Origin: Actinoallomurus sp.
Lineage (GTDB): Bacteria > Actinomycetota > Actinomycetes > Streptosporangiales > Streptosporangiaceae
Length of the DNA: 54,684 nucleotides
Direction: 5' to 3'
NCBI GenBank assembly: GCA_025964625.1
Contig: JAOPYL010000095.1
Span: forward strand, 1-54,684
This document shows positions 1 through 54,684 of this stretch, in pieces. Below the pieces are notes generated by a model. It was not told the DNA's origin, did not search any database, and was given only the letters and a program-made list of their open reading frames with translations. Position 1 is the stretch's first letter. Every line of letters begins with the position of its first letter. The position numbers were made by a program, and so were the translations under genes.

Positions 1-876
1 GGCGGCCCGGCCAACCGGGCGGTGCTCGCGCAGGCGCCCGGCTCGGTGGCGGGGCGGTTCAAGGTGACCGAACAGGGTGAGGTGATCTTCGCCCGGTACG
101 GCCACCGGGAGATCGCCCAGCGCCACATCGACCAGGTCACCAGCGCCGTCCTGCTCGCCTCGACGCCGGGAGTCGAAGAACGCGCCATCGAGGCCGCCGA
201 GCGTTTCCGCCCGCTGGCCGACCGGATCAGCGTCGCGGCGGAGAAGACCTACCGGTCACTCGTGGAGGCCGGCGGCTTCGCCGAGTGGTTCGCGTGCGTC
301 AGCCCGCTGAACGAGTTCTCCAACCTGCGGCTCGGGTCGCGTCCGTCGCGACGTAAGGCGACGGCCTCGCTGGAGGACCTGCGGGCCATTCCGTGGGTCT
401 TCTCCTGGACGCAGACGCGGGTCAACCTGCCCGGGTGGTACGGCCTGGGGAGCGGCCTGGCGGCCGTCGACGACCTGGGCCGGCTTCGCGAGGCGTACGC
501 CTCCTGGCCGCTGTTCGCCGCGCTCATGGACAACGCGGAGATGAGCCTGGCCAAGACCGACCGGGCGATCGCCGAGCGCTACCTCGCCCTGGGCGACCGG
601 CCGGACCTGACCGCGGCGGTGCTGGCGGAGTACGACCGCACCCGTGCCCTGGTGCTCGACGTCACGGAGCACACCCGGCTGCTGGAGAACCGCAAGGTGC
701 TGTCCCGCGCGGTCGAGCTGCGCAACCCCTACGTCGACGCCCTGTCACACCTGCAGCTGCGTGCGCTGCAGGAGCTGCGGACCGGGATCGAGGACGACGC
801 TCAGCGTGCGCGTGTCGAGGATCTCCTGCTGCTCTCCGCCGGGGGCGTCGCGGCGGGCCTGCAGAACACTGGATGA
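1..876 (+). CDS. ppc: Phosphoenolpyruvate carboxylase, C-terminal part (5' truncated by window)
   Basis: This is the carboxy-terminal third of PEP carboxylase, the cytosolic anaplerotic enzyme making oxaloacetate from PEP and bicarbonate. The reading frame is open from base 1, and its first residues (GGPANRAVLAQAPGS) belong to the conserved glycine-rich catalytic loop, so the gene starts well outside the window. Family landmarks are the VTEQGEVIFARYG stretch, the WTQTRVNLPGWYGLGSGL block and the invariant C-terminal QNTG that closes the active site. About 291 of the usual 900 or so residues are present. The GTG at 22 is internal and not a start. The next gene, a GNAT protein, begins 30 nt downstream. 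Identity is very secure. Confidence 0.96.
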   Translation, partial: GGPANRAVLAQAPGSVAGRFKVTEQGEVIFARYGHREIAQRHIDQVTSAVLLASTPGVEERAIEAAERFRPLADRISVAAEKTYRSLVEAGGFAEWFACVSPLNEFSNLRLGSRPSRRKATASLEDLRAIPWVFSWTQTRVNLPGWYGLGSGLAAVDDLGRLREAYASWPLFAALMDNAEMSLAKTDRAIAERYLALGDRPDLTAAVLAEYDRTRALVLDVTEHTRLLENRKVLSRAVELRNPYVDALSHLQLRALQELRTGIEDDAQRARVEDLLLLSAGGVAAGLQNTG

Positions 877-894
877 TCGTGACGTGGCGAGCGG

Positions 895-900
895 TTTACT
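895..900 (+). promoter_or_regulatory. Possible -10 element of a leaderless transcript for the GNAT gene
   Basis: TTTACT lies exactly 6 nt before the ATG at 907, the spacing expected when transcription begins at the start codon. No convincing -35 is visible. The GAGGGC between it and the ATG could instead act as a very close ribosome binding site. Confidence 0.3.
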
Positions 901-906
901 GAGGGC

Positions 907-1347
907 ATGGGGATCAGGCTGGCCGAAACCGCCGACCGTACGGCGGTGGAGGCGATCGTCAGGGCGGCGTACGAGCCGTGGGTACCGGTGATCGGCATGG
1001 AGCCGTTGCCGCTGTGCGCCGACTACGGCGCGCTCATCTCGGCTGAGCGCGTGTACGTCCTGGAGAACGGCGAGGTCGACGCGCTGATCGTGCTGCAGGC
1101 CGAGGATGGCGTGCTGCTCGTCGAGAATGTGGCCGTACGGCCCGACCGCCAGGGCCGCGGCCTGGGCCGGCGCCTCATGGCCTTCGCCGAATTCCGCGCG
1201 CGGTCGCTCGAAGTGCCGGCGCTGTCGCTCTATACGAACGAGAAAATGACCTTGAATATCGGTCTGTACAAATCGCTCGGCTACCGCGAGACCGGCCGCG
1301 AGGTCATCGACGGCAGGCACATCGTGCACATGCGAAAGGCGCTGTGA
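907..1347 (+). CDS. GNAT-family N-acetyltransferase
   Basis: A 146-residue single-domain GCN5-related acetyltransferase that would transfer an acetyl group from acetyl-CoA to an amine of unknown substrate. The acetyl-CoA pyrophosphate loop is clear at about residues 78-92 (VAVRPDRQGRGLGRRLM, matching the Q/RxxGxG/A motif). It is followed by the helix and the 'LYTNEKM...YKSLGY' segment typical of motif B, where N and Y residues position CoA. Length is normal for the family. It sits alone between ppc and the NYN gene with short gaps on each side and no obvious substrate clue. The start at 907 is supported by the family-like N-terminus (GIRLAETADRTAVEAI). Confidence 0.88.
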   Translation: MGIRLAETADRTAVEAIVRAAYEPWVPVIGMEPLPLCADYGALISAERVYVLENGEVDALIVLQAEDGVLLVENVAVRPDRQGRGLGRRLMAFAEFRARSLEVPALSLYTNEKMTLNIGLYKSLGYRETGREVIDGRHIVHMRKAL

Positions 1348-1394
1348 CCGGCCAGGAAAAGGAAGCATCACGGGACGGCGGGCCGATCTTCACC

Positions 1395-1400
1395 TAAAGT
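1395..1400 (+). promoter_or_regulatory. Probable -10 element before the NYN-domain gene
   Basis: TAAAGT fits TANNNT and lies 5 nt before GTG 1406 and 8 nt before ATG 1409, so a leaderless mRNA could begin at either codon. No strong Shine-Dalgarno sequence precedes them. Confidence 0.4.
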
Positions 1401-1405
1401 CATAG

Positions 1406-2392
1406 GTGATGACTGTTCGCGAGCCTGTGTCGCACCTTTCGCCGCTCCCGCGTTTTGTGATCCTCGTCGATGTGGGCTACCTCTACGCCGCGGCGGGTGA
1501 CCTGCTGTTCGGTGTCTCCTCGCGCCGCTCCTACCGGGTCGACGCCGAGGGGCTGATCAAGGCGCTCGAGGACCGTGCCGGGACGTGCATGCGCGGAGAG
1601 CTGCTGCGGGTCTACTGGTTCGACGCCGCCCGCGACCGGGTGCCCACGATCGACCAGCGGGTCGTCGCCCCGCTGCCGCGGGTCAAGCTCCGGCTCGGCA
1701 ACCTCAACAAGCACAACCAGCAGAAGGGCGTGGACGCGCAGATCCGCGAGGACCTGGAGACGCTCGCGCGGCACGGCGCCGTCACCGACGCGATCCTCAT
1801 CGCCGGCGACGAGGACATGGTCCCGGCCGTGGAGGCGGCGCAGACGTACGGCGTCCGCATCCACCTGTGGGGCGTGGAGCCGCCGTACGGCACGAACCAG
1901 GCGGAGCGGCTGATCTGGGAGTCCGACACCGTCGACGTCGTGCAGGCGGACTTCGTCAAGCCCTACTTCGCGCTCGACACCTCTCGGGAGGCGGCCGCGG
2001 GGGCGCCCGCCGCGCCTCCGGTCCCGTCGCCCACCGTGGTGTTCGGCGCCCGGCCGCCCAAGCCGGCGCCGCCTCCGGCGCGCGCGCAGCCGGCGCACGT
2101 CGGCTCGATCGCCAAGCTCGGCCCCGGCCGCAGCCGGATGGAGGAGATCGGCGAGCACGTCGCGCACAAATGGATCCTCACCCGTGGGCGCGACAACATC
2201 CGCGACCTGCTGCCGGGGCCGATCCTGCCCACGGTCATCGACAAGGAGCTGCTGATCGAGGGCGAGAAGGAGCTCGGCCACTCGCTGCGGCCCTACAAGG
2301 AGGCGCGCGACTGGCTGCGGGAGGGCTTCTGGGCGCGCGTCTACCGTGAGTTCGAGTTCGGCGTCGGGGTCTCGGGGAAGACACCGCGCTGA
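1406..2392 (+). CDS. NYN (LabA/DUF88-type) domain protein, putative RNase
   Basis: A 328-residue protein with an N-terminal NYN (PIN-like) nuclease fold. Acidic metal-site residues are seen in FVILVDVGYLY (about residue 17-27) and AGDEDMVPAVEAA (about 133-145), the pattern of LabA/DUF88 proteins thought to cleave RNA. A proline/alanine-rich linker (about 195-235) leads to a C-terminal helical module with conserved-looking RGRDNIRDLLPGPILP and EARDWLREGFWARVYREF segments. That module could bind RNA or a partner, but I cannot name it. The gene starts GTG-ATG in tandem (1406/1409), so either start is possible. It is upstream of birA with a 39-nt gap carrying a separate -10 element. The nuclease activity is a family inference. 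Confidence 0.85.
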   Translation: MMTVREPVSHLSPLPRFVILVDVGYLYAAAGDLLFGVSSRRSYRVDAEGLIKALEDRAGTCMRGELLRVYWFDAARDRVPTIDQRVVAPLPRVKLRLGNLNKHNQQKGVDAQIREDLETLARHGAVTDAILIAGDEDMVPAVEAAQTYGVRIHLWGVEPPYGTNQAERLIWESDTVDVVQADFVKPYFALDTSREAAAGAPAAPPVPSPTVVFGARPPKPAPPPARAQPAHVGSIAKLGPGRSRMEEIGEHVAHKWILTRGRDNIRDLLPGPILPTVIDKELLIEGEKELGHSLRPYKEARDWLREGFWARVYREFEFGVGVSGKTPR

Positions 2393-2419
2393 GTGGCCGG
2401 CACGCCGTGCCCGGTTTCA

Positions 2420-2425
2420 TAGGCT
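2420..2425 (+). promoter_or_regulatory. -10 element of a leaderless birA transcript
   Basis: TAGGCT is followed by 6 nt and then GTG 2432. The same hexamer at the same distance precedes purK (28304-28309). There is no Shine-Dalgarno sequence, which supports a leaderless mRNA. The -35 region has no recognisable TTGACA-like hexamer. Confidence 0.45.
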
Positions 2426-2431
2426 GACCGG

Positions 2432-3256
2432 GTGAACCACTCGCCGTACACCGACCTGGACCGCCCGCCGCTGAACGAGCGGGCGCTGAACCATGCGCTC
2501 GTGCGGCCCGGTGGCCTGTGGCGGGAGATCCGCGTGGTCGCCGAGACCGGTTCGACCAACACCGAGCTGGCGGCCCTGGCCCGCGCCGGCGCGGGGCCCG
2601 GCCTCGTCGTGGCGGCCGAGGCGCAGACGGCCGGGCGCGGCCGCCTGGACCGCGCCTGGACGGCGCCCCCGCGTTCCGGGCTCGCCTTCTCGGTGCTGCT
2701 TCCCCAGGAGGACTCCGTGACCCGGCTCGGCTGGCTGCCGCTGCTCGCCGGTGTGGCGGTCGTGTCCGCGCTCCGCGGGTTCGCCGAGATCGAGGGGGTG
2801 CCGCGCGGCAGGATGGCCGAGGCGGTGCTCAAGTGGCCGAACGACGTGCTGGTCGGCGAACGCAAGCTCGCCGGGATCCTGGCCGAGCGGGTGGAGAACG
2901 GGGTCATCATCGGGATCGGCCTGAACGTGAGCCTGCGCCCGGACGAGCTGCCGGTGCCCACCGCCACCTCACTCGCCATCGAAGGGGCCCCGGCCGACCG
3001 CGACCCGGTGCTCCGGGCCATCCTGCGTGAGCTGGCCGCCCGCCACACCGAGTTCCGTTCGGGCGGGGAAGGTGCGCTGCGCGAGTCGTACATGGCGTTG
3101 TGCGCCACACTCGGCCGCCAGGTCCGGGTGGAGCTTCCCGGCGGCTCCATCCTCACCGGCGAGGCCTGCGACATCGAGGAGGCCGGCCGCCTGGTGGTCC
3201 GCGCGGCCGACGGTGAGCACCTCCTCAGCGCCGGGGACGTGATCCATGTCCGTTAG
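2432..3256 (+). CDS. birA: Biotin--[acetyl-CoA-carboxylase] ligase
   Basis: A 274-residue biotin protein ligase that makes biotinyl-5'-AMP and attaches biotin to the carrier lysine of acyl-CoA carboxylases. The adenylate-binding loop GRGR is at residues 68-71 (AGRGRLDRAW) and the catalytic KWPNDVLV with its downstream GERKLAGIL is at about 131-147. A GIGLNV strand and the small C-terminal SH3-like domain end the protein. No N-terminal helix-turn-helix is present, so this is the monofunctional class, not the E. coli-type repressor. An acyl-CoA carboxylase beta subunit, the partner of biotinylated alpha subunits, lies at 22713. GTG 2432 is supported by the upstream TAGGCT. Confidence 0.94.
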   Translation: MNHSPYTDLDRPPLNERALNHALVRPGGLWREIRVVAETGSTNTELAALARAGAGPGLVVAAEAQTAGRGRLDRAWTAPPRSGLAFSVLLPQEDSVTRLGWLPLLAGVAVVSALRGFAEIEGVPRGRMAEAVLKWPNDVLVGERKLAGILAERVENGVIIGIGLNVSLRPDELPVPTATSLAIEGAPADRDPVLRAILRELAARHTEFRSGGEGALRESYMALCATLGRQVRVELPGGSILTGEACDIEEAGRLVVRAADGEHLLSAGDVIHVR

Positions 3257-3267
3257 GTGAACCCAAC

Positions 3268-3296
3268 TGGACCGGTCCGCGACACGCCGGTTTAAT
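3268..3296 (+). promoter_or_regulatory. Promoter of the FtsK/EccC-like cassette with a palindrome on the -35
   Basis: TGGACC (3268-3273) and TTTAAT (3291-3296) are separated by 17 bp and match TTGACA/TATAAT at 4/6 and 5/6 positions. The -35 is overlapped by the perfect palindrome GGACCGGTCC (3269-3278), a possible operator. A GGAGG ribosome site follows at 3315-3319, 7 nt before ATG 3327. The cassette therefore seems to have its own transcription start separate from birA. Confidence 0.55.
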
Positions 3297-3326
3297 TGGG
3301 CTATCCATCCCCCCGGAGGTCGTTGC

Positions 3327-3587
3327 ATGGCGAGTGTGGCAGAGCTCAAGGGCGCCATCGCCCAGGCCGGTGAAGAGGCCGAGCAGGCGGTTCAGCTGCT
3401 CGTCCAGGCCGGCGCCAGGGCGGAGGCCGCGCTGCAGTACCTGATCGCGGTGGCGCAGGGCAGCGACCATGAATCGCTCGGCGGGTCCCTGGGCGCGATG
3501 GGGCAGGCGGTGGAGAGCCTGGGTGAGTGCCAGACTCAGATCGGCGCCGCGATCGAAGAGGCGAACAAGTACTCCGAGGGGCTTTAG
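3327..3587 (+). CDS. Small all-helical protein of the FtsK/EccC-like cassette
   Basis: An 86-residue protein with no signal peptide, no membrane segment and no tryptophan. It reads as two amphipathic helices (about 3-44 and 50-84) broken at GSDHESLGGS, giving a helical-hairpin plan of about the size of WXG100/ESAT-6-like proteins. The WXG turn itself is absent and no YxxxD/E export signal is obvious. It is preceded by a strong GGAGG and its own promoter, and is followed after 30 nt by a large FtsK-type ATPase. From memory, small helical proteins of DUF6244 type occur beside such ATPases in actinobacteria, but I cannot confirm that assignment. It may be a substrate, chaperone or adaptor of the ATPase. 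Coding status is good; function is unknown. Confidence 0.75.
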   Translation: MASVAELKGAIAQAGEEAEQAVQLLVQAGARAEAALQYLIAVAQGSDHESLGGSLGAMGQAVESLGECQTQIGAAIEEANKYSEGL

Positions 3588-3617
3588 CGCATCCGACCGG
3601 TCGCAGGAACCCACACA

Positions 3618-6152
3618 ATGACGCTCAAGCCCGGTGACCTCCTCACCGCCGTGCGCCAGGACATCCAGCAGGCCCGCGCGGTGATCCGGGCCCGCCGGAG
3701 CGAACTCGACGAGACGATCGCCGGGTCGGAGGCCGCGGTCGAACGCAGCCGCGGTGAGGTCGCCGCGACGACCGGTCCCGAGACGGCGGCGACCCTGGAG
3801 CGGTGGCGGCTGCTGGCTGGCGAGGCCGCCCCCGGCGCGGCGTCGGCGCCCTGGACGCACTGGCCGGCCGAGCCCGAGCCGAGCGACGACGGCCCGTGCC
3901 TCTACCGGGTGGGGTCGGTGGCCGGGGACATCCCCGCGCTGGTGCCGCTCCTGGACGCGGGCCACCTCAGGATCTCCGGCGCGGACACTCCCGTGGCCGA
4001 CGCCGTCGTGGACTCGCTCCTGGTCCGCATCGTGGCGACGACCCGGCCCGGGTCCGTGCGCATCAGCCTGTACGACCCGCGCCGGCTCGGCGCGGGGCTC
4101 GGCGGGTTCCACGCGCTGTCCCGGCCGGGCCTGCTCACGGTGTACGGCGTCGAGGAGTTCAAGGACCTGCTCGGCTCGCTGGACCGTGAGATCCGGCGGA
4201 TCCAGCGCGATGTGCTGGGCGGCGGCCACTCGTCGCTGGCGGCGCTGGCCGGTGCCTCGGGCCGGCGGCCGGAGCCCTGGCAGGTGGTCATCGTGCAGAG
4301 CCCGGTGCGGGGCTTCCGCGACGACGAGGTCGCCCACCTGCAGAGCGTGATGCACGCCGGCGCGGCCTGCGGAATCCACGTGATCTGCCGGGACGCGCCG
4401 CTGGACGACGCCCCGGGCATCGAGAGGATCGAGGTCGGCTCCGGCGGGCGCGTCCTCACGTCGATGACCGGTGACCTGGAGGTGACGGCCGAACCCCCGC
4501 CTCCGGAGCTGGTCCGCGCGGTGTGCGAGCGCGCCGCGCGCTGGGCCGGCATCGAACGCGATCCGCCGCGTTTCTCCGAGCTCGTCCCGCATCGCGTGTG
4601 GAGCGAGTCCTCGGCGCCCGGCGTCACCGCCCCCATCGGCGAGGACGTCGACCGGTACGAACCCGTCGAGGTCCTCCTCGGCGACGATCCGGTGCACGCG
4701 CTCGTCGGCGGCCCGCCGGGCTCGGGCAAGACCAACTTCCTGTACGCCCTGATCGGCTCGCTCGCCGCCCGGTACAGCCCCGACGAGCTGGAGTTCTATC
4801 TGCTCGACTTCAAGGAGGGCGTGTCGTTCGCGCGCCTCGCCAGCGGCCGTACCGACAAGACGTGGCTGCCGCACGCGCGGCTCATCGGCGTCAACATCAA
4901 CAAAGACCGCGAGTTCGGCCTGGCGCTGCTGCGGCACCTCGGCCAGGAGCTCGAGCGCCGCGGCGCCGCCGCCCGCGAGCAGGAGGTCACCAAGCTGGAG
5001 GAGCTGCGGGCCGCGGACCCGGACGGGCACTGGCCGCGCATCGTCGCGGTGATCGACGAGTTCCAGGTGCTGATCCAGCAACAGGACAAGATCACTGATG
5101 AGTCGCTCCACCTGCTCAACGACCTGGCGCGCCGGGGCCGGTCGCAGGGCATCCACCTGGTGCTGGCCAGCCAGAACGTCGGCGGCGTGCAGGCGCTGTG
5201 GGGCCGGGGCGCGATCCTCGACCAGTTCACGCTGCGGGTCGCGCTGCCCAAGGCGCGGCGCATCCTGGCCGACGACAACCCGGCGGCGCAGCAGGTCGCG
5301 CGTTTCTGCGCCGTGGTGAACGCCGAGTCGGGTGCGCGGCAGGCCAACCGGGTCGCCCGCCTGCCGGACGCGGGCGCCCCGGGGACCTTCGACGCGCTGC
5401 AGCGGGAGCTCTGGCAGCGCCGCCCGGAGCACCTGGCGCCGCCGCGGATCTTCGACGGCGCGCACGTGCCCGAGTTGATGAACGCCCCGGTCCTGGCGCC
5501 CGGCGAGGGCGCGGTGGGTCAGCTGATCGACCTGGCCGGCAGCGCCGCGTGCGTGCGATTCGACCGCAACCCGGGACGCAACCTCGCCGTCGTCGGCACC
5601 CGCGCCGCCGAGGCGTACGACGTGCTCGCCTCGGCGGTGATGTCGCTCGCCCGGGGGCACGCTCCCGGGTCGGCCGCCTTCCTCCTGTTCGACGGCGAGC
5701 CGGGTCCGAGAGTGAGCCGGCTGGCACGGTGGCTCGCCGACGAGGGCCACGAGGTCACGGCCGTGGACGACCTCCCCGAGCTCGGCGAGCGTCCGGTCCC
5801 CGTCTACCTGGCGGTGTTCGCGGTGGACGCGGCCACCGCGCGCGACGCCCACCTGCGGGCGGCGCTGCGGAGGCTGGTCGAGCACGGGCCGGACCACCGC
5901 ATACACGTGCTCGGCTGGTGGCGCACGGTCGACCGGCTCAAGGCCGACGCCGTCGAGCGGGCCGGCCCGGTCCGGAACATCGACGCGTGGGTGGCCCTGG
6001 ACGTCCGGGACAGTGAGCTGTCCTCGCTGCCGGGCGGGCAGCTGCAGCGCTGGACGCCGCGCCCGCGCCGGGCGCTCTTCTACGACCAGCGGACCGGCAG
6101 CCCTCCTCAGCCGATCATCCCCTTCCAGGTCATGAGCGAGCGGAGCGAGTGA
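3618..6152 (+). CDS. Soluble FtsK/SpoIIIE (EccC-like) ATPase with one intact and two degenerate ATPase modules
   Basis: An 844-residue protein with no membrane segment. Residues 5-70 are a charged coiled coil. About 100-300 resembles an FtsK-fold module that has lost its P-loop (GADTPVADA where GxxGxGKT is expected). About 345-600 is a complete module: Walker A GPPGSGKT at 365-372 (Lys371), Walker B RIVAVIDEF at about 475-483, and a sensor-like GIHLVLASQN at about 511-520. About 640-800 is a third module beginning PGRNLAVVGTRAAEA, again without a P-loop lysine. Three tandem ATPase modules are the layout of EccC in type VII secretion, here without EccC's N-terminal membrane anchor. FtsK-like DNA translocation is the alternative. 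It lies 30 nt after the small helical protein and 24 nt before a membrane protein. ATG 3618 has AGGAA 9-10 nt upstream. Confidence 0.85.
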   Translation: MTLKPGDLLTAVRQDIQQARAVIRARRSELDETIAGSEAAVERSRGEVAATTGPETAATLERWRLLAGEAAPGAASAPWTHWPAEPEPSDDGPCLYRVGSVAGDIPALVPLLDAGHLRISGADTPVADAVVDSLLVRIVATTRPGSVRISLYDPRRLGAGLGGFHALSRPGLLTVYGVEEFKDLLGSLDREIRRIQRDVLGGGHSSLAALAGASGRRPEPWQVVIVQSPVRGFRDDEVAHLQSVMHAGAACGIHVICRDAPLDDAPGIERIEVGSGGRVLTSMTGDLEVTAEPPPPELVRAVCERAARWAGIERDPPRFSELVPHRVWSESSAPGVTAPIGEDVDRYEPVEVLLGDDPVHALVGGPPGSGKTNFLYALIGSLAARYSPDELEFYLLDFKEGVSFARLASGRTDKTWLPHARLIGVNINKDREFGLALLRHLGQELERRGAAAREQEVTKLEELRAADPDGHWPRIVAVIDEFQVLIQQQDKITDESLHLLNDLARRGRSQGIHLVLASQNVGGVQALWGRGAILDQFTLRVALPKARRILADDNPAAQQVARFCAVVNAESGARQANRVARLPDAGAPGTFDALQRELWQRRPEHLAPPRIFDGAHVPELMNAPVLAPGEGAVGQLIDLAGSAACVRFDRNPGRNLAVVGTRAAEAYDVLASAVMSLARGHAPGSAAFLLFDGEPGPRVSRLARWLADEGHEVTAVDDLPELGERPVPVYLAVFAVDAATARDAHLRAALRRLVEHGPDHRIHVLGWWRTVDRLKADAVERAGPVRNIDAWVALDVRDSELSSLPGGQLQRWTPRPRRALFYDQRTGSPPQPIIPFQVMSERSE

Positions 6153-6156
6153 AGCG

Positions 6157-6180
6157 ATGAGCACGGCGGAGGGCGAATGA
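6157..6180 (+). other. Seven-codon micro-ORF ending on the next gene's start codon
   Basis: ATG 6157 opens a frame encoding MSTAEGE whose TGA (6178-6180) overlaps the ATG (6177) of the next gene as ATGA. It may let ribosomes leaving the ATPase gene re-initiate, or it may be chance. Similar micro-ORFs occur at 16534 and 37414. Confidence 0.3.
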
Positions 6181-6809
6181 CGGACCCACGGCCGGCCCGG
6201 CGCGCGTACAAGGACAACGCCGCCGAGGCCGGGCGGCTGCTCCATGCCGCCGAGGAGGCGCGGCGGCGCCTGGCGGAGGCCGAGGAGGAGCGGACCGCCG
6301 CGTACGCCTCGGTGGAGGCGGAGTGGACGCGCCTGGACGGGCTGGAGGAGCGTGCCGCCGGGATCTGGAAGGAGCTGACCACTCGCTTCGGGCCGCACGC
6401 GGCCGGGCCGCTGCCCGGCCCGGCCGAGGGGCCCGAGCCCGCTGACGACGCCGAGGAACTGCTGAGTGACGCGCACCGCCGGGTGCGTGAACCCGTCGAC
6501 CATCTGCTCGCGGGCCGGTACGTCGGGATGGGCGTACTCGGGTTCGCCGCCGCGGCGGTGGTGGCCGTGCTGGGGCTCGAGCTCGCCGGGAGCCTGCGCG
6601 ACCTGGGACGGGGCCGGCTGCTCGCGGTGTACGCGCCGGTGGTGGCCGGACCGTGGATCGGGTACCTGGCGGCGACGGCGTGGATTCGCCTCCGCACTTC
6701 GCACGAGGAGCAGGAGTACGCCGTGGACACCGCGGTCGCCGGGACTTTCGGGGGAGGCGGGGTCTGGCTCATCGCGCTGATAATCGTCATTGTGCGGCTG
6801 GTCACGTGA
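6177..6809 (+). CDS. Coiled-coil membrane protein of the FtsK/EccC-like cassette
   Basis: A 210-residue protein of unknown family. Residues 10-65 form an alanine/glutamate/arginine-rich coiled coil (AEEARRRLAEAEEERTAAY and beyond), followed by a proline-rich linker (about 73-90). Three hydrophobic segments then follow at about 115-137, 147-168 and 186-209, the last ending at the C-terminus. The N-terminal part should be cytoplasmic and could dock the soluble ATPase encoded just upstream, supplying the membrane anchor that the ATPase lacks. The gap to the ATPase stop is 24 nt, with an ATGA overlap to a micro-ORF. I recognise no named domain; the partnership is inferred from position and topology. 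Confidence 0.75.
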   Translation: MTDPRPARRAYKDNAAEAGRLLHAAEEARRRLAEAEEERTAAYASVEAEWTRLDGLEERAAGIWKELTTRFGPHAAGPLPGPAEGPEPADDAEELLSDAHRRVREPVDHLLAGRYVGMGVLGFAAAAVVAVLGLELAGSLRDLGRGRLLAVYAPVVAGPWIGYLAATAWIRLRTSHEEQEYAVDTAVAGTFGGGGVWLIALIIVIVRLVT

Positions 6810-6858
6810 TGATTACTTGGATCAGCTTGGAGCCGTGATTTCTGTCAGGATATGCGTC

Positions 6859-7368
6859 ATGGGTCTTCCGAAGAGCTCGTTGACCGACGATGAGCAAATC
6901 GTCCTCGAATTCCACCCTCACTGGTCAACGCTGATCGCCACGATCTTCTGGACGGTCGTCGTCGCCGTCGTCGCCGGTGCCGTCATCGTCTTCATTCCGG
7001 CCGGTGGCTCGCAGACGCTCATCCGGCTCGTCGTCGCGGCCGTCGGCGTGGTCGCGATCCTCGTGGTGGGGCTGCTGCCCTTCCTGCGGTGGGCCACGAC
7101 CTCCTACACGCTGACCAACCGGCGGTTCGTGATGCGTCACGGCATCCTGTCGCGCTCCGGCCGTGACATCCCGCTGACCCGGGTCAACGACGTGTCGTTC
7201 CAGCACACGCTGATTCAGCGGATGCTGGGCACCGGGACGCTCATCGTCGAGTCGGGAGGCGAGCACGGCCAGCTCGTCCTCAAGAGCATCCCGAGAGTGG
7301 AGTACACCCAGAACCAGCTCTACCGGATCGTCGAGGAGCTCACCGACGGCGACGGCGTCCGCCCGTAG
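6859..7368 (+). CDS. PH-domain (YdbS/bPH2-type) membrane protein
   Basis: A 169-residue protein with two adjacent membrane helices (about 25-45 and 52-74) and then a bacterial PH domain. Its signature is YTLTNRRFVMRHGILSR followed by DIPLTRVNDVSFQHTLIQRMLGTGTL. The family is common and its role is unknown, perhaps in membrane stress or cell-envelope assembly. In mycobacteria a protein of this type is next to birA (Rv3278c/Rv3279c, from memory), so the upstream three-gene cassette seems to sit inside that neighbourhood. I chose ATG 6859 because upstream alternatives add a non-conserved segment overlapping the previous gene. The adenylate cyclase follows after 18 nt. Confidence 0.88.
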   Translation: MGLPKSSLTDDEQIVLEFHPHWSTLIATIFWTVVVAVVAGAVIVFIPAGGSQTLIRLVVAAVGVVAILVVGLLPFLRWATTSYTLTNRRFVMRHGILSRSGRDIPLTRVNDVSFQHTLIQRMLGTGTLIVESGGEHGQLVLKSIPRVEYTQNQLYRIVEELTDGDGVRP

Positions 7369-7386
7369 CGACGCGGCCGATCTGAG

Positions 7387-8373
7387 ATGAGCGAAGCGCC
7401 GGATCCACGGCAGATCGAGGAGCTACTGCTCGGGGGAGAGCTCCGCTTCACCCGCGTCGACGCGGTCAAGCTCGCCGGGGTGCCGGAGGAGTTCGCCCAG
7501 CGGCTGTGGCGGGCACTCGGGTTCCCGCACCTCCCCGACGACACGGTCGCCTTCACCGAGGGCGACGTGGCCGCGCTCGTCAAGGTCGCGGAGCTGCGGC
7601 GGGCCGGGATCCTCGACGAGGACATCGTCCTGCGGATGGTACGGGCGGTCGGCCAGACCATGGCGCGGCTCGCGAAGTGGCAGATCGACATCCTCGTCGG
7701 CGCGCTGACCGACCCGCTCGAACCGCCCGACCCGGAGACCGTGCAGTTCATCCTCGAGAACGCCGAGAGCCACATCGCCGACCTCGAGCCGCTGCTCGTG
7801 CACGCCTGGCGGCGGCAGCTTTCCGCCGCGGGCACCCGCGCGCTCGCCGCCTCGGACGACACGTCGCCGGGCCGGGTGCAGGCCGCCGTCGGGTTCGCCG
7901 ACATGGTGGCGTTCACCCAGACCAGCCGCGACCTCGACGAGCGTGCGCTGGCCCAGCTGGTGGAGCGGTTCGAGGAGACCGCTTCGGACGTCATCGCCGA
8001 GCACGGTGGCCGGCTGGTGAAGACGCTCGGCGACGAGGTGCTCTTCAGCGCCGAGACCCCCGGGCTCGGCGCGGAGATCGGATTGTGCGTGGCGGAGGCC
8101 GTCCGGGCGGACGGCGAGATTCCCGACGTGCGGGTCGGCATGGCGTACGGGCCGGTGCTGCCCCTCATGGGCGACGTGTTCGGCACGACGGTGAACCTCG
8201 CCAGCCGGCTGACCGCGATGGCCCGTCCCGGTACCGCCCTGGTCGACGCCGGACTGGCCGCCGAGCTCCGCGGCGACGGCGCGTACGAGCTGGCGCGCAT
8301 CGCCCGCCGCCGGGCGCGCGGGCTCGGGGTGGTGCAGCCCTACGTGCTCCGCCGGTCCGCCCGGTCCTACTAG
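7387..8373 (+). CDS. Class III adenylate cyclase with N-terminal regulatory domain
   Basis: A 328-residue soluble cyclase expected to make cAMP from ATP as a homodimer. The catalytic domain (about 160-325) carries all six canonical residues: metal-binding Asp172 (FADMVAFT) and Asp216, adenine-selecting Lys212 (VKTLGDEVLF) and Asp263 (MGDVFGTTVN), and transition-state Asn270 and Arg274. It should therefore be active and ATP-specific. Residues 1-150 resemble the helical autoinhibitory domain of the pH-responsive mycobacterial cyclases Rv1264/Rv2212. It is preceded by the PH-domain gene by 18 nt and followed by HMG-CoA lyase by 21 nt, so the three are probably co-transcribed. Specificity is inferred from residues; the regulatory input is unknown. 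Confidence 0.92.
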   Translation: MSEAPDPRQIEELLLGGELRFTRVDAVKLAGVPEEFAQRLWRALGFPHLPDDTVAFTEGDVAALVKVAELRRAGILDEDIVLRMVRAVGQTMARLAKWQIDILVGALTDPLEPPDPETVQFILENAESHIADLEPLLVHAWRRQLSAAGTRALAASDDTSPGRVQAAVGFADMVAFTQTSRDLDERALAQLVERFEETASDVIAEHGGRLVKTLGDEVLFSAETPGLGAEIGLCVAEAVRADGEIPDVRVGMAYGPVLPLMGDVFGTTVNLASRLTAMARPGTALVDAGLAAELRGDGAYELARIARRRARGLGVVQPYVLRRSARSY

Positions 8374-8394
8374 ATTGGCCGCAGGAGGTGGGAG

Positions 8395-9309
8395 ATGGGT
8401 GATCTGCCCGGCCGGATCTCGCTGCGTGAGGTGGGGCCGCGTGACGGCCTGCAGAACGAGGACCCGGTGCCGACCGAGGCGAAGGTCGAGCTGATCGACG
8501 CGCTGTCGCTCACCGGGGTGGGCCGCATCGAGGCCGTGTCGTTCGTGCATCCGACGGCGATTCCGCAGATGGCCGACGCGGCCGAGGTGTGGAGGAAGGT
8601 GCGGCGGGCCGGCGGCGTGCGCTATTCGGCGCTCGTGCCCAACCTGCGGGGCGCCGAGCGCGCGCTCGAGGCGGGTTTCACCGAGCTGGAGGTCGTCGTC
8701 TCCGCCTCCGACACGCACAACCGCAAGAACCTCAACCGGTCCACCGAAGAGTCGCTCGACGACATCGCCAAGATCATCGAGCTGGCCCACGGGAGGGGCA
8801 CCACCTGCCAGGTGATCGTCTCCACCGCCTGGGGTTGCCCGTACGAGGGCGACGTGTCCCCGGAGCGGGTCGTCGCGGTCGCCTCACGGGCGGTGCGGGA
8901 CGGCGCCGACAGCGCCTCGTTCGGCGACACCACCGGAATGGCCACTCCCTCGCGGGTGACCCGCCTGGTCGGCGACTTCAGGATGGCCAACCCGGAGACG
9001 GCGCTGAACCTCCACTTCCACAACACGCGCGGCACCGGGCTCGCCAACGTCCTGGCGGCCCTGCAGCTCGGGGTGGCCGACTTCGACGCGAGCGTCGGCG
9101 GCCTCGGAGGCTGTCCCTACGCCCCCGGCGCGACCGGGAACATCGCCTCGGAGGAGCTCGTCCACATGGTCGAGGACATGGGCGTCGCCACCGGGGTGGA
9201 TCTCGAGGCACTGATCGACGTGGCGGCACGCGCCGAGCACCTGGTCGGTCACACGCTGCCGTCCCAGGTACTCCGGGCGGGCCCCCGAAGTCGTACGATT
9301 TCCCTATAG
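8395..9309 (+). CDS. Hydroxymethylglutaryl-CoA lyase
   Basis: A 304-residue TIM-barrel enzyme of the HMGL-like family that cleaves HMG-CoA to acetoacetate and acetyl-CoA, the last step of leucine breakdown. The N-terminal motif REVGPRDGLQNE carries the metal and catalytic Arg/Asp residues. The signature VGGLGGCPYAPGATGN contains the catalytic cysteine (Cys240), and the NLHFHNTRGTG block supplies metal-binding histidines. The start ATG 8395 has a strong AGGAGG at about 8382-8387. An acyl-CoA carboxylase beta subunit and acyl-CoA dehydrogenases occur elsewhere in the window but are not adjacent, so a dedicated leucine operon is not shown. A hydroxyacyl-CoA lyase of related specificity is the main alternative. 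Confidence 0.92.
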   Translation: MGDLPGRISLREVGPRDGLQNEDPVPTEAKVELIDALSLTGVGRIEAVSFVHPTAIPQMADAAEVWRKVRRAGGVRYSALVPNLRGAERALEAGFTELEVVVSASDTHNRKNLNRSTEESLDDIAKIIELAHGRGTTCQVIVSTAWGCPYEGDVSPERVVAVASRAVRDGADSASFGDTTGMATPSRVTRLVGDFRMANPETALNLHFHNTRGTGLANVLAALQLGVADFDASVGGLGGCPYAPGATGNIASEELVHMVEDMGVATGVDLEALIDVAARAEHLVGHTLPSQVLRAGPRSRTISL

Positions 9310-9355
9310 GTGACCGTGGGCGGATCCGGGTAGCGCACTGTAATACCCCGTTCGC

Positions 9356-9385
9356 TTGACGTTCACCCAAAACGGGGACGATATA
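9356..9385 (+). promoter_or_regulatory. Possible promoter of ppk
   Basis: TTGACG (9356-9361, 5/6) and GATATA (9380-9385) are separated by 18 bp. The start codon is only 4 nt further on, so the transcript would have almost no leader. The GGGGAC at 9374-9379 is the only other ribosome-site candidate. Confidence 0.35.
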
Positions 9386-9389
9386 CCTC

Positions 9390-11459
9390 ATGAGTGTCGA
9401 AGCCGGGCATTTCTCCAATGTCGAGGACGATCTTCCGGAAGACCGATTCCTCGACCGGGAGGAGAGCTGGCTGCGGTTCAACGAACGGGTCCTCGACCTG
9501 GCCGGCGACCCGGAGCTGCCGCTGCTGGAACGGGTGCGGTTCCTCGCGATCTTCGCGAGCAACCTGGACGAGTTCTTCATGGTGCGGGTGGCCGGGCTGG
9601 CCCGCCGGATGGCCACCGGGATCGCGGTGCAGACCGCCAGCGGCCGCCAGCCCCGCGAGGTCCTTGCCCGCACCTCCGAAGTGGCGCACGACCTCATGCT
9701 GGAGCACGCCGCCTGCTTCCACGACGAGATCCTCCCCGCCCTGGCCAAGGAGGGAATCGAGATCCTGCGCTGGGACGATCTCGCCGAGGCCGAGAAGGAA
9801 GGACTGAACCAGCTGTTCCGGCGGCAGATCTATCCGGTGCTGACCCCCCTCGTGGTCGACCCCGCGCACCCGTTCCCGTACATCTCGGGGCTGTCCCTCA
9901 ACCTGGCGGTCGTGGTCCGCGACCCGGAGACCGACTCGACGCTGTTCGCTCGGGTGAAGGTGCCGCCGCTGCTGCCGAGGTTCCTGGAGGCGTCGCCCTC
10001 GCGGTTCGTGCCCCTCGAGGACGTGATCGCGGAGAACCTGCCGCAGCTGTTCACCGGCACCGAGATCATCGAGCATCACGCCTTCCGGGTCACCCGCAAC
10101 CAGGACCTGGAGGTCGACGAGGACATCGCGGAGGACCTCCTGCAGGCCCTCGAACGCGAGCTCCTGCGCCGCAGGTTCGGGCCGGTCGTCCGGCTCGAGG
10201 TGGAGGACACGATCACTCCCGAGGTGCTCGACCTGCTGATGACCGAGCTGGGCCTGGACGAGCGCGCCGTCTACCGGATGCCGGGCCCGCTCGACCTGGG
10301 CGGCCTGAACGCCATCGCCGAGCTCGACCGCAGCGAGCTGAGGTATCCGCCCTTCGTGCCGTCCGAGGCGGCCCTGCCGCACGACGCCGACATCTTCGCG
10401 ACGCTGCGCGATCACGATGTGCTCGTCCACCATCCGTACGACTCGTTCACGACGAGCGTCGAGCGTCTCATCGAGGACGCCGCCGCCGACCCGCAGGTCC
10501 TGGCCATCAAGCAGACGCTCTACCGCACCAGCGGCGACTCGCCGATCATCGACGCGCTCATCGACGCGGCCGAGGCCGGCAAACAGGTCGTCGTGGTCGT
10601 CGAGATCAAGGCGCGCTTCGACGAGCGGGCCAACATCACCTGGGCGCGGAAGCTGGAGCAGGCCGGCTGCCATGTCGTGTACGGCTTCGTCGGGTTGAAG
10701 ACGCACTGCAAGCTGGCCCTGGTCGTCCGCGAGGAGTCCGACGGTTCGCTCCGCCGCTACTGTCACATCGGCACCGGCAACTACAACCCCAAGACCGCCC
10801 GGGCCTATGAGGACTACGGCCTGCTCACAGCCGATCCCCAGGTGGGCGAGGACGTCACCGACCTGTTCAACCACCTGACCGGCTACACGCGCGACACCGA
10901 GTACCGGCGTCTGCTGGTCGCCCCCGACTCGCTGCGCGCCGGGCTGGTGCGCCGTATCGAGCAGGAGGCCGAGAACCACCGGAAGGGTCTTCCGGCGCAC
11001 ATCCGGTTCAAGTGCAACGCGCTGGTCGACGAAGTGATCATTGACGCGCTGTACCGGGCGTCCCAGGCCGGCGTGCCGATCGACGCCTGGGTGCGCGGCA
11101 TCTGCGCCCTGCGCCCCGGTGTGGCCGGCCTGTCAGAGACGATCCAGGTGCGCAGCATCCTCGGCCGGTTCCTGGAGCACTCACGGATGTACGCCTTCGA
11201 GAACGGCGGCGAGCCCGAGGTGTGGATCGGCAGCGCCGACCTCATGCACCGCAACCTGGATCGCCGCGTGGAGACGCTGGTACGGGTGTCGGAGCCGGCC
11301 CAGTGCGCGGACCTCGTCGGCCGGTTCGACCTGGCGATGGGGATGGACACCCAATGCTGGCTGCTCGACGAGCACGGCGTCTGGACCCGCCACGACGGCA
11401 AGGTCCACGTCCAGAACCACCTGATGCGGACAAGGCGATGGAGGACCGCCGATGCCTGA
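9390..11459 (+). CDS. ppk: Polyphosphate kinase 1
   Basis: A 689-residue PPK1 that reversibly polymerises the gamma phosphate of ATP into inorganic polyphosphate. The N-terminal domain begins with [18 protein letters not shown] and continues through [14 protein letters not shown]. The C-terminal phospholipase-D-like halves carry the autophosphorylated histidine (His459 in [13 protein letters not shown]) and the second histidine (His620 in [13 protein letters not shown]). [11 protein letters not shown] and [12 protein letters not shown] are further family blocks. Length is typical. mutT1 starts inside its last codons (8-nt overlap), as in the ppk-mutT1 pairing of mycobacteria, and a polyphosphate-binding CYTH-CHAD gene lies convergently just beyond. 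These suggest a small polyphosphate locus. Confidence 0.97.
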
Positions 11460-12324
11460 ATCCCCGGGCCGGGTCCGCGCCGCCGGGGCCGTGTTGTGGC
11501 GGTCCGGCGCGGACGGCCCCGAGGTCGCGCTCGTCCACCGGCCCAAGTACGACGACTGGTCCTTCCCCAAGGGCAAGCTGAAGAACGGTGAGCACGTGCT
11601 GTGCGCGGCCGTCCGTGAGGTGTGGGAGGAGACGGGTACCTGGCCGGTCCTCGGCCGCCGGCTCTCCGCCGTCGAGTACGAGAAGGAGGGGCGGCCCAAG
11701 CGCGTGGACTACTGGGCGGCCACCGGCCACGACGGTGACTTCCGGCCGAACGACGAGGTGGACCGTCTCGAATGGCTGCCGCTGCCCGCGGCGGAGGCGC
11801 GGCTCAGCTACGAGCACGACGCCGCCCTGCTGCGGGAGTTCGCCGCCGGTCCGGCCCGGACGACCCCGTACATCGTCCTGCGGCACACCTCCGCGGGGAA
11901 CAAGCACGACTGGGAGGACGACGACCTGCTGCGGCCGCTGGACTCGCGAGGCCGGGCCGACGCCGAGCGGCTCGCCGACCTGCTCGCCTGTTTCGGGGCC
12001 GCCCGGGTGATCAGCTCCGCCACCGCGCGCTGTATGGAGACCGTGCTGCCGTACGCGGCCCGGATGGGCGTGGACATCCGGAGCGACCGGGCGTTCACCG
12101 TGGGCACGTCCAAGGGCGCCGGCGACCATCTAGCCGAGCTCCTCGCCGATGAGGTGCCGACGATCGTGTGCACCCACGGTGAGCTGGTGCCGGAGCTGGT
12201 GAGCCGCGCCTGTGAGGAGCTGGGAGCGGTACCTCCGCAGGAACTCGGCCTGAGCAAGGGCGGTTTCTGGGTGCTGCAGACCGCCGGAGGGGCCCTCGTC
12301 TCCGCCGAGCGGCACCGGCTGTAG
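11452..12324 (+). CDS. mutT1: MutT1-like NUDIX hydrolase with C-terminal histidine-phosphatase domain
   Basis: A 290-residue two-domain protein. Residues 1-130 are a NUDIX domain with a complete box from Gly41 to Gly62 (Glu47, Arg55-Glu56, Glu59-Glu60). Residues 138-290 are a histidine-phosphatase domain with the phospho-accepting RH at 144-145 (VLRHTSAG) and a later [10 protein letters not shown] histidine. This architecture is that of mycobacterial MutT1 (Rv2985), which hydrolyses 8-oxo-(d)GTP and, from the literature as I recall it, also diadenosine polyphosphates, removing mutagenic nucleotides. It overlaps the end of ppk by 8 nt, so translation is probably coupled. Only 5 bp separate it from the convergent CYTH-CHAD gene. 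Confidence 0.93.
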
Positions 12325-12329
12325 CGGCG

Positions 12330-13796
12330 CTACCGGGTCAGCGCGCGGACGTACTTCGGTTTGGAAGCCTTCTTCCAGACCTCGTCGGCGTCGCGGAGGG
12401 CCCGCTCGGCCGCGGACCGTTCCAGCCCGGTGAGCACTCCGAGGATGAACGCCTCGTCTCCGCCGGTGTTCATCGCCGTCAGGCGCTCCCGGGCGATCAC
12501 GCTGTCCTGGTACGCGCCGAGCGTCTCCTGCACCTTCTCAGCCTGGGCGGCGAGTCTGCTCGCGGGCTTGCCGAGCACCGGCTGGGCCGCCTCGGCCGTG
12601 TAACGGGCACGCTTGGCGGCCTTCCGGACGCGGTGCCGAGCCGCGTCCAGGTCTTCGGCGTGCCCCAGCTCGGCGTGATCGCGTGCCACCCGCCGCCACG
12701 CCTTCGCCACCAGCCGGGACGCCGCCCTGCGCGCCTTGCGGGATGCCCGCTCGGTGAGCGGCGGGTCGGCGACGAAGGCGTCGAGGGCATCAAGCAGCGC
12801 GAGGTACCGTTCGCCGTTCAGCGCCTGGTTCAGCCGGGTGCGCGCGGTCTGCTCCTCCGCGCCCAGGCCGGCCATCCAGGGCGGGGTCGTCTCGCCGATC
12901 TCGGCGAGGCGCCCGGCGAAGCGTTCCCGCAGCACCTCCAGGTCGCGCACCTCTCCGAGCGCTCCGGCCAGCCACTTCAGCTCGGCGTCGAGCGGCCGGG
13001 TCCGCTCGGGGTCCAGCAGCCGCGCTCCGGTGCGCAGGATGCTGCGGATCCGCCGCACCGCGACGCGCATCTTGTGCACGGAGTCGTACTCGGCCAGCCT
13101 GACCCGCGGGTCGTACTCCAGGATCGTCTCGGCCTGCTCGGCCATGTACGACATGATGACGTCGCCCGCCGTCCGGTACCCGCGGTACGGCTCCGCGGGC
13201 GCCGGCAGGGCGCCGTCCAGCAGCCGGCCGAGTTTGGACGCCGCGCTCGCGGGCCTCGCGCCGGCCTCGCGCAGGCGGTCCCCGGCCGCTTCGAGGAGCT
13301 CCGGCGATCCCGCGCCGAGCTCGATCTCGATCTCCCGCCACGCCTTACCGGGGCCGCTCACCGCCTGGCCCCGCACCTCGTCGTCGGCGACCTGGGCGAG
13401 GACGTCTCCATCGGTGCCGAGCAGGGGGACGACGGTGCGACGGGTCTCCAGCGTGGCGACCCATCCGAGGGACCGGCCGCGAGTGTGGGCGGCGACCAGC
13501 TCGGACAGCCGGGCCGGCACGGCCTCTCCGCGGCCCAGCGGGGCGTGCAGCTCCCGCCTGGTGTCGGCCTCCACCGGAAGCTTGAGGTGCCAGCCCTCGT
13601 CGGGACCGCCCTCGCGCCGGCGGAGCGTGATCCCGCGCGCGGCCAGCCGGAGGTCCTCGGTGTCGAAGTACCGGGCGACCAGGATCTGCGTACCGGGTTC
13701 GCCGACCTTCCCGCAGGCCGACAGTTCCCGCAGGTCGGGAAGGGCGAAGCCCGGCTCGACGTCGTACTTGCGCTCGATCTCAAGGTGGCTCGTCAT
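12330..13796 (-). CDS. CYTH-CHAD domain protein (polyphosphate-linked)
   Basis: A 488-residue protein joining an N-terminal CYTH triphosphate-tunnel domain (ExExK-type signature LEIERKY at residues 5-11, then basic/acidic strands such as ARYFDTEDLRLAARGITLRRR) to a C-terminal CHAD helical domain (about 205-488). The CHAD domain is rich in conserved His, Arg and Lys (VHKMRVAVRRIRSILRT, ARHRVRKAAKRARYTAEA). CYTH domains hydrolyse triphosphates and CHAD domains bind polyphosphate, so the protein may handle or localise polyphosphate made by the nearby ppk. I placed the start at ATG 13796, where AGGGGAA lies about 5 nt upstream and the CYTH motif begins at once. A longer start would add 39 atypical residues. 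It converges on mutT1. Confidence 0.92.
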   Translation of the reverse strand: MTSHLEIERKYDVEPGFALPDLRELSACGKVGEPGTQILVARYFDTEDLRLAARGITLRRREGGPDEGWHLKLPVEADTRRELHAPLGRGEAVPARLSELVAAHTRGRSLGWVATLETRRTVVPLLGTDGDVLAQVADDEVRGQAVSGPGKAWREIEIELGAGSPELLEAAGDRLREAGARPASAASKLGRLLDGALPAPAEPYRGYRTAGDVIMSYMAEQAETILEYDPRVRLAEYDSVHKMRVAVRRIRSILRTGARLLDPERTRPLDAELKWLAGALGEVRDLEVLRERFAGRLAEIGETTPPWMAGLGAEEQTARTRLNQALNGERYLALLDALDAFVADPPLTERASRKARRAASRLVAKAWRRVARDHAELGHAEDLDAARHRVRKAAKRARYTAEAAQPVLGKPASRLAAQAEKVQETLGAYQDSVIARERLTAMNTGGDEAFILGVLTGLERSAAERALRDADEVWKKASKPKYVRALTR

Positions 13797-13939
13797 GCGC
13801 TTCCCCTGGACTGCGCCCAGCGATAGGTCACTGTTTGTGATGATATATCTGGTTAGCCGGTCATGGCCGCCCGCCGTCTTCCGGTCATGCGATAGTTCTC
13901 GTATCTGCCGCATGGCCAGGATGAAGGGTGAGTGATCGG

Positions 13940-15025
13940 ATGCCGCACGAGGTCAGAGGGGTCGTCGCGCGATCCCGTGGTACGAAGGTCTCCGTCGAGA
14001 CGATTGTCGTCCCCGACCCCGGGCCGGGGGAGGCGCTGGTCCAGGTCCAGTCCTGCGGTGTCTGTCACACCGACCTCCACTACCGCGAGGGCGGCATCAA
14101 CGACGAGTTCCCCTTCCTGCTCGGCCACGAGGCGGCGGGCATCGTGGAGGCGGTCGGCGACGGCGTCACCGATGTCGCGCCGGGCGACTTCGTCATCCTC
14201 AACTGGCGAGCCGTCTGCGGTCAGTGCCGGGCCTGCCGGCGGGGCCGCCCGTGGTACTGCTTCGCGACGCACAACGCCGCCCAGAAGATGACGCTCGCGG
14301 ACGGCACGGAGCTGTCCCCGGCGCTGGGCATCGGCGCGTTCGCGGAGAAGACCCTCGTCCACGCGGGCCAGTGCACCAAGGTCGACCCGGCCGCGTCACC
14401 GGCCGCGGCCGGACTGCTCGGCTGCGGGGTGATGGCCGGGATCGGCGCGGCGATCAACACCGGCGGTGTGACGCGGGGCGACTCGGTCGCGGTGATCGGC
14501 TGCGGCGGTGTCGGTGACGCGGCGATCGCGGGCGCCCGGCTGGCCGGCGCGGCGAAGATCATCGCTGTCGACATCGACGACCGGAAGCTGGAATGGGCCC
14601 GTGGCTTCGGCGCCACCGACACGGTCAACTCCCGTGAGGCGGACCCGGTGGAGGCCGTCCGCAAACTGACCGGGGGCAACGGCGCCGACGTCGTGATCGA
14701 GGCGATCGGCCGCCCGGAGACGTACGAGCAGGCCTTCAACGCCCGGGACCTGGCCGGCACGGTCGTGCTGGTCGGCGTGCCGACGCCGGACATGAAGATC
14801 GAGCTGCCGCTGCTGGAGGTGTTCGGCCGCGGAGGGGCGCTGAAGTCCTCCTGGTACGGCGACTGCCTGCCGTCCCGGGACTTCCCGATGCTCATCGACC
14901 TGTACCTGCAGGGCCGGCTCGACCTGGACGGCTTCGTCTCCGAGACGATCGGCCTGGACGACGTGGAGGAGGCTTTCGCCAAGATGCACCGCGGTGAGGT
15001 GCTCCGGTCGGTGGTGACCCTGTGA
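13940..15025 (+). CDS. mscR: S-(hydroxymethyl)mycothiol dehydrogenase / S-nitrosomycothiol reductase
   Basis: A 361-residue zinc-dependent medium-chain dehydrogenase using NAD(P). [15 protein letters not shown] and [13 protein letters not shown] hold catalytic-zinc ligands. The [15 protein letters not shown] cluster binds structural zinc, and [20 protein letters not shown] is the Rossmann motif. The length and the N-terminal 'VRGVVARS' match the mycothiol-dependent formaldehyde dehydrogenase MscR (AdhE2, Rv2259). It oxidises the formaldehyde-mycothiol adduct and reduces S-nitrosomycothiol. The stop overlaps the GTG of an MBL-fold gene, the same partner seen in mycobacteria (Rv2260). ATG 13940 is preferred because AAGGGTG lies about 9 nt upstream; GTG 13928 is an in-frame alternative. 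Confidence 0.93.
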
Positions 15026-15642
15026 TCGGGCATCTGGTCACCTCGGGGACGTTCAGCCTCGACGGCGGCACCTGGGACGTCGACAACAACGTCTGGCTGG
15101 TGGGCGACGACCGTGAGGTGCTGGTCATCGACGCCGCGCACGACGCGGCGGCGATCGCCGCCGCGGTCGGCGACCGGCGGCTGACCGCGATCGTGTCCAC
15201 CCACGCGCACGACGACCACATCGACGCCGCCGCCGAGCTGGCCGACCGCACCGGCGCCCCGATCCTGCTGCACCCGGATGACGCGGTGCTGTGGCGGATG
15301 GTGTACCCCGACCGGGAGCCGGACCGCGCGCTCGCCGACGGCGACGAACTGACCGTGGCGGGGACGACACTGCGTGTGCTGCACACGCCGGGTCACGCCC
15401 CGGGAGCGGTGTGCGTGTACGCCCCGGAGCTGGCCACCGTCTTCACCGGTGACACCCTCTTCAACGGCGGCCCCGGCGCGACCGGCAGGTCGTACTCCGA
15501 CTTCGGCGTGATCATCGAGTCGATCCGCGAGCGGTTGCTCACGCTGCCGCCGGAGACCGTCGTGCGGACCGGCCACGGCGACGGCACGCGCATCGGCGAC
15601 GAGGCGCCCCACCTCGAAGAATGGATCTCCCGTGGCCACTAG
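15022..15642 (+). CDS. MBL-fold metallohydrolase, mycothiol-detoxification partner
   Basis: A 206-residue metallo-beta-lactamase-fold hydrolase with the metal motif THAHDDHID (HxHxDH) at about residues 60-68. Later ligands are HTPGHAPGA and [11 protein letters not shown], and a C-terminal histidine sits in [11 protein letters not shown]. Its GTG start overlaps the mscR stop by 4 nt, so the two are translated together. It probably hydrolyses a thioester such as S-formylmycothiol released by MscR, in the way glyoxalase II-like enzymes act on glutathione thioesters. That substrate is inferred from position only. Confidence 0.88.
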
Positions 15643-15644
15643 GA

Positions 15645-15668
15645 CCGCCGGCGCATCTCAGTCGGCGG
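15645..15668. terminator. Weak hairpin between convergent MBL and bfr genes
   Basis: CCGCCG (15645-15650) can pair with CGGCGG (15663-15668) across a 12-nt loop that holds the bfr stop codon. No T-run follows on either strand. This is the only candidate terminator for the two converging genes. Confidence 0.25.
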
Positions 15669-16137
15669 GGGGCTCGGTGAAGCGCTGGAGGTACAGCTGC
15701 TCGCCGAGCTTCTCGACGAGGGCGAGCTCGGTCTCCAGATAGTCGACGTGCTCCTCCTCGTCCTCCAGGATCCTTTCGAAGAGACGGGCGGAGGTGATGT
15801 CGCCGCGCGAGCGCATCAGTTCGACGCCCGGGCGAAGCCGGCCGATGGCCTCCATCTCGATCGCCAGGTCCGAGCGGAGCTGCTCGGGCACGCTCTGGCC
15901 GATGCGCAGCGGATTGAGCCGCTGGTAGTTCGGCAGTGCCTCCAGGAACAGGACGCGGTCGGTGAGGAGCTCGGCGTGCCGCATCTCGTCGAACGACTCA
16001 GCCCGGGTGTGCGTGGCGAGCGCGGTGAATCCCCAGTGCTCCTGCATCTTGGCATGCAGGAAGTACTGGTTGATCGCGGTGAGTTCCGAGGTCAGCTGCT
16101 CGTTGAGCAGGTTGATGACGTCGTTATCGCCTTCCAT
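15658..16137 (-). CDS. bfr: Bacterioferritin
   Basis: A 159-residue iron-storage ferritin expected to assemble as a 24-mer with haem at subunit interfaces. All diiron ligands occur at the E. coli Bfr numbers: Glu18, Glu51, His54, Glu94, Glu127 and His130. The haem ligand Met52 is also present (FDEMRHAE). The N-terminal LLNEQLTSELTAINQYFLHAKM is diagnostic. I placed the start at ATG 16137, which gives the usual family start and has GGGTGA just upstream; a longer start would add six residues. It is the second gene of a bfd-bfr pair (51-nt gap) downstream of an iron box, so it is probably iron-regulated. Confidence 0.95.
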   Translation of the reverse strand: MEGDNDVINLLNEQLTSELTAINQYFLHAKMQEHWGFTALATHTRAESFDEMRHAELLTDRVLFLEALPNYQRLNPLRIGQSVPEQLRSDLAIEMEAIGRLRPGVELMRSRGDITSARLFERILEDEEEHVDYLETELALVEKLGEQLYLQRFTEPPAD

Positions 16138-16188
16138 GTCACCCAATCGTGGCACGGCGAGCGCAAAGCGTAGGCAATCAAGGTGCGG

Positions 16189-16371
16189 TCAGGCCGCCGA
16201 GGCCACCTCGGGCCGCTGCTCCTTGATGAGGGCGCAGATGCGATTGACGCACGAGCCGCACCCCGGGCGCATGCCGCAGGCGGCGCGGACGTCCTTGGCC
16301 GAGCAGGCTCCGGCCGTCACGTGGTCACGGACGTCGTCCTCGGTGACGCCATGGCAGACGCAGACGTACAT
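16189..16371 (-). CDS. bfd: Bacterioferritin-associated ferredoxin ([2Fe-2S])
   Basis: A 60-residue Bfd-like protein whose cluster ligands Cys4, Cys6, Cys38 and Cys41 occupy exactly the E. coli Bfd positions (VCVCHG and RPGCGSCV). Bfd docks on bacterioferritin and passes electrons to the stored ferric core so that iron is released. It is transcribed before bfr on the same strand and starts 25 nt downstream of a near-consensus IdeR/DtxR box. In iron sufficiency the regulator should repress this gene, while bfr may be controlled with it. Confidence 0.93.
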   Translation of the reverse strand: MYVCVCHGVTEDDVRDHVTAGACSAKDVRAACGMRPGCGSCVNRICALIKEQRPEVASAA

Positions 16372-16396
16372 CTGGGAGCCTCTCAGGGTAGATCGA

Positions 16397-16415
16397 TTAG
16401 GTAAGGCTCCCCTAA
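16397..16415 (-). promoter_or_regulatory. IdeR/DtxR iron box upstream of bfd-bfr
   Basis: TTAGGTAAGGCTCCCCTAA matches the 19-bp IdeR/DtxR consensus TTAGGTTAGGCTAACCTAA at 16 of 19 positions. It is followed directly by GCTAACCTAA (16416-16425), a second perfect half site. The element ends 25 nt upstream of the bfd start, where a bound repressor would block the promoter. Iron-loaded IdeR/DtxR is the expected ligand. Confidence 0.85.
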
Positions 16416-16533
16416 GCTAACCTAAAGACGACGTTTTGCCTAGTCATTGCCGGTCTCCCCGCTGTCGGATGGATCACAGGCAGCGGACCGGCCGCCGTGC
16501 GTGTGAGGCGATCAGCTGGGGGAAATGCACCCC

Positions 16534-16538
16534 ATGTG

Positions 16539-16539
<1 letters not shown>
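16534..16539 (+). other. Start-stop element (ATG-TGA) overlapping the treX start codon
   Basis: ATG (16534-16536) is followed at once by TGA (16537-16539), whose last base is the A of the treX ATG. The only good ribosome site, GGGGGAA (16518-16524), is better spaced for this minimal ORF than for treX. It also sits in a TGGGG/CCCCA hairpin (16517-16534). Confidence 0.35.
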
Positions 16540-18612
<2,073 letters not shown>

Positions 18613-18620
<8 letters not shown>

Positions 18621-20886
18621 GGCGCCGAGCGGGACGTACCGGCTGCAGCTCCGGAAGGGCTTCGGATTCGCGGAGGCAGGGGAGCTGGCCGGCTACCTGG
18701 CCGCCCTCGGGGTCTCCCACGTCTACCTGTCGCCGATCCTGCAGGCCGTTCCGGGCTCCGCGCACGGCTACGACGTCGTGGACCACAGCCGCATCTCGGA
18801 GGATCTCGGCGGTGAGAAGGCGTTCCGGGCCATGGCGGCCCGGATGCACGAGCACGGCCTGGCGATCGTGATCGACCTCGTGCCCAACCACATGGCGATC
18901 CCCACGCCGGAGACCCTCAACATCGCGTTCTGGGACGTCCTGCGCGACGGCCCGGACTCGCCGTACGCCCGGTGGTTCGACATCGACTGGTCGGCCGGCG
19001 GTGTCGTGCTGCCCGTGCTGGGCGCGGCCGGCGACGAGGCCCGGCCCGACGGCGACGTCGTCCGCTACCACGAGCACGTCTTTCCCGCCGGCGGCCACTA
19101 CCGGCTGGGCTACTGGCGCGAGGAGGAGCCGAACTACCGGCGGTTCTTCGACATCTCCACGCTCATCGGACTGTGCGTCGAAGATCGTGAGGTCTTCGAC
19201 CGGACGCACGCCCTTCCGCTCCGGCTGTTCCGGAAGGGGCTGATCGACGGCCTCCGGATCGACCATCCGGACGGCCTCGCCGACCCGCGCGGCTATCTGC
19301 GGAGACTGGCCGAGCACGGCACGTGGGTGGTCGCGGAGAAGATCCTCATCGACGACGAGGAGCTTCCCGCGGACTGGCCGTGCGCCGGGACCACCGGCTA
19401 CGACGCCCTCGGCATGGTCGGCGGGCTCTTCACCGATCCGGCGGGGGAGAAGCCGCTGACCGAGGCGTACACCGCCCTGACCGGCGCACCCGACGACTTC
19501 ACCGAGGTCGAGCGCGAGGCGAAGCGGTTCGCCGCCGAGCGGCTGCTGGTCCCTGAGGTGCGGCGGCTGACGGCGCTGCTGGCCCGCATCCTGCCGGCCG
19601 AGGACGCCGACGCGCTGCGCGAGGTCCTCGTGGAGCTGCTCGTCGCGATGCCCGTCTACCGCACGTACGTCGTCCCCGGCGAAGAGCCGTCCGCCCGGGA
19701 CCTGGAGACCGTCGCCCAGGCCGCCGCCGCGGCCCGTGCCGCCCTGCCCGCGGGCGGCCTCCTCGACAAGGTGGTCCCGCTGGTGCTGGGGCTGGCCGGG
19801 TGTGACCCGCTGCGCGACGAGTTCGCCGTACGGTTCCAGCAGACCTCCGCGCCGATGATGGCCAAGGGCGTCGAGGACACCGCCTTCTACCGCTGGTCAC
19901 GGCTGGCGGCACTGAACGAGGTGGGCGGCGACCCGATCCGGTTCGCGGTGGCGCCGGAGGAGTTCCACGCCTACTGCGAGCGGATGGCCCGCGACCGCCC
20001 GTCGACCATGACGACCCTGTCCACGCACGACACCAAGCGGCAGGAGGATGTCCGTGCCCGGCTGGCCGTGCTCACCGAGCTGCCCGACGAATGGGTCGCG
20101 GCGGTCGGCCGCTGGCGTTCCCGCGCCCCGGACAGCCCACTGGAACCCGATCTCGACTATCTGATGTGGCAGACGATCGCCGGCGCCTGGCCGCTGTCCG
20201 CGGACCGGCTCAAGGAGTACCTCACCAAGGCCATGCGTGAGGCGAAGACCCGCACGTCCTGGGTCGACCAGGACGCCGCCTACGAGGAGGCGGTGCTCGC
20301 CCACGCGGACGCCGTGCTGTCGGACGCGACGCTGACCGCCGACATCGCCGGGTTCGCCGGCCGGCTCGCGCCGTACGCCCGCGTCAACTCCCTCGGGCAG
20401 AAGCTCGTGCAGCTCATCATGCCCGGCGTGCCCGACGTGTATCAGGGGTGCGAGCTCGCCGGGCTGTCCCTGGTCGATCCGGACAACCGGCGCCCGGTGG
20501 ACTACGCCCGCCGCCGTGAGCTCCTCGCCGACCTCGACGCGGGCACCGTCCCGCCCGACCTCGACGCGGAGAAGCTCCTCGTCACGTCGCGGGCACTGCG
20601 GCTGCGCGGCGAACATCCCGGCTGGTTCTCCGGCGGCCATGAGCCGTTGGCCGCCACCGGACCCGCCGCCGACCACGCCCTGGTGTTCCGGCGCGGCGGC
20701 GCGACCATCGTGGCGACCCGGCTGCCCGCCGGCCTCGAACGCCAGGGCGGCTGGGGGACGACGCACCTTCCGCTGCGGGGCGGTCCATGGCGCGACATCC
20801 TCACCGGCCAGTCGTACGGAAGCTCCATCATGCTGAGCGGACTGCTCGGCCTCCTGCCGGTCGCCATCCTGGTCGAGGCGGCATGA
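18613..20886 (+). CDS. treY: Maltooligosyltrehalose synthase
   Basis: A 757-residue GH13 isomerase that turns the reducing-end alpha-1,4 bond of a maltodextrin into the alpha,alpha-1,1 bond of maltooligosyltrehalose. The N-terminal GTYRLQLRKGFGFAEAGELAGYLAALGVSHV pattern (shown in part) and SPILQAVPGSAHGYDVVDHS are specific to TreY. Catalytic residues are Asp217 (GLRIDHPDGLADP) and Glu242 (WVVAEKILID). The MAKGVEDTAFYRW and STHDTKRQEDVRARL blocks also fit. Its GTG lies within the end of treX and its TGA overlaps the treZ ATG. Length is typical. Confidence 0.96.
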
Positions 20887-22604
20887 GGTTCGAGGTATGG
20901 GCCCCTGCCGCCGAGACGGTCGAGGTGGAGGCCGGCGGTGAGCGGCACGCCATGTCGCCTTCCGGGCGGCCCGGGTGGTGGGCGGCGGAGGCCGAAGGCG
21001 ACGACTACGGCTTCGTGCTCGACGGCGAGGGGCCCTTGCCGGATCCCCGCTCGCCCTGGCAGCCGGATGGCGTGCACGGACTGAGCCGGGTCTATGACCA
21101 CGGCCGGTTCCCCTGGACCGACGGCGCCTGGCGGGGACGCCCGCTGGCCGGCAGCGTGCTGTACGAGCTGCACACCGGGACATTCACCCCGGAGGGGACC
21201 TTCGACGCCGCCATCGAACGCCTCGACCACCTGGTGGAGCTGGGCGTGGACGCCGTGCAGCTGATGCCGGTGGCCGCGTTCCCCGGCCGGCACGGCTGGG
21301 GATACGACGGCGTCGACCTGTGGGCCGTGCACGACCCGTACGGAGGGCCGGACGGGCTGAAGCGGTTCGTCGACGCCTGCCACCGGCGCGGGCTGGCCGT
21401 CGTCCTCGACGTCGTCTACAACCACCTCGGGCCGAGCGGCAACTACCTGAGCCGCTACGGCCCGTACTTCACCGACGCGTACAAGACGCCCTGGGGGCCG
21501 GCCGTCAACGTCGACCACGCCGGCTCCGACGAGGTGCGCGCCTTCATCATCGGGAACGCGCTGATGTGGCTGCGCGACTACCACCTGGACGGGCTGCGGC
21601 TGGACGCCGTGCACGCCATCCAGGACCATCGGGCGCTGCACATCCTGGAGGAGCTCGCGGCCGCCGTGTCACGGCTGAAGGCGCAGACCGGCCGGGAGAT
21701 GTTCCTGATCGCCGAGTCCGACCTGGGCGATCCGCGGCTGGTCACGTCACGCGAGGCGGGCGGGTACGGCCTCAACGCCCAGTGGAGCGACGACTTCCAC
21801 CACGCCCTGCACTCGGCGCTCACCGGCGAGCGGCAGGGCTACTACTGCGACTTCGGATCGATGAGCGCGCTGGCCAAGACGCTGACCAGGGCGTTCTTCC
21901 ACGATGGGACGTGGTCGTCCTTCCGAGGAAGGTCACACGGCCGGCCGGTGGACCCGCTGCGGACACCCGGCCACCGCTTCCTCGGCTTCCTGCAGAACCA
22001 CGACCAGGTCGGCAACCGCGCCACCGGCGACCGGATCTCGGCGGCGCTGTCGCTGAGGCTGCTCAAGGTCGGTGCCGGGCTGCTGCTCACCGCACCGTTC
22101 ACGCCGATGCTGTTCATGGGTGAGGAATGGGGCGCCGGCACCCCCTGGCGGTTCTTCACCGACCATCAGGAGCCCGAACTGGCCCGCGCGGTCAGCGAGG
22201 GCCGGCGCCGAGAGTTCGCGAGCCACGGGTGGGATTCGGAGGACGTGCCAGATCCGCAGGACCCGGAGACGTACCGGCGTTCCGTGCTCGACTGGGCCGA
22301 GCAGGGCAAGCCGCGCCACCGTGAGCTGCTCGACTGGTACCGGGCACTGATCGCGTTGCGCCGCGCCTGCCCGGAGCTCACCGATCCTCGGCTGACCGAG
22401 GTGTCCGTCGAGCACGACGAGTCGTGGATCGTCCTGCACCGGGGACCGCTCCGGGTCGTCGCCAACCTGGGGACCGGCCCCGTGCCCCTGCCGGAGGGCG
22501 AGCTGCTACTCGCCTCCGACCCCGCTGTACGGCCCGGCGGAGAGCTCCCCGGTGAGTCGCTCGCCATCCTCCGGACGGCAGGTGCGCCGGTAGATCCCCG
22601 GTGA
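20883..22604 (+). CDS. treZ: Maltooligosyltrehalose trehalohydrolase
   Basis: A 573-residue GH13 enzyme that releases trehalose from maltooligosyltrehalose made by TreY. An N-terminal CBM48-like beta domain (MRFEVWAPAAETVEVE) precedes the barrel. The nucleophile is Asp241 (DGLRLDAVHAI), the acid/base Glu278 (FLIAESDLGD), and FLQNHDQVGNRATGDR holds the third acid. LFMGEEWGAGTPW is another TreZ hallmark. ATG 20883 overlaps the treY stop (ATGA), so a longer upstream reading is rejected. A strong hairpin follows the stop, marking the end of the treXYZ operon. Confidence 0.96.
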   Translation: MRFEVWAPAAETVEVEAGGERHAMSPSGRPGWWAAEAEGDDYGFVLDGEGPLPDPRSPWQPDGVHGLSRVYDHGRFPWTDGAWRGRPLAGSVLYELHTGTFTPEGTFDAAIERLDHLVELGVDAVQLMPVAAFPGRHGWGYDGVDLWAVHDPYGGPDGLKRFVDACHRRGLAVVLDVVYNHLGPSGNYLSRYGPYFTDAYKTPWGPAVNVDHAGSDEVRAFIIGNALMWLRDYHLDGLRLDAVHAIQDHRALHILEELAAAVSRLKAQTGREMFLIAESDLGDPRLVTSREAGGYGLNAQWSDDFHHALHSALTGERQGYYCDFGSMSALAKTLTRAFFHDGTWSSFRGRSHGRPVDPLRTPGHRFLGFLQNHDQVGNRATGDRISAALSLRLLKVGAGLLLTAPFTPMLFMGEEWGAGTPWRFFTDHQEPELARAVSEGRRREFASHGWDSEDVPDPQDPETYRRSVLDWAEQGKPRHRELLDWYRALIALRRACPELTDPRLTEVSVEHDESWIVLHRGPLRVVANLGTGPVPLPEGELLLASDPAVRPGGELPGESLAILRTAGAPVDPR

Positions 22605-22617
22605 GACCTGTTCACCA

Positions 22618-22636
22618 TGCTCGGCGCCGCCGAGCA
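22618..22636 (+). terminator. Hairpin after treZ
   Basis: TGCTCGGC-GCC-GCCGAGCA forms a perfect 8-bp stem with a 3-nt loop 14 nt after the treZ stop. No T-run follows, but actinobacterial terminators often lack one. It lies between treZ and the accD promoter. Confidence 0.5.
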
Positions 22637-22677
22637 GGACCGGCCGGCCGACCTGCTCCGTCCGCTCATGCTGCACG

Positions 22678-22705
22678 TCGACGCCCAGGCGTGACGGGGT
22701 ACAGT
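22678..22705 (+). promoter_or_regulatory. Promoter of a leaderless accD transcript
   Basis: TCGACG (22678-22683, 4/6) and TACAGT (22700-22705) are 16 bp apart. GTG 22713 follows after 7 nt, with no Shine-Dalgarno sequence. Transcription would start at or next to the start codon. Confidence 0.5.
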
Positions 22706-22712
22706 CCCGATC

Positions 22713-24272
22713 GTGACGGAGCACACAATGCAGCCAGCACAGGACGAGCCGGGCCACCCGCACCTGGCCGAACTTCGCGAGACGACCGAGCGCGGCGGCG
22801 CGCCCAAGTACCACGACGCCAACGCCGCCAAGGGGAAGCTCTTCGCGCGGGAGAGGATCCGGCTCCTCGCCGACGCCGGGTCGTTCGTCGAGGACGGGCT
22901 GTACGCCAACGCCCTCGCCCGTGACCTCCCCGCCGACGGCGTCGTCACCGGAACCGCGACGATCGGCGGCCGGCCGGTGGCGCTGATGGCCAACGACTCG
23001 ACGATCAAGGCCGGATCCTGGGGGGCCCGCACGGTCGAGAAGATCATCCGCATCATCGAGCGCGCCTACGCGACGCGGGTGCCAATGGTCTATCTGGTCG
23101 ACTCGGCCGGCGCGAGGATCACCGACCAGGTCGAGATGTTCCCCGGGCGCCGCGGCGCGGGGAAGATCTTCCACACGCAGGTACGCGCGAGCGGCTCGAT
23201 CCCGCAGGTGTGCGCCCTGTTCGGGCCGAGCGCGGCGGGTGGCGCGTACATCCCGGCCTTCTGCGACTTCGTGGCGATGGTCGACGGCAACGCCTCGATG
23301 TACCTCGGCAGCCCTCGCATGGTGGAGATGGTGGTCAAGGAGAAGACCACCCTGGAGGAGATGGGCGGGGCGAAGATGCACTGCTCGGTCTCCGGCTGCG
23401 GGCACTTCCTCGCCAAGGACGAGCCGCAGGCGCTCGACGCCGTGCGCTCCTTCCTGTCCTACCTGCCGTCGAACTGGGAGCAGCGGCCCCCCGCGGCCGA
23501 GCCGCGCGATCCGAAGCCGATCGACCTGCGCACGCTCGTTCCGGCCAGCGAACGGGTCGCCTTCGACATGCGCCGCTACGTCAGGGGCCTGCTCGACGAG
23601 GACTCCTTCTTCGAGATCCACAGCCTGTGGGCGCGCGAGCTGGTCGTGGGCTTCGGGCGGCTGGACGGCCAGGCCGTGGGCGTGGTCGCGAACAACCCGA
23701 TGTTCAAGGGCGGCGTGCTGTTCGTCGACTCCGCGGACAAGGCGACCCGGTTCATCCAGCTGTGCGACGCGTTCAACGTCCCGCTGCTGTTCCTGTCCGA
23801 CGTGCCCGGATTCATGGTCGGCACGGCGGTCGAACGCCAGGGCATCATCCGGCACGGCGCCAAGATGATCACGGCCGTGTCGGAGGCGACCGTGCCGAAG
23901 ATCTCTGTGGTCGTGCGCAAGGCGTACGGTGCCGGGCTCTACGCCATGGCAGGGCCCGGGTTCGAGCCCGACGCCACTCTTGCCCTGCCCACGGCCAAGA
24001 TCGCGGTCATGGGCGCCGAGGCCGCCGTCAACGCCGTCTACTACAACAAGATCATGGCGATCGAGGACGAGCAGGAGCGCGAGGCGTACATCGAGAAGCT
24101 CCGCTCGGAGTACGAGGAGGACATCGACATCGTGCGGCTCGCCGGCGAGCTGGTCGTCGACGCGATCATCGAGCCGGAGGACCTCCGGTCCGAACTTGTG
24201 GCGCGCTTCGCCGCGGCCGGCGGCAAGGATCGCTCGTTCTCGCGCCGGCGTCACGGGGTCACCCCGGTCTAA
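22713..24272 (+). CDS. Acyl-CoA carboxylase beta (carboxyltransferase) subunit
   Basis: A 519-residue AccD/PccB-family carboxyltransferase that moves CO2 from biotin on a partner alpha subunit to an acyl-CoA. The N-half has the oxyanion-type region FGPSAAGGAYIPAFCDF and the C-half the VPGFMVGTAVERQG and AYGAGLYAMAG regions. These form the acyl-CoA and biotin sites of the crotonase-fold dimer. Motifs such as YLVDSAGARITDQ and LEEMGGAKMHCSVSG put it between the propionyl-CoA and methylcrotonyl-CoA carboxylase groups, so substrate is not settled. No biotinylated subunit is encoded alongside; birA is 20 kb upstream. ATG 22728 is an in-frame alternative start. Confidence 0.9.
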   Translation: MTEHTMQPAQDEPGHPHLAELRETTERGGAPKYHDANAAKGKLFARERIRLLADAGSFVEDGLYANALARDLPADGVVTGTATIGGRPVALMANDSTIKAGSWGARTVEKIIRIIERAYATRVPMVYLVDSAGARITDQVEMFPGRRGAGKIFHTQVRASGSIPQVCALFGPSAAGGAYIPAFCDFVAMVDGNASMYLGSPRMVEMVVKEKTTLEEMGGAKMHCSVSGCGHFLAKDEPQALDAVRSFLSYLPSNWEQRPPAAEPRDPKPIDLRTLVPASERVAFDMRRYVRGLLDEDSFFEIHSLWARELVVGFGRLDGQAVGVVANNPMFKGGVLFVDSADKATRFIQLCDAFNVPLLFLSDVPGFMVGTAVERQGIIRHGAKMITAVSEATVPKISVVVRKAYGAGLYAMAGPGFEPDATLALPTAKIAVMGAEAAVNAVYYNKIMAIEDEQEREAYIEKLRSEYEEDIDIVRLAGELVVDAIIEPEDLRSELVARFAAAGGKDRSFSRRRHGVTPV

Positions 24273-24387
24273 AGCTGCGGTGTTTACCTCTCATTAGCGG
24301 GGTTTTGGCATATTCGTAGGAGCTCTACGGCTGGCAAATCGCAGGTCAAGCCCCCTCTACTACGGAGGAAACGTTCTTGAATGGCTC

Positions 24388-24393
24388 TACGAT
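24388..24393 (+). promoter_or_regulatory. -10 element of a leaderless response-regulator transcript
   Basis: TACGAT lies 6 nt before ATG 24400, the same element and spacing as before the acyl-CoA dehydrogenase at 31855. The nearest Shine-Dalgarno-like sequence, GGAGGAA (24364-24370), is too far from this ATG (29 nt) to serve it. Confidence 0.45.
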
Positions 24394-24399
24394 CGGCTC

Positions 24400-25071
24400 A
24401 TGACCTCAGTACTGCTCGCCGAGGACGACACGTCCATCTCCGAGCCTCTCGCCAGAGCGTTGCGGCGGGAGGGATATAACGTCGAAGTCAGTCCCGACGG
24501 TCCGCAGGCCCTCGAACGGGCGCTGGGAGGTGGGGTGGATCTCATCGTGCTCGACCTCGGCCTGCCCGAGCTCGACGGCCTTGAGGTGGCCCGCCGGGTC
24601 CGTGCCGAAGGTCACGGCGTCCCCATCCTCATCCTCACGGCCCGTGCCGACGAGGTGGACACCGTGGTGGGTCTCGACGCCGGCGCCGACGACTACGTCA
24701 CCAAGCCTTTCCGGCTGGCGGAGCTGCTCGCCCGCGTGCGCGCACTGCTCCGCAGGGGCAGCACGGAGACGCCTATCGTGCAGGGGGTGCGGATCGATGC
24801 CGAGTCCCGCCGGGCCTGGATGGGCGACCAGGAGCTGCAGCTCACGACCAAGGAGTTCGACCTGCTGCGGGTGCTCGTCCGTGACGCGGGCAAGGTCGTC
24901 ACCCGTGAGCAGATCATGCGCGAGGTGTGGGACACCAACTGGTGGGGCTCCACGAAGACCCTCGACATGCACATCTCCTGGTTGCGCCGGAAGCTCGGGG
25001 ACGATGCGGGCAGCCCCCGCTACATCACGACCGTGCGCGGAGTCGGGTTCCGCTTCGAGCGTGGCGACTAG
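24400..25071 (+). CDS. OmpR/PhoB-family response regulator
   Basis: A 223-residue two-component transcription factor. The receiver domain (1-118) has the acidic pocket (LLAEDDTS), phospho-acceptor Asp52 (IVLDLGLPELDG), Thr80 (LILTARADE) and Lys102 (DDYVTKPF). The winged-helix effector (130-223) shows LTTKEFDLLRVLVRDAGKVV, DMHISWLRRKLGDD and the final YITTVRGVGFRFE hairpin. The sensor kinase follows after 57 nt, so they form a cognate pair. The signal and targets are unknown; no match to a named actinobacterial system was certain. Confidence 0.94.
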   Translation: MTSVLLAEDDTSISEPLARALRREGYNVEVSPDGPQALERALGGGVDLIVLDLGLPELDGLEVARRVRAEGHGVPILILTARADEVDTVVGLDAGADDYVTKPFRLAELLARVRALLRRGSTETPIVQGVRIDAESRRAWMGDQELQLTTKEFDLLRVLVRDAGKVVTREQIMREVWDTNWWGSTKTLDMHISWLRRKLGDDAGSPRYITTVRGVGFRFERGD

Positions 25072-25128
25072 ATATGTGAACCGGGCGTGATCCGCGGCAT
25101 CGCGTCAGGGTGGAAGAGAGGGACCTCC

Positions 25129-26409
25129 ATGAGGCGACGGCTGCTGCTGTCGACGCTGGCCGTCGCGGTCGTCGCCGTACTCCTGCTCGGCATCCCGCTG
25201 GCGTACTCCACCGAACGGCTCATCTACGACGAGGCGCAGCAGCAGGTCGAGCGGGAGGCGGCGACCGTCGTGGCCGGCGTGAACCTCCGGCAGGAGATGC
25301 GCCAGTCGATCACAGGTGACCAGATCGCCAAGGAGTTCCCCAGCCGTTACATCGTGGTGACGCTGGCCGACGGCTCGGAGATCACGGCCGGGATACCCCC
25401 GGTCAGGGGCGACCACGTGATCACGAAGATGGCGACCAACGATCGCGGCATCCGCGTCCAGGTCTCCCGCGACGCGGGCGACGTGGAGGCCGACGCGTTC
25501 CGGACGTTCCTGCTCATCGGCAGCCTCGTCGCGCTCGGCGTCGGGGTGGCCGTGGGGCTGGCGATGGTGCAGGCCCGGAAGCTGACACTGCCGTTGATCG
25601 ACCTGGCCGAGACCGCCGACCGGCTCGGCTCGGGCAACGCACGGCCACGCCGCCGGCGCTACGGGGTGCCTGAGGTCGACCGGGTGGCGGAGGTGCTGGA
25701 CCGCAGCGCCGTGCGGATCGCCGACCTGCTCGCCGCCAGCCGCGAGTTCGCCTCCGACGCCAGCCACCAGCTGCGCACGCCGCTGACCGCGCTGTCCATG
25801 CGGCTGGAGGAGATGATCGAGGCGGCCGAGTATCCCGACGTCGTGCGGGAAGAGGGCGTGGCGGCGGCCGCGCAGGTGGAGCGGCTCGCCGCGGTCGTCG
25901 AACAGCTGCTCGCCCGGGCCAACCACGACCCGACCGGCGACGCGGTCGCCGTCGGCGTGGACGAGATCGTCACGCAGCAGGTGAAAGAGTGGGAGCCGGT
26001 CTTCCGGCGTGAGGGCCGCAGGCTGGGCATGTCGGGCGTACGGGGGCTGACCGCCGTGGTGAGCCCGGGCGGCCTGTCGCAGATCGTCGCGACCCTCCTT
26101 GACAACTCCCTGGTGCACGGCGACGGCAAGGTCACCATCCACACCAAGGAGACGGCGGCGTCCATCGTCGTGGAGGTCGGGGACGAGGGCGCAGGTGTGC
26201 CGTCCGATCTCGAACGCCGAGTGTTCGACCGGAACGTCAGCGGCCGGCAGGGCACCGGCCTGGGGCTCTATCTCGCGCGTTCGCTGGCCGCCGCCGACGG
26301 CGGGCGGCTGGAGCTGGTGCGGTCCCGCCCGGCGGTCTTCGCGGTGTTCCTGCGCAAGCGCGAAGAGGCGCTGCTCGCCAAGGAACGGGTGGTCAGCGGG
26401 CCCGCCTGA
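25129..26409 (+). CDS. Sensor histidine kinase, partner of the upstream response regulator
   Basis: A 426-residue membrane kinase. A first membrane helix (about 5-24) and a second (about 125-147) flank an extracytoplasmic domain of about 100 residues. A HAMP-like linker follows. The dimerisation domain has phospho-acceptor His213 (SDASHQLRTPLTAL). The ATPase domain has the N box LLDNSLVHG, the D box GDEGAGVP and the G box GTGLGLYLAR. I chose ATG 25129 because AGAGGG lies just upstream and the charged MRRRLLL leads straight into the membrane helix; GTG 25087 would add 14 residues. Its 3' end overlaps the convergent gtrA-like gene by 17 bp. Confidence 0.92.
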   Translation: MRRRLLLSTLAVAVVAVLLLGIPLAYSTERLIYDEAQQQVEREAATVVAGVNLRQEMRQSITGDQIAKEFPSRYIVVTLADGSEITAGIPPVRGDHVITKMATNDRGIRVQVSRDAGDVEADAFRTFLLIGSLVALGVGVAVGLAMVQARKLTLPLIDLAETADRLGSGNARPRRRRYGVPEVDRVAEVLDRSAVRIADLLAASREFASDASHQLRTPLTALSMRLEEMIEAAEYPDVVREEGVAAAAQVERLAAVVEQLLARANHDPTGDAVAVGVDEIVTQQVKEWEPVFRREGRRLGMSGVRGLTAVVSPGGLSQIVATLLDNSLVHGDGKVTIHTKETAASIVVEVGDEGAGVPSDLERRVFDRNVSGRQGTGLGLYLARSLAAADGGRLELVRSRPAVFAVFLRKREEALLAKERVVSGPA

Positions 26410-26962
26410 CCGGACCGGCGGCGACCGGGCCGGCCGCGGGCACGTGACCGGCCGTCTCCTTGGGCTCGGGGGCGGCGGCTCCGGCCGGCTCGTCCTGGGC
26501 CTCCGGCAGGCCCGTGTGCGGGTCGACGGGCGGCACGGTCGGAGGCAGGAAGACCCATTTCTTGTACGCCCAGAAACGGAACAGCGTCGCGATGGCCGTG
26601 CCGACGACCTGGGACGCGTTGAACGCCACGCCGTTCTGCATGCCGAGGACGTAGTAGGTGAAGCCGATGAACGCCCAGGTGATCACCAGGCCGACGCCGT
26701 TGAAGACGAAGAAGAGGACGTACTCGCGGCCGAGGCCGGTGGTGTCCCGGTGCCGGAAGGTCCAGAAGCGGTTCGCGAAGTAGGAGAACGTCGTCGCGAC
26801 CACCGTGCCGATGCCGAACGACGTCAGCGGCCCCATGCCGACGCCGAGGTGAAGCGTGTTGGAGATGCCGATCGTGATGACGAAGTTCAGGATGCCGATC
26901 ACGCCGAACTTCGCCAGCTCGTGAACGAGATAGGCGAATTGTCGGTAAAATTTTAGGGCCAT
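26393..26962 (-). CDS. GtrA-family membrane protein
   Basis: A 189-residue protein with four membrane helices (about 15-37, 45-65, 78-100 and 105-127) in the GtrA pattern (FGVIGILNFVITIGISN, FSYFANRFWTFRHR, RFWAYKKWVF). A proline/alanine-rich cytoplasmic tail of about 50 residues follows. GtrA-like proteins act in moving or presenting lipid-linked sugars for cell-surface glycans. In mycobacteria a GtrA protein (Rv3277) lies by purK, as here. ATG 26962 is preferred; GTG 26968 is two codons upstream and better spaced from GAAAGG. The gene ends inside the end of the histidine kinase gene. The 198-nt gap upstream holds the divergent start region shared with the acyl-CoA dehydrogenase, with no clear operator. 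Confidence 0.9.
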   Translation of the reverse strand: MALKFYRQFAYLVHELAKFGVIGILNFVITIGISNTLHLGVGMGPLTSFGIGTVVATTFSYFANRFWTFRHRDTTGLGREYVLFFVFNGVGLVITWAFIGFTYYVLGMQNGVAFNASQVVGTAIATLFRFWAYKKWVFLPPTVPPVDPHTGLPEAQDEPAGAAAPEPKETAGHVPAAGPVAAGPVRRAR

Positions 26963-27160
26963 TCTCACGAAGCGAGACCTTTCGTTCGGGGTCGCGGCTC
27001 GCGCATCCTCGGCAGGACCGCAACTCTCCCTACCCCCGGCACGACGAGGATAGACGGCTTTCGTGGCAGCATGTGCCTGAGGTCCTCGATTCTGGCAGCC
27101 GCCGACCGCGGCCGCCCGGGTTCCAGGGATCCGGCTCATGTCTCTCCGACCGAGGTGACC

Positions 27161-28294
27161 ATGGACTACCGGCTCGACGACGAGCACGAGACCCTTCGCA
27201 AGACCGTCGAGGAATTCGCCCGCGACGTCGTGGCTCCGCAGGCGGCACGGCTGGACGCGGCCGAGGAGTTCCCGTACGGCATCGTCCGGCAGATGGGCGA
27301 CATGGGACTCTTCGGCCTGCCGTTCCCCGAGGAGTACGGCGGAATGGGCGGCAACTACTTCGCCCTGTGCCTGGCCCTGGAGGAGCTGGCCCGGGTCGAC
27401 TCCTCGGTGGCGATCACCCTTGAGGCCGCGGTGTCGCTCGGGGCGATGCCCGTCTACCGGTTCGGCACCGAAGAACAGAAGCGCACCTGGCTGCCCGACC
27501 TCGTCACCGGCCGCGCGCTGGGCGCCTTCGGGCTGACCGAGCCGGGCGGCGGCACCGACGCGGGGGCCACCCGGACCACCGCCCGCCTCGTCGACGGCGA
27601 GTGGGTGATCAACGGCACGAAGTGCTTCATCACCAACTCCGGCACCGACATCACCCGCCTGGTCACCGTGACCGCGATGACCGGGGAGCGGGAGATCTCC
27701 TCGATCATCGTGCCGACTCCGCACGAGGGCCTCGCCGTGGCGCCGAAGTACTCCAAGGTCGGCTGGCACGCCTCCGACACCAGGGAGCTGTCGTTCAGCG
27801 ACTGCCGGGTGCCGGCCGAGAACCTGCTGGGAGAACGCGGCCGCGGGTACGCCGGCTTCCTGTCCATCCTCGACGAGGGGCGCATCGCGATCTCCGCGCT
27901 CGCCACCGGCCTCGCCCAGGGATGCCTCGACGAGTCGGTCAAGTACGCCAAGGAGCGCACCGCGTTCGGCGCCCCGATCGGCAAGAACCAGGCCATCGCC
28001 TTCAAGATCGCCGACATGGAGGTACGCACGCACACCGCCCGGCTCGCGTGGTACCGCGCGGCGGAGCGGATGATGCGCGGCGAGCCGTTCAAGAAGGAGG
28101 CCGCCATCGCCAAGCTGCACTCCTCGGAGATCGCGGTGACCAACGCGCGGGAGGCGACGCAGATCCACGGCGGGTACGGCTTCATGAACGAGTTCCCGGT
28201 CGCCCGGCACTGGCGCGACTCCAAGATCTTGGAGATCGGGGAGGGGACCTCAGAGGTCCAGCGCATGCTCATCGCCCGTGAACTTGGCCTCTGA
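27161..28294 (+). CDS. Acyl-CoA dehydrogenase
   Basis: A 377-residue FAD-dependent acyl-CoA dehydrogenase catalysing alpha,beta-dehydrogenation of an acyl-CoA with electrons passed to ETF. The FAD/substrate block GAFGLTEPGGGTDAGATRTTA is seen in part, as are INGTKCFITNSG and ERTAFGAPIGKNQAIAFKIADM. The catalytic base is Glu361 (LEIGEGTSEVQR), in the position used by short-chain enzymes. The chain length specificity is not readable. ATG 27161 has GAGGTGACC just upstream. purK starts 21 nt after the stop, a link also seen for fadE25-purE-purK in mycobacteria. Confidence 0.93.
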   Translation: MDYRLDDEHETLRKTVEEFARDVVAPQAARLDAAEEFPYGIVRQMGDMGLFGLPFPEEYGGMGGNYFALCLALEELARVDSSVAITLEAAVSLGAMPVYRFGTEEQKRTWLPDLVTGRALGAFGLTEPGGGTDAGATRTTARLVDGEWVINGTKCFITNSGTDITRLVTVTAMTGEREISSIIVPTPHEGLAVAPKYSKVGWHASDTRELSFSDCRVPAENLLGERGRGYAGFLSILDEGRIAISALATGLAQGCLDESVKYAKERTAFGAPIGKNQAIAFKIADMEVRTHTARLAWYRAAERMMRGEPFKKEAAIAKLHSSEIAVTNAREATQIHGGYGFMNEFPVARHWRDSKILEIGEGTSEVQRMLIARELGL

Positions 28295-28303
28295 GCTCGG
28301 CGG

Positions 28304-28309
28304 TAGGCT
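28304..28309 (+). promoter_or_regulatory. -10 element of a leaderless purK transcript
   Basis: TAGGCT, 6 nt, then GTG 28316: the same hexamer and spacing as before birA. It lies in the 21-nt gap after the acyl-CoA dehydrogenase, so purKE can be transcribed separately from it. Confidence 0.45.
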
Positions 28310-28315
28310 GCGGGG

Positions 28316-29461
28316 GTGACGGACAGTCAGGACATACCGGCGGTCGGCATGGTGGGCGGCGGTCAGCTCGCCCGGATGACGCAGCAGGCGGCGATCGCCC
28401 TCGGCGTGCCGCTGCGGGTGCTGAGCGACAGCACCCACGCGTCCGCCGCGCGTGTCATCGCCGACGTTCGCGTCGGCGACCATCGCTCACTCGACGACCT
28501 GCGCACCTTCGCCAAGGACAGCGACGTGGTGACGTTCGACCACGAGCACGTCCCCGGTGAGCACATCCGCGCGCTGGAGGATGCCGGTGTCGCGTGCCGC
28601 CCCGGTTCGGCCGCGCTCCTGCACGCCCAGGACAAGCGGGTCATGCGGGAGCGTCTCAGCGCCCACGGGGTGCCCGTCCCGAGGTTCGCGCCGGTCGCGA
28701 CCCTGGCGGACGTGGAGGCGTTCGGCGCGTGGCCCGTCGTGCTCAAGGCCGCCCGCGGCGGCTACGACGGCAAGGGAGTGTGGGTGTGCGAGTCGCCCGC
28801 CGAGGCGCGCGGCGTGGTGGAGCGCGCCGTGGCCGAGGGGGTCGGCCTGCTCGCCGAGGAGCATGTGCCGTTCCGCCGCGAGCTCGCCGCCCTCGTGGCC
28901 CGCTCGCCGTACGGGCAGGGCGCGGCGTACCCCATCGTGGAGACCGTGCAGCGCGACGGCATCTGCCACGAGGTGATCGCTCCCGCGCCCGGGCTGGACG
29001 ACGAGCTGGCCGAGCACGCCCAGCGGCTCGCCCTCGGCATCGCCGACGCACTCGGCGTGACCGGCCTGCTCGCGGTGGAGCTGTTCGAGACCGGCGACGG
29101 CGTGCTGGTGAACGAGCTGGCCATGCGGCCGCACAACTCCGGGCACTGGACGATCGAGGGTGCCCGCACGTCACAGTTCGAGCAGCACCTCCGTGCCGTC
29201 CTCGACCTGCCGCTCGGCGACACCACCCCGACCGCGCCGTACGTCGTGATGGCGAACGTGCTCGGCGGCGACGACCCCGCCGTCTATCGCCGCTACATCC
29301 ACGTCATGGCGCACGACCCCGCCGTCAAGGTCCACTTCTACGGCAAAGAGGTACGCCCCGGCCGCAAGATCGGGCACGTCACCGCCCTCGGTGACGACCT
29401 CGAGGACGCTCGTGAGCGGGCCCGCCATGCGGCCGGCTACCTCGGAGGAGGATCCGCATGA
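28316..29461 (+). CDS. purK: 5-(carboxyamino)imidazole ribonucleotide synthase
   Basis: A 381-residue ATP-grasp enzyme of de novo purine synthesis making N5-CAIR from AIR, bicarbonate and ATP. The N-terminal [12 protein letters not shown], the central [17 protein letters not shown] (ATP loop) and the C-terminal [16 protein letters not shown] are all diagnostic. It overlaps purE by 4 nt, and the two carry out successive steps. Length is typical. Confidence 0.96.
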
Positions 29462-29940
29462 CCGTCGCGGTCGTGATGGGCAGTGATTCGGACTGGCCGG
29501 TGATGAAGGCCGCGGCCGAGGCGCTGGAGGAGTTCGGCGTGCCCTACGAGGCCGACGTGGTCTCCGCTCACCGAATGCCGCACGACATGATCGAATACGG
29601 CTCCGAGGCCGCCTCGCGCGGACTCCGTGTCATCATCGCCGGCGCGGGCGGGGCCGCCCACCTGCCGGGCATGCTCGCCTCCGTCACCCCGCTGCCGGTG
29701 ATCGGCGTGCCGGTGCCGTTGAAGTACCTCGACGGCATCGACTCCCTGCTGTCGATCGCGCAGATGCCCGCCGGGGTCCCGGTCGCGACCGTGGCGATCG
29801 GCAACGCCCGCAACGCCGGCCTGCTAGCGGTCCGGATCCTCGCGGCGAGCGATCCGGAGCTGCGCGAGCGCATGGAGGAGTTCCAGCGCGACCTGCACGC
29901 CATGGCGAAGGCCAAGGGCGCCCGGCTGCGCGGCGCCTGA
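29458..29940 (+). CDS. purE: N5-carboxyaminoimidazole ribonucleotide mutase
   Basis: A 160-residue class I PurE that converts N5-CAIR, the PurK product, to CAIR. The octamer-forming signature is present: [10 protein letters not shown], the active-site [18 protein letters not shown] and [11 protein letters not shown] 29458 overlaps the purK stop (ATGA). A CoA-binding protein gene converges on it with a 4-nt gap and no obvious terminator. Confidence 0.97.
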
Positions 29941-29944
29941 GCCA

Positions 29945-30397
29945 TCAGACGCGCAGGCCGAGCCGCGCCCACTCGATCGCCGGGCAGCGGTCCATGACGA
30001 CGTCGAGGCCGGCGTCCCGAACCCGCCGGGCCGCCGCCTCGTCAATCACGTCGAGGGGAAACCAGACCGCCCTCACGTCGCCGTCGCGCCGCGGGCCGTA
30101 CGACGCGAACAGCTTGATCGCCTCGTCGGCGACCTCACCCGCCTGCGCGGCCTGCCGGTAGACGCCGACGACGTCGACGGCCGCCGGCGCCGCCGCGAGC
30201 GAGGCGGCGCCGGGCTCGCCGAGGACGGTCTCGGCGCTCGGGTGCACCGGCACGATCGTCTTGCCGCGCGACTGGAGCAGCCGTGCCATGTCGTACGCGG
30301 TGCGCTCCGGGTTGTCGCGCAGGCCGACGAAGGCCCAGGTGTTCGAGTCGGTCAGGATGCGGCGGATGACGGCCTCATCGGCGTAAGGGGCGCTCAT
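29945..30397 (-). CDS. CoA-binding (YccU-like) domain protein
   Basis: A 150-residue single Rossmann-fold CoA-binding protein. Key stretches are TWAFVGLRDNPERTAYDMARLL near the N-terminus (shown in part) and IVPVHPSAETVLGEP, with a C-terminal VMDRCPAIEWARL. Relatives of E. coli YccU are widespread but their role is unknown; they may bind CoA or an acyl-CoA. I placed the start at ATG 30397 because upstream codons are atypical, with GAGGGGG immediately before. It lies 23 nt downstream of the UDP-glucose dehydrogenase gene on the same strand, so both may be co-transcribed. Confidence 0.85.
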   Translation of the reverse strand: MSAPYADEAVIRRILTDSNTWAFVGLRDNPERTAYDMARLLQSRGKTIVPVHPSAETVLGEPGAASLAAAPAAVDVVGVYRQAAQAGEVADEAIKLFASYGPRRDGDVRAVWFPLDVIDEAAARRVRDAGLDVVMDRCPAIEWARLGLRV

Positions 30398-30420
30398 CCC
30401 CCTCACAACCACGCTTCGCC

Positions 30421-31740
30421 TCAGGGCCTTCCCAGCGCTCGGTAGTGCCAGCCCGCCGCCCGCCAGCACTCAGGGTCGAGTGCGTTGCGGCCGTCGACGA
30501 TGTTGCGTTCGGCGACCACGAGCCCGAGAGCCTCCGGGTCCATGTCGCGGAACTCGGGCCACTCGGTGAGCAGTAGCACGACGTGCGCGTCACTGGCCGC
30601 GTTCTGGGCGGAGGTGCCGTAGGTCAGCTCTGGGTGGGCCCGGCGGGCATTGTCGAGGGCCTGCGGGTCGTACACCGTCACCTGGCCGCCCTGGCTGCGG
30701 ATCGAGGTCGCCACGTCGAGCGCGGGGGAGTCGCGGATGTCGTCGGAGTTGGGTTTGAACGCCGCGCCCAGCACGCCGACGGTGCGCCCGATGAACGACC
30801 CGCCGAGCAGCTCCCGGGCCAGGTCGACCATGCGGATCCGGCGCCGAATGTTGATCGCGTCGACCTCGCGCAGGAACGACAGGGCCTGGTCGACGCCGAG
30901 CTCGCCGGCGCGGGCCATGAACGCCCGGATGTCCTTGGGCAGGCAGCCTCCACCGAAGCCGAGCCCCGCGCCGAGGAACTTGCCGCCGATCCGGTCGTCA
31001 TAGGACAGGGCCTCGGAGAGCTTCGTCACATCGGCGTGCGCGGCCTCACAGACCTCGGCCATCGCGTTGATGAAGGAGATCTTCGTGGCGAGGAAGGCGT
31101 TCGCGGAGACCTTGACGAGCTCGGAGGTCGGGTAGTCGGTGATGATCAGGGGGACGCCTTCGGAGATCATCGAGGCGTAGACCTCACGGAGGATCTTCTC
31201 CGCGCGGTCGGAGTGCACCCCGACGACGATGCGGTCCGGGCGCAGGGTGTCCTGCACGGCATAGCCCTCGCGGAGGAACTCCGGGTTCCAGGCCAGCTCG
31301 GCGAGCTCGCCCGCCGGGGCCAGCCGGGCCAGCCGCTTCGCGAGCCGCTCGGCGGTGCCGACCGGCACGGTCGACTTGCCGACCACGACGCAGGCGCGCG
31401 TGAGCCGCGGCGCCAGGGCGGTGATCGTGTCATCGACATAGCTCATGTCGGCGGCGTACTCGCCGGGCTTTTGGGGCGTGCCCACGCAGACGAAGTGGAC
31501 GTCGCCGAAGTCGGCGGCCTCGTCGTACGACGTGGTGAAGCGCAGCCGGCCGTTGGCCAGGTTCCGCCGCAGAATCGGCTCGAGTTCCGGTTCGTAGAAC
31601 GGAAGCTCGCCGGCCGACAGCCGGGCGATCTTGTCGGCGTCCACATCGATGCCGAGCACCTCGAACCCCAGGTCGGCCATGCATGCCGCGTGGGTCGCGC
31701 CCAGGTACCCGGTGCCGATCACGGTCAAGCGCTGTGCCAA
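30421..31740 (-). CDS. UDP-glucose 6-dehydrogenase
   Basis: A 439-residue UDP-glucose/GDP-mannose dehydrogenase-family enzyme oxidising UDP-glucose twice to UDP-glucuronate with NAD. The N-terminal TVIGTGYLGATHAACMADLG is the Rossmann loop, and the catalytic cysteine is Cys266 in GFGGGCLPKDIRAF. The C-terminal domain has LGAAFKPNSDDIRDSPAL. The start is a TTG at 31740, supported by AAGGGAGG 8 nt upstream and by the family N-terminus; a longer frame would add 18 atypical residues. A second enzyme of the superfamily at 48467 is of the UDP-HexNAc type, so the genome can make two kinds of uronic acids. Confidence 0.92.
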   Translation of the reverse strand: MAQRLTVIGTGYLGATHAACMADLGFEVLGIDVDADKIARLSAGELPFYEPELEPILRRNLANGRLRFTTSYDEAADFGDVHFVCVGTPQKPGEYAADMSYVDDTITALAPRLTRACVVVGKSTVPVGTAERLAKRLARLAPAGELAELAWNPEFLREGYAVQDTLRPDRIVVGVHSDRAEKILREVYASMISEGVPLIITDYPTSELVKVSANAFLATKISFINAMAEVCEAAHADVTKLSEALSYDDRIGGKFLGAGLGFGGGCLPKDIRAFMARAGELGVDQALSFLREVDAINIRRRIRMVDLARELLGGSFIGRTVGVLGAAFKPNSDDIRDSPALDVATSIRSQGGQVTVYDPQALDNARRAHPELTYGTSAQNAASDAHVVLLLTEWPEFRDMDPEALGLVVAERNIVDGRNALDPECWRAAGWHYRALGRP

Positions 31741-31817
31741 GGCCCTGCCTCCCTTCCTACGAATTCGATGCCCGACCCCACTGGCGTCCCCCATGGGCCG
31801 CTCGGCATGCTACCGGC

Positions 31818-31833
31818 CCTACTGGCCAGTAGG
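31818..31833. promoter_or_regulatory. Perfect 16-bp palindrome, likely operator
   Basis: CCTACTGGCCAGTAGG is its own reverse complement. It covers the expected -35 position of the promoter whose -10 is TACGAT at 31843-31848, in front of an acyl-CoA dehydrogenase gene. A TetR-like dimer responding to acyl-CoA is a reasonable guess; no regulator gene is adjacent. Confidence 0.55.
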
Positions 31834-31842
31834 TAGACGGCG

Positions 31843-31848
31843 TACGAT
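31843..31848 (+). promoter_or_regulatory. -10 element of a leaderless acyl-CoA dehydrogenase transcript
   Basis: TACGAT followed by 6 nt and ATG 31855, without a Shine-Dalgarno sequence. The -35 region is occupied by the palindrome 31818-31833. Confidence 0.5.
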
Positions 31849-31854
31849 CGGCAC

Positions 31855-33024
31855 ATGACCCCTGACCTTCCCCTGTACGAACTCTCTGAGGAGCACGCAC
31901 TGCTCCGGGAAACGGTGCGGGCCCTCGCCGACGACAAGATCGCTCCGAAGGCCGCGGAGACGGATGAGACCGCCGAATTTCCCCAGGCCGTCTACGAGGC
32001 ACTGGTCCAGGCGGACCTGCACGCCGTGCACGTTCCGGAGGCGTATGAGGGAGTCGGTGCCGACGCCCTCGCCACGGTGATCGTAATCGAGGAGGTCGCA
32101 CGGGCCTGCGCCGCCTCGTCACTGATCCCCGCGGTCAACAAGCTCGGCACCGTCCCGATCCTGCTCTCCGGCTCCGAAGATCTGAAGAAACGGTATCTCA
32201 GCCCGGTGGCCGCCGGACAGGCCATGTTCTCCTACGCGCTGTCCGAGCCGGAGGCGGGCAGCGACGCCGCGGCGATGAAGACCAGGGCGGTGCGTGACGG
32301 CGATCACTGGGTGTTGAACGGCACCAAGCGGTGGATCACCAACGCGGGCGTATCGGACTACTACACGGTGATGGCCGTCACCGACCCGTCGCAGGGTGCC
32401 CGCGGCATCTCGGCCTTCGTCGTCGAGAAGAGCGACCCGGGCGTGAGCTTCGGCGCGCCGGAGAAGAAGCTCGGCATCAAGGGTTCGCCGACGCGCGAGG
32501 TCATCATGGACGACGTGCGCATCCCCGCGGACCGGATCATCGGCGAGGAGGGCACCGGTTTCAAGACCGCGCTCGCCACGCTCGACCACACCCGCGTCAC
32601 CATCGCGGCGCAGGCCATCGGCATCGCCCAGGGCGCCCTCGACTACGCCATCGGCTACGTCAAGGAGCGCAAGCAGTTCGGCAAGCCGATCGGCGACTTC
32701 CAGGGCGTCCAGTTCATGCTGGCCGACATGGCCATGAAGCTCGAGGCGGCCCGGCAGCTCACCTACGTCGCCGCCGCGAAGTCCGAGCGTGCCATGGAGG
32801 GCGCCCGGGTCCCGGATCTGACCTTCATCTCGTCGGCGGCCAAGTGCTTCGCCTCGGACGCCGCCATGGAGATCACCACTGACGCGGTGCAGCTGCTCGG
32901 CGGGTACGGCTATGTGAGGGACTATCCGGTCGAGCGCATGATGCGCGACGCGAAGATCACGCAGATCTACGAGGGCACCAACCAGATCCAGCGGGTCGTC
33001 ATGGCCCGTCAGCTCCTCAAGTAG
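31855..33024 (+). CDS. Acyl-CoA dehydrogenase (FadE25-like)
   Basis: A 389-residue acyl-CoA dehydrogenase. FSYALSEPEAGSDAAAMKT is the FAD block, WVLNGTKRWITNAG follows, and ERKQFGKPIGDFQGVQFMLADM marks the C-terminal helical domain. The catalytic base is Glu373 in IYEGTNQIQR. The overall pattern resembles mycobacterial FadE25, which lies near purE, though assignment to one clade needs a tree. Control by a palindrome-binding repressor is likely. The convergent membrane-protein gene ends 12 nt beyond, with no visible terminator. Confidence 0.93.
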   Translation: MTPDLPLYELSEEHALLRETVRALADDKIAPKAAETDETAEFPQAVYEALVQADLHAVHVPEAYEGVGADALATVIVIEEVARACAASSLIPAVNKLGTVPILLSGSEDLKKRYLSPVAAGQAMFSYALSEPEAGSDAAAMKTRAVRDGDHWVLNGTKRWITNAGVSDYYTVMAVTDPSQGARGISAFVVEKSDPGVSFGAPEKKLGIKGSPTREVIMDDVRIPADRIIGEEGTGFKTALATLDHTRVTIAAQAIGIAQGALDYAIGYVKERKQFGKPIGDFQGVQFMLADMAMKLEAARQLTYVAAAKSERAMEGARVPDLTFISSAAKCFASDAAMEITTDAVQLLGGYGYVRDYPVERMMRDAKITQIYEGTNQIQRVVMARQLLK

Positions 33025-33036
33025 GCCGCCGGGGGG

Positions 33037-33711
33037 TCATTCGGGGCGGCGCATCTCGTAGGTGCCGCCCCCCTCTTCCGGCGGGCTGAACGGCGACCTG
33101 CCGGAGTACGGCCGCTGCCGGGGCTCGTACAGCGGGACGTCGTAGTTGGTCTGCGGCGCCCCGTACGCGGGCGAGGCGGGTTGTTCGTCCCGTGCCGCGT
33201 GGCGGCCGGTGGTGGCCGGGTCGACGACCTGCTCGCCGTACGGCTCCGAGACCTCGGGCAGGCCGTATTCATACCCCATCATGGAGTCGTCCTGTCTCCG
33301 CGACCGCCACCGTGAGGGGAAGAACGAGGCGAAGAGGAGTCCGACGCCGGCGAAGAGGATGAATCCCTCCTCCTCGAGACCTGCGAGCGTGACGCGCTGC
33401 GCCTTGAACGGGAGCCGGTTGATGAGGTCGGCGGTGGTCTTCTGTGAGACGAAGAAGAGCGCGCCGGCCGCGGCGAGCAGCAGGCCACCGACGAGCGAGC
33501 CCAGCGGGGAGACGCGTGAGGAGACGAGGAAGCCGAAGAGGACGGCGGCGCCGGCGATCAGGCCGCCTCCGATCCACTTGTCCTGCTTGTGGAACTGGGT
33601 CACGTAGCCGTGCTGAAGGCGGTAGGTGCCGAATACCAGCAAGCCGGCGAGGGCCGCGGTGAGCACCACCCCCGCGAGAACGCCCCAGGTGTGGCGAGCG
33701 CCGTTTGACAT
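33037..33711 (-). CDS. Four-helix membrane protein with tyrosine/proline-rich tail
   Basis: A 224-residue protein with hydrophobic segments at about 9-30, 46-66, 69-91 and 113-131. A cytoplasmic tail of about 90 residues follows, rich in Pro, Tyr, Gly and Ser (YGLPEVSEPYGEQVV, APQTNYDVPLYEPRQRPYSG). I do not recognise a named family. The tail is low-complexity and could bind partners. ATG 33711 has AAGGAG 6 nt upstream. It lies downstream of the LCP gene on the same strand across a 115-nt gap, so a cell-envelope role is possible but unproven. Confidence 0.8.
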   Translation of the reverse strand: MSNGARHTWGVLAGVVLTAALAGLLVFGTYRLQHGYVTQFHKQDKWIGGGLIAGAAVLFGFLVSSRVSPLGSLVGGLLLAAAGALFFVSQKTTADLINRLPFKAQRVTLAGLEEEGFILFAGVGLLFASFFPSRWRSRRQDDSMMGYEYGLPEVSEPYGEQVVDPATTGRHAARDEQPASPAYGAPQTNYDVPLYEPRQRPYSGRSPFSPPEEGGGTYEMRRPE

Positions 33712-33826
33712 CGCTACTCCTTCAGAGGTGACCGCGACCCACGCGAGCCGCCGGTACGTCAGCAGGCTAGTAGTCAAATGCCACATTTGGGGGCAGTAGA
33801 GCCTAGCGATGGAGGTAGTACAAACC

Positions 33827-35428
33827 TCACTTGCAGAGGTTCTGGGTGGCGGTCCTCGCGTTGATCTGCTGCGCCGAATCGGCGGGCGGGATCCCCGGCG
33901 CACTGACCTTGACCTGCTTGACCCCGGCCCAGGACGACCCCACGATGACCTGCAGCCGGGAGCCGAGCGACGACACCTGCTCCAGCGTGGCCCCGGGGAT
34001 GGCGGCCTTGAGCGTCTTGGCGGACTCCGCGCGGCCGGCGCCGTACTGGATGACGGTCGTCCCGACACCGTGCCGCGCGCCCGGCACCACGCTGACCCCG
34101 AACCCGGCACCGCGCAGCTCGCGGGCGGCCCTGGCGGCGAGCCCGGAGATGCCGACGCCGTTGATCACCCGGGCGTCGATCTGACCCGGCGGCACGGTGA
34201 GGCCGTCCGTGGCCCGCGCGCTCGCGGACCCGCTGGGCGCGGGCTTCGCCGGCTGGATGATGGCCTGGTCCTTCTGTATCTCGCGGAACAGCTCGTCGCC
34301 GGCCTTCTGATCCCACAGCACGGTCGACTGCTGCGGCCCGCCGTTGATCGAGGTCAGGTAGTCGGGATTGGACAGCGGCACGGTCGCGAAGGCGATGCTG
34401 TCGGTGCTCATGCCCCTCATCTGCATGGCCAGCGAGGTCAGCGTGCCCTTCGACAGGCCCTTGTCCGCTCGGATCGCGTCCAGTGAGGCGTTGAGGAAGC
34501 CCGGGAACTTCGTCGGCTCGCTCAGCGCCTTGTGCACCATCGCCGACATGAACTGCTGCTGCCGGTTGATCCGGCCGAGGTCGCTGCCGCCGGTCAGCGT
34601 GTACCGGGCGCGGGAATAGGCCAGCGCGGTCGGCCCGTCGACGTTGCTATTGCCGGCGGGCAGCCGCAGGCCGCTCTTCGGGTCGTTGATCGCCTGCTCG
34701 GTGCAGACCGTGACCCCGCCGAGCGCGTCCACGACCTTGAGGAAGCCGAGGAAGTTGACCTCGACATAGTGATCGATGTGTATGCCGGTGGCCCGCTCGA
34801 CGGTCTGCACGGTCAGCGTCGGGCCGCCGTACATGTAGGCCCAGTTGAGCTTGCCCTGCCGCTCGCCGACATTGGTGCCCGGGGCACCCTCCGAGCCGTT
34901 GGAGCGGTGCCCGGGGATGGTCACCAGGGAGTCCCGCGGGAGGCTGACCACGTTGACCTTGTCGTGCTTGGACGACACGTGGACCAGCATCATCGTGTCG
35001 GAGCGCTGCCCGCCGATCTTGCCCAGATGCAGCTCGTTGATCTGCTGGTCGGTGAGCCCCTCACGGCGGTCCACCCCGGTGAGCAGGATGTTCATCGAGC
35101 CCTCGGGCCCGGATTCCGGCCGGTTCTTCAGCCCCTCGAAGGCGTCGACCCGCCGGACGCTGCCGAGGACGTAGCCCTGGAACACCCACCCGCCGCCGGA
35201 GAACAACAGCACCGCCACGGACATGGCGCCCGCCGCCATGAGGCCCCGGCGCTGCCGCCGTGCCCCGCGCCCGGAGACCTTCCCGGGCGGCCGCTCGATC
35301 GTGACGTGGGAGGCCTCGGCGTCGCCGACCGCGACACCATCGGCCTGACCTGCCTCGTCGTCGCCCGCAACGCCCGGTCGCGGCCGGAAGTAGCGCTCCT
35401 GCGGGTCGGACTCCACGTCGTCTGCCAT
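33827..35428 (-). CDS. LytR-CpsA-Psr (LCP) family wall-polymer ligase
   Basis: A 533-residue membrane-anchored protein. A 60-residue cytoplasmic N-terminus precedes one helix (about 62-82), then the extracytoplasmic LCP catalytic domain (about 110-300). Signature residues are in MNILLTGVDRR, QRSDTMMLVHV, VVSLPRDSLVTIPG and YSRARYTLTGGSDLGRINRQQQF. About 410-510 is a LytR_C domain (ARVINGVGISGLAARAARELR and beyond). LCP enzymes attach undecaprenyl-linked teichoic acid, arabinogalactan or capsule to peptidoglycan. It diverges from a GT2 gene and lies near surface-glycan genes, so it is a good candidate ligase for polymers made there. A GGGAGG site is about 10 nt before ATG 35428. Confidence 0.94.
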   Translation of the reverse strand: MADDVESDPQERYFRPRPGVAGDDEAGQADGVAVGDAEASHVTIERPPGKVSGRGARRQRRGLMAAGAMSVAVLLFSGGGWVFQGYVLGSVRRVDAFEGLKNRPESGPEGSMNILLTGVDRREGLTDQQINELHLGKIGGQRSDTMMLVHVSSKHDKVNVVSLPRDSLVTIPGHRSNGSEGAPGTNVGERQGKLNWAYMYGGPTLTVQTVERATGIHIDHYVEVNFLGFLKVVDALGGVTVCTEQAINDPKSGLRLPAGNSNVDGPTALAYSRARYTLTGGSDLGRINRQQQFMSAMVHKALSEPTKFPGFLNASLDAIRADKGLSKGTLTSLAMQMRGMSTDSIAFATVPLSNPDYLTSINGGPQQSTVLWDQKAGDELFREIQKDQAIIQPAKPAPSGSASARATDGLTVPPGQIDARVINGVGISGLAARAARELRGAGFGVSVVPGARHGVGTTVIQYGAGRAESAKTLKAAIPGATLEQVSSLGSRLQVIVGSSWAGVKQVKVSAPGIPPADSAQQINARTATQNLCK

Positions 35429-35508
35429 GACGGCTTCGCCTCCCGGAGGTGCGAAGTGTTGCCTACATTGCGGCGTTCCTCGCGTTCGTACAGTACCGTG
35501 GCGCCGTC

Positions 35509-36525
35509 ATGAATCCCTCGCCGAACACACCCCCTGCCGGAAACCGCGCCTGGCCGGCGGTGTCAGTGATCATGCCCGTGCTCAACGAGGAGCGGCACCT
35601 CGCCGAGGCGGTCGAGGCCATTCTGAGCCAGGAATACCCCGGTGAGCTGGAACTCGTGCTGGCAATCGGACCCTCCCGCGACCGCACGCAGGAGATCGCC
35701 GAGAAGCTCGCCGCCGATGACCCACGGATCATCGTGGTGCCGAACCCGACGGGCCGTACGCCTCACGGGCTCAACGCCTCGATCAAGGCCTCGCAGTACT
35801 CCATCGTCGTCCGGGTCGACGGCCACTCGCTGCTGCCCCCCGACTACGTGCGGGCCGCGGTGGAGACGCTGGAGGAAACCGGCGCCGACAACGTCGGCGG
35901 CATCATGGCGGCCGAGGGCGTCACGCCGTTCGAGATGGCGGTGGCCCGCGCGATGACCTCCAAGATCGGGGTCGGTAACGCGCCGTTCCACACCGGCGGC
36001 CAGGCGGGCGAGGCCGAGACGGTCTACCTCGGCTCGTTCCGGCGCACCGCGCTCGAGCGGGTGGGCGGATACGACGAGACGTTCGTCCGTGCCCAGGACT
36101 GGGAGATGAACCACCGCATCCGCCAGACCGGCGGCAGGGTCTGGTTCACGCCCCGCATGCGGGTGACCTATCGTCCCCGGCCCAGCGTCCGCGCGCTGGC
36201 CAAGCAGTACTTCCACACCGGCCGGTGGCGGCGGGTCGTGGGCCGGGAGCACCAGGGCACCCTCAACCTGCGCTACCTCGCGCCGCCGCTGGCCGTGGTG
36301 GCCATGGTGGCCGGCGTCGTGGCGGGCGTCTTCGGCTTCTGGCCGGGCTGGGTCCTGCCGGGCGGGTACGCCGTCGCCATCGTCGGCGGATCCGTGCCGA
36401 CCGGCAAGGGGCTCCCCACCGCGGCCTGGCTGCGGCTGCCGCTGGTGTACGCCACGATGCACGTCTCGTGGGGAGTGGGCTTCCTCGTCAGCCCGCCGAG
36501 CCTGGGCCGTTCTCGCGAGCCGTGA
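35509..36525 (+). CDS. Family 2 glycosyltransferase (ExoA-like)
   Basis: A 338-residue GT-A glycosyltransferase with two or three membrane helices at the C-terminus. VSVIMPVLNEERHLAEAVEAIL opens the nucleotide-sugar domain (shown in part). RVDGHSLLPPDYV holds the metal-site acid and RAQDWEMNHRIRQTGG the acceptor/base region. It resembles ExoA-type transferases that extend a lipid-linked sugar in exopolysaccharide synthesis. It starts 80 nt from the divergent LCP gene and its last 38 bases overlap the convergent cytidylyltransferase gene. ATG 35509 is chosen over an upstream start that would add 20 hydrophobic, non-family residues. Sugar specificity is unknown. Confidence 0.88.
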   Translation: MNPSPNTPPAGNRAWPAVSVIMPVLNEERHLAEAVEAILSQEYPGELELVLAIGPSRDRTQEIAEKLAADDPRIIVVPNPTGRTPHGLNASIKASQYSIVVRVDGHSLLPPDYVRAAVETLEETGADNVGGIMAAEGVTPFEMAVARAMTSKIGVGNAPFHTGGQAGEAETVYLGSFRRTALERVGGYDETFVRAQDWEMNHRIRQTGGRVWFTPRMRVTYRPRPSVRALAKQYFHTGRWRRVVGREHQGTLNLRYLAPPLAVVAMVAGVVAGVFGFWPGWVLPGGYAVAIVGGSVPTGKGLPTAAWLRLPLVYATMHVSWGVGFLVSPPSLGRSREP

Positions 36526-37207
36526 TCTGCTCGGCGATCAGCAGATCGACCGGATGTGTGATCTTGATGTTCCGCTCGCTGCCCGGGACCACCAGGATGG
36601 GGACCCCGGGCAGATAGCGGTGCACGACGCCACAGTCGTCGGTGGGCGGCGTCTCGCCGAACTCCGGGTCGGCCAGCGCCCGCTCGTACGCCGCGCGGAT
36701 CGTGGCCAGCCGGAAGCCCTGTGGGGTCTGAAAGCGGCGCAGGCGGTCCCGCCGCGGCATCTCCACGACCCGTCCGGCCTCCACCACCACGACGGTGTCC
36801 GATGACGGCACCGCCACCGCGACGGTCTCGGCCTCGTCGAGGGCCGCGACGCACTCGGCGATGATGCGCCCGTCCACGAACGGGCGGGCGGCGTCGTGGA
36901 AGAGCACGCGGCTGTCGCCCGGCAGGCCTTCCAGGGCCGACAGCGCGCGCAGCGTCGACTCCGTACGGCTCGCGCCGCCCTCGATCACGCGTGCGACCTT
37001 CGCGTACGGCTTCGCGATCAGCTCCGCCTCGGCGATGTGCCCGGGAGCCATCACGACGAGAATCTCATCGATTCCCGGTGCGGTGTCGAACGCCTCGATC
37101 GCGCGCGCGAGGATCGGCCGGCCGGCCACCGCCGCGAGCTGCTTGGGGGCGTCAAGACCCAGCCGCTGACCAGTGCCACCGGCCAAGACGACCGCAACCC
37201 TCTTCAT
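36488..37207 (-). CDS. IspD/TarI-family cytidylyltransferase
   Basis: A 239-residue GT-A-fold cytidylyltransferase making a CDP-polyol from CTP and a polyol phosphate. Motifs are VVLAGGTGQRLGLDAPKQ, GGASRTESTLRAL, FHDAARPFVDG, RRFQTPQGFR and the C-terminal NIKITHPVDLLIAEQI. The family covers IspD (MEP pathway) and TarI (CDP-ribitol for teichoic acid). The GGTG loop in place of AAG resembles TarI, and no ispF follows. Its neighbours are CDP-alcohol phosphotransferases and a glycerol-1-phosphate-dehydrogenase-like gene, so I favour a polyol-phosphate substrate, with isoprenoid IspD as the alternative. It overlaps the preceding GT2 gene tail-to-tail by 38 bp. Confidence 0.88.
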   Translation of the reverse strand: MKRVAVVLAGGTGQRLGLDAPKQLAAVAGRPILARAIEAFDTAPGIDEILVVMAPGHIAEAELIAKPYAKVARVIEGGASRTESTLRALSALEGLPGDSRVLFHDAARPFVDGRIIAECVAALDEAETVAVAVPSSDTVVVVEAGRVVEMPRRDRLRRFQTPQGFRLATIRAAYERALADPEFGETPPTDDCGVVHRYLPGVPILVVPGSERNIKITHPVDLLIAEQITARENGPGSAG

Positions 37208-37214
37208 GGGCCGC

Positions 37215-37220
37215 ACTCTA
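37215..37220 (-). promoter_or_regulatory. -10 element of a leaderless transcript for the IspD/TarI-like gene
   Basis: On the minus strand TAGAGT is followed by 7 nt and ATG 37207. No Shine-Dalgarno is present. A 12-bp tandem repeat lies where the -35 would be (37220-37243). Confidence 0.4.
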
Positions 37221-37413
37221 CTGTCCGCGCGACTGTCCGCGCGGGAGCCTCCCGGGGCGCACCGGCGGCTGTAACCTATGGGAACTTTCGCCGTGCCAAT
37301 GGCCGAACGGATGTTTACGGCCGGGCGGCGACAGGATGACGGTCGCGATATGGTCGGCGCTCGTATCTCACGGCGTTCGCCGGAGAGCACACCCAGACCT
37401 GAAGGACTGTGAG

Positions 37414-37437
37414 ATGACGTTCGGAGGGCGCCAATGA
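37414..37437 (+). other. Seven-codon micro-ORF leading into the CDP-alcohol phosphotransferase operon
   Basis: ATG 37414 encodes MTFGGRQ and stops at TGA 37435-37437, overlapping ATG 37434 as ATGA. It has its own GAAGGA about 8 nt upstream. The GGAGGG serving the main gene lies inside it. A translational-coupling or leader-peptide role is possible. Confidence 0.35.
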
Positions 37438-39080
37438 CGTCGGCAGTGGTAGTCGCGACCGAGACGGTCGCGTCCGGGTCCACGCCGACGGCCGGGCTGG
37501 CTCTTCGGAGTGGTTCGGTCGTGGGCCACCTGCTTGAGCAGCTCGAATCCCTCGGCCTCGGCGACCGCCGGGTGATCGCCCGGCCCGAGACCGCCGCCGG
37601 GCTGCGGGAGCACGGCTGTGAGGTGGTGGAGTCCAAAGGGCTCGCCGACGACCTCCGGGAGATCGCGCGCGTGGCACGGGCCGCCCAAGAGCCCCTGCTG
37701 ATCCTGCACGGCGACGTCGTGGCCCACCGCGAGGTGATCGCCCGGCTGGTGCTCAACTCCAAGGCGCCCGCGTCCGCGGCGGTCGCTCGCGTACGCCCGG
37801 ACGGTGATGTCCCGAGCCGGTCGGTGATGAGAGTCCACAAGGGGCGTATCGCCTCCGCGGGCTCTCCGTACCACCAGGTGACGGACCCGAACGCGGTCTT
37901 CCAAGGTGTGCTGCGGGTGGCCCAGGAGGAGACCGCCACCCTCGCCGACGTGGCCGAGAAGCTGGCCGAGCTGGCCGACACGCCGGACGGCCTCACCGGG
38001 ATCAGCCCGGTCCGGGTCCTGTGGGACGTCCCGGAGGACACCGGTGACGCCGACATCGAGGCGGCGGAGGGCGAGCACCAGGGTGTCCTCGGTAGCACCC
38101 CCGTCACGGGCGACGACGCCCCCGCCCTGCTGCTGGTCGGCATGGTGCGCTCGGGAGTCAAGGTCACGGGACGCGGCAGTCCCGAGTTCCTCTGCGAGCG
38201 CGTCCTCGACAAGGCACAGGCCGACGCGGCCCAGCAGGGCCTCGACGCCGTCGACGAGGACCGGGTCCGGCTCAACGCCGCGGTGAAGAACAACGACGGG
38301 TTCTTCACGACCTACGCGGTGAGCACCTACTCCCGCTTCATCGCCCGCTGGTGCGGCAAGCGCGGCTGGACGCCCAACGGCGTCACCGCGATCTCCATGG
38401 CGATCTCGGTCGTGGCCGCGGCGTGGTTCGCCACCGGACACCGGTGGGGCATGGTCATCGGTGCGGTCTTCCTGTACTTCGCGTTCGTATTCGACTGCGT
38501 CGACGGGCAGCTGGCCCGCTACACCCGGCAGTTCAGCACGCTCGGCGCCTGGCTGGACGCGACGTTCGACCGGGCGAAGGAGTACACCGTTTTCGCCGGG
38601 CTGGCCGTGGGCTCCACCGCGGCCGTCGCGACGAGCTCCGTGCACGGGGGCGACGTCTGGTACCTCGCCGTCGCCGCGCTGACCCTGCAGACCTGCCGGC
38701 ACATGGTCGACTTCGCCTTCGGGGCGTCCAAGCGCCGCCGGGCGCCGGAGCCGATCCCGGTGCTCCCGCTGGCGATGCCGGACGACAGCGTGCTCGACGA
38801 GCCCGAGCCGTACAAGAGCCGGCCGAAGGGCGGCGGCCTCAGCCACCTCGCCGTGTGGCTTTCGGCCCGCTCGGAGAACATCCGGGCGTTCCACTGGTTC
38901 AAGAAGATCATCGTGCTTCCGATCGGTGAGCGGTTCGCACTGATCGCGATCACCGCTGCTCTGTTCAACGCGCAGGTGACGTTCATCGCGCTGCTCACGT
39001 GGGGCGGAATCGCCGCGATCTACACGGCCGCCGGGCGTTTCCTCCGGTCGCTGACGCAGCCGAGGTCGGCCGCGAAGTGA
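37434..39080 (+). CDS. Nucleotidyltransferase-like / CDP-alcohol phosphotransferase fusion membrane protein
   Basis: A 548-residue two-part protein. Residues 1-210 have a sugar-nucleotidyltransferase-like fold (LLILHGDVVAHREVIARLV gives the central Asp) but lack the G-rich nucleotide loop and PK motif. Residues about 280-545 form a multi-helix CDP-alcohol phosphotransferase with every catalytic Asp: Asp354, Asp357, Asp375 and Asp379 (DCVDGQLAR...GAWLDATFD). The layout recalls the fused inositol-1-phosphate cytidylyltransferase/di-inositol-phosphate synthase of thermophiles. It should transfer a phospho-alcohol from a CDP donor; the substrate is unknown. It heads a six-gene operon. GGAGGG lies about 8 nt before ATG 37434. 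Confidence 0.88.
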   Translation: MTSAVVVATETVASGSTPTAGLALRSGSVVGHLLEQLESLGLGDRRVIARPETAAGLREHGCEVVESKGLADDLREIARVARAAQEPLLILHGDVVAHREVIARLVLNSKAPASAAVARVRPDGDVPSRSVMRVHKGRIASAGSPYHQVTDPNAVFQGVLRVAQEETATLADVAEKLAELADTPDGLTGISPVRVLWDVPEDTGDADIEAAEGEHQGVLGSTPVTGDDAPALLLVGMVRSGVKVTGRGSPEFLCERVLDKAQADAAQQGLDAVDEDRVRLNAAVKNNDGFFTTYAVSTYSRFIARWCGKRGWTPNGVTAISMAISVVAAAWFATGHRWGMVIGAVFLYFAFVFDCVDGQLARYTRQFSTLGAWLDATFDRAKEYTVFAGLAVGSTAAVATSSVHGGDVWYLAVAALTLQTCRHMVDFAFGASKRRRAPEPIPVLPLAMPDDSVLDEPEPYKSRPKGGGLSHLAVWLSARSENIRAFHWFKKIIVLPIGERFALIAITAALFNAQVTFIALLTWGGIAAIYTAAGRFLRSLTQPRSAAK

Positions 39081-39111
39081 CGACGAGTCGAATGAGGAGG
39101 AAGAGCGACCG

Positions 39112-39795
39112 ATGAGCACAGTGCTCCCTGGCGGCATGTCGCCGAGCGTCCCGCGGAAGGCCGCCCCCGACGCCGAGCTGGCCTATCACGGCAGCCGTCT
39201 GGTCGCCTACCGCGACGACGGGCCGATCGCGCAGGTGCTCGGCCGGCTCACCAGGGGTCAGCTTCCCCCGCTGCTTCCCCTGCTTGTGGCCGTCGTCGTC
39301 ACGGGCATCCTGCTGATCACCGGCGTCAACGGCCAGACCAGCCCGGCGATCTTCGCCCCCGTGCTGGCCCTCCTGCTGGCCGGGCCGGGCTCCACGCACC
39401 CGCACAGTGGCCGGCTCGACTGGCTGGTTCCGCCCATCATGCGGGCGATCGAGTACGGCTACCTCGCCACGCTCGCCTTCGCGCACGACGTCTCCAAGCC
39501 GCTGACGTACGCCTTCATCGGAATACTCGCCTACCACCACTACGACACCGTCTACCGCACCCGGCAGCGGCTGTGGCCCGCGAAGTGGGTCTTCCGTGCG
39601 GGACTCGGCTGGGACGGCCGCATGCTCATCGCGGCGGCCGCGGTCCTCGCCGGTGTGCTGCCGCTGGTCCTCGCCGTACTCGGCGTCTACCTCGGGCTGC
39701 TGTTCGGCATCGAGAGCGTCTACACCTGGACGCGGACCGGCAAGGGCAGCGGTGTGATGATCAACCTGGAGGAAGAGGAGGAAGCCGGATCATGA
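39112..39795 (+). CDS. Multi-helix membrane protein (DUF5941-like)
   Basis: A 227-residue protein whose first 50 residues are polar (ELAYHGSRLVAYRDDGPIAQ), followed by about five hydrophobic segments in residues 52-205. Conserved-looking polar stretches are ILAYHHYDTVYRTRQR and GLGWDGRMLI. It ends in an acidic cluster (LEEEEEAGS). From memory this matches a domain called DUF5941, which in Streptomyces can be fused to a CDP-alcohol phosphotransferase like the one just upstream (31-nt gap), so here the two seem to be split. Function is unknown; a membrane partner of the transferase is inferred. Confidence 0.75.
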   Translation: MSTVLPGGMSPSVPRKAAPDAELAYHGSRLVAYRDDGPIAQVLGRLTRGQLPPLLPLLVAVVVTGILLITGVNGQTSPAIFAPVLALLLAGPGSTHPHSGRLDWLVPPIMRAIEYGYLATLAFAHDVSKPLTYAFIGILAYHHYDTVYRTRQRLWPAKWVFRAGLGWDGRMLIAAAAVLAGVLPLVLAVLGVYLGLLFGIESVYTWTRTGKGSGVMINLEEEEEAGS

Positions 39796-40523
39796 TTGGC
39801 ATGGTTCTGGCCGCGGGAGCGGGACGACGGCTCCGCCCGTACACGGACACGCTGCCCAAGGCCCTGGTGCCCGTCGACGGCGAGACGACGATCCTCGACA
39901 TCGCGCTCGGCAACCTCGCCGAGGTGGAGCTCACCGACGTGGTCATCGTCGTGGGCTACCGTGCCGGCGCGGTCGAGGAGCGCAAGGCCGAGCTGGAGGA
40001 CCGGTACGGCGTCGGCATCACGCTCGTGCACAACGACAAGGCCGAGGAGTGGAACAACGCCTACTCCATGTGGCTGGCCCGCGACTACTTCGCCGAAGGC
40101 GTCCTGATGGTCAACGGCGACACGGTCCACCCGGTGGACGTGGAGCGGACCCTTCTCGCCAACCGCGGTCCCGACGTGCTGCTCGCCGTCGACGACGTGA
40201 AGAAGCTCGCCGACGAGGAGATGAAGGTCATCCTCGGCGGCACCGGGCACCTGCGGCGCATCACCAAGCTGATGGACCCCGCGCAGGCGAACGGCGAGTA
40301 CATCGGCGCGACGCTGCTGGAGCCGGCCGCCGCCGAGCCGCTCGCCGACGCTCTCAAAGCGACGTGGGAGCGTGATCCGGACCTCTACTACGAGGACGGC
40401 TACCAGGAGCTGGTGGACCGCGGCGGCAAGATCTCGGTCGCGCCGATCGGAGCCGTGGACTGGGTAGAGGTCGACAACCACGACGACCTTCAGAAGGCCC
40501 GCCGGATCGCCAAGGGATACTGA
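39792..40523 (+). CDS. Phosphocholine/sugar-phosphate cytidylyltransferase-type NTP transferase
   Basis: A 243-residue NTP_transferase-fold enzyme. The nucleotide loop VLAAGAGRRLRPYTDTLPKALVPV carries GxGxR and PK (shown in part). LMVNGDTVHPVDVE provides the metal-binding Asp, and the C-terminal VDWVEVDNHDDLQKAR the second acid. LicC-like and inositol-1-phosphate cytidylyltransferases have this plan, making CDP-choline or a CDP-polyol. ATG 39792 overlaps the previous stop (ATGA) and its stop shares a base with the next ATG. It probably supplies the CDP-alcohol for the two phosphotransferases of the operon. Confidence 0.88.
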   Translation: MIGMVLAAGAGRRLRPYTDTLPKALVPVDGETTILDIALGNLAEVELTDVVIVVGYRAGAVEERKAELEDRYGVGITLVHNDKAEEWNNAYSMWLARDYFAEGVLMVNGDTVHPVDVERTLLANRGPDVLLAVDDVKKLADEEMKVILGGTGHLRRITKLMDPAQANGEYIGATLLEPAAAEPLADALKATWERDPDLYYEDGYQELVDRGGKISVAPIGAVDWVEVDNHDDLQKARRIAKGY

Positions 40524-41596
40524 TGCCGCTGCTCACGCGGATGCTGCCCGCACCGTTGTCGATCGACGTGCGGCGCGGCGCGATCGCCCACCTCGGCGAG
40601 CTGCTCGCCGACCGGCGCATCGTGACCGAGGGCCGGGTGGCCATCGCGGTCGGACCGGGCCAGGGCGACCAGATCGCCGAGCACGTCCGGCCGAGCCTGG
40701 AGGCCTGCGAGGTCTTCCACGTCGCCGGCGCCTCCGTCGACGCCGCCGTCGAGCTCGGCTCCCGGCTGCGCACCGGTTCGTACGAGGCGGTCGTCGGCAT
40801 CGGCGGCGGACGCACGATCGACGCCACGAAGTACGCCGCGACACTCGCCGGCATGCCGATGGTCTCCGTCGCGACCAACCTGTCGCACGACGGGATCTGC
40901 TCGCCGACCGCATCGCTGGAGCACGAGAACGGCAAGGCCTCGTTCGGTGTGACGATGCCGCTCGCCGTGGTCGTGGACCTCGACTACGTGCGGGCCGCGC
41001 CCGAGCGACTCGTACGGGCCGGCATCGGTGACGTGCTGAGCAACTTCTCCGCGGTCGACGACTGGTCGCTGTCCCACCGCGAGCAGGGCGACCCCATCGA
41101 CCGGCTGGCGCTCACGCTCGCGCGCACCGCCGCGGAGGCGCTCGTCCACCAGCCCCGGTCGATCGAGTCGGACGACTTCCTGACCGTGCTGGCCGAGGGG
41201 CTCGTGCTGTCCGGGATGGCGATGTCGTTCGCCGGGTCGTCGCGGCCGTCGAGCGGTGGCGACCACGAGATCCTGCACGCGATCGACCATCTGTTCCCCG
41301 GCACGGCCAACCACGGAGAGCTGGCCGGCATCGGGGCGGCGTTCTGTTACCACCTGCGTTCGACGCAGCTCGGCGAGGGCGCCGAACGCCTCGGCGAGAT
41401 CGTGGCGAGCCTGGATCGTCATGGACTCCCCAAGACTCCGTACGACATCGGCCTGACCGAGGAGCAGTTCGCCGAGGCGGTGGCGTACGCTCCCCAGACC
41501 AGGCCTGGCCGGTACACCATCCTTGAGCACCTCGCACTGGACGAGAGTGCTGTGCTGAAAGCGGTACGCGAATATGTCGGCACCTTCGCTGGCTGA
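40523..41596 (+). CDS. sn-Glycerol-1-phosphate dehydrogenase-like enzyme
   Basis: A 357-residue iron/zinc-type alcohol dehydrogenase close to the EgsA/AraM group, which reduces dihydroxyacetone phosphate to sn-glycerol-1-phosphate. GIGGGRTIDATKYAA (about 92-106) binds NAD(P). ATNLSHDGICSPTAS (about 117-131) parallels the archaeal G1PDH motif. Metal ligands are Asp170 (AGIGDVLSN), His248 (SSGGDHEILHAIDHL) and His264 (NHGELAGIG). In this operon it probably makes the polyol phosphate that is then activated with CTP. Another ketose phosphate is possible, since related polyol-phosphate dehydrogenases share the motifs. It starts on the last base of the previous gene and overlaps the next by 23 nt. 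Confidence 0.88.
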   Translation: MPLLTRMLPAPLSIDVRRGAIAHLGELLADRRIVTEGRVAIAVGPGQGDQIAEHVRPSLEACEVFHVAGASVDAAVELGSRLRTGSYEAVVGIGGGRTIDATKYAATLAGMPMVSVATNLSHDGICSPTASLEHENGKASFGVTMPLAVVVDLDYVRAAPERLVRAGIGDVLSNFSAVDDWSLSHREQGDPIDRLALTLARTAAEALVHQPRSIESDDFLTVLAEGLVLSGMAMSFAGSSRPSSGGDHEILHAIDHLFPGTANHGELAGIGAAFCYHLRSTQLGEGAERLGEIVASLDRHGLPKTPYDIGLTEEQFAEAVAYAPQTRPGRYTILEHLALDESAVLKAVREYVGTFAG

Positions 41597-42365
41597 GGTC
41601 CGGGCGGGCGGGCAGCCACCGGGCCTCACAGATCGGCGCAACGAGGAGCACTGGGCAGGGCGTCTCTACATGCGCCGCATCTCGCCCTTCTTCACCTGGA
41701 TGTTCGTCCGGATCGGGTTCTCCCCGAACCAGCTCACCTACCTGATGATCGTGTGCGGTGTACTCGGCGGCGCGGCCGTCGCGGTCACCGGCCGCGGCGT
41801 CGCGGGCCTTGTATGGGCGATCGCCGGAGCCGTGCTGATCCAGGCATACCTGCTGCTGGACTGCTCGGACGGGGAGGTCGCGCGGTTCCGCAAGCGCACC
41901 TCCGTCACCGGCGTGTACCTCGACCGGATCGGGCACTACATGTCGGAGGTCGCGCTGCTGGCCGGCCTCGGCGTGCGGGCCCAGGGCGCGTTCCAGAACG
42001 GCGGCTACGTCGAGCTGGGCCTGCTCGCCGCGCTCGGCGCGGCGCTGATCAAGGCGGAGACGGACAACGTCGTGGTGGCCCGCGCCAAGTCGGGGCTGTC
42101 CGCCGCCCCGGAGACCGGCGACCGTGCGCTGCGGCCCGAGTCCACCGGCCTGGCGCTGGCCCGCGAGGCCATGGCGCTGCTGAAGCTCCACCGGATCATC
42201 GGCGCCGTCGAGCTGTCCCTGCTCATCGTGGTGGCCGCCGTGATCGACCACCTGACGCACGGGCTGACCGCCACCCGGTTCCTGGCCGTCGCGGTCGCCG
42301 TCGTGGCCGTGCTCCAGACCGGGCTGCACTTCGTCAGCATCGTCGCGTCGCGGAGGCTCAAGTGA
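41574..42365 (+). CDS. CDP-alcohol phosphotransferase with substituted catalytic residue
   Basis: A 263-residue membrane protein with about six helices. The family motif Dx2DGx2ARx8Gx3Dx3D is present as Asp96, Asp99, Gly100, Ala103-Arg104, Gly113 and Asp117, but the last position is His121 instead of Asp (GVYLDRIGHYM). In characterised CDP-alcohol phosphotransferases that last Asp acts as the general base, so this enzyme either uses His, has another acceptor chemistry, or is inactive. It is the second member of the family in the operon. It overlaps the dehydrogenase gene by 23 nt and its stop overlaps the following GTG. Confidence 0.88.
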   Translation: MSAPSLAEVRAGGQPPGLTDRRNEEHWAGRLYMRRISPFFTWMFVRIGFSPNQLTYLMIVCGVLGGAAVAVTGRGVAGLVWAIAGAVLIQAYLLLDCSDGEVARFRKRTSVTGVYLDRIGHYMSEVALLAGLGVRAQGAFQNGGYVELGLLAALGAALIKAETDNVVVARAKSGLSAAPETGDRALRPESTGLALAREAMALLKLHRIIGAVELSLLIVVAAVIDHLTHGLTATRFLAVAVAVVAVLQTGLHFVSIVASRRLK

Positions 42366-43228
42366 AGCTGTCCGTGGTCGTCCTCACCATGGGCAACCGC
42401 CCGGCCGAACTCGAACGCGCTGTCCAGAGCGCGCTGAACCTCCGGGCCGACGACCTCGACATCGAGGTCGTCCTGGTGGGCAACGGCGCGGACGTGCCCG
42501 GCACATGGCCCGACGTCGTCACGCTGGTGCGCCTGCGGGAGAACATCGGCATCCCGGCGGGCCGCAACCGCGGCGTCGAGGCGTCGTCCGGCGAGGTCAT
42601 CATCTTCCTCGACGACGATGGCTTCTACGACTCCTCGACGCTCGGCACCCACCTGCGGGACATGTTCACCGCCGACCCGGGCCTGGGCGTCGTCTCCTTC
42701 CGGGTGTGCGACCCCGAGGGAGGACCCGGCGAGCGGCGGCACGTTCCCCGCCTGCGCGCGGGCGACCCGCTGCGCTCATCGGACGTGACGACCTTCCTGG
42801 GCGGCGCCTGCGCGATCCGGCGCGCCGCCTTCGACGCGGCCGGTGGCCTGCCCGAGGACTTCTTCTACGCCCACGAGGAGACCGACCTCGCCTGGCAGAT
42901 CCTCAACGCCGGCTACCGCATCGTGTACGACGCCGACTCGGTGATGTTCCATCCGGCGCTGCCGCCGACCCGGCACGAGATGTTCTACCGGCTCAACGCC
43001 CGTAACCGGGTATGGCTGGCGCGCCGCAACCTGCCCTGGCCGATCGCCCTCGTGTACCTGGCCGTCTGGGTCGGCATGACCGTCGCCCGCGACCGCAGGC
43101 CCGCCGCGCTACGGCCATGGTTCGGCGGCTTCCGCGAGGGCTGGCGCAGGCCCGCGGGCCCGCGTCGCCCCATCTCCTGGCGCACGGTCTGGCGGATGAC
43201 CCGCCTCGGCCGCCCCCCCGTCATCTGA
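42362..43228 (+). CDS. Family 2 glycosyltransferase
   Basis: A 288-residue GT-A transferase beginning KLSVVVLTMGNRPAELERAV. NIGIPAGRNRGVEASSGEVIIFLDDDGFY contains the DDD metal site (shown in full over two blocks: NIGIPAGRNRG and IIFLDDDGF). FYAHEETDLAWQILNAGYRI holds the ED base. The pattern resembles rhamnosyl-type GT2 enzymes. A hydrophobic stretch near 225-240 may peripherally attach it to the membrane. GTG 42362 overlaps the stop of the phosphotransferase, so it is the last gene of the operon. It may glycosylate the phosphopolyol product. Confidence 0.9.
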   Translation: MKLSVVVLTMGNRPAELERAVQSALNLRADDLDIEVVLVGNGADVPGTWPDVVTLVRLRENIGIPAGRNRGVEASSGEVIIFLDDDGFYDSSTLGTHLRDMFTADPGLGVVSFRVCDPEGGPGERRHVPRLRAGDPLRSSDVTTFLGGACAIRRAAFDAAGGLPEDFFYAHEETDLAWQILNAGYRIVYDADSVMFHPALPPTRHEMFYRLNARNRVWLARRNLPWPIALVYLAVWVGMTVARDRRPAALRPWFGGFREGWRRPAGPRRPISWRTVWRMTRLGRPPVI

Positions 43229-43278
43229 GCTTTCCGCGCCGGCGAGTCCTCGACGGGATGCGGGCCACGCGTCTTTGA

Positions 43279-45456
43279 TCAGCCGGAGAGGAGATCCCGC
43301 CATTCGGGGCTGGTGGTCAGGACGGTGAGGCGCTGGGTGGCGCGGGACACGGCGACGTAGAGAGTGCGCAGGCCTGTCGGGGAGTACTCCGCGATCTCGC
43401 CGGGCTCGACGATGAGGGCGGCGTCGAACTCCAGGCCCTTCGCCTCCAGGGCGTCGAGGACCTGCGCGCGTGCCGGGAACCCGGGCAGGTGCGGGGCCGG
43501 GTGGCCGACCGGGAGGATGATGCCGACGGTGCCCTCTACCGCGCCGATCAGCGCCTCCGCTTCGGCGCGTACGGTGCCGTCGAGGTCGGGCACGTGGCGG
43601 ATGACGGGGAGACGGCCCGAGGTTCGCACGGCGCGGGCGGGCACGGCCTCGGGGACCGCGCGGCGCAGCACCCGGGTGGCGACATCGGCGATCTCCACGG
43701 AGTTGCGGTAGTTGGTGGTCAGCTCGAAGTCGTGCCGTCCGCGGTGGCCGAGCGCGGTGTCCATCGCCTTGCGCGACGCGGCCGGGTCCTCCCAGGCGCT
43801 CTGTGCCGCGTCCGCCACGACCGTCCACGTGGCGTGCCGGCCGCGCCGGCCGAGCATCCTCCACTGCATCGGCGACAGGTCCTGCGCCTCGTCGACGACG
43901 ATGTGGCCGTACTCGGCGGGGCGGTCCTCGTCGTCCTCGTCGTCGTCGCGGCGCATGGCCCGCTCGCGGCGCTCGACGTACGTCGTCAGTTCGCGGAACG
44001 CCGGCTCGTCGTCGAGCTCGACGTGCTCGCCGGTGAAGACGTTGACGCCGTCGATGACGAAAGGGTCTTCGGACTTCCGCCTCGGGCCGCGCCCGGGTCG
44101 CGGGGGCGGGCCCAGAATGGCATCGATCTCGTCCAGCAGTGCGATGTCGAGGTAGGACCGGGGTCCCTCCCAGGAGGCGGACAGCAGGCCGATCTGCCGG
44201 TCGGTCAGCGAACGGTGGGCCGCCCGGCGCAGCCGATCGGCGTCGGCCAGCGAACGCAGCACGTCGGCGGGGCGCCGGACCGGCCACCACGCGCGGAGGA
44301 ACTCGACGAAGTCCCGTTCGTCGCGTACGTGCCCGGTGAACTCCGCGCGAGTGGTGCGTGGGGCGTCGTCAAGCCCCCCGACCTCGACGAAGCGGTCCCA
44401 CAGGGCGCCGAGGAGCGCCTCGGCCGCCCGCGGATAGGCCTGGTTCACGGCGCCGCCCGCCCGGCGGTGGACCTCCTGACGGATCGCGTCGAGGACGTCG
44501 CGGCTCAGCTTCACGACCACGCCGCGGTACACCGCGCGCAGCTCCTCCGGAGCGCCGGGCGGAGCGTCCTGCACGGCCCGCCGCAGTACGCGGGCCATCA
44601 CGGACGCGCCCTTGATCCGGGCGAGCTCGGGGGAGTCGTGCGCCGATGCCTCCTCGCCCGCCACGAGGTCGCCGAGCGAGCGCAGGATCGCGCCGCCCTC
44701 GCCGAGGGACGGCAGGACCCGTTGGATGTAGGAGGTGAACCGGTGGTTCGGGCCGACGATGAGCACGCCACGCGAGCCGAACCTGCGGCGGTGCCGGAAC
44801 AGCAGGTACGCCACCCGGTGCAGCGCCACCGCGGTCTTGCCGGTGCCGGGGCCGCCGCGGACGATGACGGTGCGGTCGGCGGGCGCCCGGATCACCTCGT
44901 CCTGCTCCCGCTGGATCGTGGCGACGATGTCGCGCATGGTGCCCTCACGGGTGCGGGCGAGGGAGGCGAGGAAGGCACCGTCGCCGACGATCGTCAGGTC
45001 GCGACCGGCCTCCGGCATGAGGAGATCGTCCTCGAGGTCGACGACCTTCCGCCCACGGGAGTGCAGCACCCGGCGCCGTACGACGCCGCGCGGATCCTGC
45101 GGAGTCGCGCGGTAGAAGGCCTCGGCGGCCGGGGCCCTCCAGTCGACCACCAGAGAGTCGTGCTCGCTCGTGCGGACGCCGATCCGCCCGACGTACAGCG
45201 TCTCCCCGCCGGTCAGATCCAGCCGCCCGAAGACCAGGCCGTCCTCGGCCACGTCGAGCGCGTGCGCGCGCATCGCCGCCTGGTGCACCATGGCGTCGCG
45301 ATCGACCAGGGAGCCCTTGGTGCCGGCCTGCGCCTGACGGTGGCCCTCCTCGATCATCCGCCGGGCGCCGGCGCGCATCTCCTCCAGGCGTGCGTATGCC
45401 TGGTCGACGCGGAGCTGTTCCGCGGCGATCTCATCGTCTTTGACCGTCGGCGCCAT
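43279..45456 (-). CDS. HelD-like UvrD/Rep-family helicase
   Basis: A 725-residue superfamily 1 helicase-like ATPase. A charged N-terminal helical arm (about 5-45) precedes the split ATPase. Walker A is GGPGTGKT at 201-208, YGHIVVDEAQDLSPMQWRML is the Walker B region (shown in part), and ATWTVVADAAQSAWEDP and FELTTNYRNSVEIAD are motifs III and IV. The arm plus UvrD-like core is the plan of HelD, which pulls stalled RNA polymerase off DNA and recycles it. Some actinobacterial relatives (HelR) also give rifamycin tolerance. I saw no rifamycin-associated element upstream. A GATAAT 6 nt before ATG 45456 suggests a leaderless transcript. Confidence 0.9.
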   Translation of the reverse strand: MAPTVKDDEIAAEQLRVDQAYARLEEMRAGARRMIEEGHRQAQAGTKGSLVDRDAMVHQAAMRAHALDVAEDGLVFGRLDLTGGETLYVGRIGVRTSEHDSLVVDWRAPAAEAFYRATPQDPRGVVRRRVLHSRGRKVVDLEDDLLMPEAGRDLTIVGDGAFLASLARTREGTMRDIVATIQREQDEVIRAPADRTVIVRGGPGTGKTAVALHRVAYLLFRHRRRFGSRGVLIVGPNHRFTSYIQRVLPSLGEGGAILRSLGDLVAGEEASAHDSPELARIKGASVMARVLRRAVQDAPPGAPEELRAVYRGVVVKLSRDVLDAIRQEVHRRAGGAVNQAYPRAAEALLGALWDRFVEVGGLDDAPRTTRAEFTGHVRDERDFVEFLRAWWPVRRPADVLRSLADADRLRRAAHRSLTDRQIGLLSASWEGPRSYLDIALLDEIDAILGPPPRPGRGPRRKSEDPFVIDGVNVFTGEHVELDDEPAFRELTTYVERRERAMRRDDDEDDEDRPAEYGHIVVDEAQDLSPMQWRMLGRRGRHATWTVVADAAQSAWEDPAASRKAMDTALGHRGRHDFELTTNYRNSVEIADVATRVLRRAVPEAVPARAVRTSGRLPVIRHVPDLDGTVRAEAEALIGAVEGTVGIILPVGHPAPHLPGFPARAQVLDALEAKGLEFDAALIVEPGEIAEYSPTGLRTLYVAVSRATQRLTVLTTSPEWRDLLSG

Positions 45457-45462
45457 AGGCCA

Positions 45463-45468
45463 ATTATC
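45463..45468 (-). promoter_or_regulatory. -10 element of a leaderless HelD-like transcript
   Basis: On the minus strand GATAAT (5/6 to TATAAT) is followed by 6 nt and ATG 45456. The divergent PQQ-repeat gene starts 62 nt away, so both promoters share a very short region. Confidence 0.5.
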
Positions 45469-45518
45469 GATGGCGGATGGAGTGAACCCGTACCCTCTGC
45501 AGTCCGGGGCGGAAGGAG

Positions 45519-47294
45519 GTGATCACGGTCGAGTCCGCGCGGAGCCGGTGGAGCGTCGTGCCGGGCGTCATGGCTGCTCTGCTCACCGTGGTCATGGGCA
45601 GTGTGCTGGCCAACCGTTTCATCCTGCAGGCGGAGTGGTGGCAGGTGAATCGGACGGTGACGCACGCGCCGCGGCCGCCGCTCGCCGATCTGGGCCCGCC
45701 GGCCGGCCCGGTCACGACGAGCTGGCAGCTGAACACCCCCGTCGGAGACAGTGACCTGCCGGCGTACGACCGGGTGGCGTACACGATCCTGGACGGCCAG
45801 CTCATCATCGTGTCCGGGCACGGCCTCGACGTCCGCGACGCGCGCACCGGCAAGGAGCGGTGGCACTACTACCGCGCCGAGTGGTCCATGCTGGGCTGGG
45901 CGCACACCGGGCAGGTCCTCGTCGTGTACCTCGAACGCACCGGGCACCGCGGCAACCGCCTGATGGTGGGCCTCGACGCGGTGAGCGGCACCCTGCTGTG
46001 GCGGCAGCGCGGAGACGTGCCCGCCGCGACCGAGCGGACCACACTGCGCTGGCCCGCCGGCGGCGGGGTGGTCATCGTGACCGAGGACGGCCGGCACACG
46101 CTGTACGGGCGCTCGGCCACGACCGGCCGCCGGCTGTGGACGAAACGCCTGGCGCACGGCTGCCTGGTGCCCGAGGCGGTGCCGTACGCCTCCGGAAGCA
46201 GCGAGAGCGTGGCCGCCTTCAGCCTCGACTGCGGCGCCCGTGACCGCGTGCTCTCCCTCGATCCACGCAGCGGGCACACGCTGTTCACGACGAACGCCCA
46301 GCACTCCGCCGTTGCCGTCCGCGGCGACGTGACCGCTGTCTTCGACGGTGCGGGACTGTACGCCTACGACCGGACCGGCCGGAAGTTCCTGATCCGCAAG
46401 GGTGACGACGTGTGCCGGGACATGTGCCCGATCGCGGTGACCGGGGGTCACCTCCTCGTCGCCTACGGGCTCGCCCGGCAGCCCGCGGACGGCACGGCGA
46501 CGCGACGCCTCGAGTCGGTCGACATCGCCTCCGGGGAGCTCTCCTGGCATCGTGACATGCCCGGATACACCGCGCTGTCGGTCGCGGGCGGCCTGGTGTA
46601 CGGCTTGCGCTCCCAGCTCGCGGACCCGCTGCTGCCGGCCGGCATCGACGTCATCGACCCGATGACGGGTGAGGGGACGACGGTGCCCGCCCCGATGGTG
46701 TTGCGGCCGGGGCTGGACGGGGTGCGGCCCTGGCTCGGCGCCGGCGGCGGCCTGCTCTACGTGGCCGTGCCGGCGGCCCGGCCGCGCCCGTTCGGCGCTG
46801 CCAGGCTGATGGCCCTGCGCGGCGGGATCCGCGGTCTCGGACCGCCGGAACTCGCCGGCGTGCCGGTCGGAGACTGGCCCGATGCCTGCTCGCTGCTCAC
46901 CGGACACGACCTGCCGCGGGACTATGCCGTCGAACCGACGCCGGCGAGCGTCGAGGGTCTCCGCCTGCCGGCCGGGTGCACCTTCCGGCCCCGGCACCAT
47001 GGGCCGCGCGCCCCCGACGGTCCGCAGAGCGAGGCCGGGACGCTGTCGGTCACGGTCCAGTGGGTCGCCGCCGACCCCGGCACCGCAGCCGTGCTCTTCG
47101 CCGCGGCCCGTGACACCCAGAGCGGCGTCCACGAGCCGGTGAGGGCCGGCGACGCGGCGTACGCGCTCGGCGTCCCGTCCGGGACGGTCGTGATGCGGGT
47201 CGGCCGCACGATCGTCACCGTCACCGCCGGGCTGCCGGGTACGGCGACCCGCCTCGCCCCGGTGATCGCCGCGCACCTGCGGGCCGGAACCTGA
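45519..47294 (+). CDS. Membrane-anchored PQQ-like beta-propeller protein
   Basis: A 591-residue protein with one N-terminal membrane helix (about 13-33, VVPGVMAALLTVVMGSVLA) and an extracytoplasmic region. Repeated blades show the PQQ-propeller motif: LDVRDARTGKERWHYY, VGLDAVSGTLLWRQRG, YGRSATTGRRLWTKRL, LSLDPRSGHTLF and ESVDIASGELSWHRD. Residues after about 455 form a separate domain with Cys463 (PDACSLL) and Cys498 (PAGCTFR), which may form a disulphide. Function is unknown; sensing or scaffold roles at the cell surface are common for such proteins. GTG 45519 lies inside a perfect 12-nt Shine-Dalgarno match, so the real start is uncertain; in-frame GTG 45558 and ATG 45570 are alternatives. 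Confidence 0.82.
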   Translation: MITVESARSRWSVVPGVMAALLTVVMGSVLANRFILQAEWWQVNRTVTHAPRPPLADLGPPAGPVTTSWQLNTPVGDSDLPAYDRVAYTILDGQLIIVSGHGLDVRDARTGKERWHYYRAEWSMLGWAHTGQVLVVYLERTGHRGNRLMVGLDAVSGTLLWRQRGDVPAATERTTLRWPAGGGVVIVTEDGRHTLYGRSATTGRRLWTKRLAHGCLVPEAVPYASGSSESVAAFSLDCGARDRVLSLDPRSGHTLFTTNAQHSAVAVRGDVTAVFDGAGLYAYDRTGRKFLIRKGDDVCRDMCPIAVTGGHLLVAYGLARQPADGTATRRLESVDIASGELSWHRDMPGYTALSVAGGLVYGLRSQLADPLLPAGIDVIDPMTGEGTTVPAPMVLRPGLDGVRPWLGAGGGLLYVAVPAARPRPFGAARLMALRGGIRGLGPPELAGVPVGDWPDACSLLTGHDLPRDYAVEPTPASVEGLRLPAGCTFRPRHHGPRAPDGPQSEAGTLSVTVQWVAADPGTAAVLFAAARDTQSGVHEPVRAGDAAYALGVPSGTVVMRVGRTIVTVTAGLPGTATRLAPVIAAHLRAGT

Positions 47295-47309
47295 CGATCC
47301 CCGCCGCCG

Positions 47310-48398
47310 TCACGCGGTGGAACGCGCCCAGTCCTCGAGCTGGGCGACGAAGAGCCGGGCCTGCTCGGGCCAGTGATACCGGGCCCGGGCGGCCTCGTGC
47401 CCGCGCTTGCCCATGTCCACGCGGAGGGCCGTGTCGTCGCGCAGGCGCCGGACCGCGGCCGCGGTCGCCTCGGGGTCCTCGAAGGGCACGACGAGGCCGC
47501 AGCCCGCGTCGGTGACGATCTCAGCGGCGATCGGGTTGGGGGTGGTGACGACGGGCAGGCCGTGCGCCATGTACTCGACGACCTTGGTCGGCATCGAGTG
47601 CCGGTAGTTGGGCGAGTCGTGCAGCAGGGCCAGGCCGGCGAGGGCGCCCTCGGCCATGCGCAGCGCCCGGTCGTTGGGTACGAACCCGTACCAGCGCAGG
47701 AGCCCGACGCGCTGTGCGTCGCGCAGCAGCGGCCGTACGTCGGCGTCCGCCGGGCCGACCAGGTCGAGCGTGACCCCGTCCGCGTGCAGCAGCTCGGCCA
47801 GTGCGATCAGGTCGGCGGCCCCGCGCGCCAGCGAGAGCTGCCCGACGTAGACGACCCGGTCGTCCCCTGGCGGCGCCGGGGGCGCCTCCGGCACATGCGT
47901 CGTGTTCGGCACGACCGGATGCTCGAGCCGGAACCGCCCGCGGTATCCCTCCTCCGCCAGCAGCAGCTTGAGCCGCCGCTCCGCGCGCCGCTCCAGACGG
48001 CGCACGCCGAACCGCAGCGGAATGCGCAGCGGCGCGGGCAGCCAGCCCTTGACGCCGAGCGCGGCGGCGGTGTCCTCGTGGACGTCCCAGACCGTGCGGG
48101 AGCGCAGGTGGTGCGGCACCGCGAGCAACAGCTCCGGGTCGTGCAGCAGCACGAGGTCCGCGTCCTTCGCGCGGGCGGCCAGCGTGCGCCGCGCGGCCCG
48201 CAGCGCGCGTAGCCGATTGCGACCGGCCGCACGCGGCACGTCCAGTGGGACGATGCCCGGCCAGGGCGCGACATTGCACGCCCGGAACGGCGCCATATAA
48301 GTGACGTCGTGCCCGGCGTCGAGTAGCGCACGGATCTGCCGGTGCAGAATTCGTGCGTCCTCGGGATGGTGCACGATCGTGCAGACGAAAACGCGCAT
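47310..48398 (-). CDS. Family 4 glycosyltransferase
   Basis: A 362-residue GT-B transferase. The N-domain begins MRVFVCTIVHHPEDARILHR, and the C-domain shows VVYVGQLSLARGAADL, RWYGFVPNDRAL and the nucleotide-sugar site KVVEYMAHGLPVVTT followed by E in IAAEIVTDAGCGLVV. It lies downstream of a UDP-HexNAc dehydrogenase gene on the same strand across a 68-nt AT-rich gap. A role in surface polysaccharide assembly fits. ATG 48398 is chosen; an upstream GTG at 48407 would add three residues. Sugar and acceptor are unknown. Confidence 0.9.
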   Translation of the reverse strand: MRVFVCTIVHHPEDARILHRQIRALLDAGHDVTYMAPFRACNVAPWPGIVPLDVPRAAGRNRLRALRAARRTLAARAKDADLVLLHDPELLLAVPHHLRSRTVWDVHEDTAAALGVKGWLPAPLRIPLRFGVRRLERRAERRLKLLLAEEGYRGRFRLEHPVVPNTTHVPEAPPAPPGDDRVVYVGQLSLARGAADLIALAELLHADGVTLDLVGPADADVRPLLRDAQRVGLLRWYGFVPNDRALRMAEGALAGLALLHDSPNYRHSMPTKVVEYMAHGLPVVTTPNPIAAEIVTDAGCGLVVPFEDPEATAAAVRRLRDDTALRVDMGKRGHEAARARYHWPEQARLFVAQLEDWARSTA

Positions 48399-48466
48399 TG
48401 TTTTCACTTCACCGGTAGTCTGGCGGAGAAAAATAAATATTCAGTGAATTCCGCGCGACCATCGGC

Positions 48467-49738
48467 TCACAGCAGTTCGACGCATTCGGCCGCCGGCTCT
48501 TCGGCGAGGCGCGTACGGCCACGGGTGTCGAAAAGCAGCCGCGCGTGCCGGACCAGGCTGTCGGCGTCGTACTCGGCATGATCGGTGAGCACGATGGCCA
48601 GATCGGCCTCGGCCAGGGCCGTGTACAGCACCCGGGCGCGTGGCACCTGCGCTCCGTCCACCTCCCACTCATCCACGTGCGGGTCGTGGAAGACCAGGTC
48701 CGCACCCATCTTCCGCAGCCGCCGGGCGACCGGGCGGGCCGGTGACTCGCGCTGGTCGGCGATGTCGGCCTTGTAGGTCACGCCGAGCACCAGCACCTTG
48801 GCGCCCTTCATCGCCATGCCCTCGCGGTTGAGCAGGGCCTGCGCACGCTCCACGACATAGCGCGGCATCCGGTCGTTGATCTCCTGGGCGAGCTCGACGA
48901 ACCGGAACGGGTAACCCAGCGAACGCACCTTGTACGACAGGTAGTTCGGGTCGATCGGGATGCAGTGCCCGCCGACCCCCGGGCCCGGGTAGAACGCCTG
49001 GAACCCGAACGGCTTGGTCGAGGCGCACGCGATCGCGTCCCACAGGTCGATGCCCAGCTCGTGGCAGAACACCGCCATCTCGTTGACCAGCGCGATGTTC
49101 ACGTGCCGGTAGGTGTTCTCCAGGAGCTTGGCCATCTCGGCCTCGCGGGTGCCCTTGGCCTGCACGACGTTGTCCACGAACTTGCCGTAGAACGAGGCGG
49201 CCACGCCGGCGCAGGCGGGGGTCAGGCCGCCGACGATCTTGGGTGTGTTGCGGACGCCGTACACCGGGTTGCCGGGGTCGATGCGTTCCGGTGAGAAGGC
49301 GAGGTGGAAGTCCTCGCCGGCGGTGAGGCCGGACTCCCCGAGGATGGGCCCGACCACCTCCTCGGTGGTGCCCGGGTAGGTCGTCGACTCCAGGACGACC
49401 AGCGTGTCCGGCTCCAGGTGCCGGGAGACCGTCTGGGCCGCCTTCCGGACAGCCGTGAGGTCGGGGCCGCCGTCGGCCGACAGGGGCGTGGGCACGCAGA
49501 TCACAACGGTGCGCGCGCCGTCGAGGATCGACTCGTCGTCGGAGGCTGTGAAGCCCGCGGCGAGCATCTCCTCGATCTCGGCCGGGGCGACGTCGTCGAC
49601 ATGGGACAGGCCGGCCTTCAGCCCCGCGACGACACGGGGGTCGCGGTCCAGGCCGGCCACCCTCAGCCCGGCGCGGCAGGCCTCCCGCGCGAGCGGCAGG
49701 CCCACGTATCCGAGTCCGATGACCACCAGGTCCACCAC
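48467..49738 (-). CDS. UDP-N-acetylhexosamine dehydrogenase (WecC/WbpA-like)
   Basis: A 423-residue UDP-sugar dehydrogenase that oxidises C6 of a UDP-sugar twice with NAD. LVVIGLGYVGLPLAREACRAG is the Rossmann loop (shown in part), FSPERIDPGN a substrate motif, and Cys259 in GPGVGGHCIPIDPNYL the catalytic nucleophile. The GGHCIPIDP form is typical of the UDP-GlcNAc/UDP-ManNAc group, not UDP-glucose. A UDP-GlcNAc 2-epimerase gene nearby (51308) makes UDP-ManNAc, so the likely product is UDP-ManNAcA, with UDP-GlcNAcA as alternative. GTG 49738 has GGGAG 5 nt upstream. Confidence 0.9.
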   Translation of the reverse strand: MVDLVVIGLGYVGLPLAREACRAGLRVAGLDRDPRVVAGLKAGLSHVDDVAPAEIEEMLAAGFTASDDESILDGARTVVICVPTPLSADGGPDLTAVRKAAQTVSRHLEPDTLVVLESTTYPGTTEEVVGPILGESGLTAGEDFHLAFSPERIDPGNPVYGVRNTPKIVGGLTPACAGVAASFYGKFVDNVVQAKGTREAEMAKLLENTYRHVNIALVNEMAVFCHELGIDLWDAIACASTKPFGFQAFYPGPGVGGHCIPIDPNYLSYKVRSLGYPFRFVELAQEINDRMPRYVVERAQALLNREGMAMKGAKVLVLGVTYKADIADQRESPARPVARRLRKMGADLVFHDPHVDEWEVDGAQVPRARVLYTALAEADLAIVLTDHAEYDADSLVRHARLLFDTRGRTRLAEEPAAECVELL

Positions 49739-49748
49739 GTGGCTCCCT

Positions 49749-51266
49749 TCACGATGCTGCGGAGGCGATTTCTCGATAGGGACCGAGATAGCGGGCCGTC
49801 ACGGTCCGCCAGGTGCGGTTCTCCGCGACCCACTCTCGGGCTGCCTGTCCGATTTCGCTGCGTCGTTTGGGACTGTAAATGAGCCGGTCCAGGCAATTCG
49901 CCCATGCTTCCGGGTCTTCCGGAAGTGTTAACGTGCCCGTCACGCCGGGTTCGATGATTTCGCGGAGCGCTTTGACATCACTTGCTATTACTGGGATTCC
50001 CCCTGCCATCGCCTCCAGCGGTTTCAGCGGAGTCACCAATTGGCACACCCGGTCCGCCGTTCGCGGGACCGCGAAGACATCGAGGACGGCGTGATAGCGA
50101 CGGACCTGATCGACCGGCACCCGGCCGGTGAACACCGCGGGCACCCCCAGCTCGGCGGCGCGACGCTCCAGGGCCGGCCGCTCCGGCCCGTCGCCGACGA
50201 GCAGCAGGGCGAAGTCGCGGCGCAGCGCGGCCGCCTCGATGAGCGTGCCGATCCCCTCGAAGCCGTAGAACGTCGACGTGAGCCCGACCACGACGTCGCC
50301 CGGCGCGATGCCGAGGTCCGCCCGCAGTTTCGCGCCGTCCGGCAGGGGCTCCAGGAACGAGTCGTCGACGGCGTTCGGCACGACGAGCACGTCGCGTACG
50401 CCACGGCTCTCGATCTCCTCGCGCATGGCCTCGCCCAGCGTGACGACGAGGTCGGCGGAGCGCATCCGCGCCGTCTCCAGCTCCCGGGTGAGCCGGTAGA
50501 ACTCATCGGCCTCGGTACGCGCCGGGTCGCGCGACAGCCAGGAGTCCTCCAGGAAGCCGCGGACCTCGTACGCCACGGGCACGCCGTACCGGTCGCGCAG
50601 CTCCAGCGCGACGGCCGCGTTCATGTGGTTGCCGGCCGCGTGCAGCACCGAGGGCCGGAGGCGTTCGACGAGGCGCCCGGCCAGGTCGGCGGCCTTGCCG
50701 ATCTCCTGGACCGGCCCGCGCGTCGGCACCCACGGCAGGAGGCGGTGGTAGGGCACGCCGTCGACCGAGCACTCCGGCCGCGCGTCGGCGACCCCCTGGG
50801 CGAGCGGGTGCCCGAGCCGCGTCGCGATGTGCGGGTCGAGCCCCAACTCCCGCTGGGCGACCGCGATCCGCTGCGTCCGCACGGTGTACCCGGCCTGCGT
50901 CGCCGGCAGCGAGTTGGTGACGAAGTGCAGCACCCGAGCGCGAGCGGGTTTCCGGGTGTCAGGGTGCCCCTCACCTTGCTCTGGGGTGGTGGGGGTGCCT
51001 CTCATCGGGACCCGCTCCGGCCCCGCCCGCCGCGCCGGCCGCGCCGGGGCGGGCGTCCCGGTGAGGAGAGCGAGCAGCGTGCGGAGGTCGGCCGTCTCAT
51101 GGGACTTCGGGGTTGGTCTGGTCCATTTCGTCAGGCGAGGGCGTGCCCTCCCGGGAACGACGCGGAGCGCCAGGCGTACGGCGAGCCGGAGCGCGCGCCG
51201 AGGGTCGTCGCGCGCGTGCCGCCAGGCCAGCGCCGCGGAGTAAAAGAACATCTTGGCCACCTGCAT
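49749..51266 (-). CDS. Family 4 glycosyltransferase with basic N-terminal extension
   Basis: A 505-residue GT-B transferase. The first 110 residues are an Arg/Ala/Pro-rich extension (RRALRLAVRLALRVVPGRARPRL) that may bind the membrane surface. The N-domain begins VLHFVTNSLPATQAGYTVR, a common start for GT4 enzymes. The C-domain has VVVGLTSTFYGFEGIGTLIEAA (shown in part), VFTGRVPVDQVRRYHAVLDVF and KPLEAMAGGIPVIASDV followed by the Glu of REIIEPGVTG. It is 10 nt upstream of the UDP-sugar dehydrogenase gene, so the two are co-transcribed, and it diverges from wecB with a 41-nt gap. Confidence 0.9.
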   Translation of the reverse strand: MQVAKMFFYSAALAWRHARDDPRRALRLAVRLALRVVPGRARPRLTKWTRPTPKSHETADLRTLLALLTGTPAPARPARRAGPERVPMRGTPTTPEQGEGHPDTRKPARARVLHFVTNSLPATQAGYTVRTQRIAVAQRELGLDPHIATRLGHPLAQGVADARPECSVDGVPYHRLLPWVPTRGPVQEIGKAADLAGRLVERLRPSVLHAAGNHMNAAVALELRDRYGVPVAYEVRGFLEDSWLSRDPARTEADEFYRLTRELETARMRSADLVVTLGEAMREEIESRGVRDVLVVPNAVDDSFLEPLPDGAKLRADLGIAPGDVVVGLTSTFYGFEGIGTLIEAAALRRDFALLLVGDGPERPALERRAAELGVPAVFTGRVPVDQVRRYHAVLDVFAVPRTADRVCQLVTPLKPLEAMAGGIPVIASDVKALREIIEPGVTGTLTLPEDPEAWANCLDRLIYSPKRRSEIGQAAREWVAENRTWRTVTARYLGPYREIASAAS

Positions 51267-51307
51267 GGCGGGCGAGGCTAAGCACCTTCAATGAACGAGA
51301 GGCAAAC

Positions 51308-52399
51308 GTGATCGCGCACGTCCTCGGCGCCCGGCCGAACTTCGTCAAGGCCGCACCGGTGATCGCCGCGCTGTCCGACCGGCAGCGCCGCGACGGAGGC
51401 CCGCAACATGAACAACGAGTGATCCACACGGGCCAGCACTACGACGAACGCATGTCCGACGTCTTCTTCCGCGAGCTCGGCCTGCCCGAGCCGGACGTCA
51501 ACCTCGGTGTGGGCTCCGGCAGTCACGCCGCCCAGACCGCGGCGATCATGATCGCGCTGGAGAAGGAGTTCATCGAGCGTTCACCTGAGCTGGTCATCGT
51601 GTACGGCGACGTGACCTCCACCCTCGCCGCCGCCCTGGACGCGGCCAAGCTGCACATCCCGGTCGCCCATGTCGAGGCCGGGCTGCGCAGCTTCGACATG
51701 ACCATGCCCGAGGAGGTCAACCGGCGGCTCGTCGACCAGCTGTCGGACCTGCTCTTCGTGACGAGCCCGGAGGCCATCGGCCACCTGGCCGCCGAGGGCG
51801 TGGACGTCGGCCGGGTGCACTTCGTGGGCAACCCGATGATCGACACGCTGCTCTCCCACCTCGACTCTTTCGACACCGAGGCGGTGCGCGCCGCCCACGG
51901 GCTGCCCGAGCGCTACATCGTCGCGACTCTCCACCGGCCCGCGAACGTCGACGACCCGGAGATCGCCGCCGGGCTGGTCAAGCGGCTGCACGAGATCGCC
52001 GACCTGGCCGACATCGTCATGCCCGTGCACCCGCGCGGGCGCAAGGTGCTGACCGAGGCCGGGCTCGATGACCACCCGCGCGTCAAGCTCCTCGAACCCC
52101 TCGGCTACGTCGACTTCATCGCGGCCGTACGCGGTTCCGCCGCCGTCGTCACCGACTCGGGCGGCGTCCAGGAGGAGACCACGATCCTTGGCGTGCCGTG
52201 CCTGACCGTACGGCCCAACACCGAGCGGCCGATCACCATCACCCACGGCACGAACCGGCTCGTCACCGCCGAGGGCCTCGTCCCCGCGGTCGAGCAGGCG
52301 CTCGCCTCCGCCGCCGGCCGGCGCGAGGTCCCGCCGCTGTGGGACGGCCAGGCCGGGCCGCGCATCGCCCGCATCGTGGAGGACCGCCTCGATGGCTGA
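51308..52399 (+). CDS. wecB: UDP-N-acetylglucosamine 2-epimerase (non-hydrolysing)
   Basis: A 363-residue GT-B-fold epimerase interconverting UDP-GlcNAc and UDP-ManNAc. Signature blocks are VLGARPNFVKAAPVI, HTGQHYDERMSDVFF, VYGDVTSTLAAALDA, HVEAGLRSFDMTMPEEVNR, TLHRPANVDD and VVTDSGGVQEETTILGVP. The start is GTG 51308, preceded by GAGAGG 5 nt upstream; a longer frame adds 65 arginine-rich residues outside the fold. With the dehydrogenase at 48467 it would supply UDP-ManNAcA. Its end overlaps the next gene by 8 nt. Confidence 0.94.
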   Translation: MIAHVLGARPNFVKAAPVIAALSDRQRRDGGPQHEQRVIHTGQHYDERMSDVFFRELGLPEPDVNLGVGSGSHAAQTAAIMIALEKEFIERSPELVIVYGDVTSTLAAALDAAKLHIPVAHVEAGLRSFDMTMPEEVNRRLVDQLSDLLFVTSPEAIGHLAAEGVDVGRVHFVGNPMIDTLLSHLDSFDTEAVRAAHGLPERYIVATLHRPANVDDPEIAAGLVKRLHEIADLADIVMPVHPRGRKVLTEAGLDDHPRVKLLEPLGYVDFIAAVRGSAAVVTDSGGVQEETTILGVPCLTVRPNTERPITITHGTNRLVTAEGLVPAVEQALASAAGRREVPPLWDGQAGPRIARIVEDRLDG

Positions 52400-53063
52400 C
52401 CGGCAGGTGGCCCGGCTCAAGGCGGCGCTCGCCGACCGTGAGGCGCGGGTGCAGATCCTCGAGGCGCGGGTCGCGGCGCTGGAGGCGTCCACCTCGCTGC
52501 GTGTGGGCCGTGCCGTCACCGACGCCGCCCGCAAGCCCGGCAAGGGCGTCGTGGCGCTGCCGCGTGAGCTGTACCGCATGTGGCGGCACCGCGGCGCGCC
52601 CAACGTCATCACCTCGGTCGACGCACGCGAACGCCCGATGTTCAGCGCGCGAGACGAGGACCGGCTCATCGCCGGCTCGGTCCGTACGCGCCTGATCGTG
52701 GCCGGCGTCCTCGGCCCGGCCGCGGCCGAGGCCCTGGGCCGGGTCGCCCACGTCGTGCCGCTGATGCCGCACGACGCCGCGCTCGTGCTCGACACCGCCG
52801 ACGTCGACCTCGTGATCGTGGACGCCGCCGCCGGCGCTCCCGGCGGGCCGTGGGCCTACCTCGGCGTGCCGGGCGTGCCCGACCGCGAGCGCGCGCTGCT
52901 GGGCCTGCTGGAGGTCGCCCGGGGCCGCAACCGGCCCGTCGCGCTCCTCGGCACGTCCCCGGGCCTGGCCGGGCTCGGCTGGGACGCGACGGTCAAGGAC
53001 GGCACGCCGCCGGACGAGGCGCTCGCCGGGCTGTGCGCCCGGTTCGGCATCGACCAGGCATGA
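52392..53063 (+). CDS. Unrecognised coiled-coil protein in the polysaccharide cluster
   Basis: A 223-residue protein. Residues 3-33 form a leucine-heptad coiled coil (QVARLKAALADREARVQIL and on), followed by a basic region (about 45-70, RKPGKGVVALPRELYRMWRHR). An alpha/beta domain comes next (about 90-220) with strands LIVAGVLG, VDLVIVDAAAG and PVALLGTSPG. No catalytic motif is evident. It overlaps wecB by 8 nt and the following glycosyltransferase starts within 30 nt, so it belongs to that operon. The coiled coil suggests a scaffold for glycosyltransferases, which is inference. Confidence 0.75.
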   Translation: MADRQVARLKAALADREARVQILEARVAALEASTSLRVGRAVTDAARKPGKGVVALPRELYRMWRHRGAPNVITSVDARERPMFSARDEDRLIAGSVRTRLIVAGVLGPAAAEALGRVAHVVPLMPHDAALVLDTADVDLVIVDAAAGAPGGPWAYLGVPGVPDRERALLGLLEVARGRNRPVALLGTSPGLAGLGWDATVKDGTPPDEALAGLCARFGIDQA

Positions 53064-53089
53064 ACACTCTCACCGCGAAAGGAAACCGC

Positions 53090-54684
53090 GTGCGCGCTCT
53101 CGTGTACGGCGACGTCGACCTCAACATCATCGACGGGTCGGCGATCTGGGCTCAGGCGATGGTGCAGGCGTTGCACGAGGCCGGCGTCGAGGTGACCTTC
53201 GTGCTCAAGGCGCCGGTGCGTACGGACCGGCTGGTCGCCCCCCTGGAGAAGCTGCCCGACGTCACCGTACGGCGGCTGCCCGAGGACGCTCCTGCCGCCG
53301 GCAACGGCTCGCTGACCGTCGAGGCCGCGGCGCAGCTGCTCACCGAGCTGGACGCGGCCGAGCCGTACGACCTGGTCGTCGTGCGCGGACGGCGGCTCGC
53401 GGTGCGCCTCACCGGCACGCCGCTGGCCGGGAGGCTGTGGACATACCTCACCGACGTGCCGCAGAACGTCGCCGGGCTGACGAGCGGCGTACGGGGTGAG
53501 CTCGCGGCGGTCGCCAAGGCGTCGCGCTTCCTGCTCTGCCAGACCGAGGAGCTGCGCTGCTTCCTCGAAGGCGTGCTCCACAAGGCGGCCGGCAAGTGCG
53601 TCCTGTTCCCTCCGGTCGTCGCACTGCCCTCCGGTCTCGAGCCGGCCGCGGACCGGCGACCGGGCCGGCCGCTGCGCCTCGTCTACACCGGCAAGTTCGC
53701 GCCGCGCTGGAACACGTACGAGATGACGGCGCTGCCCCGGCGCCTGGCGGCCCGTAAGATCGACGCCGAGCTGCACATGATCGGCGACAAGATCCATCAC
53801 GACCGGGCCGATCCGGGGTTCTCCCGTCGGATGCGCGTGGCGCTGGAGTCGACGCCCGGTCTGATCTGGCACGGCGGCCACCCGAGGGCCGAGGCCATGC
53901 GAGTCTCCGCCGGCTGCGATGTGGGGCTTTCGTGGCGCCATCCGGACCTCGACGCGAGCCTGGAGCTGTCCACGAAGGTCCTCGAGATGGGCGCGCTGGG
54001 GCTGCCGGTCGTGCTCAACCGCACCCCGATGCACGAGAACCTCCTCGGCGCGGGCTATCCGCTGTTCGCGAGCACGGAGGAGGAGGTCGCCGACGTGCTG
54101 GCCGCCGTCTCGGAGCCGGAGACGTACGCGCTGGCGCGGCGCCGCTGCCTGGAGGCGGCACGGGAGTTCACCCTGGAGGCGGCCGCCGGCCGGCTGCGCG
54201 CCTACCTGCGGCAGGCCTTCCCGGCTCCGGCGACGACGCCGGCGAGGACACGCATCGTGGTGGCCGGGCACGACCTGAAGTTCTTCACCCGGCTGCTCGA
54301 CCACCTGGGCTCGGTGCCGGGCCTGGAGGTGCGGGTGGACCGCTGGCCCGCCCTGGGCACCCACGACCCGGAGGCCGGCCGCGAGCTCGCGGAGTGGGCC
54401 GATGTCATCGTCTGTGAATGGTGCGGGCCGAACGCGGTCTGGTACAGCGAGTGGCTGAAGAAGCACGGCCGGCCGGACCAGCGCCTGGTGGTGCGGCTGC
54501 ACCGGTTCGAGCTGTACGGCGCGTGGCCGGGGCGGCTCGACATCGACGCGATCGACCGCGTGGTGTGCGTGAGCCCGCACTACGCGGAGCTGACCCGCAC
54601 GATGACCGGATGGCCCGCGGACAAGATCATCGTGATTCCGAACTGGGTGGACGACGCGCAGTTCGACCGGGCCAAGCTGCCGGG
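53090..54684 (+). CDS. Two-domain glycosyltransferase (3' truncated by window)
   Basis: At least 531 residues; the frame is open to the window end. The first unit (about 1-375) is a GT-B-like transferase beginning MRALVYGDVDLNIIDGSAIW. It has LVYTGKFAPRWNTYEM, LIWHGGHPRAEAM, CDVGLSWRHPDLD and KVLEMGALGLPVVLN, matching the sugar-nucleotide site. A second unit starts at about 383 with RIVVAGHDLKFFTRLLDHLG, then ADVIVCEWCGPNAVWYS, VVRLHRFELYG, RVVCVSPHYAELT and IIVIPNWVDD, the N-domain of another GT4-like transferase. The protein may add two sugars in succession. GTG 53090 has AAAGGAAA upstream; ATG 53060, overlapping the previous stop, is the alternative. Confidence 0.85.
   Translation, partial: MRALVYGDVDLNIIDGSAIWAQAMVQALHEAGVEVTFVLKAPVRTDRLVAPLEKLPDVTVRRLPEDAPAAGNGSLTVEAAAQLLTELDAAEPYDLVVVRGRRLAVRLTGTPLAGRLWTYLTDVPQNVAGLTSGVRGELAAVAKASRFLLCQTEELRCFLEGVLHKAAGKCVLFPPVVALPSGLEPAADRRPGRPLRLVYTGKFAPRWNTYEMTALPRRLAARKIDAELHMIGDKIHHDRADPGFSRRMRVALESTPGLIWHGGHPRAEAMRVSAGCDVGLSWRHPDLDASLELSTKVLEMGALGLPVVLNRTPMHENLLGAGYPLFASTEEEVADVLAAVSEPETYALARRRCLEAAREFTLEAAAGRLRAYLRQAFPAPATTPARTRIVVAGHDLKFFTRLLDHLGSVPGLEVRVDRWPALGTHDPEAGRELAEWADVIVCEWCGPNAVWYSEWLKKHGRPDQRLVVRLHRFELYGAWPGRLDIDAIDRVVCVSPHYAELTRTMTGWPADKIIVIPNWVDDAQFDRAKLP

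Follow-up and report, generated by a model that had tools for sequence, protein, structure and literature searches.

The window, the whole 54,684-nucleotide stretch of Actinoallomurus sp. DNA analyzed here, carries at 37434-43228 six plus-strand genes (BIF-DUF5941-NTPT-G1PDH-CDPOH2-GT2b) that form a genuine conserved operon. As an earlier note on this DNA had pointed out, these genes overlap or nearly touch, with spacings from BIF to GT2b of +31, -4, -1, -23 and -4 bases by open reading frame coordinates. The operon, its divergent neighbor, its linked context and the more weakly linked surface-glycan genes are as follows:

37434-39080, plus strand: BIF, N-terminal nucleotidyltransferase-like domain and C-terminal CDP-alcohol phosphotransferase domain (PF01066, 51.7 bits)
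39112-39795, plus strand: DUF5941 membrane protein (PF19365, 116 bits)
39792-40523, plus strand: NTPT, predicted CTP:phosphoalcohol cytidylyltransferase, glycerol-1-phosphate being the proposed alcohol (PF00483, 47.7 bits)
40523-41596, plus strand: G1PDH, G1PDH/AraM-clade dehydrogenase, proposed to convert dihydroxyacetone phosphate (DHAP) to sn-glycerol-1-phosphate (NF002022, 256.5 bits)
41574-42365, plus strand: CDPOH2, second CDP-alcohol-phosphotransferase homologue (PF01066, 28.4 bits)
42362-43228, plus strand: GT2b, family-2 glycosyltransferase, last gene of the operon (PF00535, 55.2 bits)
36488-37207, minus strand: IspD-type cytidylyltransferase, divergent neighbor (TIGR00453, 186.3 bits)
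35509-36525, plus strand: GT2a, family-2 glycosyltransferase, linked context (PF00535, 78.6 bits)
33827-35428, minus strand: LCP (LytR-CpsA-Psr) glycopolymer transferase, linked context (PF03816, 170.8 bits)
47310-48407, minus strand: GT4, surface-glycan gene, weaker link (Pfam)
48467-49738, minus strand: UDP-sugar dehydrogenase, surface-glycan gene, weaker link (Pfam)
49749-51266, minus strand: second GT4, surface-glycan gene, weaker link (Pfam)
51308-52399, plus strand: UDP-GlcNAc 2-epimerase, surface-glycan gene, weaker link (Pfam)

Both family-2 glycosyltransferases of the earlier note are present, GT2a lying just outside the range it gave (36488-43228). Between the cassette and the surface-glycan genes at 47310-52399 the window has HelR and a PQQ-repeat gene.

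Conservation and membership of the operon

Every gene named in the earlier note exists, and 10 of the 12 loci taken from other families retain the order BIF-DUF5941-NTPT-G1PDH-CDPOH2-GT2b, which places the grouping beyond chance. Among the named loci, which are the best 80 of 485 relatives and all Streptosporangiales, NTPT, G1PDH, CDPOH2 and GT2b were each found in 80/80, DUF5941 in 76, IspD in 74 and BIF in 55, with no strong BIF match in 28; the four-gene core from NTPT to GT2b persists at loci missing BIF. Near the cassette in the same best 80 of 485 were GT2a (72 loci), LCP (69) and the first GT4 (56), together with the UDP-sugar dehydrogenase (21), the second GT4 (18) and the epimerase (15), these last three mostly at Nocardiopsis-type loci. 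The G1PDH/CDPOH2 overlap was exactly -23 in 71 of 90 loci. BIF is fused to DUF5941 in nine loci, the fusion occurring in loci of the Streptomyces type. Two genomes, G204 and G108, carry BIF with G1PDH absent within the 20 kb read. A scan of viral contigs with G1PDH found no relative. Alignment A1 was made without L058 and L061.

The IspD gene encodes 239 amino acids once the overlong reading frame is trimmed to an ATG, and its TIGR00453 score (186.3 bits) exceeds the NCBIfam ispD cut-off of 181.3. It lies divergently, upstream of NTPT, in 73 of the 74 named IspD-bearing loci (best 80 of 485 relatives) and was not seen in the 20 kb around eight Streptomyces-type cassettes; the core was thus taken to be the six plus-strand genes. 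Since it is the sole full-length IspD match in this genome and IspF is present elsewhere in it, IspD is probably a housekeeping MEP-pathway (isoprenoid) enzyme rather than a cassette member, and a role as polyol cytidylyltransferase was rejected on the same grounds. Of the two CTP-using transferase types proposed earlier, NTPT is retained and the 36488 enzyme probably falls away. Among the 24 same-family genomes in which IspD was matched, 19 have one full-length copy and the other 5 a second one; one of these five second copies is an IspD-SDR fusion, adjoining two proteins with short Glyphos_transf matches.

Predicted functions of the encoded proteins

The dehydrogenase belongs to the G1PDH/AraM clade, and conversion of DHAP to sn-glycerol-1-phosphate is predicted for it. 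Its profile scored 207-211 bits to 4rgq and 3ce9, as against 83 bits or less for GldA-type chains; the 3ce9 entry carries the label glycerol dehydrogenase. The NF002022 score of 256.5 bits is below the NCBIfam equivalog cut-off of 413, so G1PDH was placed in the same clade and not as an archaeal equivalog. The metal-site D...H...HG arrangement was found in 89/90 G1PDH sequences (the exception being L136), a stricter pattern with the residues around the histidines fixed in 27/90, and SRPxSGxxHxxxH in 90/90. Actinobacterial homologues have been recorded by Yokobori 2016 (PMC5059525). The profile score and metal-site pattern are shared with archaeal G1PDH and with B. subtilis AraM, which serves an archaeal-type ether lipid (PMC5059525, PMC13400652), whereas the cassette pairs its dehydrogenase with CTP-using and CDP-alcohol enzymes and not with PcrB/GGGPS.

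NTPT is closest to small-phosphoalcohol cytidylyltransferases, from which its nucleotide and alcohol are predicted. The top three PDB matches of its profile were LicC (78.7 bits), T. maritima 4jd0 (59.8) and PntC (58.4), and the substrates of these closest solved enzymes are phosphocholine, inositol-1-phosphate and a phosphonate. The nucleotidyltransferase signature LAAGxGxRL was present in 90/91 sequences, and RefSeq names the S. fungicidicus homologue a phosphocholine cytidylyltransferase family protein. Characterized enzymes are all distant relatives of NTPT, the best match being one that uses phosphocholine.

The AF2 model of BIF (pLDDT 83) best matched A. fulgidus IPCT-DIPPS (Foldseek E 1.2e-13) and AF2299 (VIA Z 21.6). 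BIF resembles these proteins in joining a cytidylyltransferase-like N-domain to a CDP-alcohol phosphotransferase domain and in the use of soluble CDP-alcohol donors predicted from this likeness; it differs in an N-domain without the nucleotidyltransferase signature, and the cassette adds a separate NTPT and the motif-less DUF5941 partner. Among the 64 BIF homologues used (>150 bits, >430 aa, out of 92 loci), none retained the NTP-transferase signature, and 62 carried the full CDP-OH motif D1xxD2GxxAR...GxxxD3xxxD4, L108 and L040 not matching. For CDPOH2, AF2299 was the only PDB match. It keeps D1-D3, and the fourth aspartate, the likely catalytic base of CDP-alcohol phosphotransferases (PMC4634129), is His in 67 and Ala in 24 of the 91 genuine sequences, a count that leaves out L040 and L041 because their matches are the BIF gene itself. 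The window protein (263 aa), counted among the 91, has His at this position. CDPOH2 is thus a family homologue and not a canonical catalytic member.

DUF5941, described earlier simply as a membrane partner, is indeed present and seems to be a third protein of the CDP-alcohol-phosphotransferase fold, one without the motif. As hhalign gave no significant match to CDP-alcohol phosphotransferases, this assignment rests on the AF2 model (pLDDT 80), for which VIA gave Z 13.4 with AF2299 (rmsd 7-8) and 11.6 with PgsA1 (rmsd 3.4, 173 aa), values to be read knowing that helical chance can reach about Z 13. Rows 1-14 of the VIA result were all CDP-alcohol phosphotransferases, with the following row at Z 6.3; the Foldseek E value was only 0.35. 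The catalytic DxxDGxxAR motif was found in 0/88 DUF5941 homologues (88 of 92 loci).

Teichoic-acid context and the Streptomyces region

A teichoic-acid-like product, one of the options raised earlier, gains support from the LCP enzymes, exporters of the TagGH type and TagF-like polymerases encoded around relatives or elsewhere in the genomes. A TagGH-type ABC pair lies directly 3' of GT2b in 8/8 loci of the Streptomyces type; among the 80 named loci (best 80 of 485 relatives), 18-19 have such a pair close to the cassette. In the window it is not beside the cassette, and the nearest homologue is on another contig. At L041, a BIF-DUF5941 fusion is flanked by TagGH and a TagF-like polymerase. TagF-like proteins above 200 bits were found in 27/28 genomes with a cassette G1PDH, the exception being G086. 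They may use CDP-polyols other than CDP-glycerol, since IspD-SDR fusions occur in relatives.

The TagD model found nothing above cut-off in the 46 genomes of one search or the 41 of a second, with weak matches present, and among 14 control genomes just 2 gave a match above the cut-off. TagD-like matches of at least 59 bits occurred in 3/3 TagF-bearing genomes without BIF versus 3/27 carriers (Fisher p 0.005, with the 59-bit threshold picked post hoc and the relatedness of the genomes ignored). Those in three Streptomyces-type carriers, at 63-66 bits, equal those of two non-carriers. The cassette resembles the wall teichoic acid pathway in its predicted CDP-polyol activation, TagGH-type export and LCP attachment and in the TagF-like polymerases of most carriers; it differs in having G1PDH and the LicC-like NTPT in place of TagD, and CDP-alcohol-transferase-family membrane enzymes with no TagF inside.

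A Streptomyces synteny of crtB, tagH, tagG, araM, a CDP-alcohol transferase, a GT2 and a nucleotidyltransferase has been tied to teichoic-acid genes (PMC13118837, 2026), in a paper whose available text reports synteny only and no mechanism. This region is very probably the same cassette. In S. fungicidicus we found DUF5941, the phosphocholine cytidylyltransferase family protein, an iron-containing ADH, a CDP-alcohol transferase, a glycosyltransferase, an ABC permease, an ABC ATPase and then hpnCDE. The Streptosporangiales loci have LCP, GT2a and IspD upstream, in contrast to Streptomyces, where TagGH and hopanoid genes lie downstream. The earlier statement that no product had been characterized holds in the literature searched, although the synteny with tagG, tagH and araM is in print (PMC13118837).

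The open-licence literature yielded no match for DUF5941, nothing joining a CDP-alcohol phosphotransferase with teichoic acid, nothing linking G1P, teichoic acid, Actinobacteria, dehydrogenase and CDP-glycerol together, and nothing related for SCO6752-6757. Likewise not found in print there were the apparent motif-less CDP-alcohol-phosphotransferase fold of DUF5941, with its fusion to BIF at loci of the Streptomyces type, and His or Ala at the presumed catalytic-base aspartate of CDPOH2 in 91/91 sequences.

Proposed pathway and its alternatives

Gene families, conserved operon, motif states, neighbors and distribution were observed directly; the substrates, stereochemistry, acceptor and polymer of the pathway we infer. 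We see an even chance that the operon follows an archaeal-type route to an activated glycerol phosphate, from which a surface glycopolymer is built. G1PDH would reduce dihydroxyacetone phosphate to sn-glycerol-1-phosphate, which NTPT would convert with CTP to CDP-glycerol in its sn-1 form. The membrane CDP-alcohol phosphotransferases, CDPOH2 and BIF paired with the degenerate DUF5941, would hand phosphoglycerol on to an acceptor, either lipid-linked or a polyol, and GT2b would glycosylate the product. TagGH-type transporters would export it, with surface retention by LCP enzymes or a lipid anchor, and CDP-glycerol might also supply TagF-like polymerases encoded elsewhere, replacing TagD. The end product would be an exported glycerol-phosphate glycopolymer or lipoteichoic acid (LTA). 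The enzymes predicted for the scheme of the earlier note, from ketose phosphate through polyol phosphate and CDP-polyol to transfer and glycosylation, all lie in one conserved operon.

This surface-polymer reading draws on the gene order in 10/12 loci and the core four in 80/80 (best 80 of 485), on the G1PDH clade, the CTP-using relatives of NTPT and the likeness of BIF and CDPOH2 to AF2299/IPCT-DIPPS, and on the TagGH and LCP neighbors and TagF-like proteins with no TagD above cut-off; the TagD-like matches in all three TagF-bearing genomes without BIF and the LTA of Streptomyces also count for it. Against it stand the sub-cut-off NF002022 score, the distance of NTPT from characterized enzymes and its phosphocholine-using best match, the 28 of 80 named loci with no strong BIF match, CDPOH2 without its presumed base everywhere, the TagD-like matches in three carriers, the TagD model clearing its cut-off in so few control genomes, the possible use of other CDP-polyols by TagF-like proteins, G086 without TagF, TagGH not adjoining in the window, and G204 and G108 with BIF but no G1PDH within 20 kb. 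A more specific version, with an asymmetric pseudo-dimer of BIF and DUF5941 that, together with CDPOH2, would polymerize or prime poly(sn-glycerol-1-phosphate) from CDP-glycerol in an LtaS- and TagD-independent teichoic or lipoteichoic route of archaeal stereochemistry, is speculative and on balance unlikely. Of the two CDP-alcohol-transferase halves of such a pseudo-dimer, which in Streptomyces are fused, one would be active and the other dead.

The dehydrogenase might instead reduce another ketose phosphate, giving a CDP-polyol of the erythritol, ribitol, mannitol or inositol type that would enter some other lipid or wall polymer in the same manner. In favor of this are the diversity of the Fe-ADH superfamily, the phosphocholine enzyme that best matches NTPT, and the scores of BIF and CDPOH2 with the inositol-using models NF040950 (64.5 and 42.2 bits) and NF045883 (57.1 and 31.1), all below cut-off. 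We regard this as improbable, the dehydrogenase grouping with G1PDH/AraM and not with GldA or DHQ synthase, and AF2299, the nearest solved relative of BIF and CDPOH2, holding the glycerol of CDP-glycerol (PMC4634129). A phosphoglycolipid or LTA lipid anchor, in which CDPOH2 or BIF would move phospho-X from CDP-X to diacylglycerol or polyprenol (Kennedy-type) and GT2b would add a sugar, seems decidedly improbable. CDP-choline-type routes combine a LicC-type cytidylyltransferase with a CDP-alcohol transferase, an analogy that would suit such a lipid, as would the core that persists without BIF and the hopanoid genes that follow the cassette in Streptomyces. The TagGH and LCP neighbors fit a polymer, however, and CDPOH2 has only 263 aa, whereas lipid-acceptor enzymes as a rule carry another three or four helices at the C-terminus (PMC4634129).

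That the modeled BIF best matches the IPCT-DIPPS fusion recalls archaeal di-myo-inositol-phosphate synthesis and thus a soluble phosphodiester osmolyte, but with the cytidylyltransferase signature in 0/64 BIF homologues, export, LCP and glycosyltransferase genes around the cassette, and carriers that are mostly ordinary soil mesophiles, this appears very unlikely. The archaeal-like membrane lipid raised earlier would suit a G1PDH-clade enzyme, B. subtilis AraM serving such a lipid (PMC5059525, PMC13400652). A search for PcrB/GGGPS found none in this genome (~95% complete), with the control search positive in B. subtilis and archaea, and the cassette has no prenyltransferase; archaeal-type ether lipids from G1P are thus hardly credible here.

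Streptomyces have no LtaS, yet they make polyglycerolphosphate LTA (PMC3196553), as do related actinobacteria, and an alternative LTA pathway had been called for as of 2011 (PMC3196553, PMC3089915). If the surface-polymer reading is true, teichoic acid synthesis without the usual genes in these actinobacteria would be partly explained, the operon putting forward particular genes for LtaS-less polyglycerolphosphate LTA and, as its predicted stereochemistry, units of sn-glycerol-1-phosphate. Bacterial G1P would gain a role beyond the ether lipid of Bacillales, and one operon would be shown to keep CDP-alcohol transferases that have lost the base, as CDPOH2 has, or the motif altogether, as DUF5941 has.

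Gene content and conservation of the cassette

The genes named in the earlier note were all present and gene-like, with the same frames chosen by an independent caller on codon-position composition. Its description of six overlapping or nearly touching plus-strand genes was borne out by the ORF coordinates, which gave spacings of +31, -4, -1, -23 and -4 bases. Pfam and NCBIfam assigned the families IspD, CDP-OH (BIF, which also has a nucleotidyltransferase-like N-terminal domain), DUF5941, NTP transferase (NTPT), Fe-ADH/G1PDH, CDP-OH (CDPOH2) and GT2 (GT2b). Other features of the window are listed below.

36488-37207, opposite strand to the cassette: IspD, gene shorter than its ORF
35509-36525, plus strand: second GT2 enzyme (GT2a)
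43279-45456, minus strand, immediately after the operon: HelR/HelD-type RNA-polymerase recycling ATPase (best NCBIfam score 450 bits, below the 1100 cut-off)
45519-47294, plus strand, adjoining HelR: PQQ-repeat (BamB-like) protein
16497-22604, plus strand: three neighbouring alpha-amylase-family genes, CBM48 being present in the first
9390-12324, plus strand: polyphosphate kinase, then a NUDIX and histidine-phosphatase fusion

Among the best 80 of 485 relatives (the named loci), homologues of the HelR/HelD-type ATPase and the PQQ-repeat protein were found near the cassette in 17 and 10 loci, respectively. The alpha-amylase-family genes may form a trehalose or glycogen operon, judging from their layout.

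The G1PDHs of the closest named loci among these best 80 of 485 were from Actinoallomurus, at 90-91% identity, and by sequence the window organism is an Actinoallomurus-like member of the Streptosporangiales. When 296 genomes of the phylum were searched with BIF, 42 gave matches at E 1e-10 or better; 13 of these, including the window's own, had strong matches (179 bits or more), and the remainder scored 71 bits or less with coverage mainly of the CDP-OH domain. Within 20-kb stretches, the six-gene order was kept in 10 of the 12 other strong-BIF genomes, while locus L040 has BIF-DUF5941-NTPT and L041 has just a BIF-DUF5941 fusion. G1PDH was present in 40 of 60 relatives.

In the best 80 of 485, DUF5941 was found in 76 loci, IspD in 74, GT2a in 72, LCP in 69, BIF in 55, TagH in 19 and TagG in 18. 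Because BIF had no strong match in 28 of these 80 loci, chiefly Nocardiopsis-type and some Actinomadura, while NTPT, G1PDH, CDPOH2 and GT2b were each present in 80/80, these four downstream genes form the core. At L122:7712-8623 and in similar Nocardiopsis-type loci without BIF, the position between TagH and DUF5941 is taken by a 284-303 aa protein that matches no Pfam family and may be a decayed BIF.

Predicted functions of the cassette proteins

G1PDH scored 207-211 bits against G1PDH/AraM-type structures and at most 83 against GldA-type structures, and fell below the NCBIfam equivalog cut-off. The best matches of BIF were A. fulgidus IPCT-DIPPS and AF2299, an enzyme described with the glycerol of CDP-glycerol held in it (PMC4634129); across 64 BIF homologues, the nucleotidyltransferase signature was found in none and the CDP-OH motif in 62. 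AF2299 was also the sole PDB match of CDPOH2, which aligned with BIF at 98.4% probability. The fourth aspartate of the CDP-OH motif is the likely catalytic base, and a D-to-N change there nearly abolished PIP synthase activity (PMC4634129). Of 91 CDPOH2 sequences, 67 carry His at this position and 24 carry Ala, the latter comprising 8/8 Streptomyces-type loci and 16 loci titled Nonomuraea.

The CDP-OH motif was missing from DUF5941 in 88/88 homologues, and profile comparison with CDP-OH proteins gave no link. For its AF2 model (pLDDT 80), the top 14 rows under VIA were all CDP-alcohol phosphotransferases, including AF2299 (Z 13.4) and PgsA1 (Z 11.6, 3.4 A over 173 residues), and the next row had Z 6.3; Foldseek again placed this family first, at an E of only 0.35. 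We read DUF5941 from the model as a putative degenerate CDP-alcohol-transferase half. BIF and DUF5941 were fused in nine loci, and DUF5941 is probably a partner of BIF.

IspD scored above the NCBIfam ispD cut-off and is most simply the MEP enzyme, since it is also the only full-length IspD of the window's genome (19 of the 24 same-family genomes that have a match likewise carry one) and IspF is located elsewhere, away from it. In a relative, at L151:4056-4811, a glycerophosphodiester phosphodiesterase gene (GDPD, PF03009) follows IspD and overlaps its end; judged by eye, a similar-looking gene comes after IspD in some loci of Actinomadura and of Nocardiopsis type.

Surface-polymer neighbourhood

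The window operon is surrounded by LCP, GT2a, UDP-sugar dehydrogenases, GT4s and a UDP-GlcNAc 2-epimerase. In 8/8 Streptomyces-type loci, GT2b is followed by a TagGH-like ABC pair and then squalene/phytoene synthases, with which the annotated S. fungicidicus locus is consistent, and the L041 fusion is flanked by TagGH and a GT2-Glyphos_transf (TagF-like) protein. A 2026 paper lists the Streptomyces synteny, which includes crtB, tagH, tagG and araM, among teichoic-acid-associated regions (PMC13118837). Homologues of G1PDH in actinobacteria had been pointed out in 2016 (PMC5059525). The cassette components are known families whose synteny is already partly published; the literature searched yielded neither the pathway, nor the DUF5941 fold assignment, nor the loss of the CDPOH2 base. 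In a same-genus genome, at L150:14196-19548, some 2.5-8 kb past GT2b, there is a CDP-ribitol-synthase-like IspD-SDR fusion, along with two large proteins that each have a short match to Glyphos_transf.

Candidate pathway and CDP-glycerol supply

The earlier note had proposed a CDP-polyol or G1P-like surface-lipid or glycan pathway. In the form we favour, at about even chances, DHAP would be reduced to G1P, G1P would be converted to CDP-glycerol, and this would supply an exported glycerol-phosphate glycopolymer or LTA. The nearest relatives of NTPT are LicC, PntC and the inositol-1-phosphate CTP transferase of T. maritima. That the pathway uses a polyol other than glycerol is unlikely. A phosphoglycolipid or anchor as the product is distinctly unlikely, an osmolyte very improbable and an archaeal ether lipid extremely so.

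For the glycerol-phosphate polymer, Streptomyces is described as making polyglycerolphosphate LTA without LtaS (PMC3196553, PMC3089915). G1P-derived CDP-glycerol would be chemically usable, because both glycerol phosphate enantiomers are reported as acceptable to TagF-like capsule polymerases and TagD-type enzymes (PMC8262930).

The window's genome encodes two TagF-like proteins. In a comparison of 46 selected genomes, 28 with the cassette G1PDH, a TagF-like match above 200 bits was found in 27 of the 28 carriers, the carrier G086 having no TagF-like match. The TagD model passed its cut-off in 0/46 and 0/41 genomes; among 14 control genomes, it did so in just two. At E 0.001, 8 of the 28 carriers had no TagD-like match, and three carriers reached 63-66 bits. 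TagD-like matches of 132.5, 59.7 and 59.3 bits were found in the three genomes that have TagF but lack BIF. With the 59-bit line drawn post hoc and the genomes related, this distribution fits, without proving, the cassette as an alternative source of CDP-glycerol.
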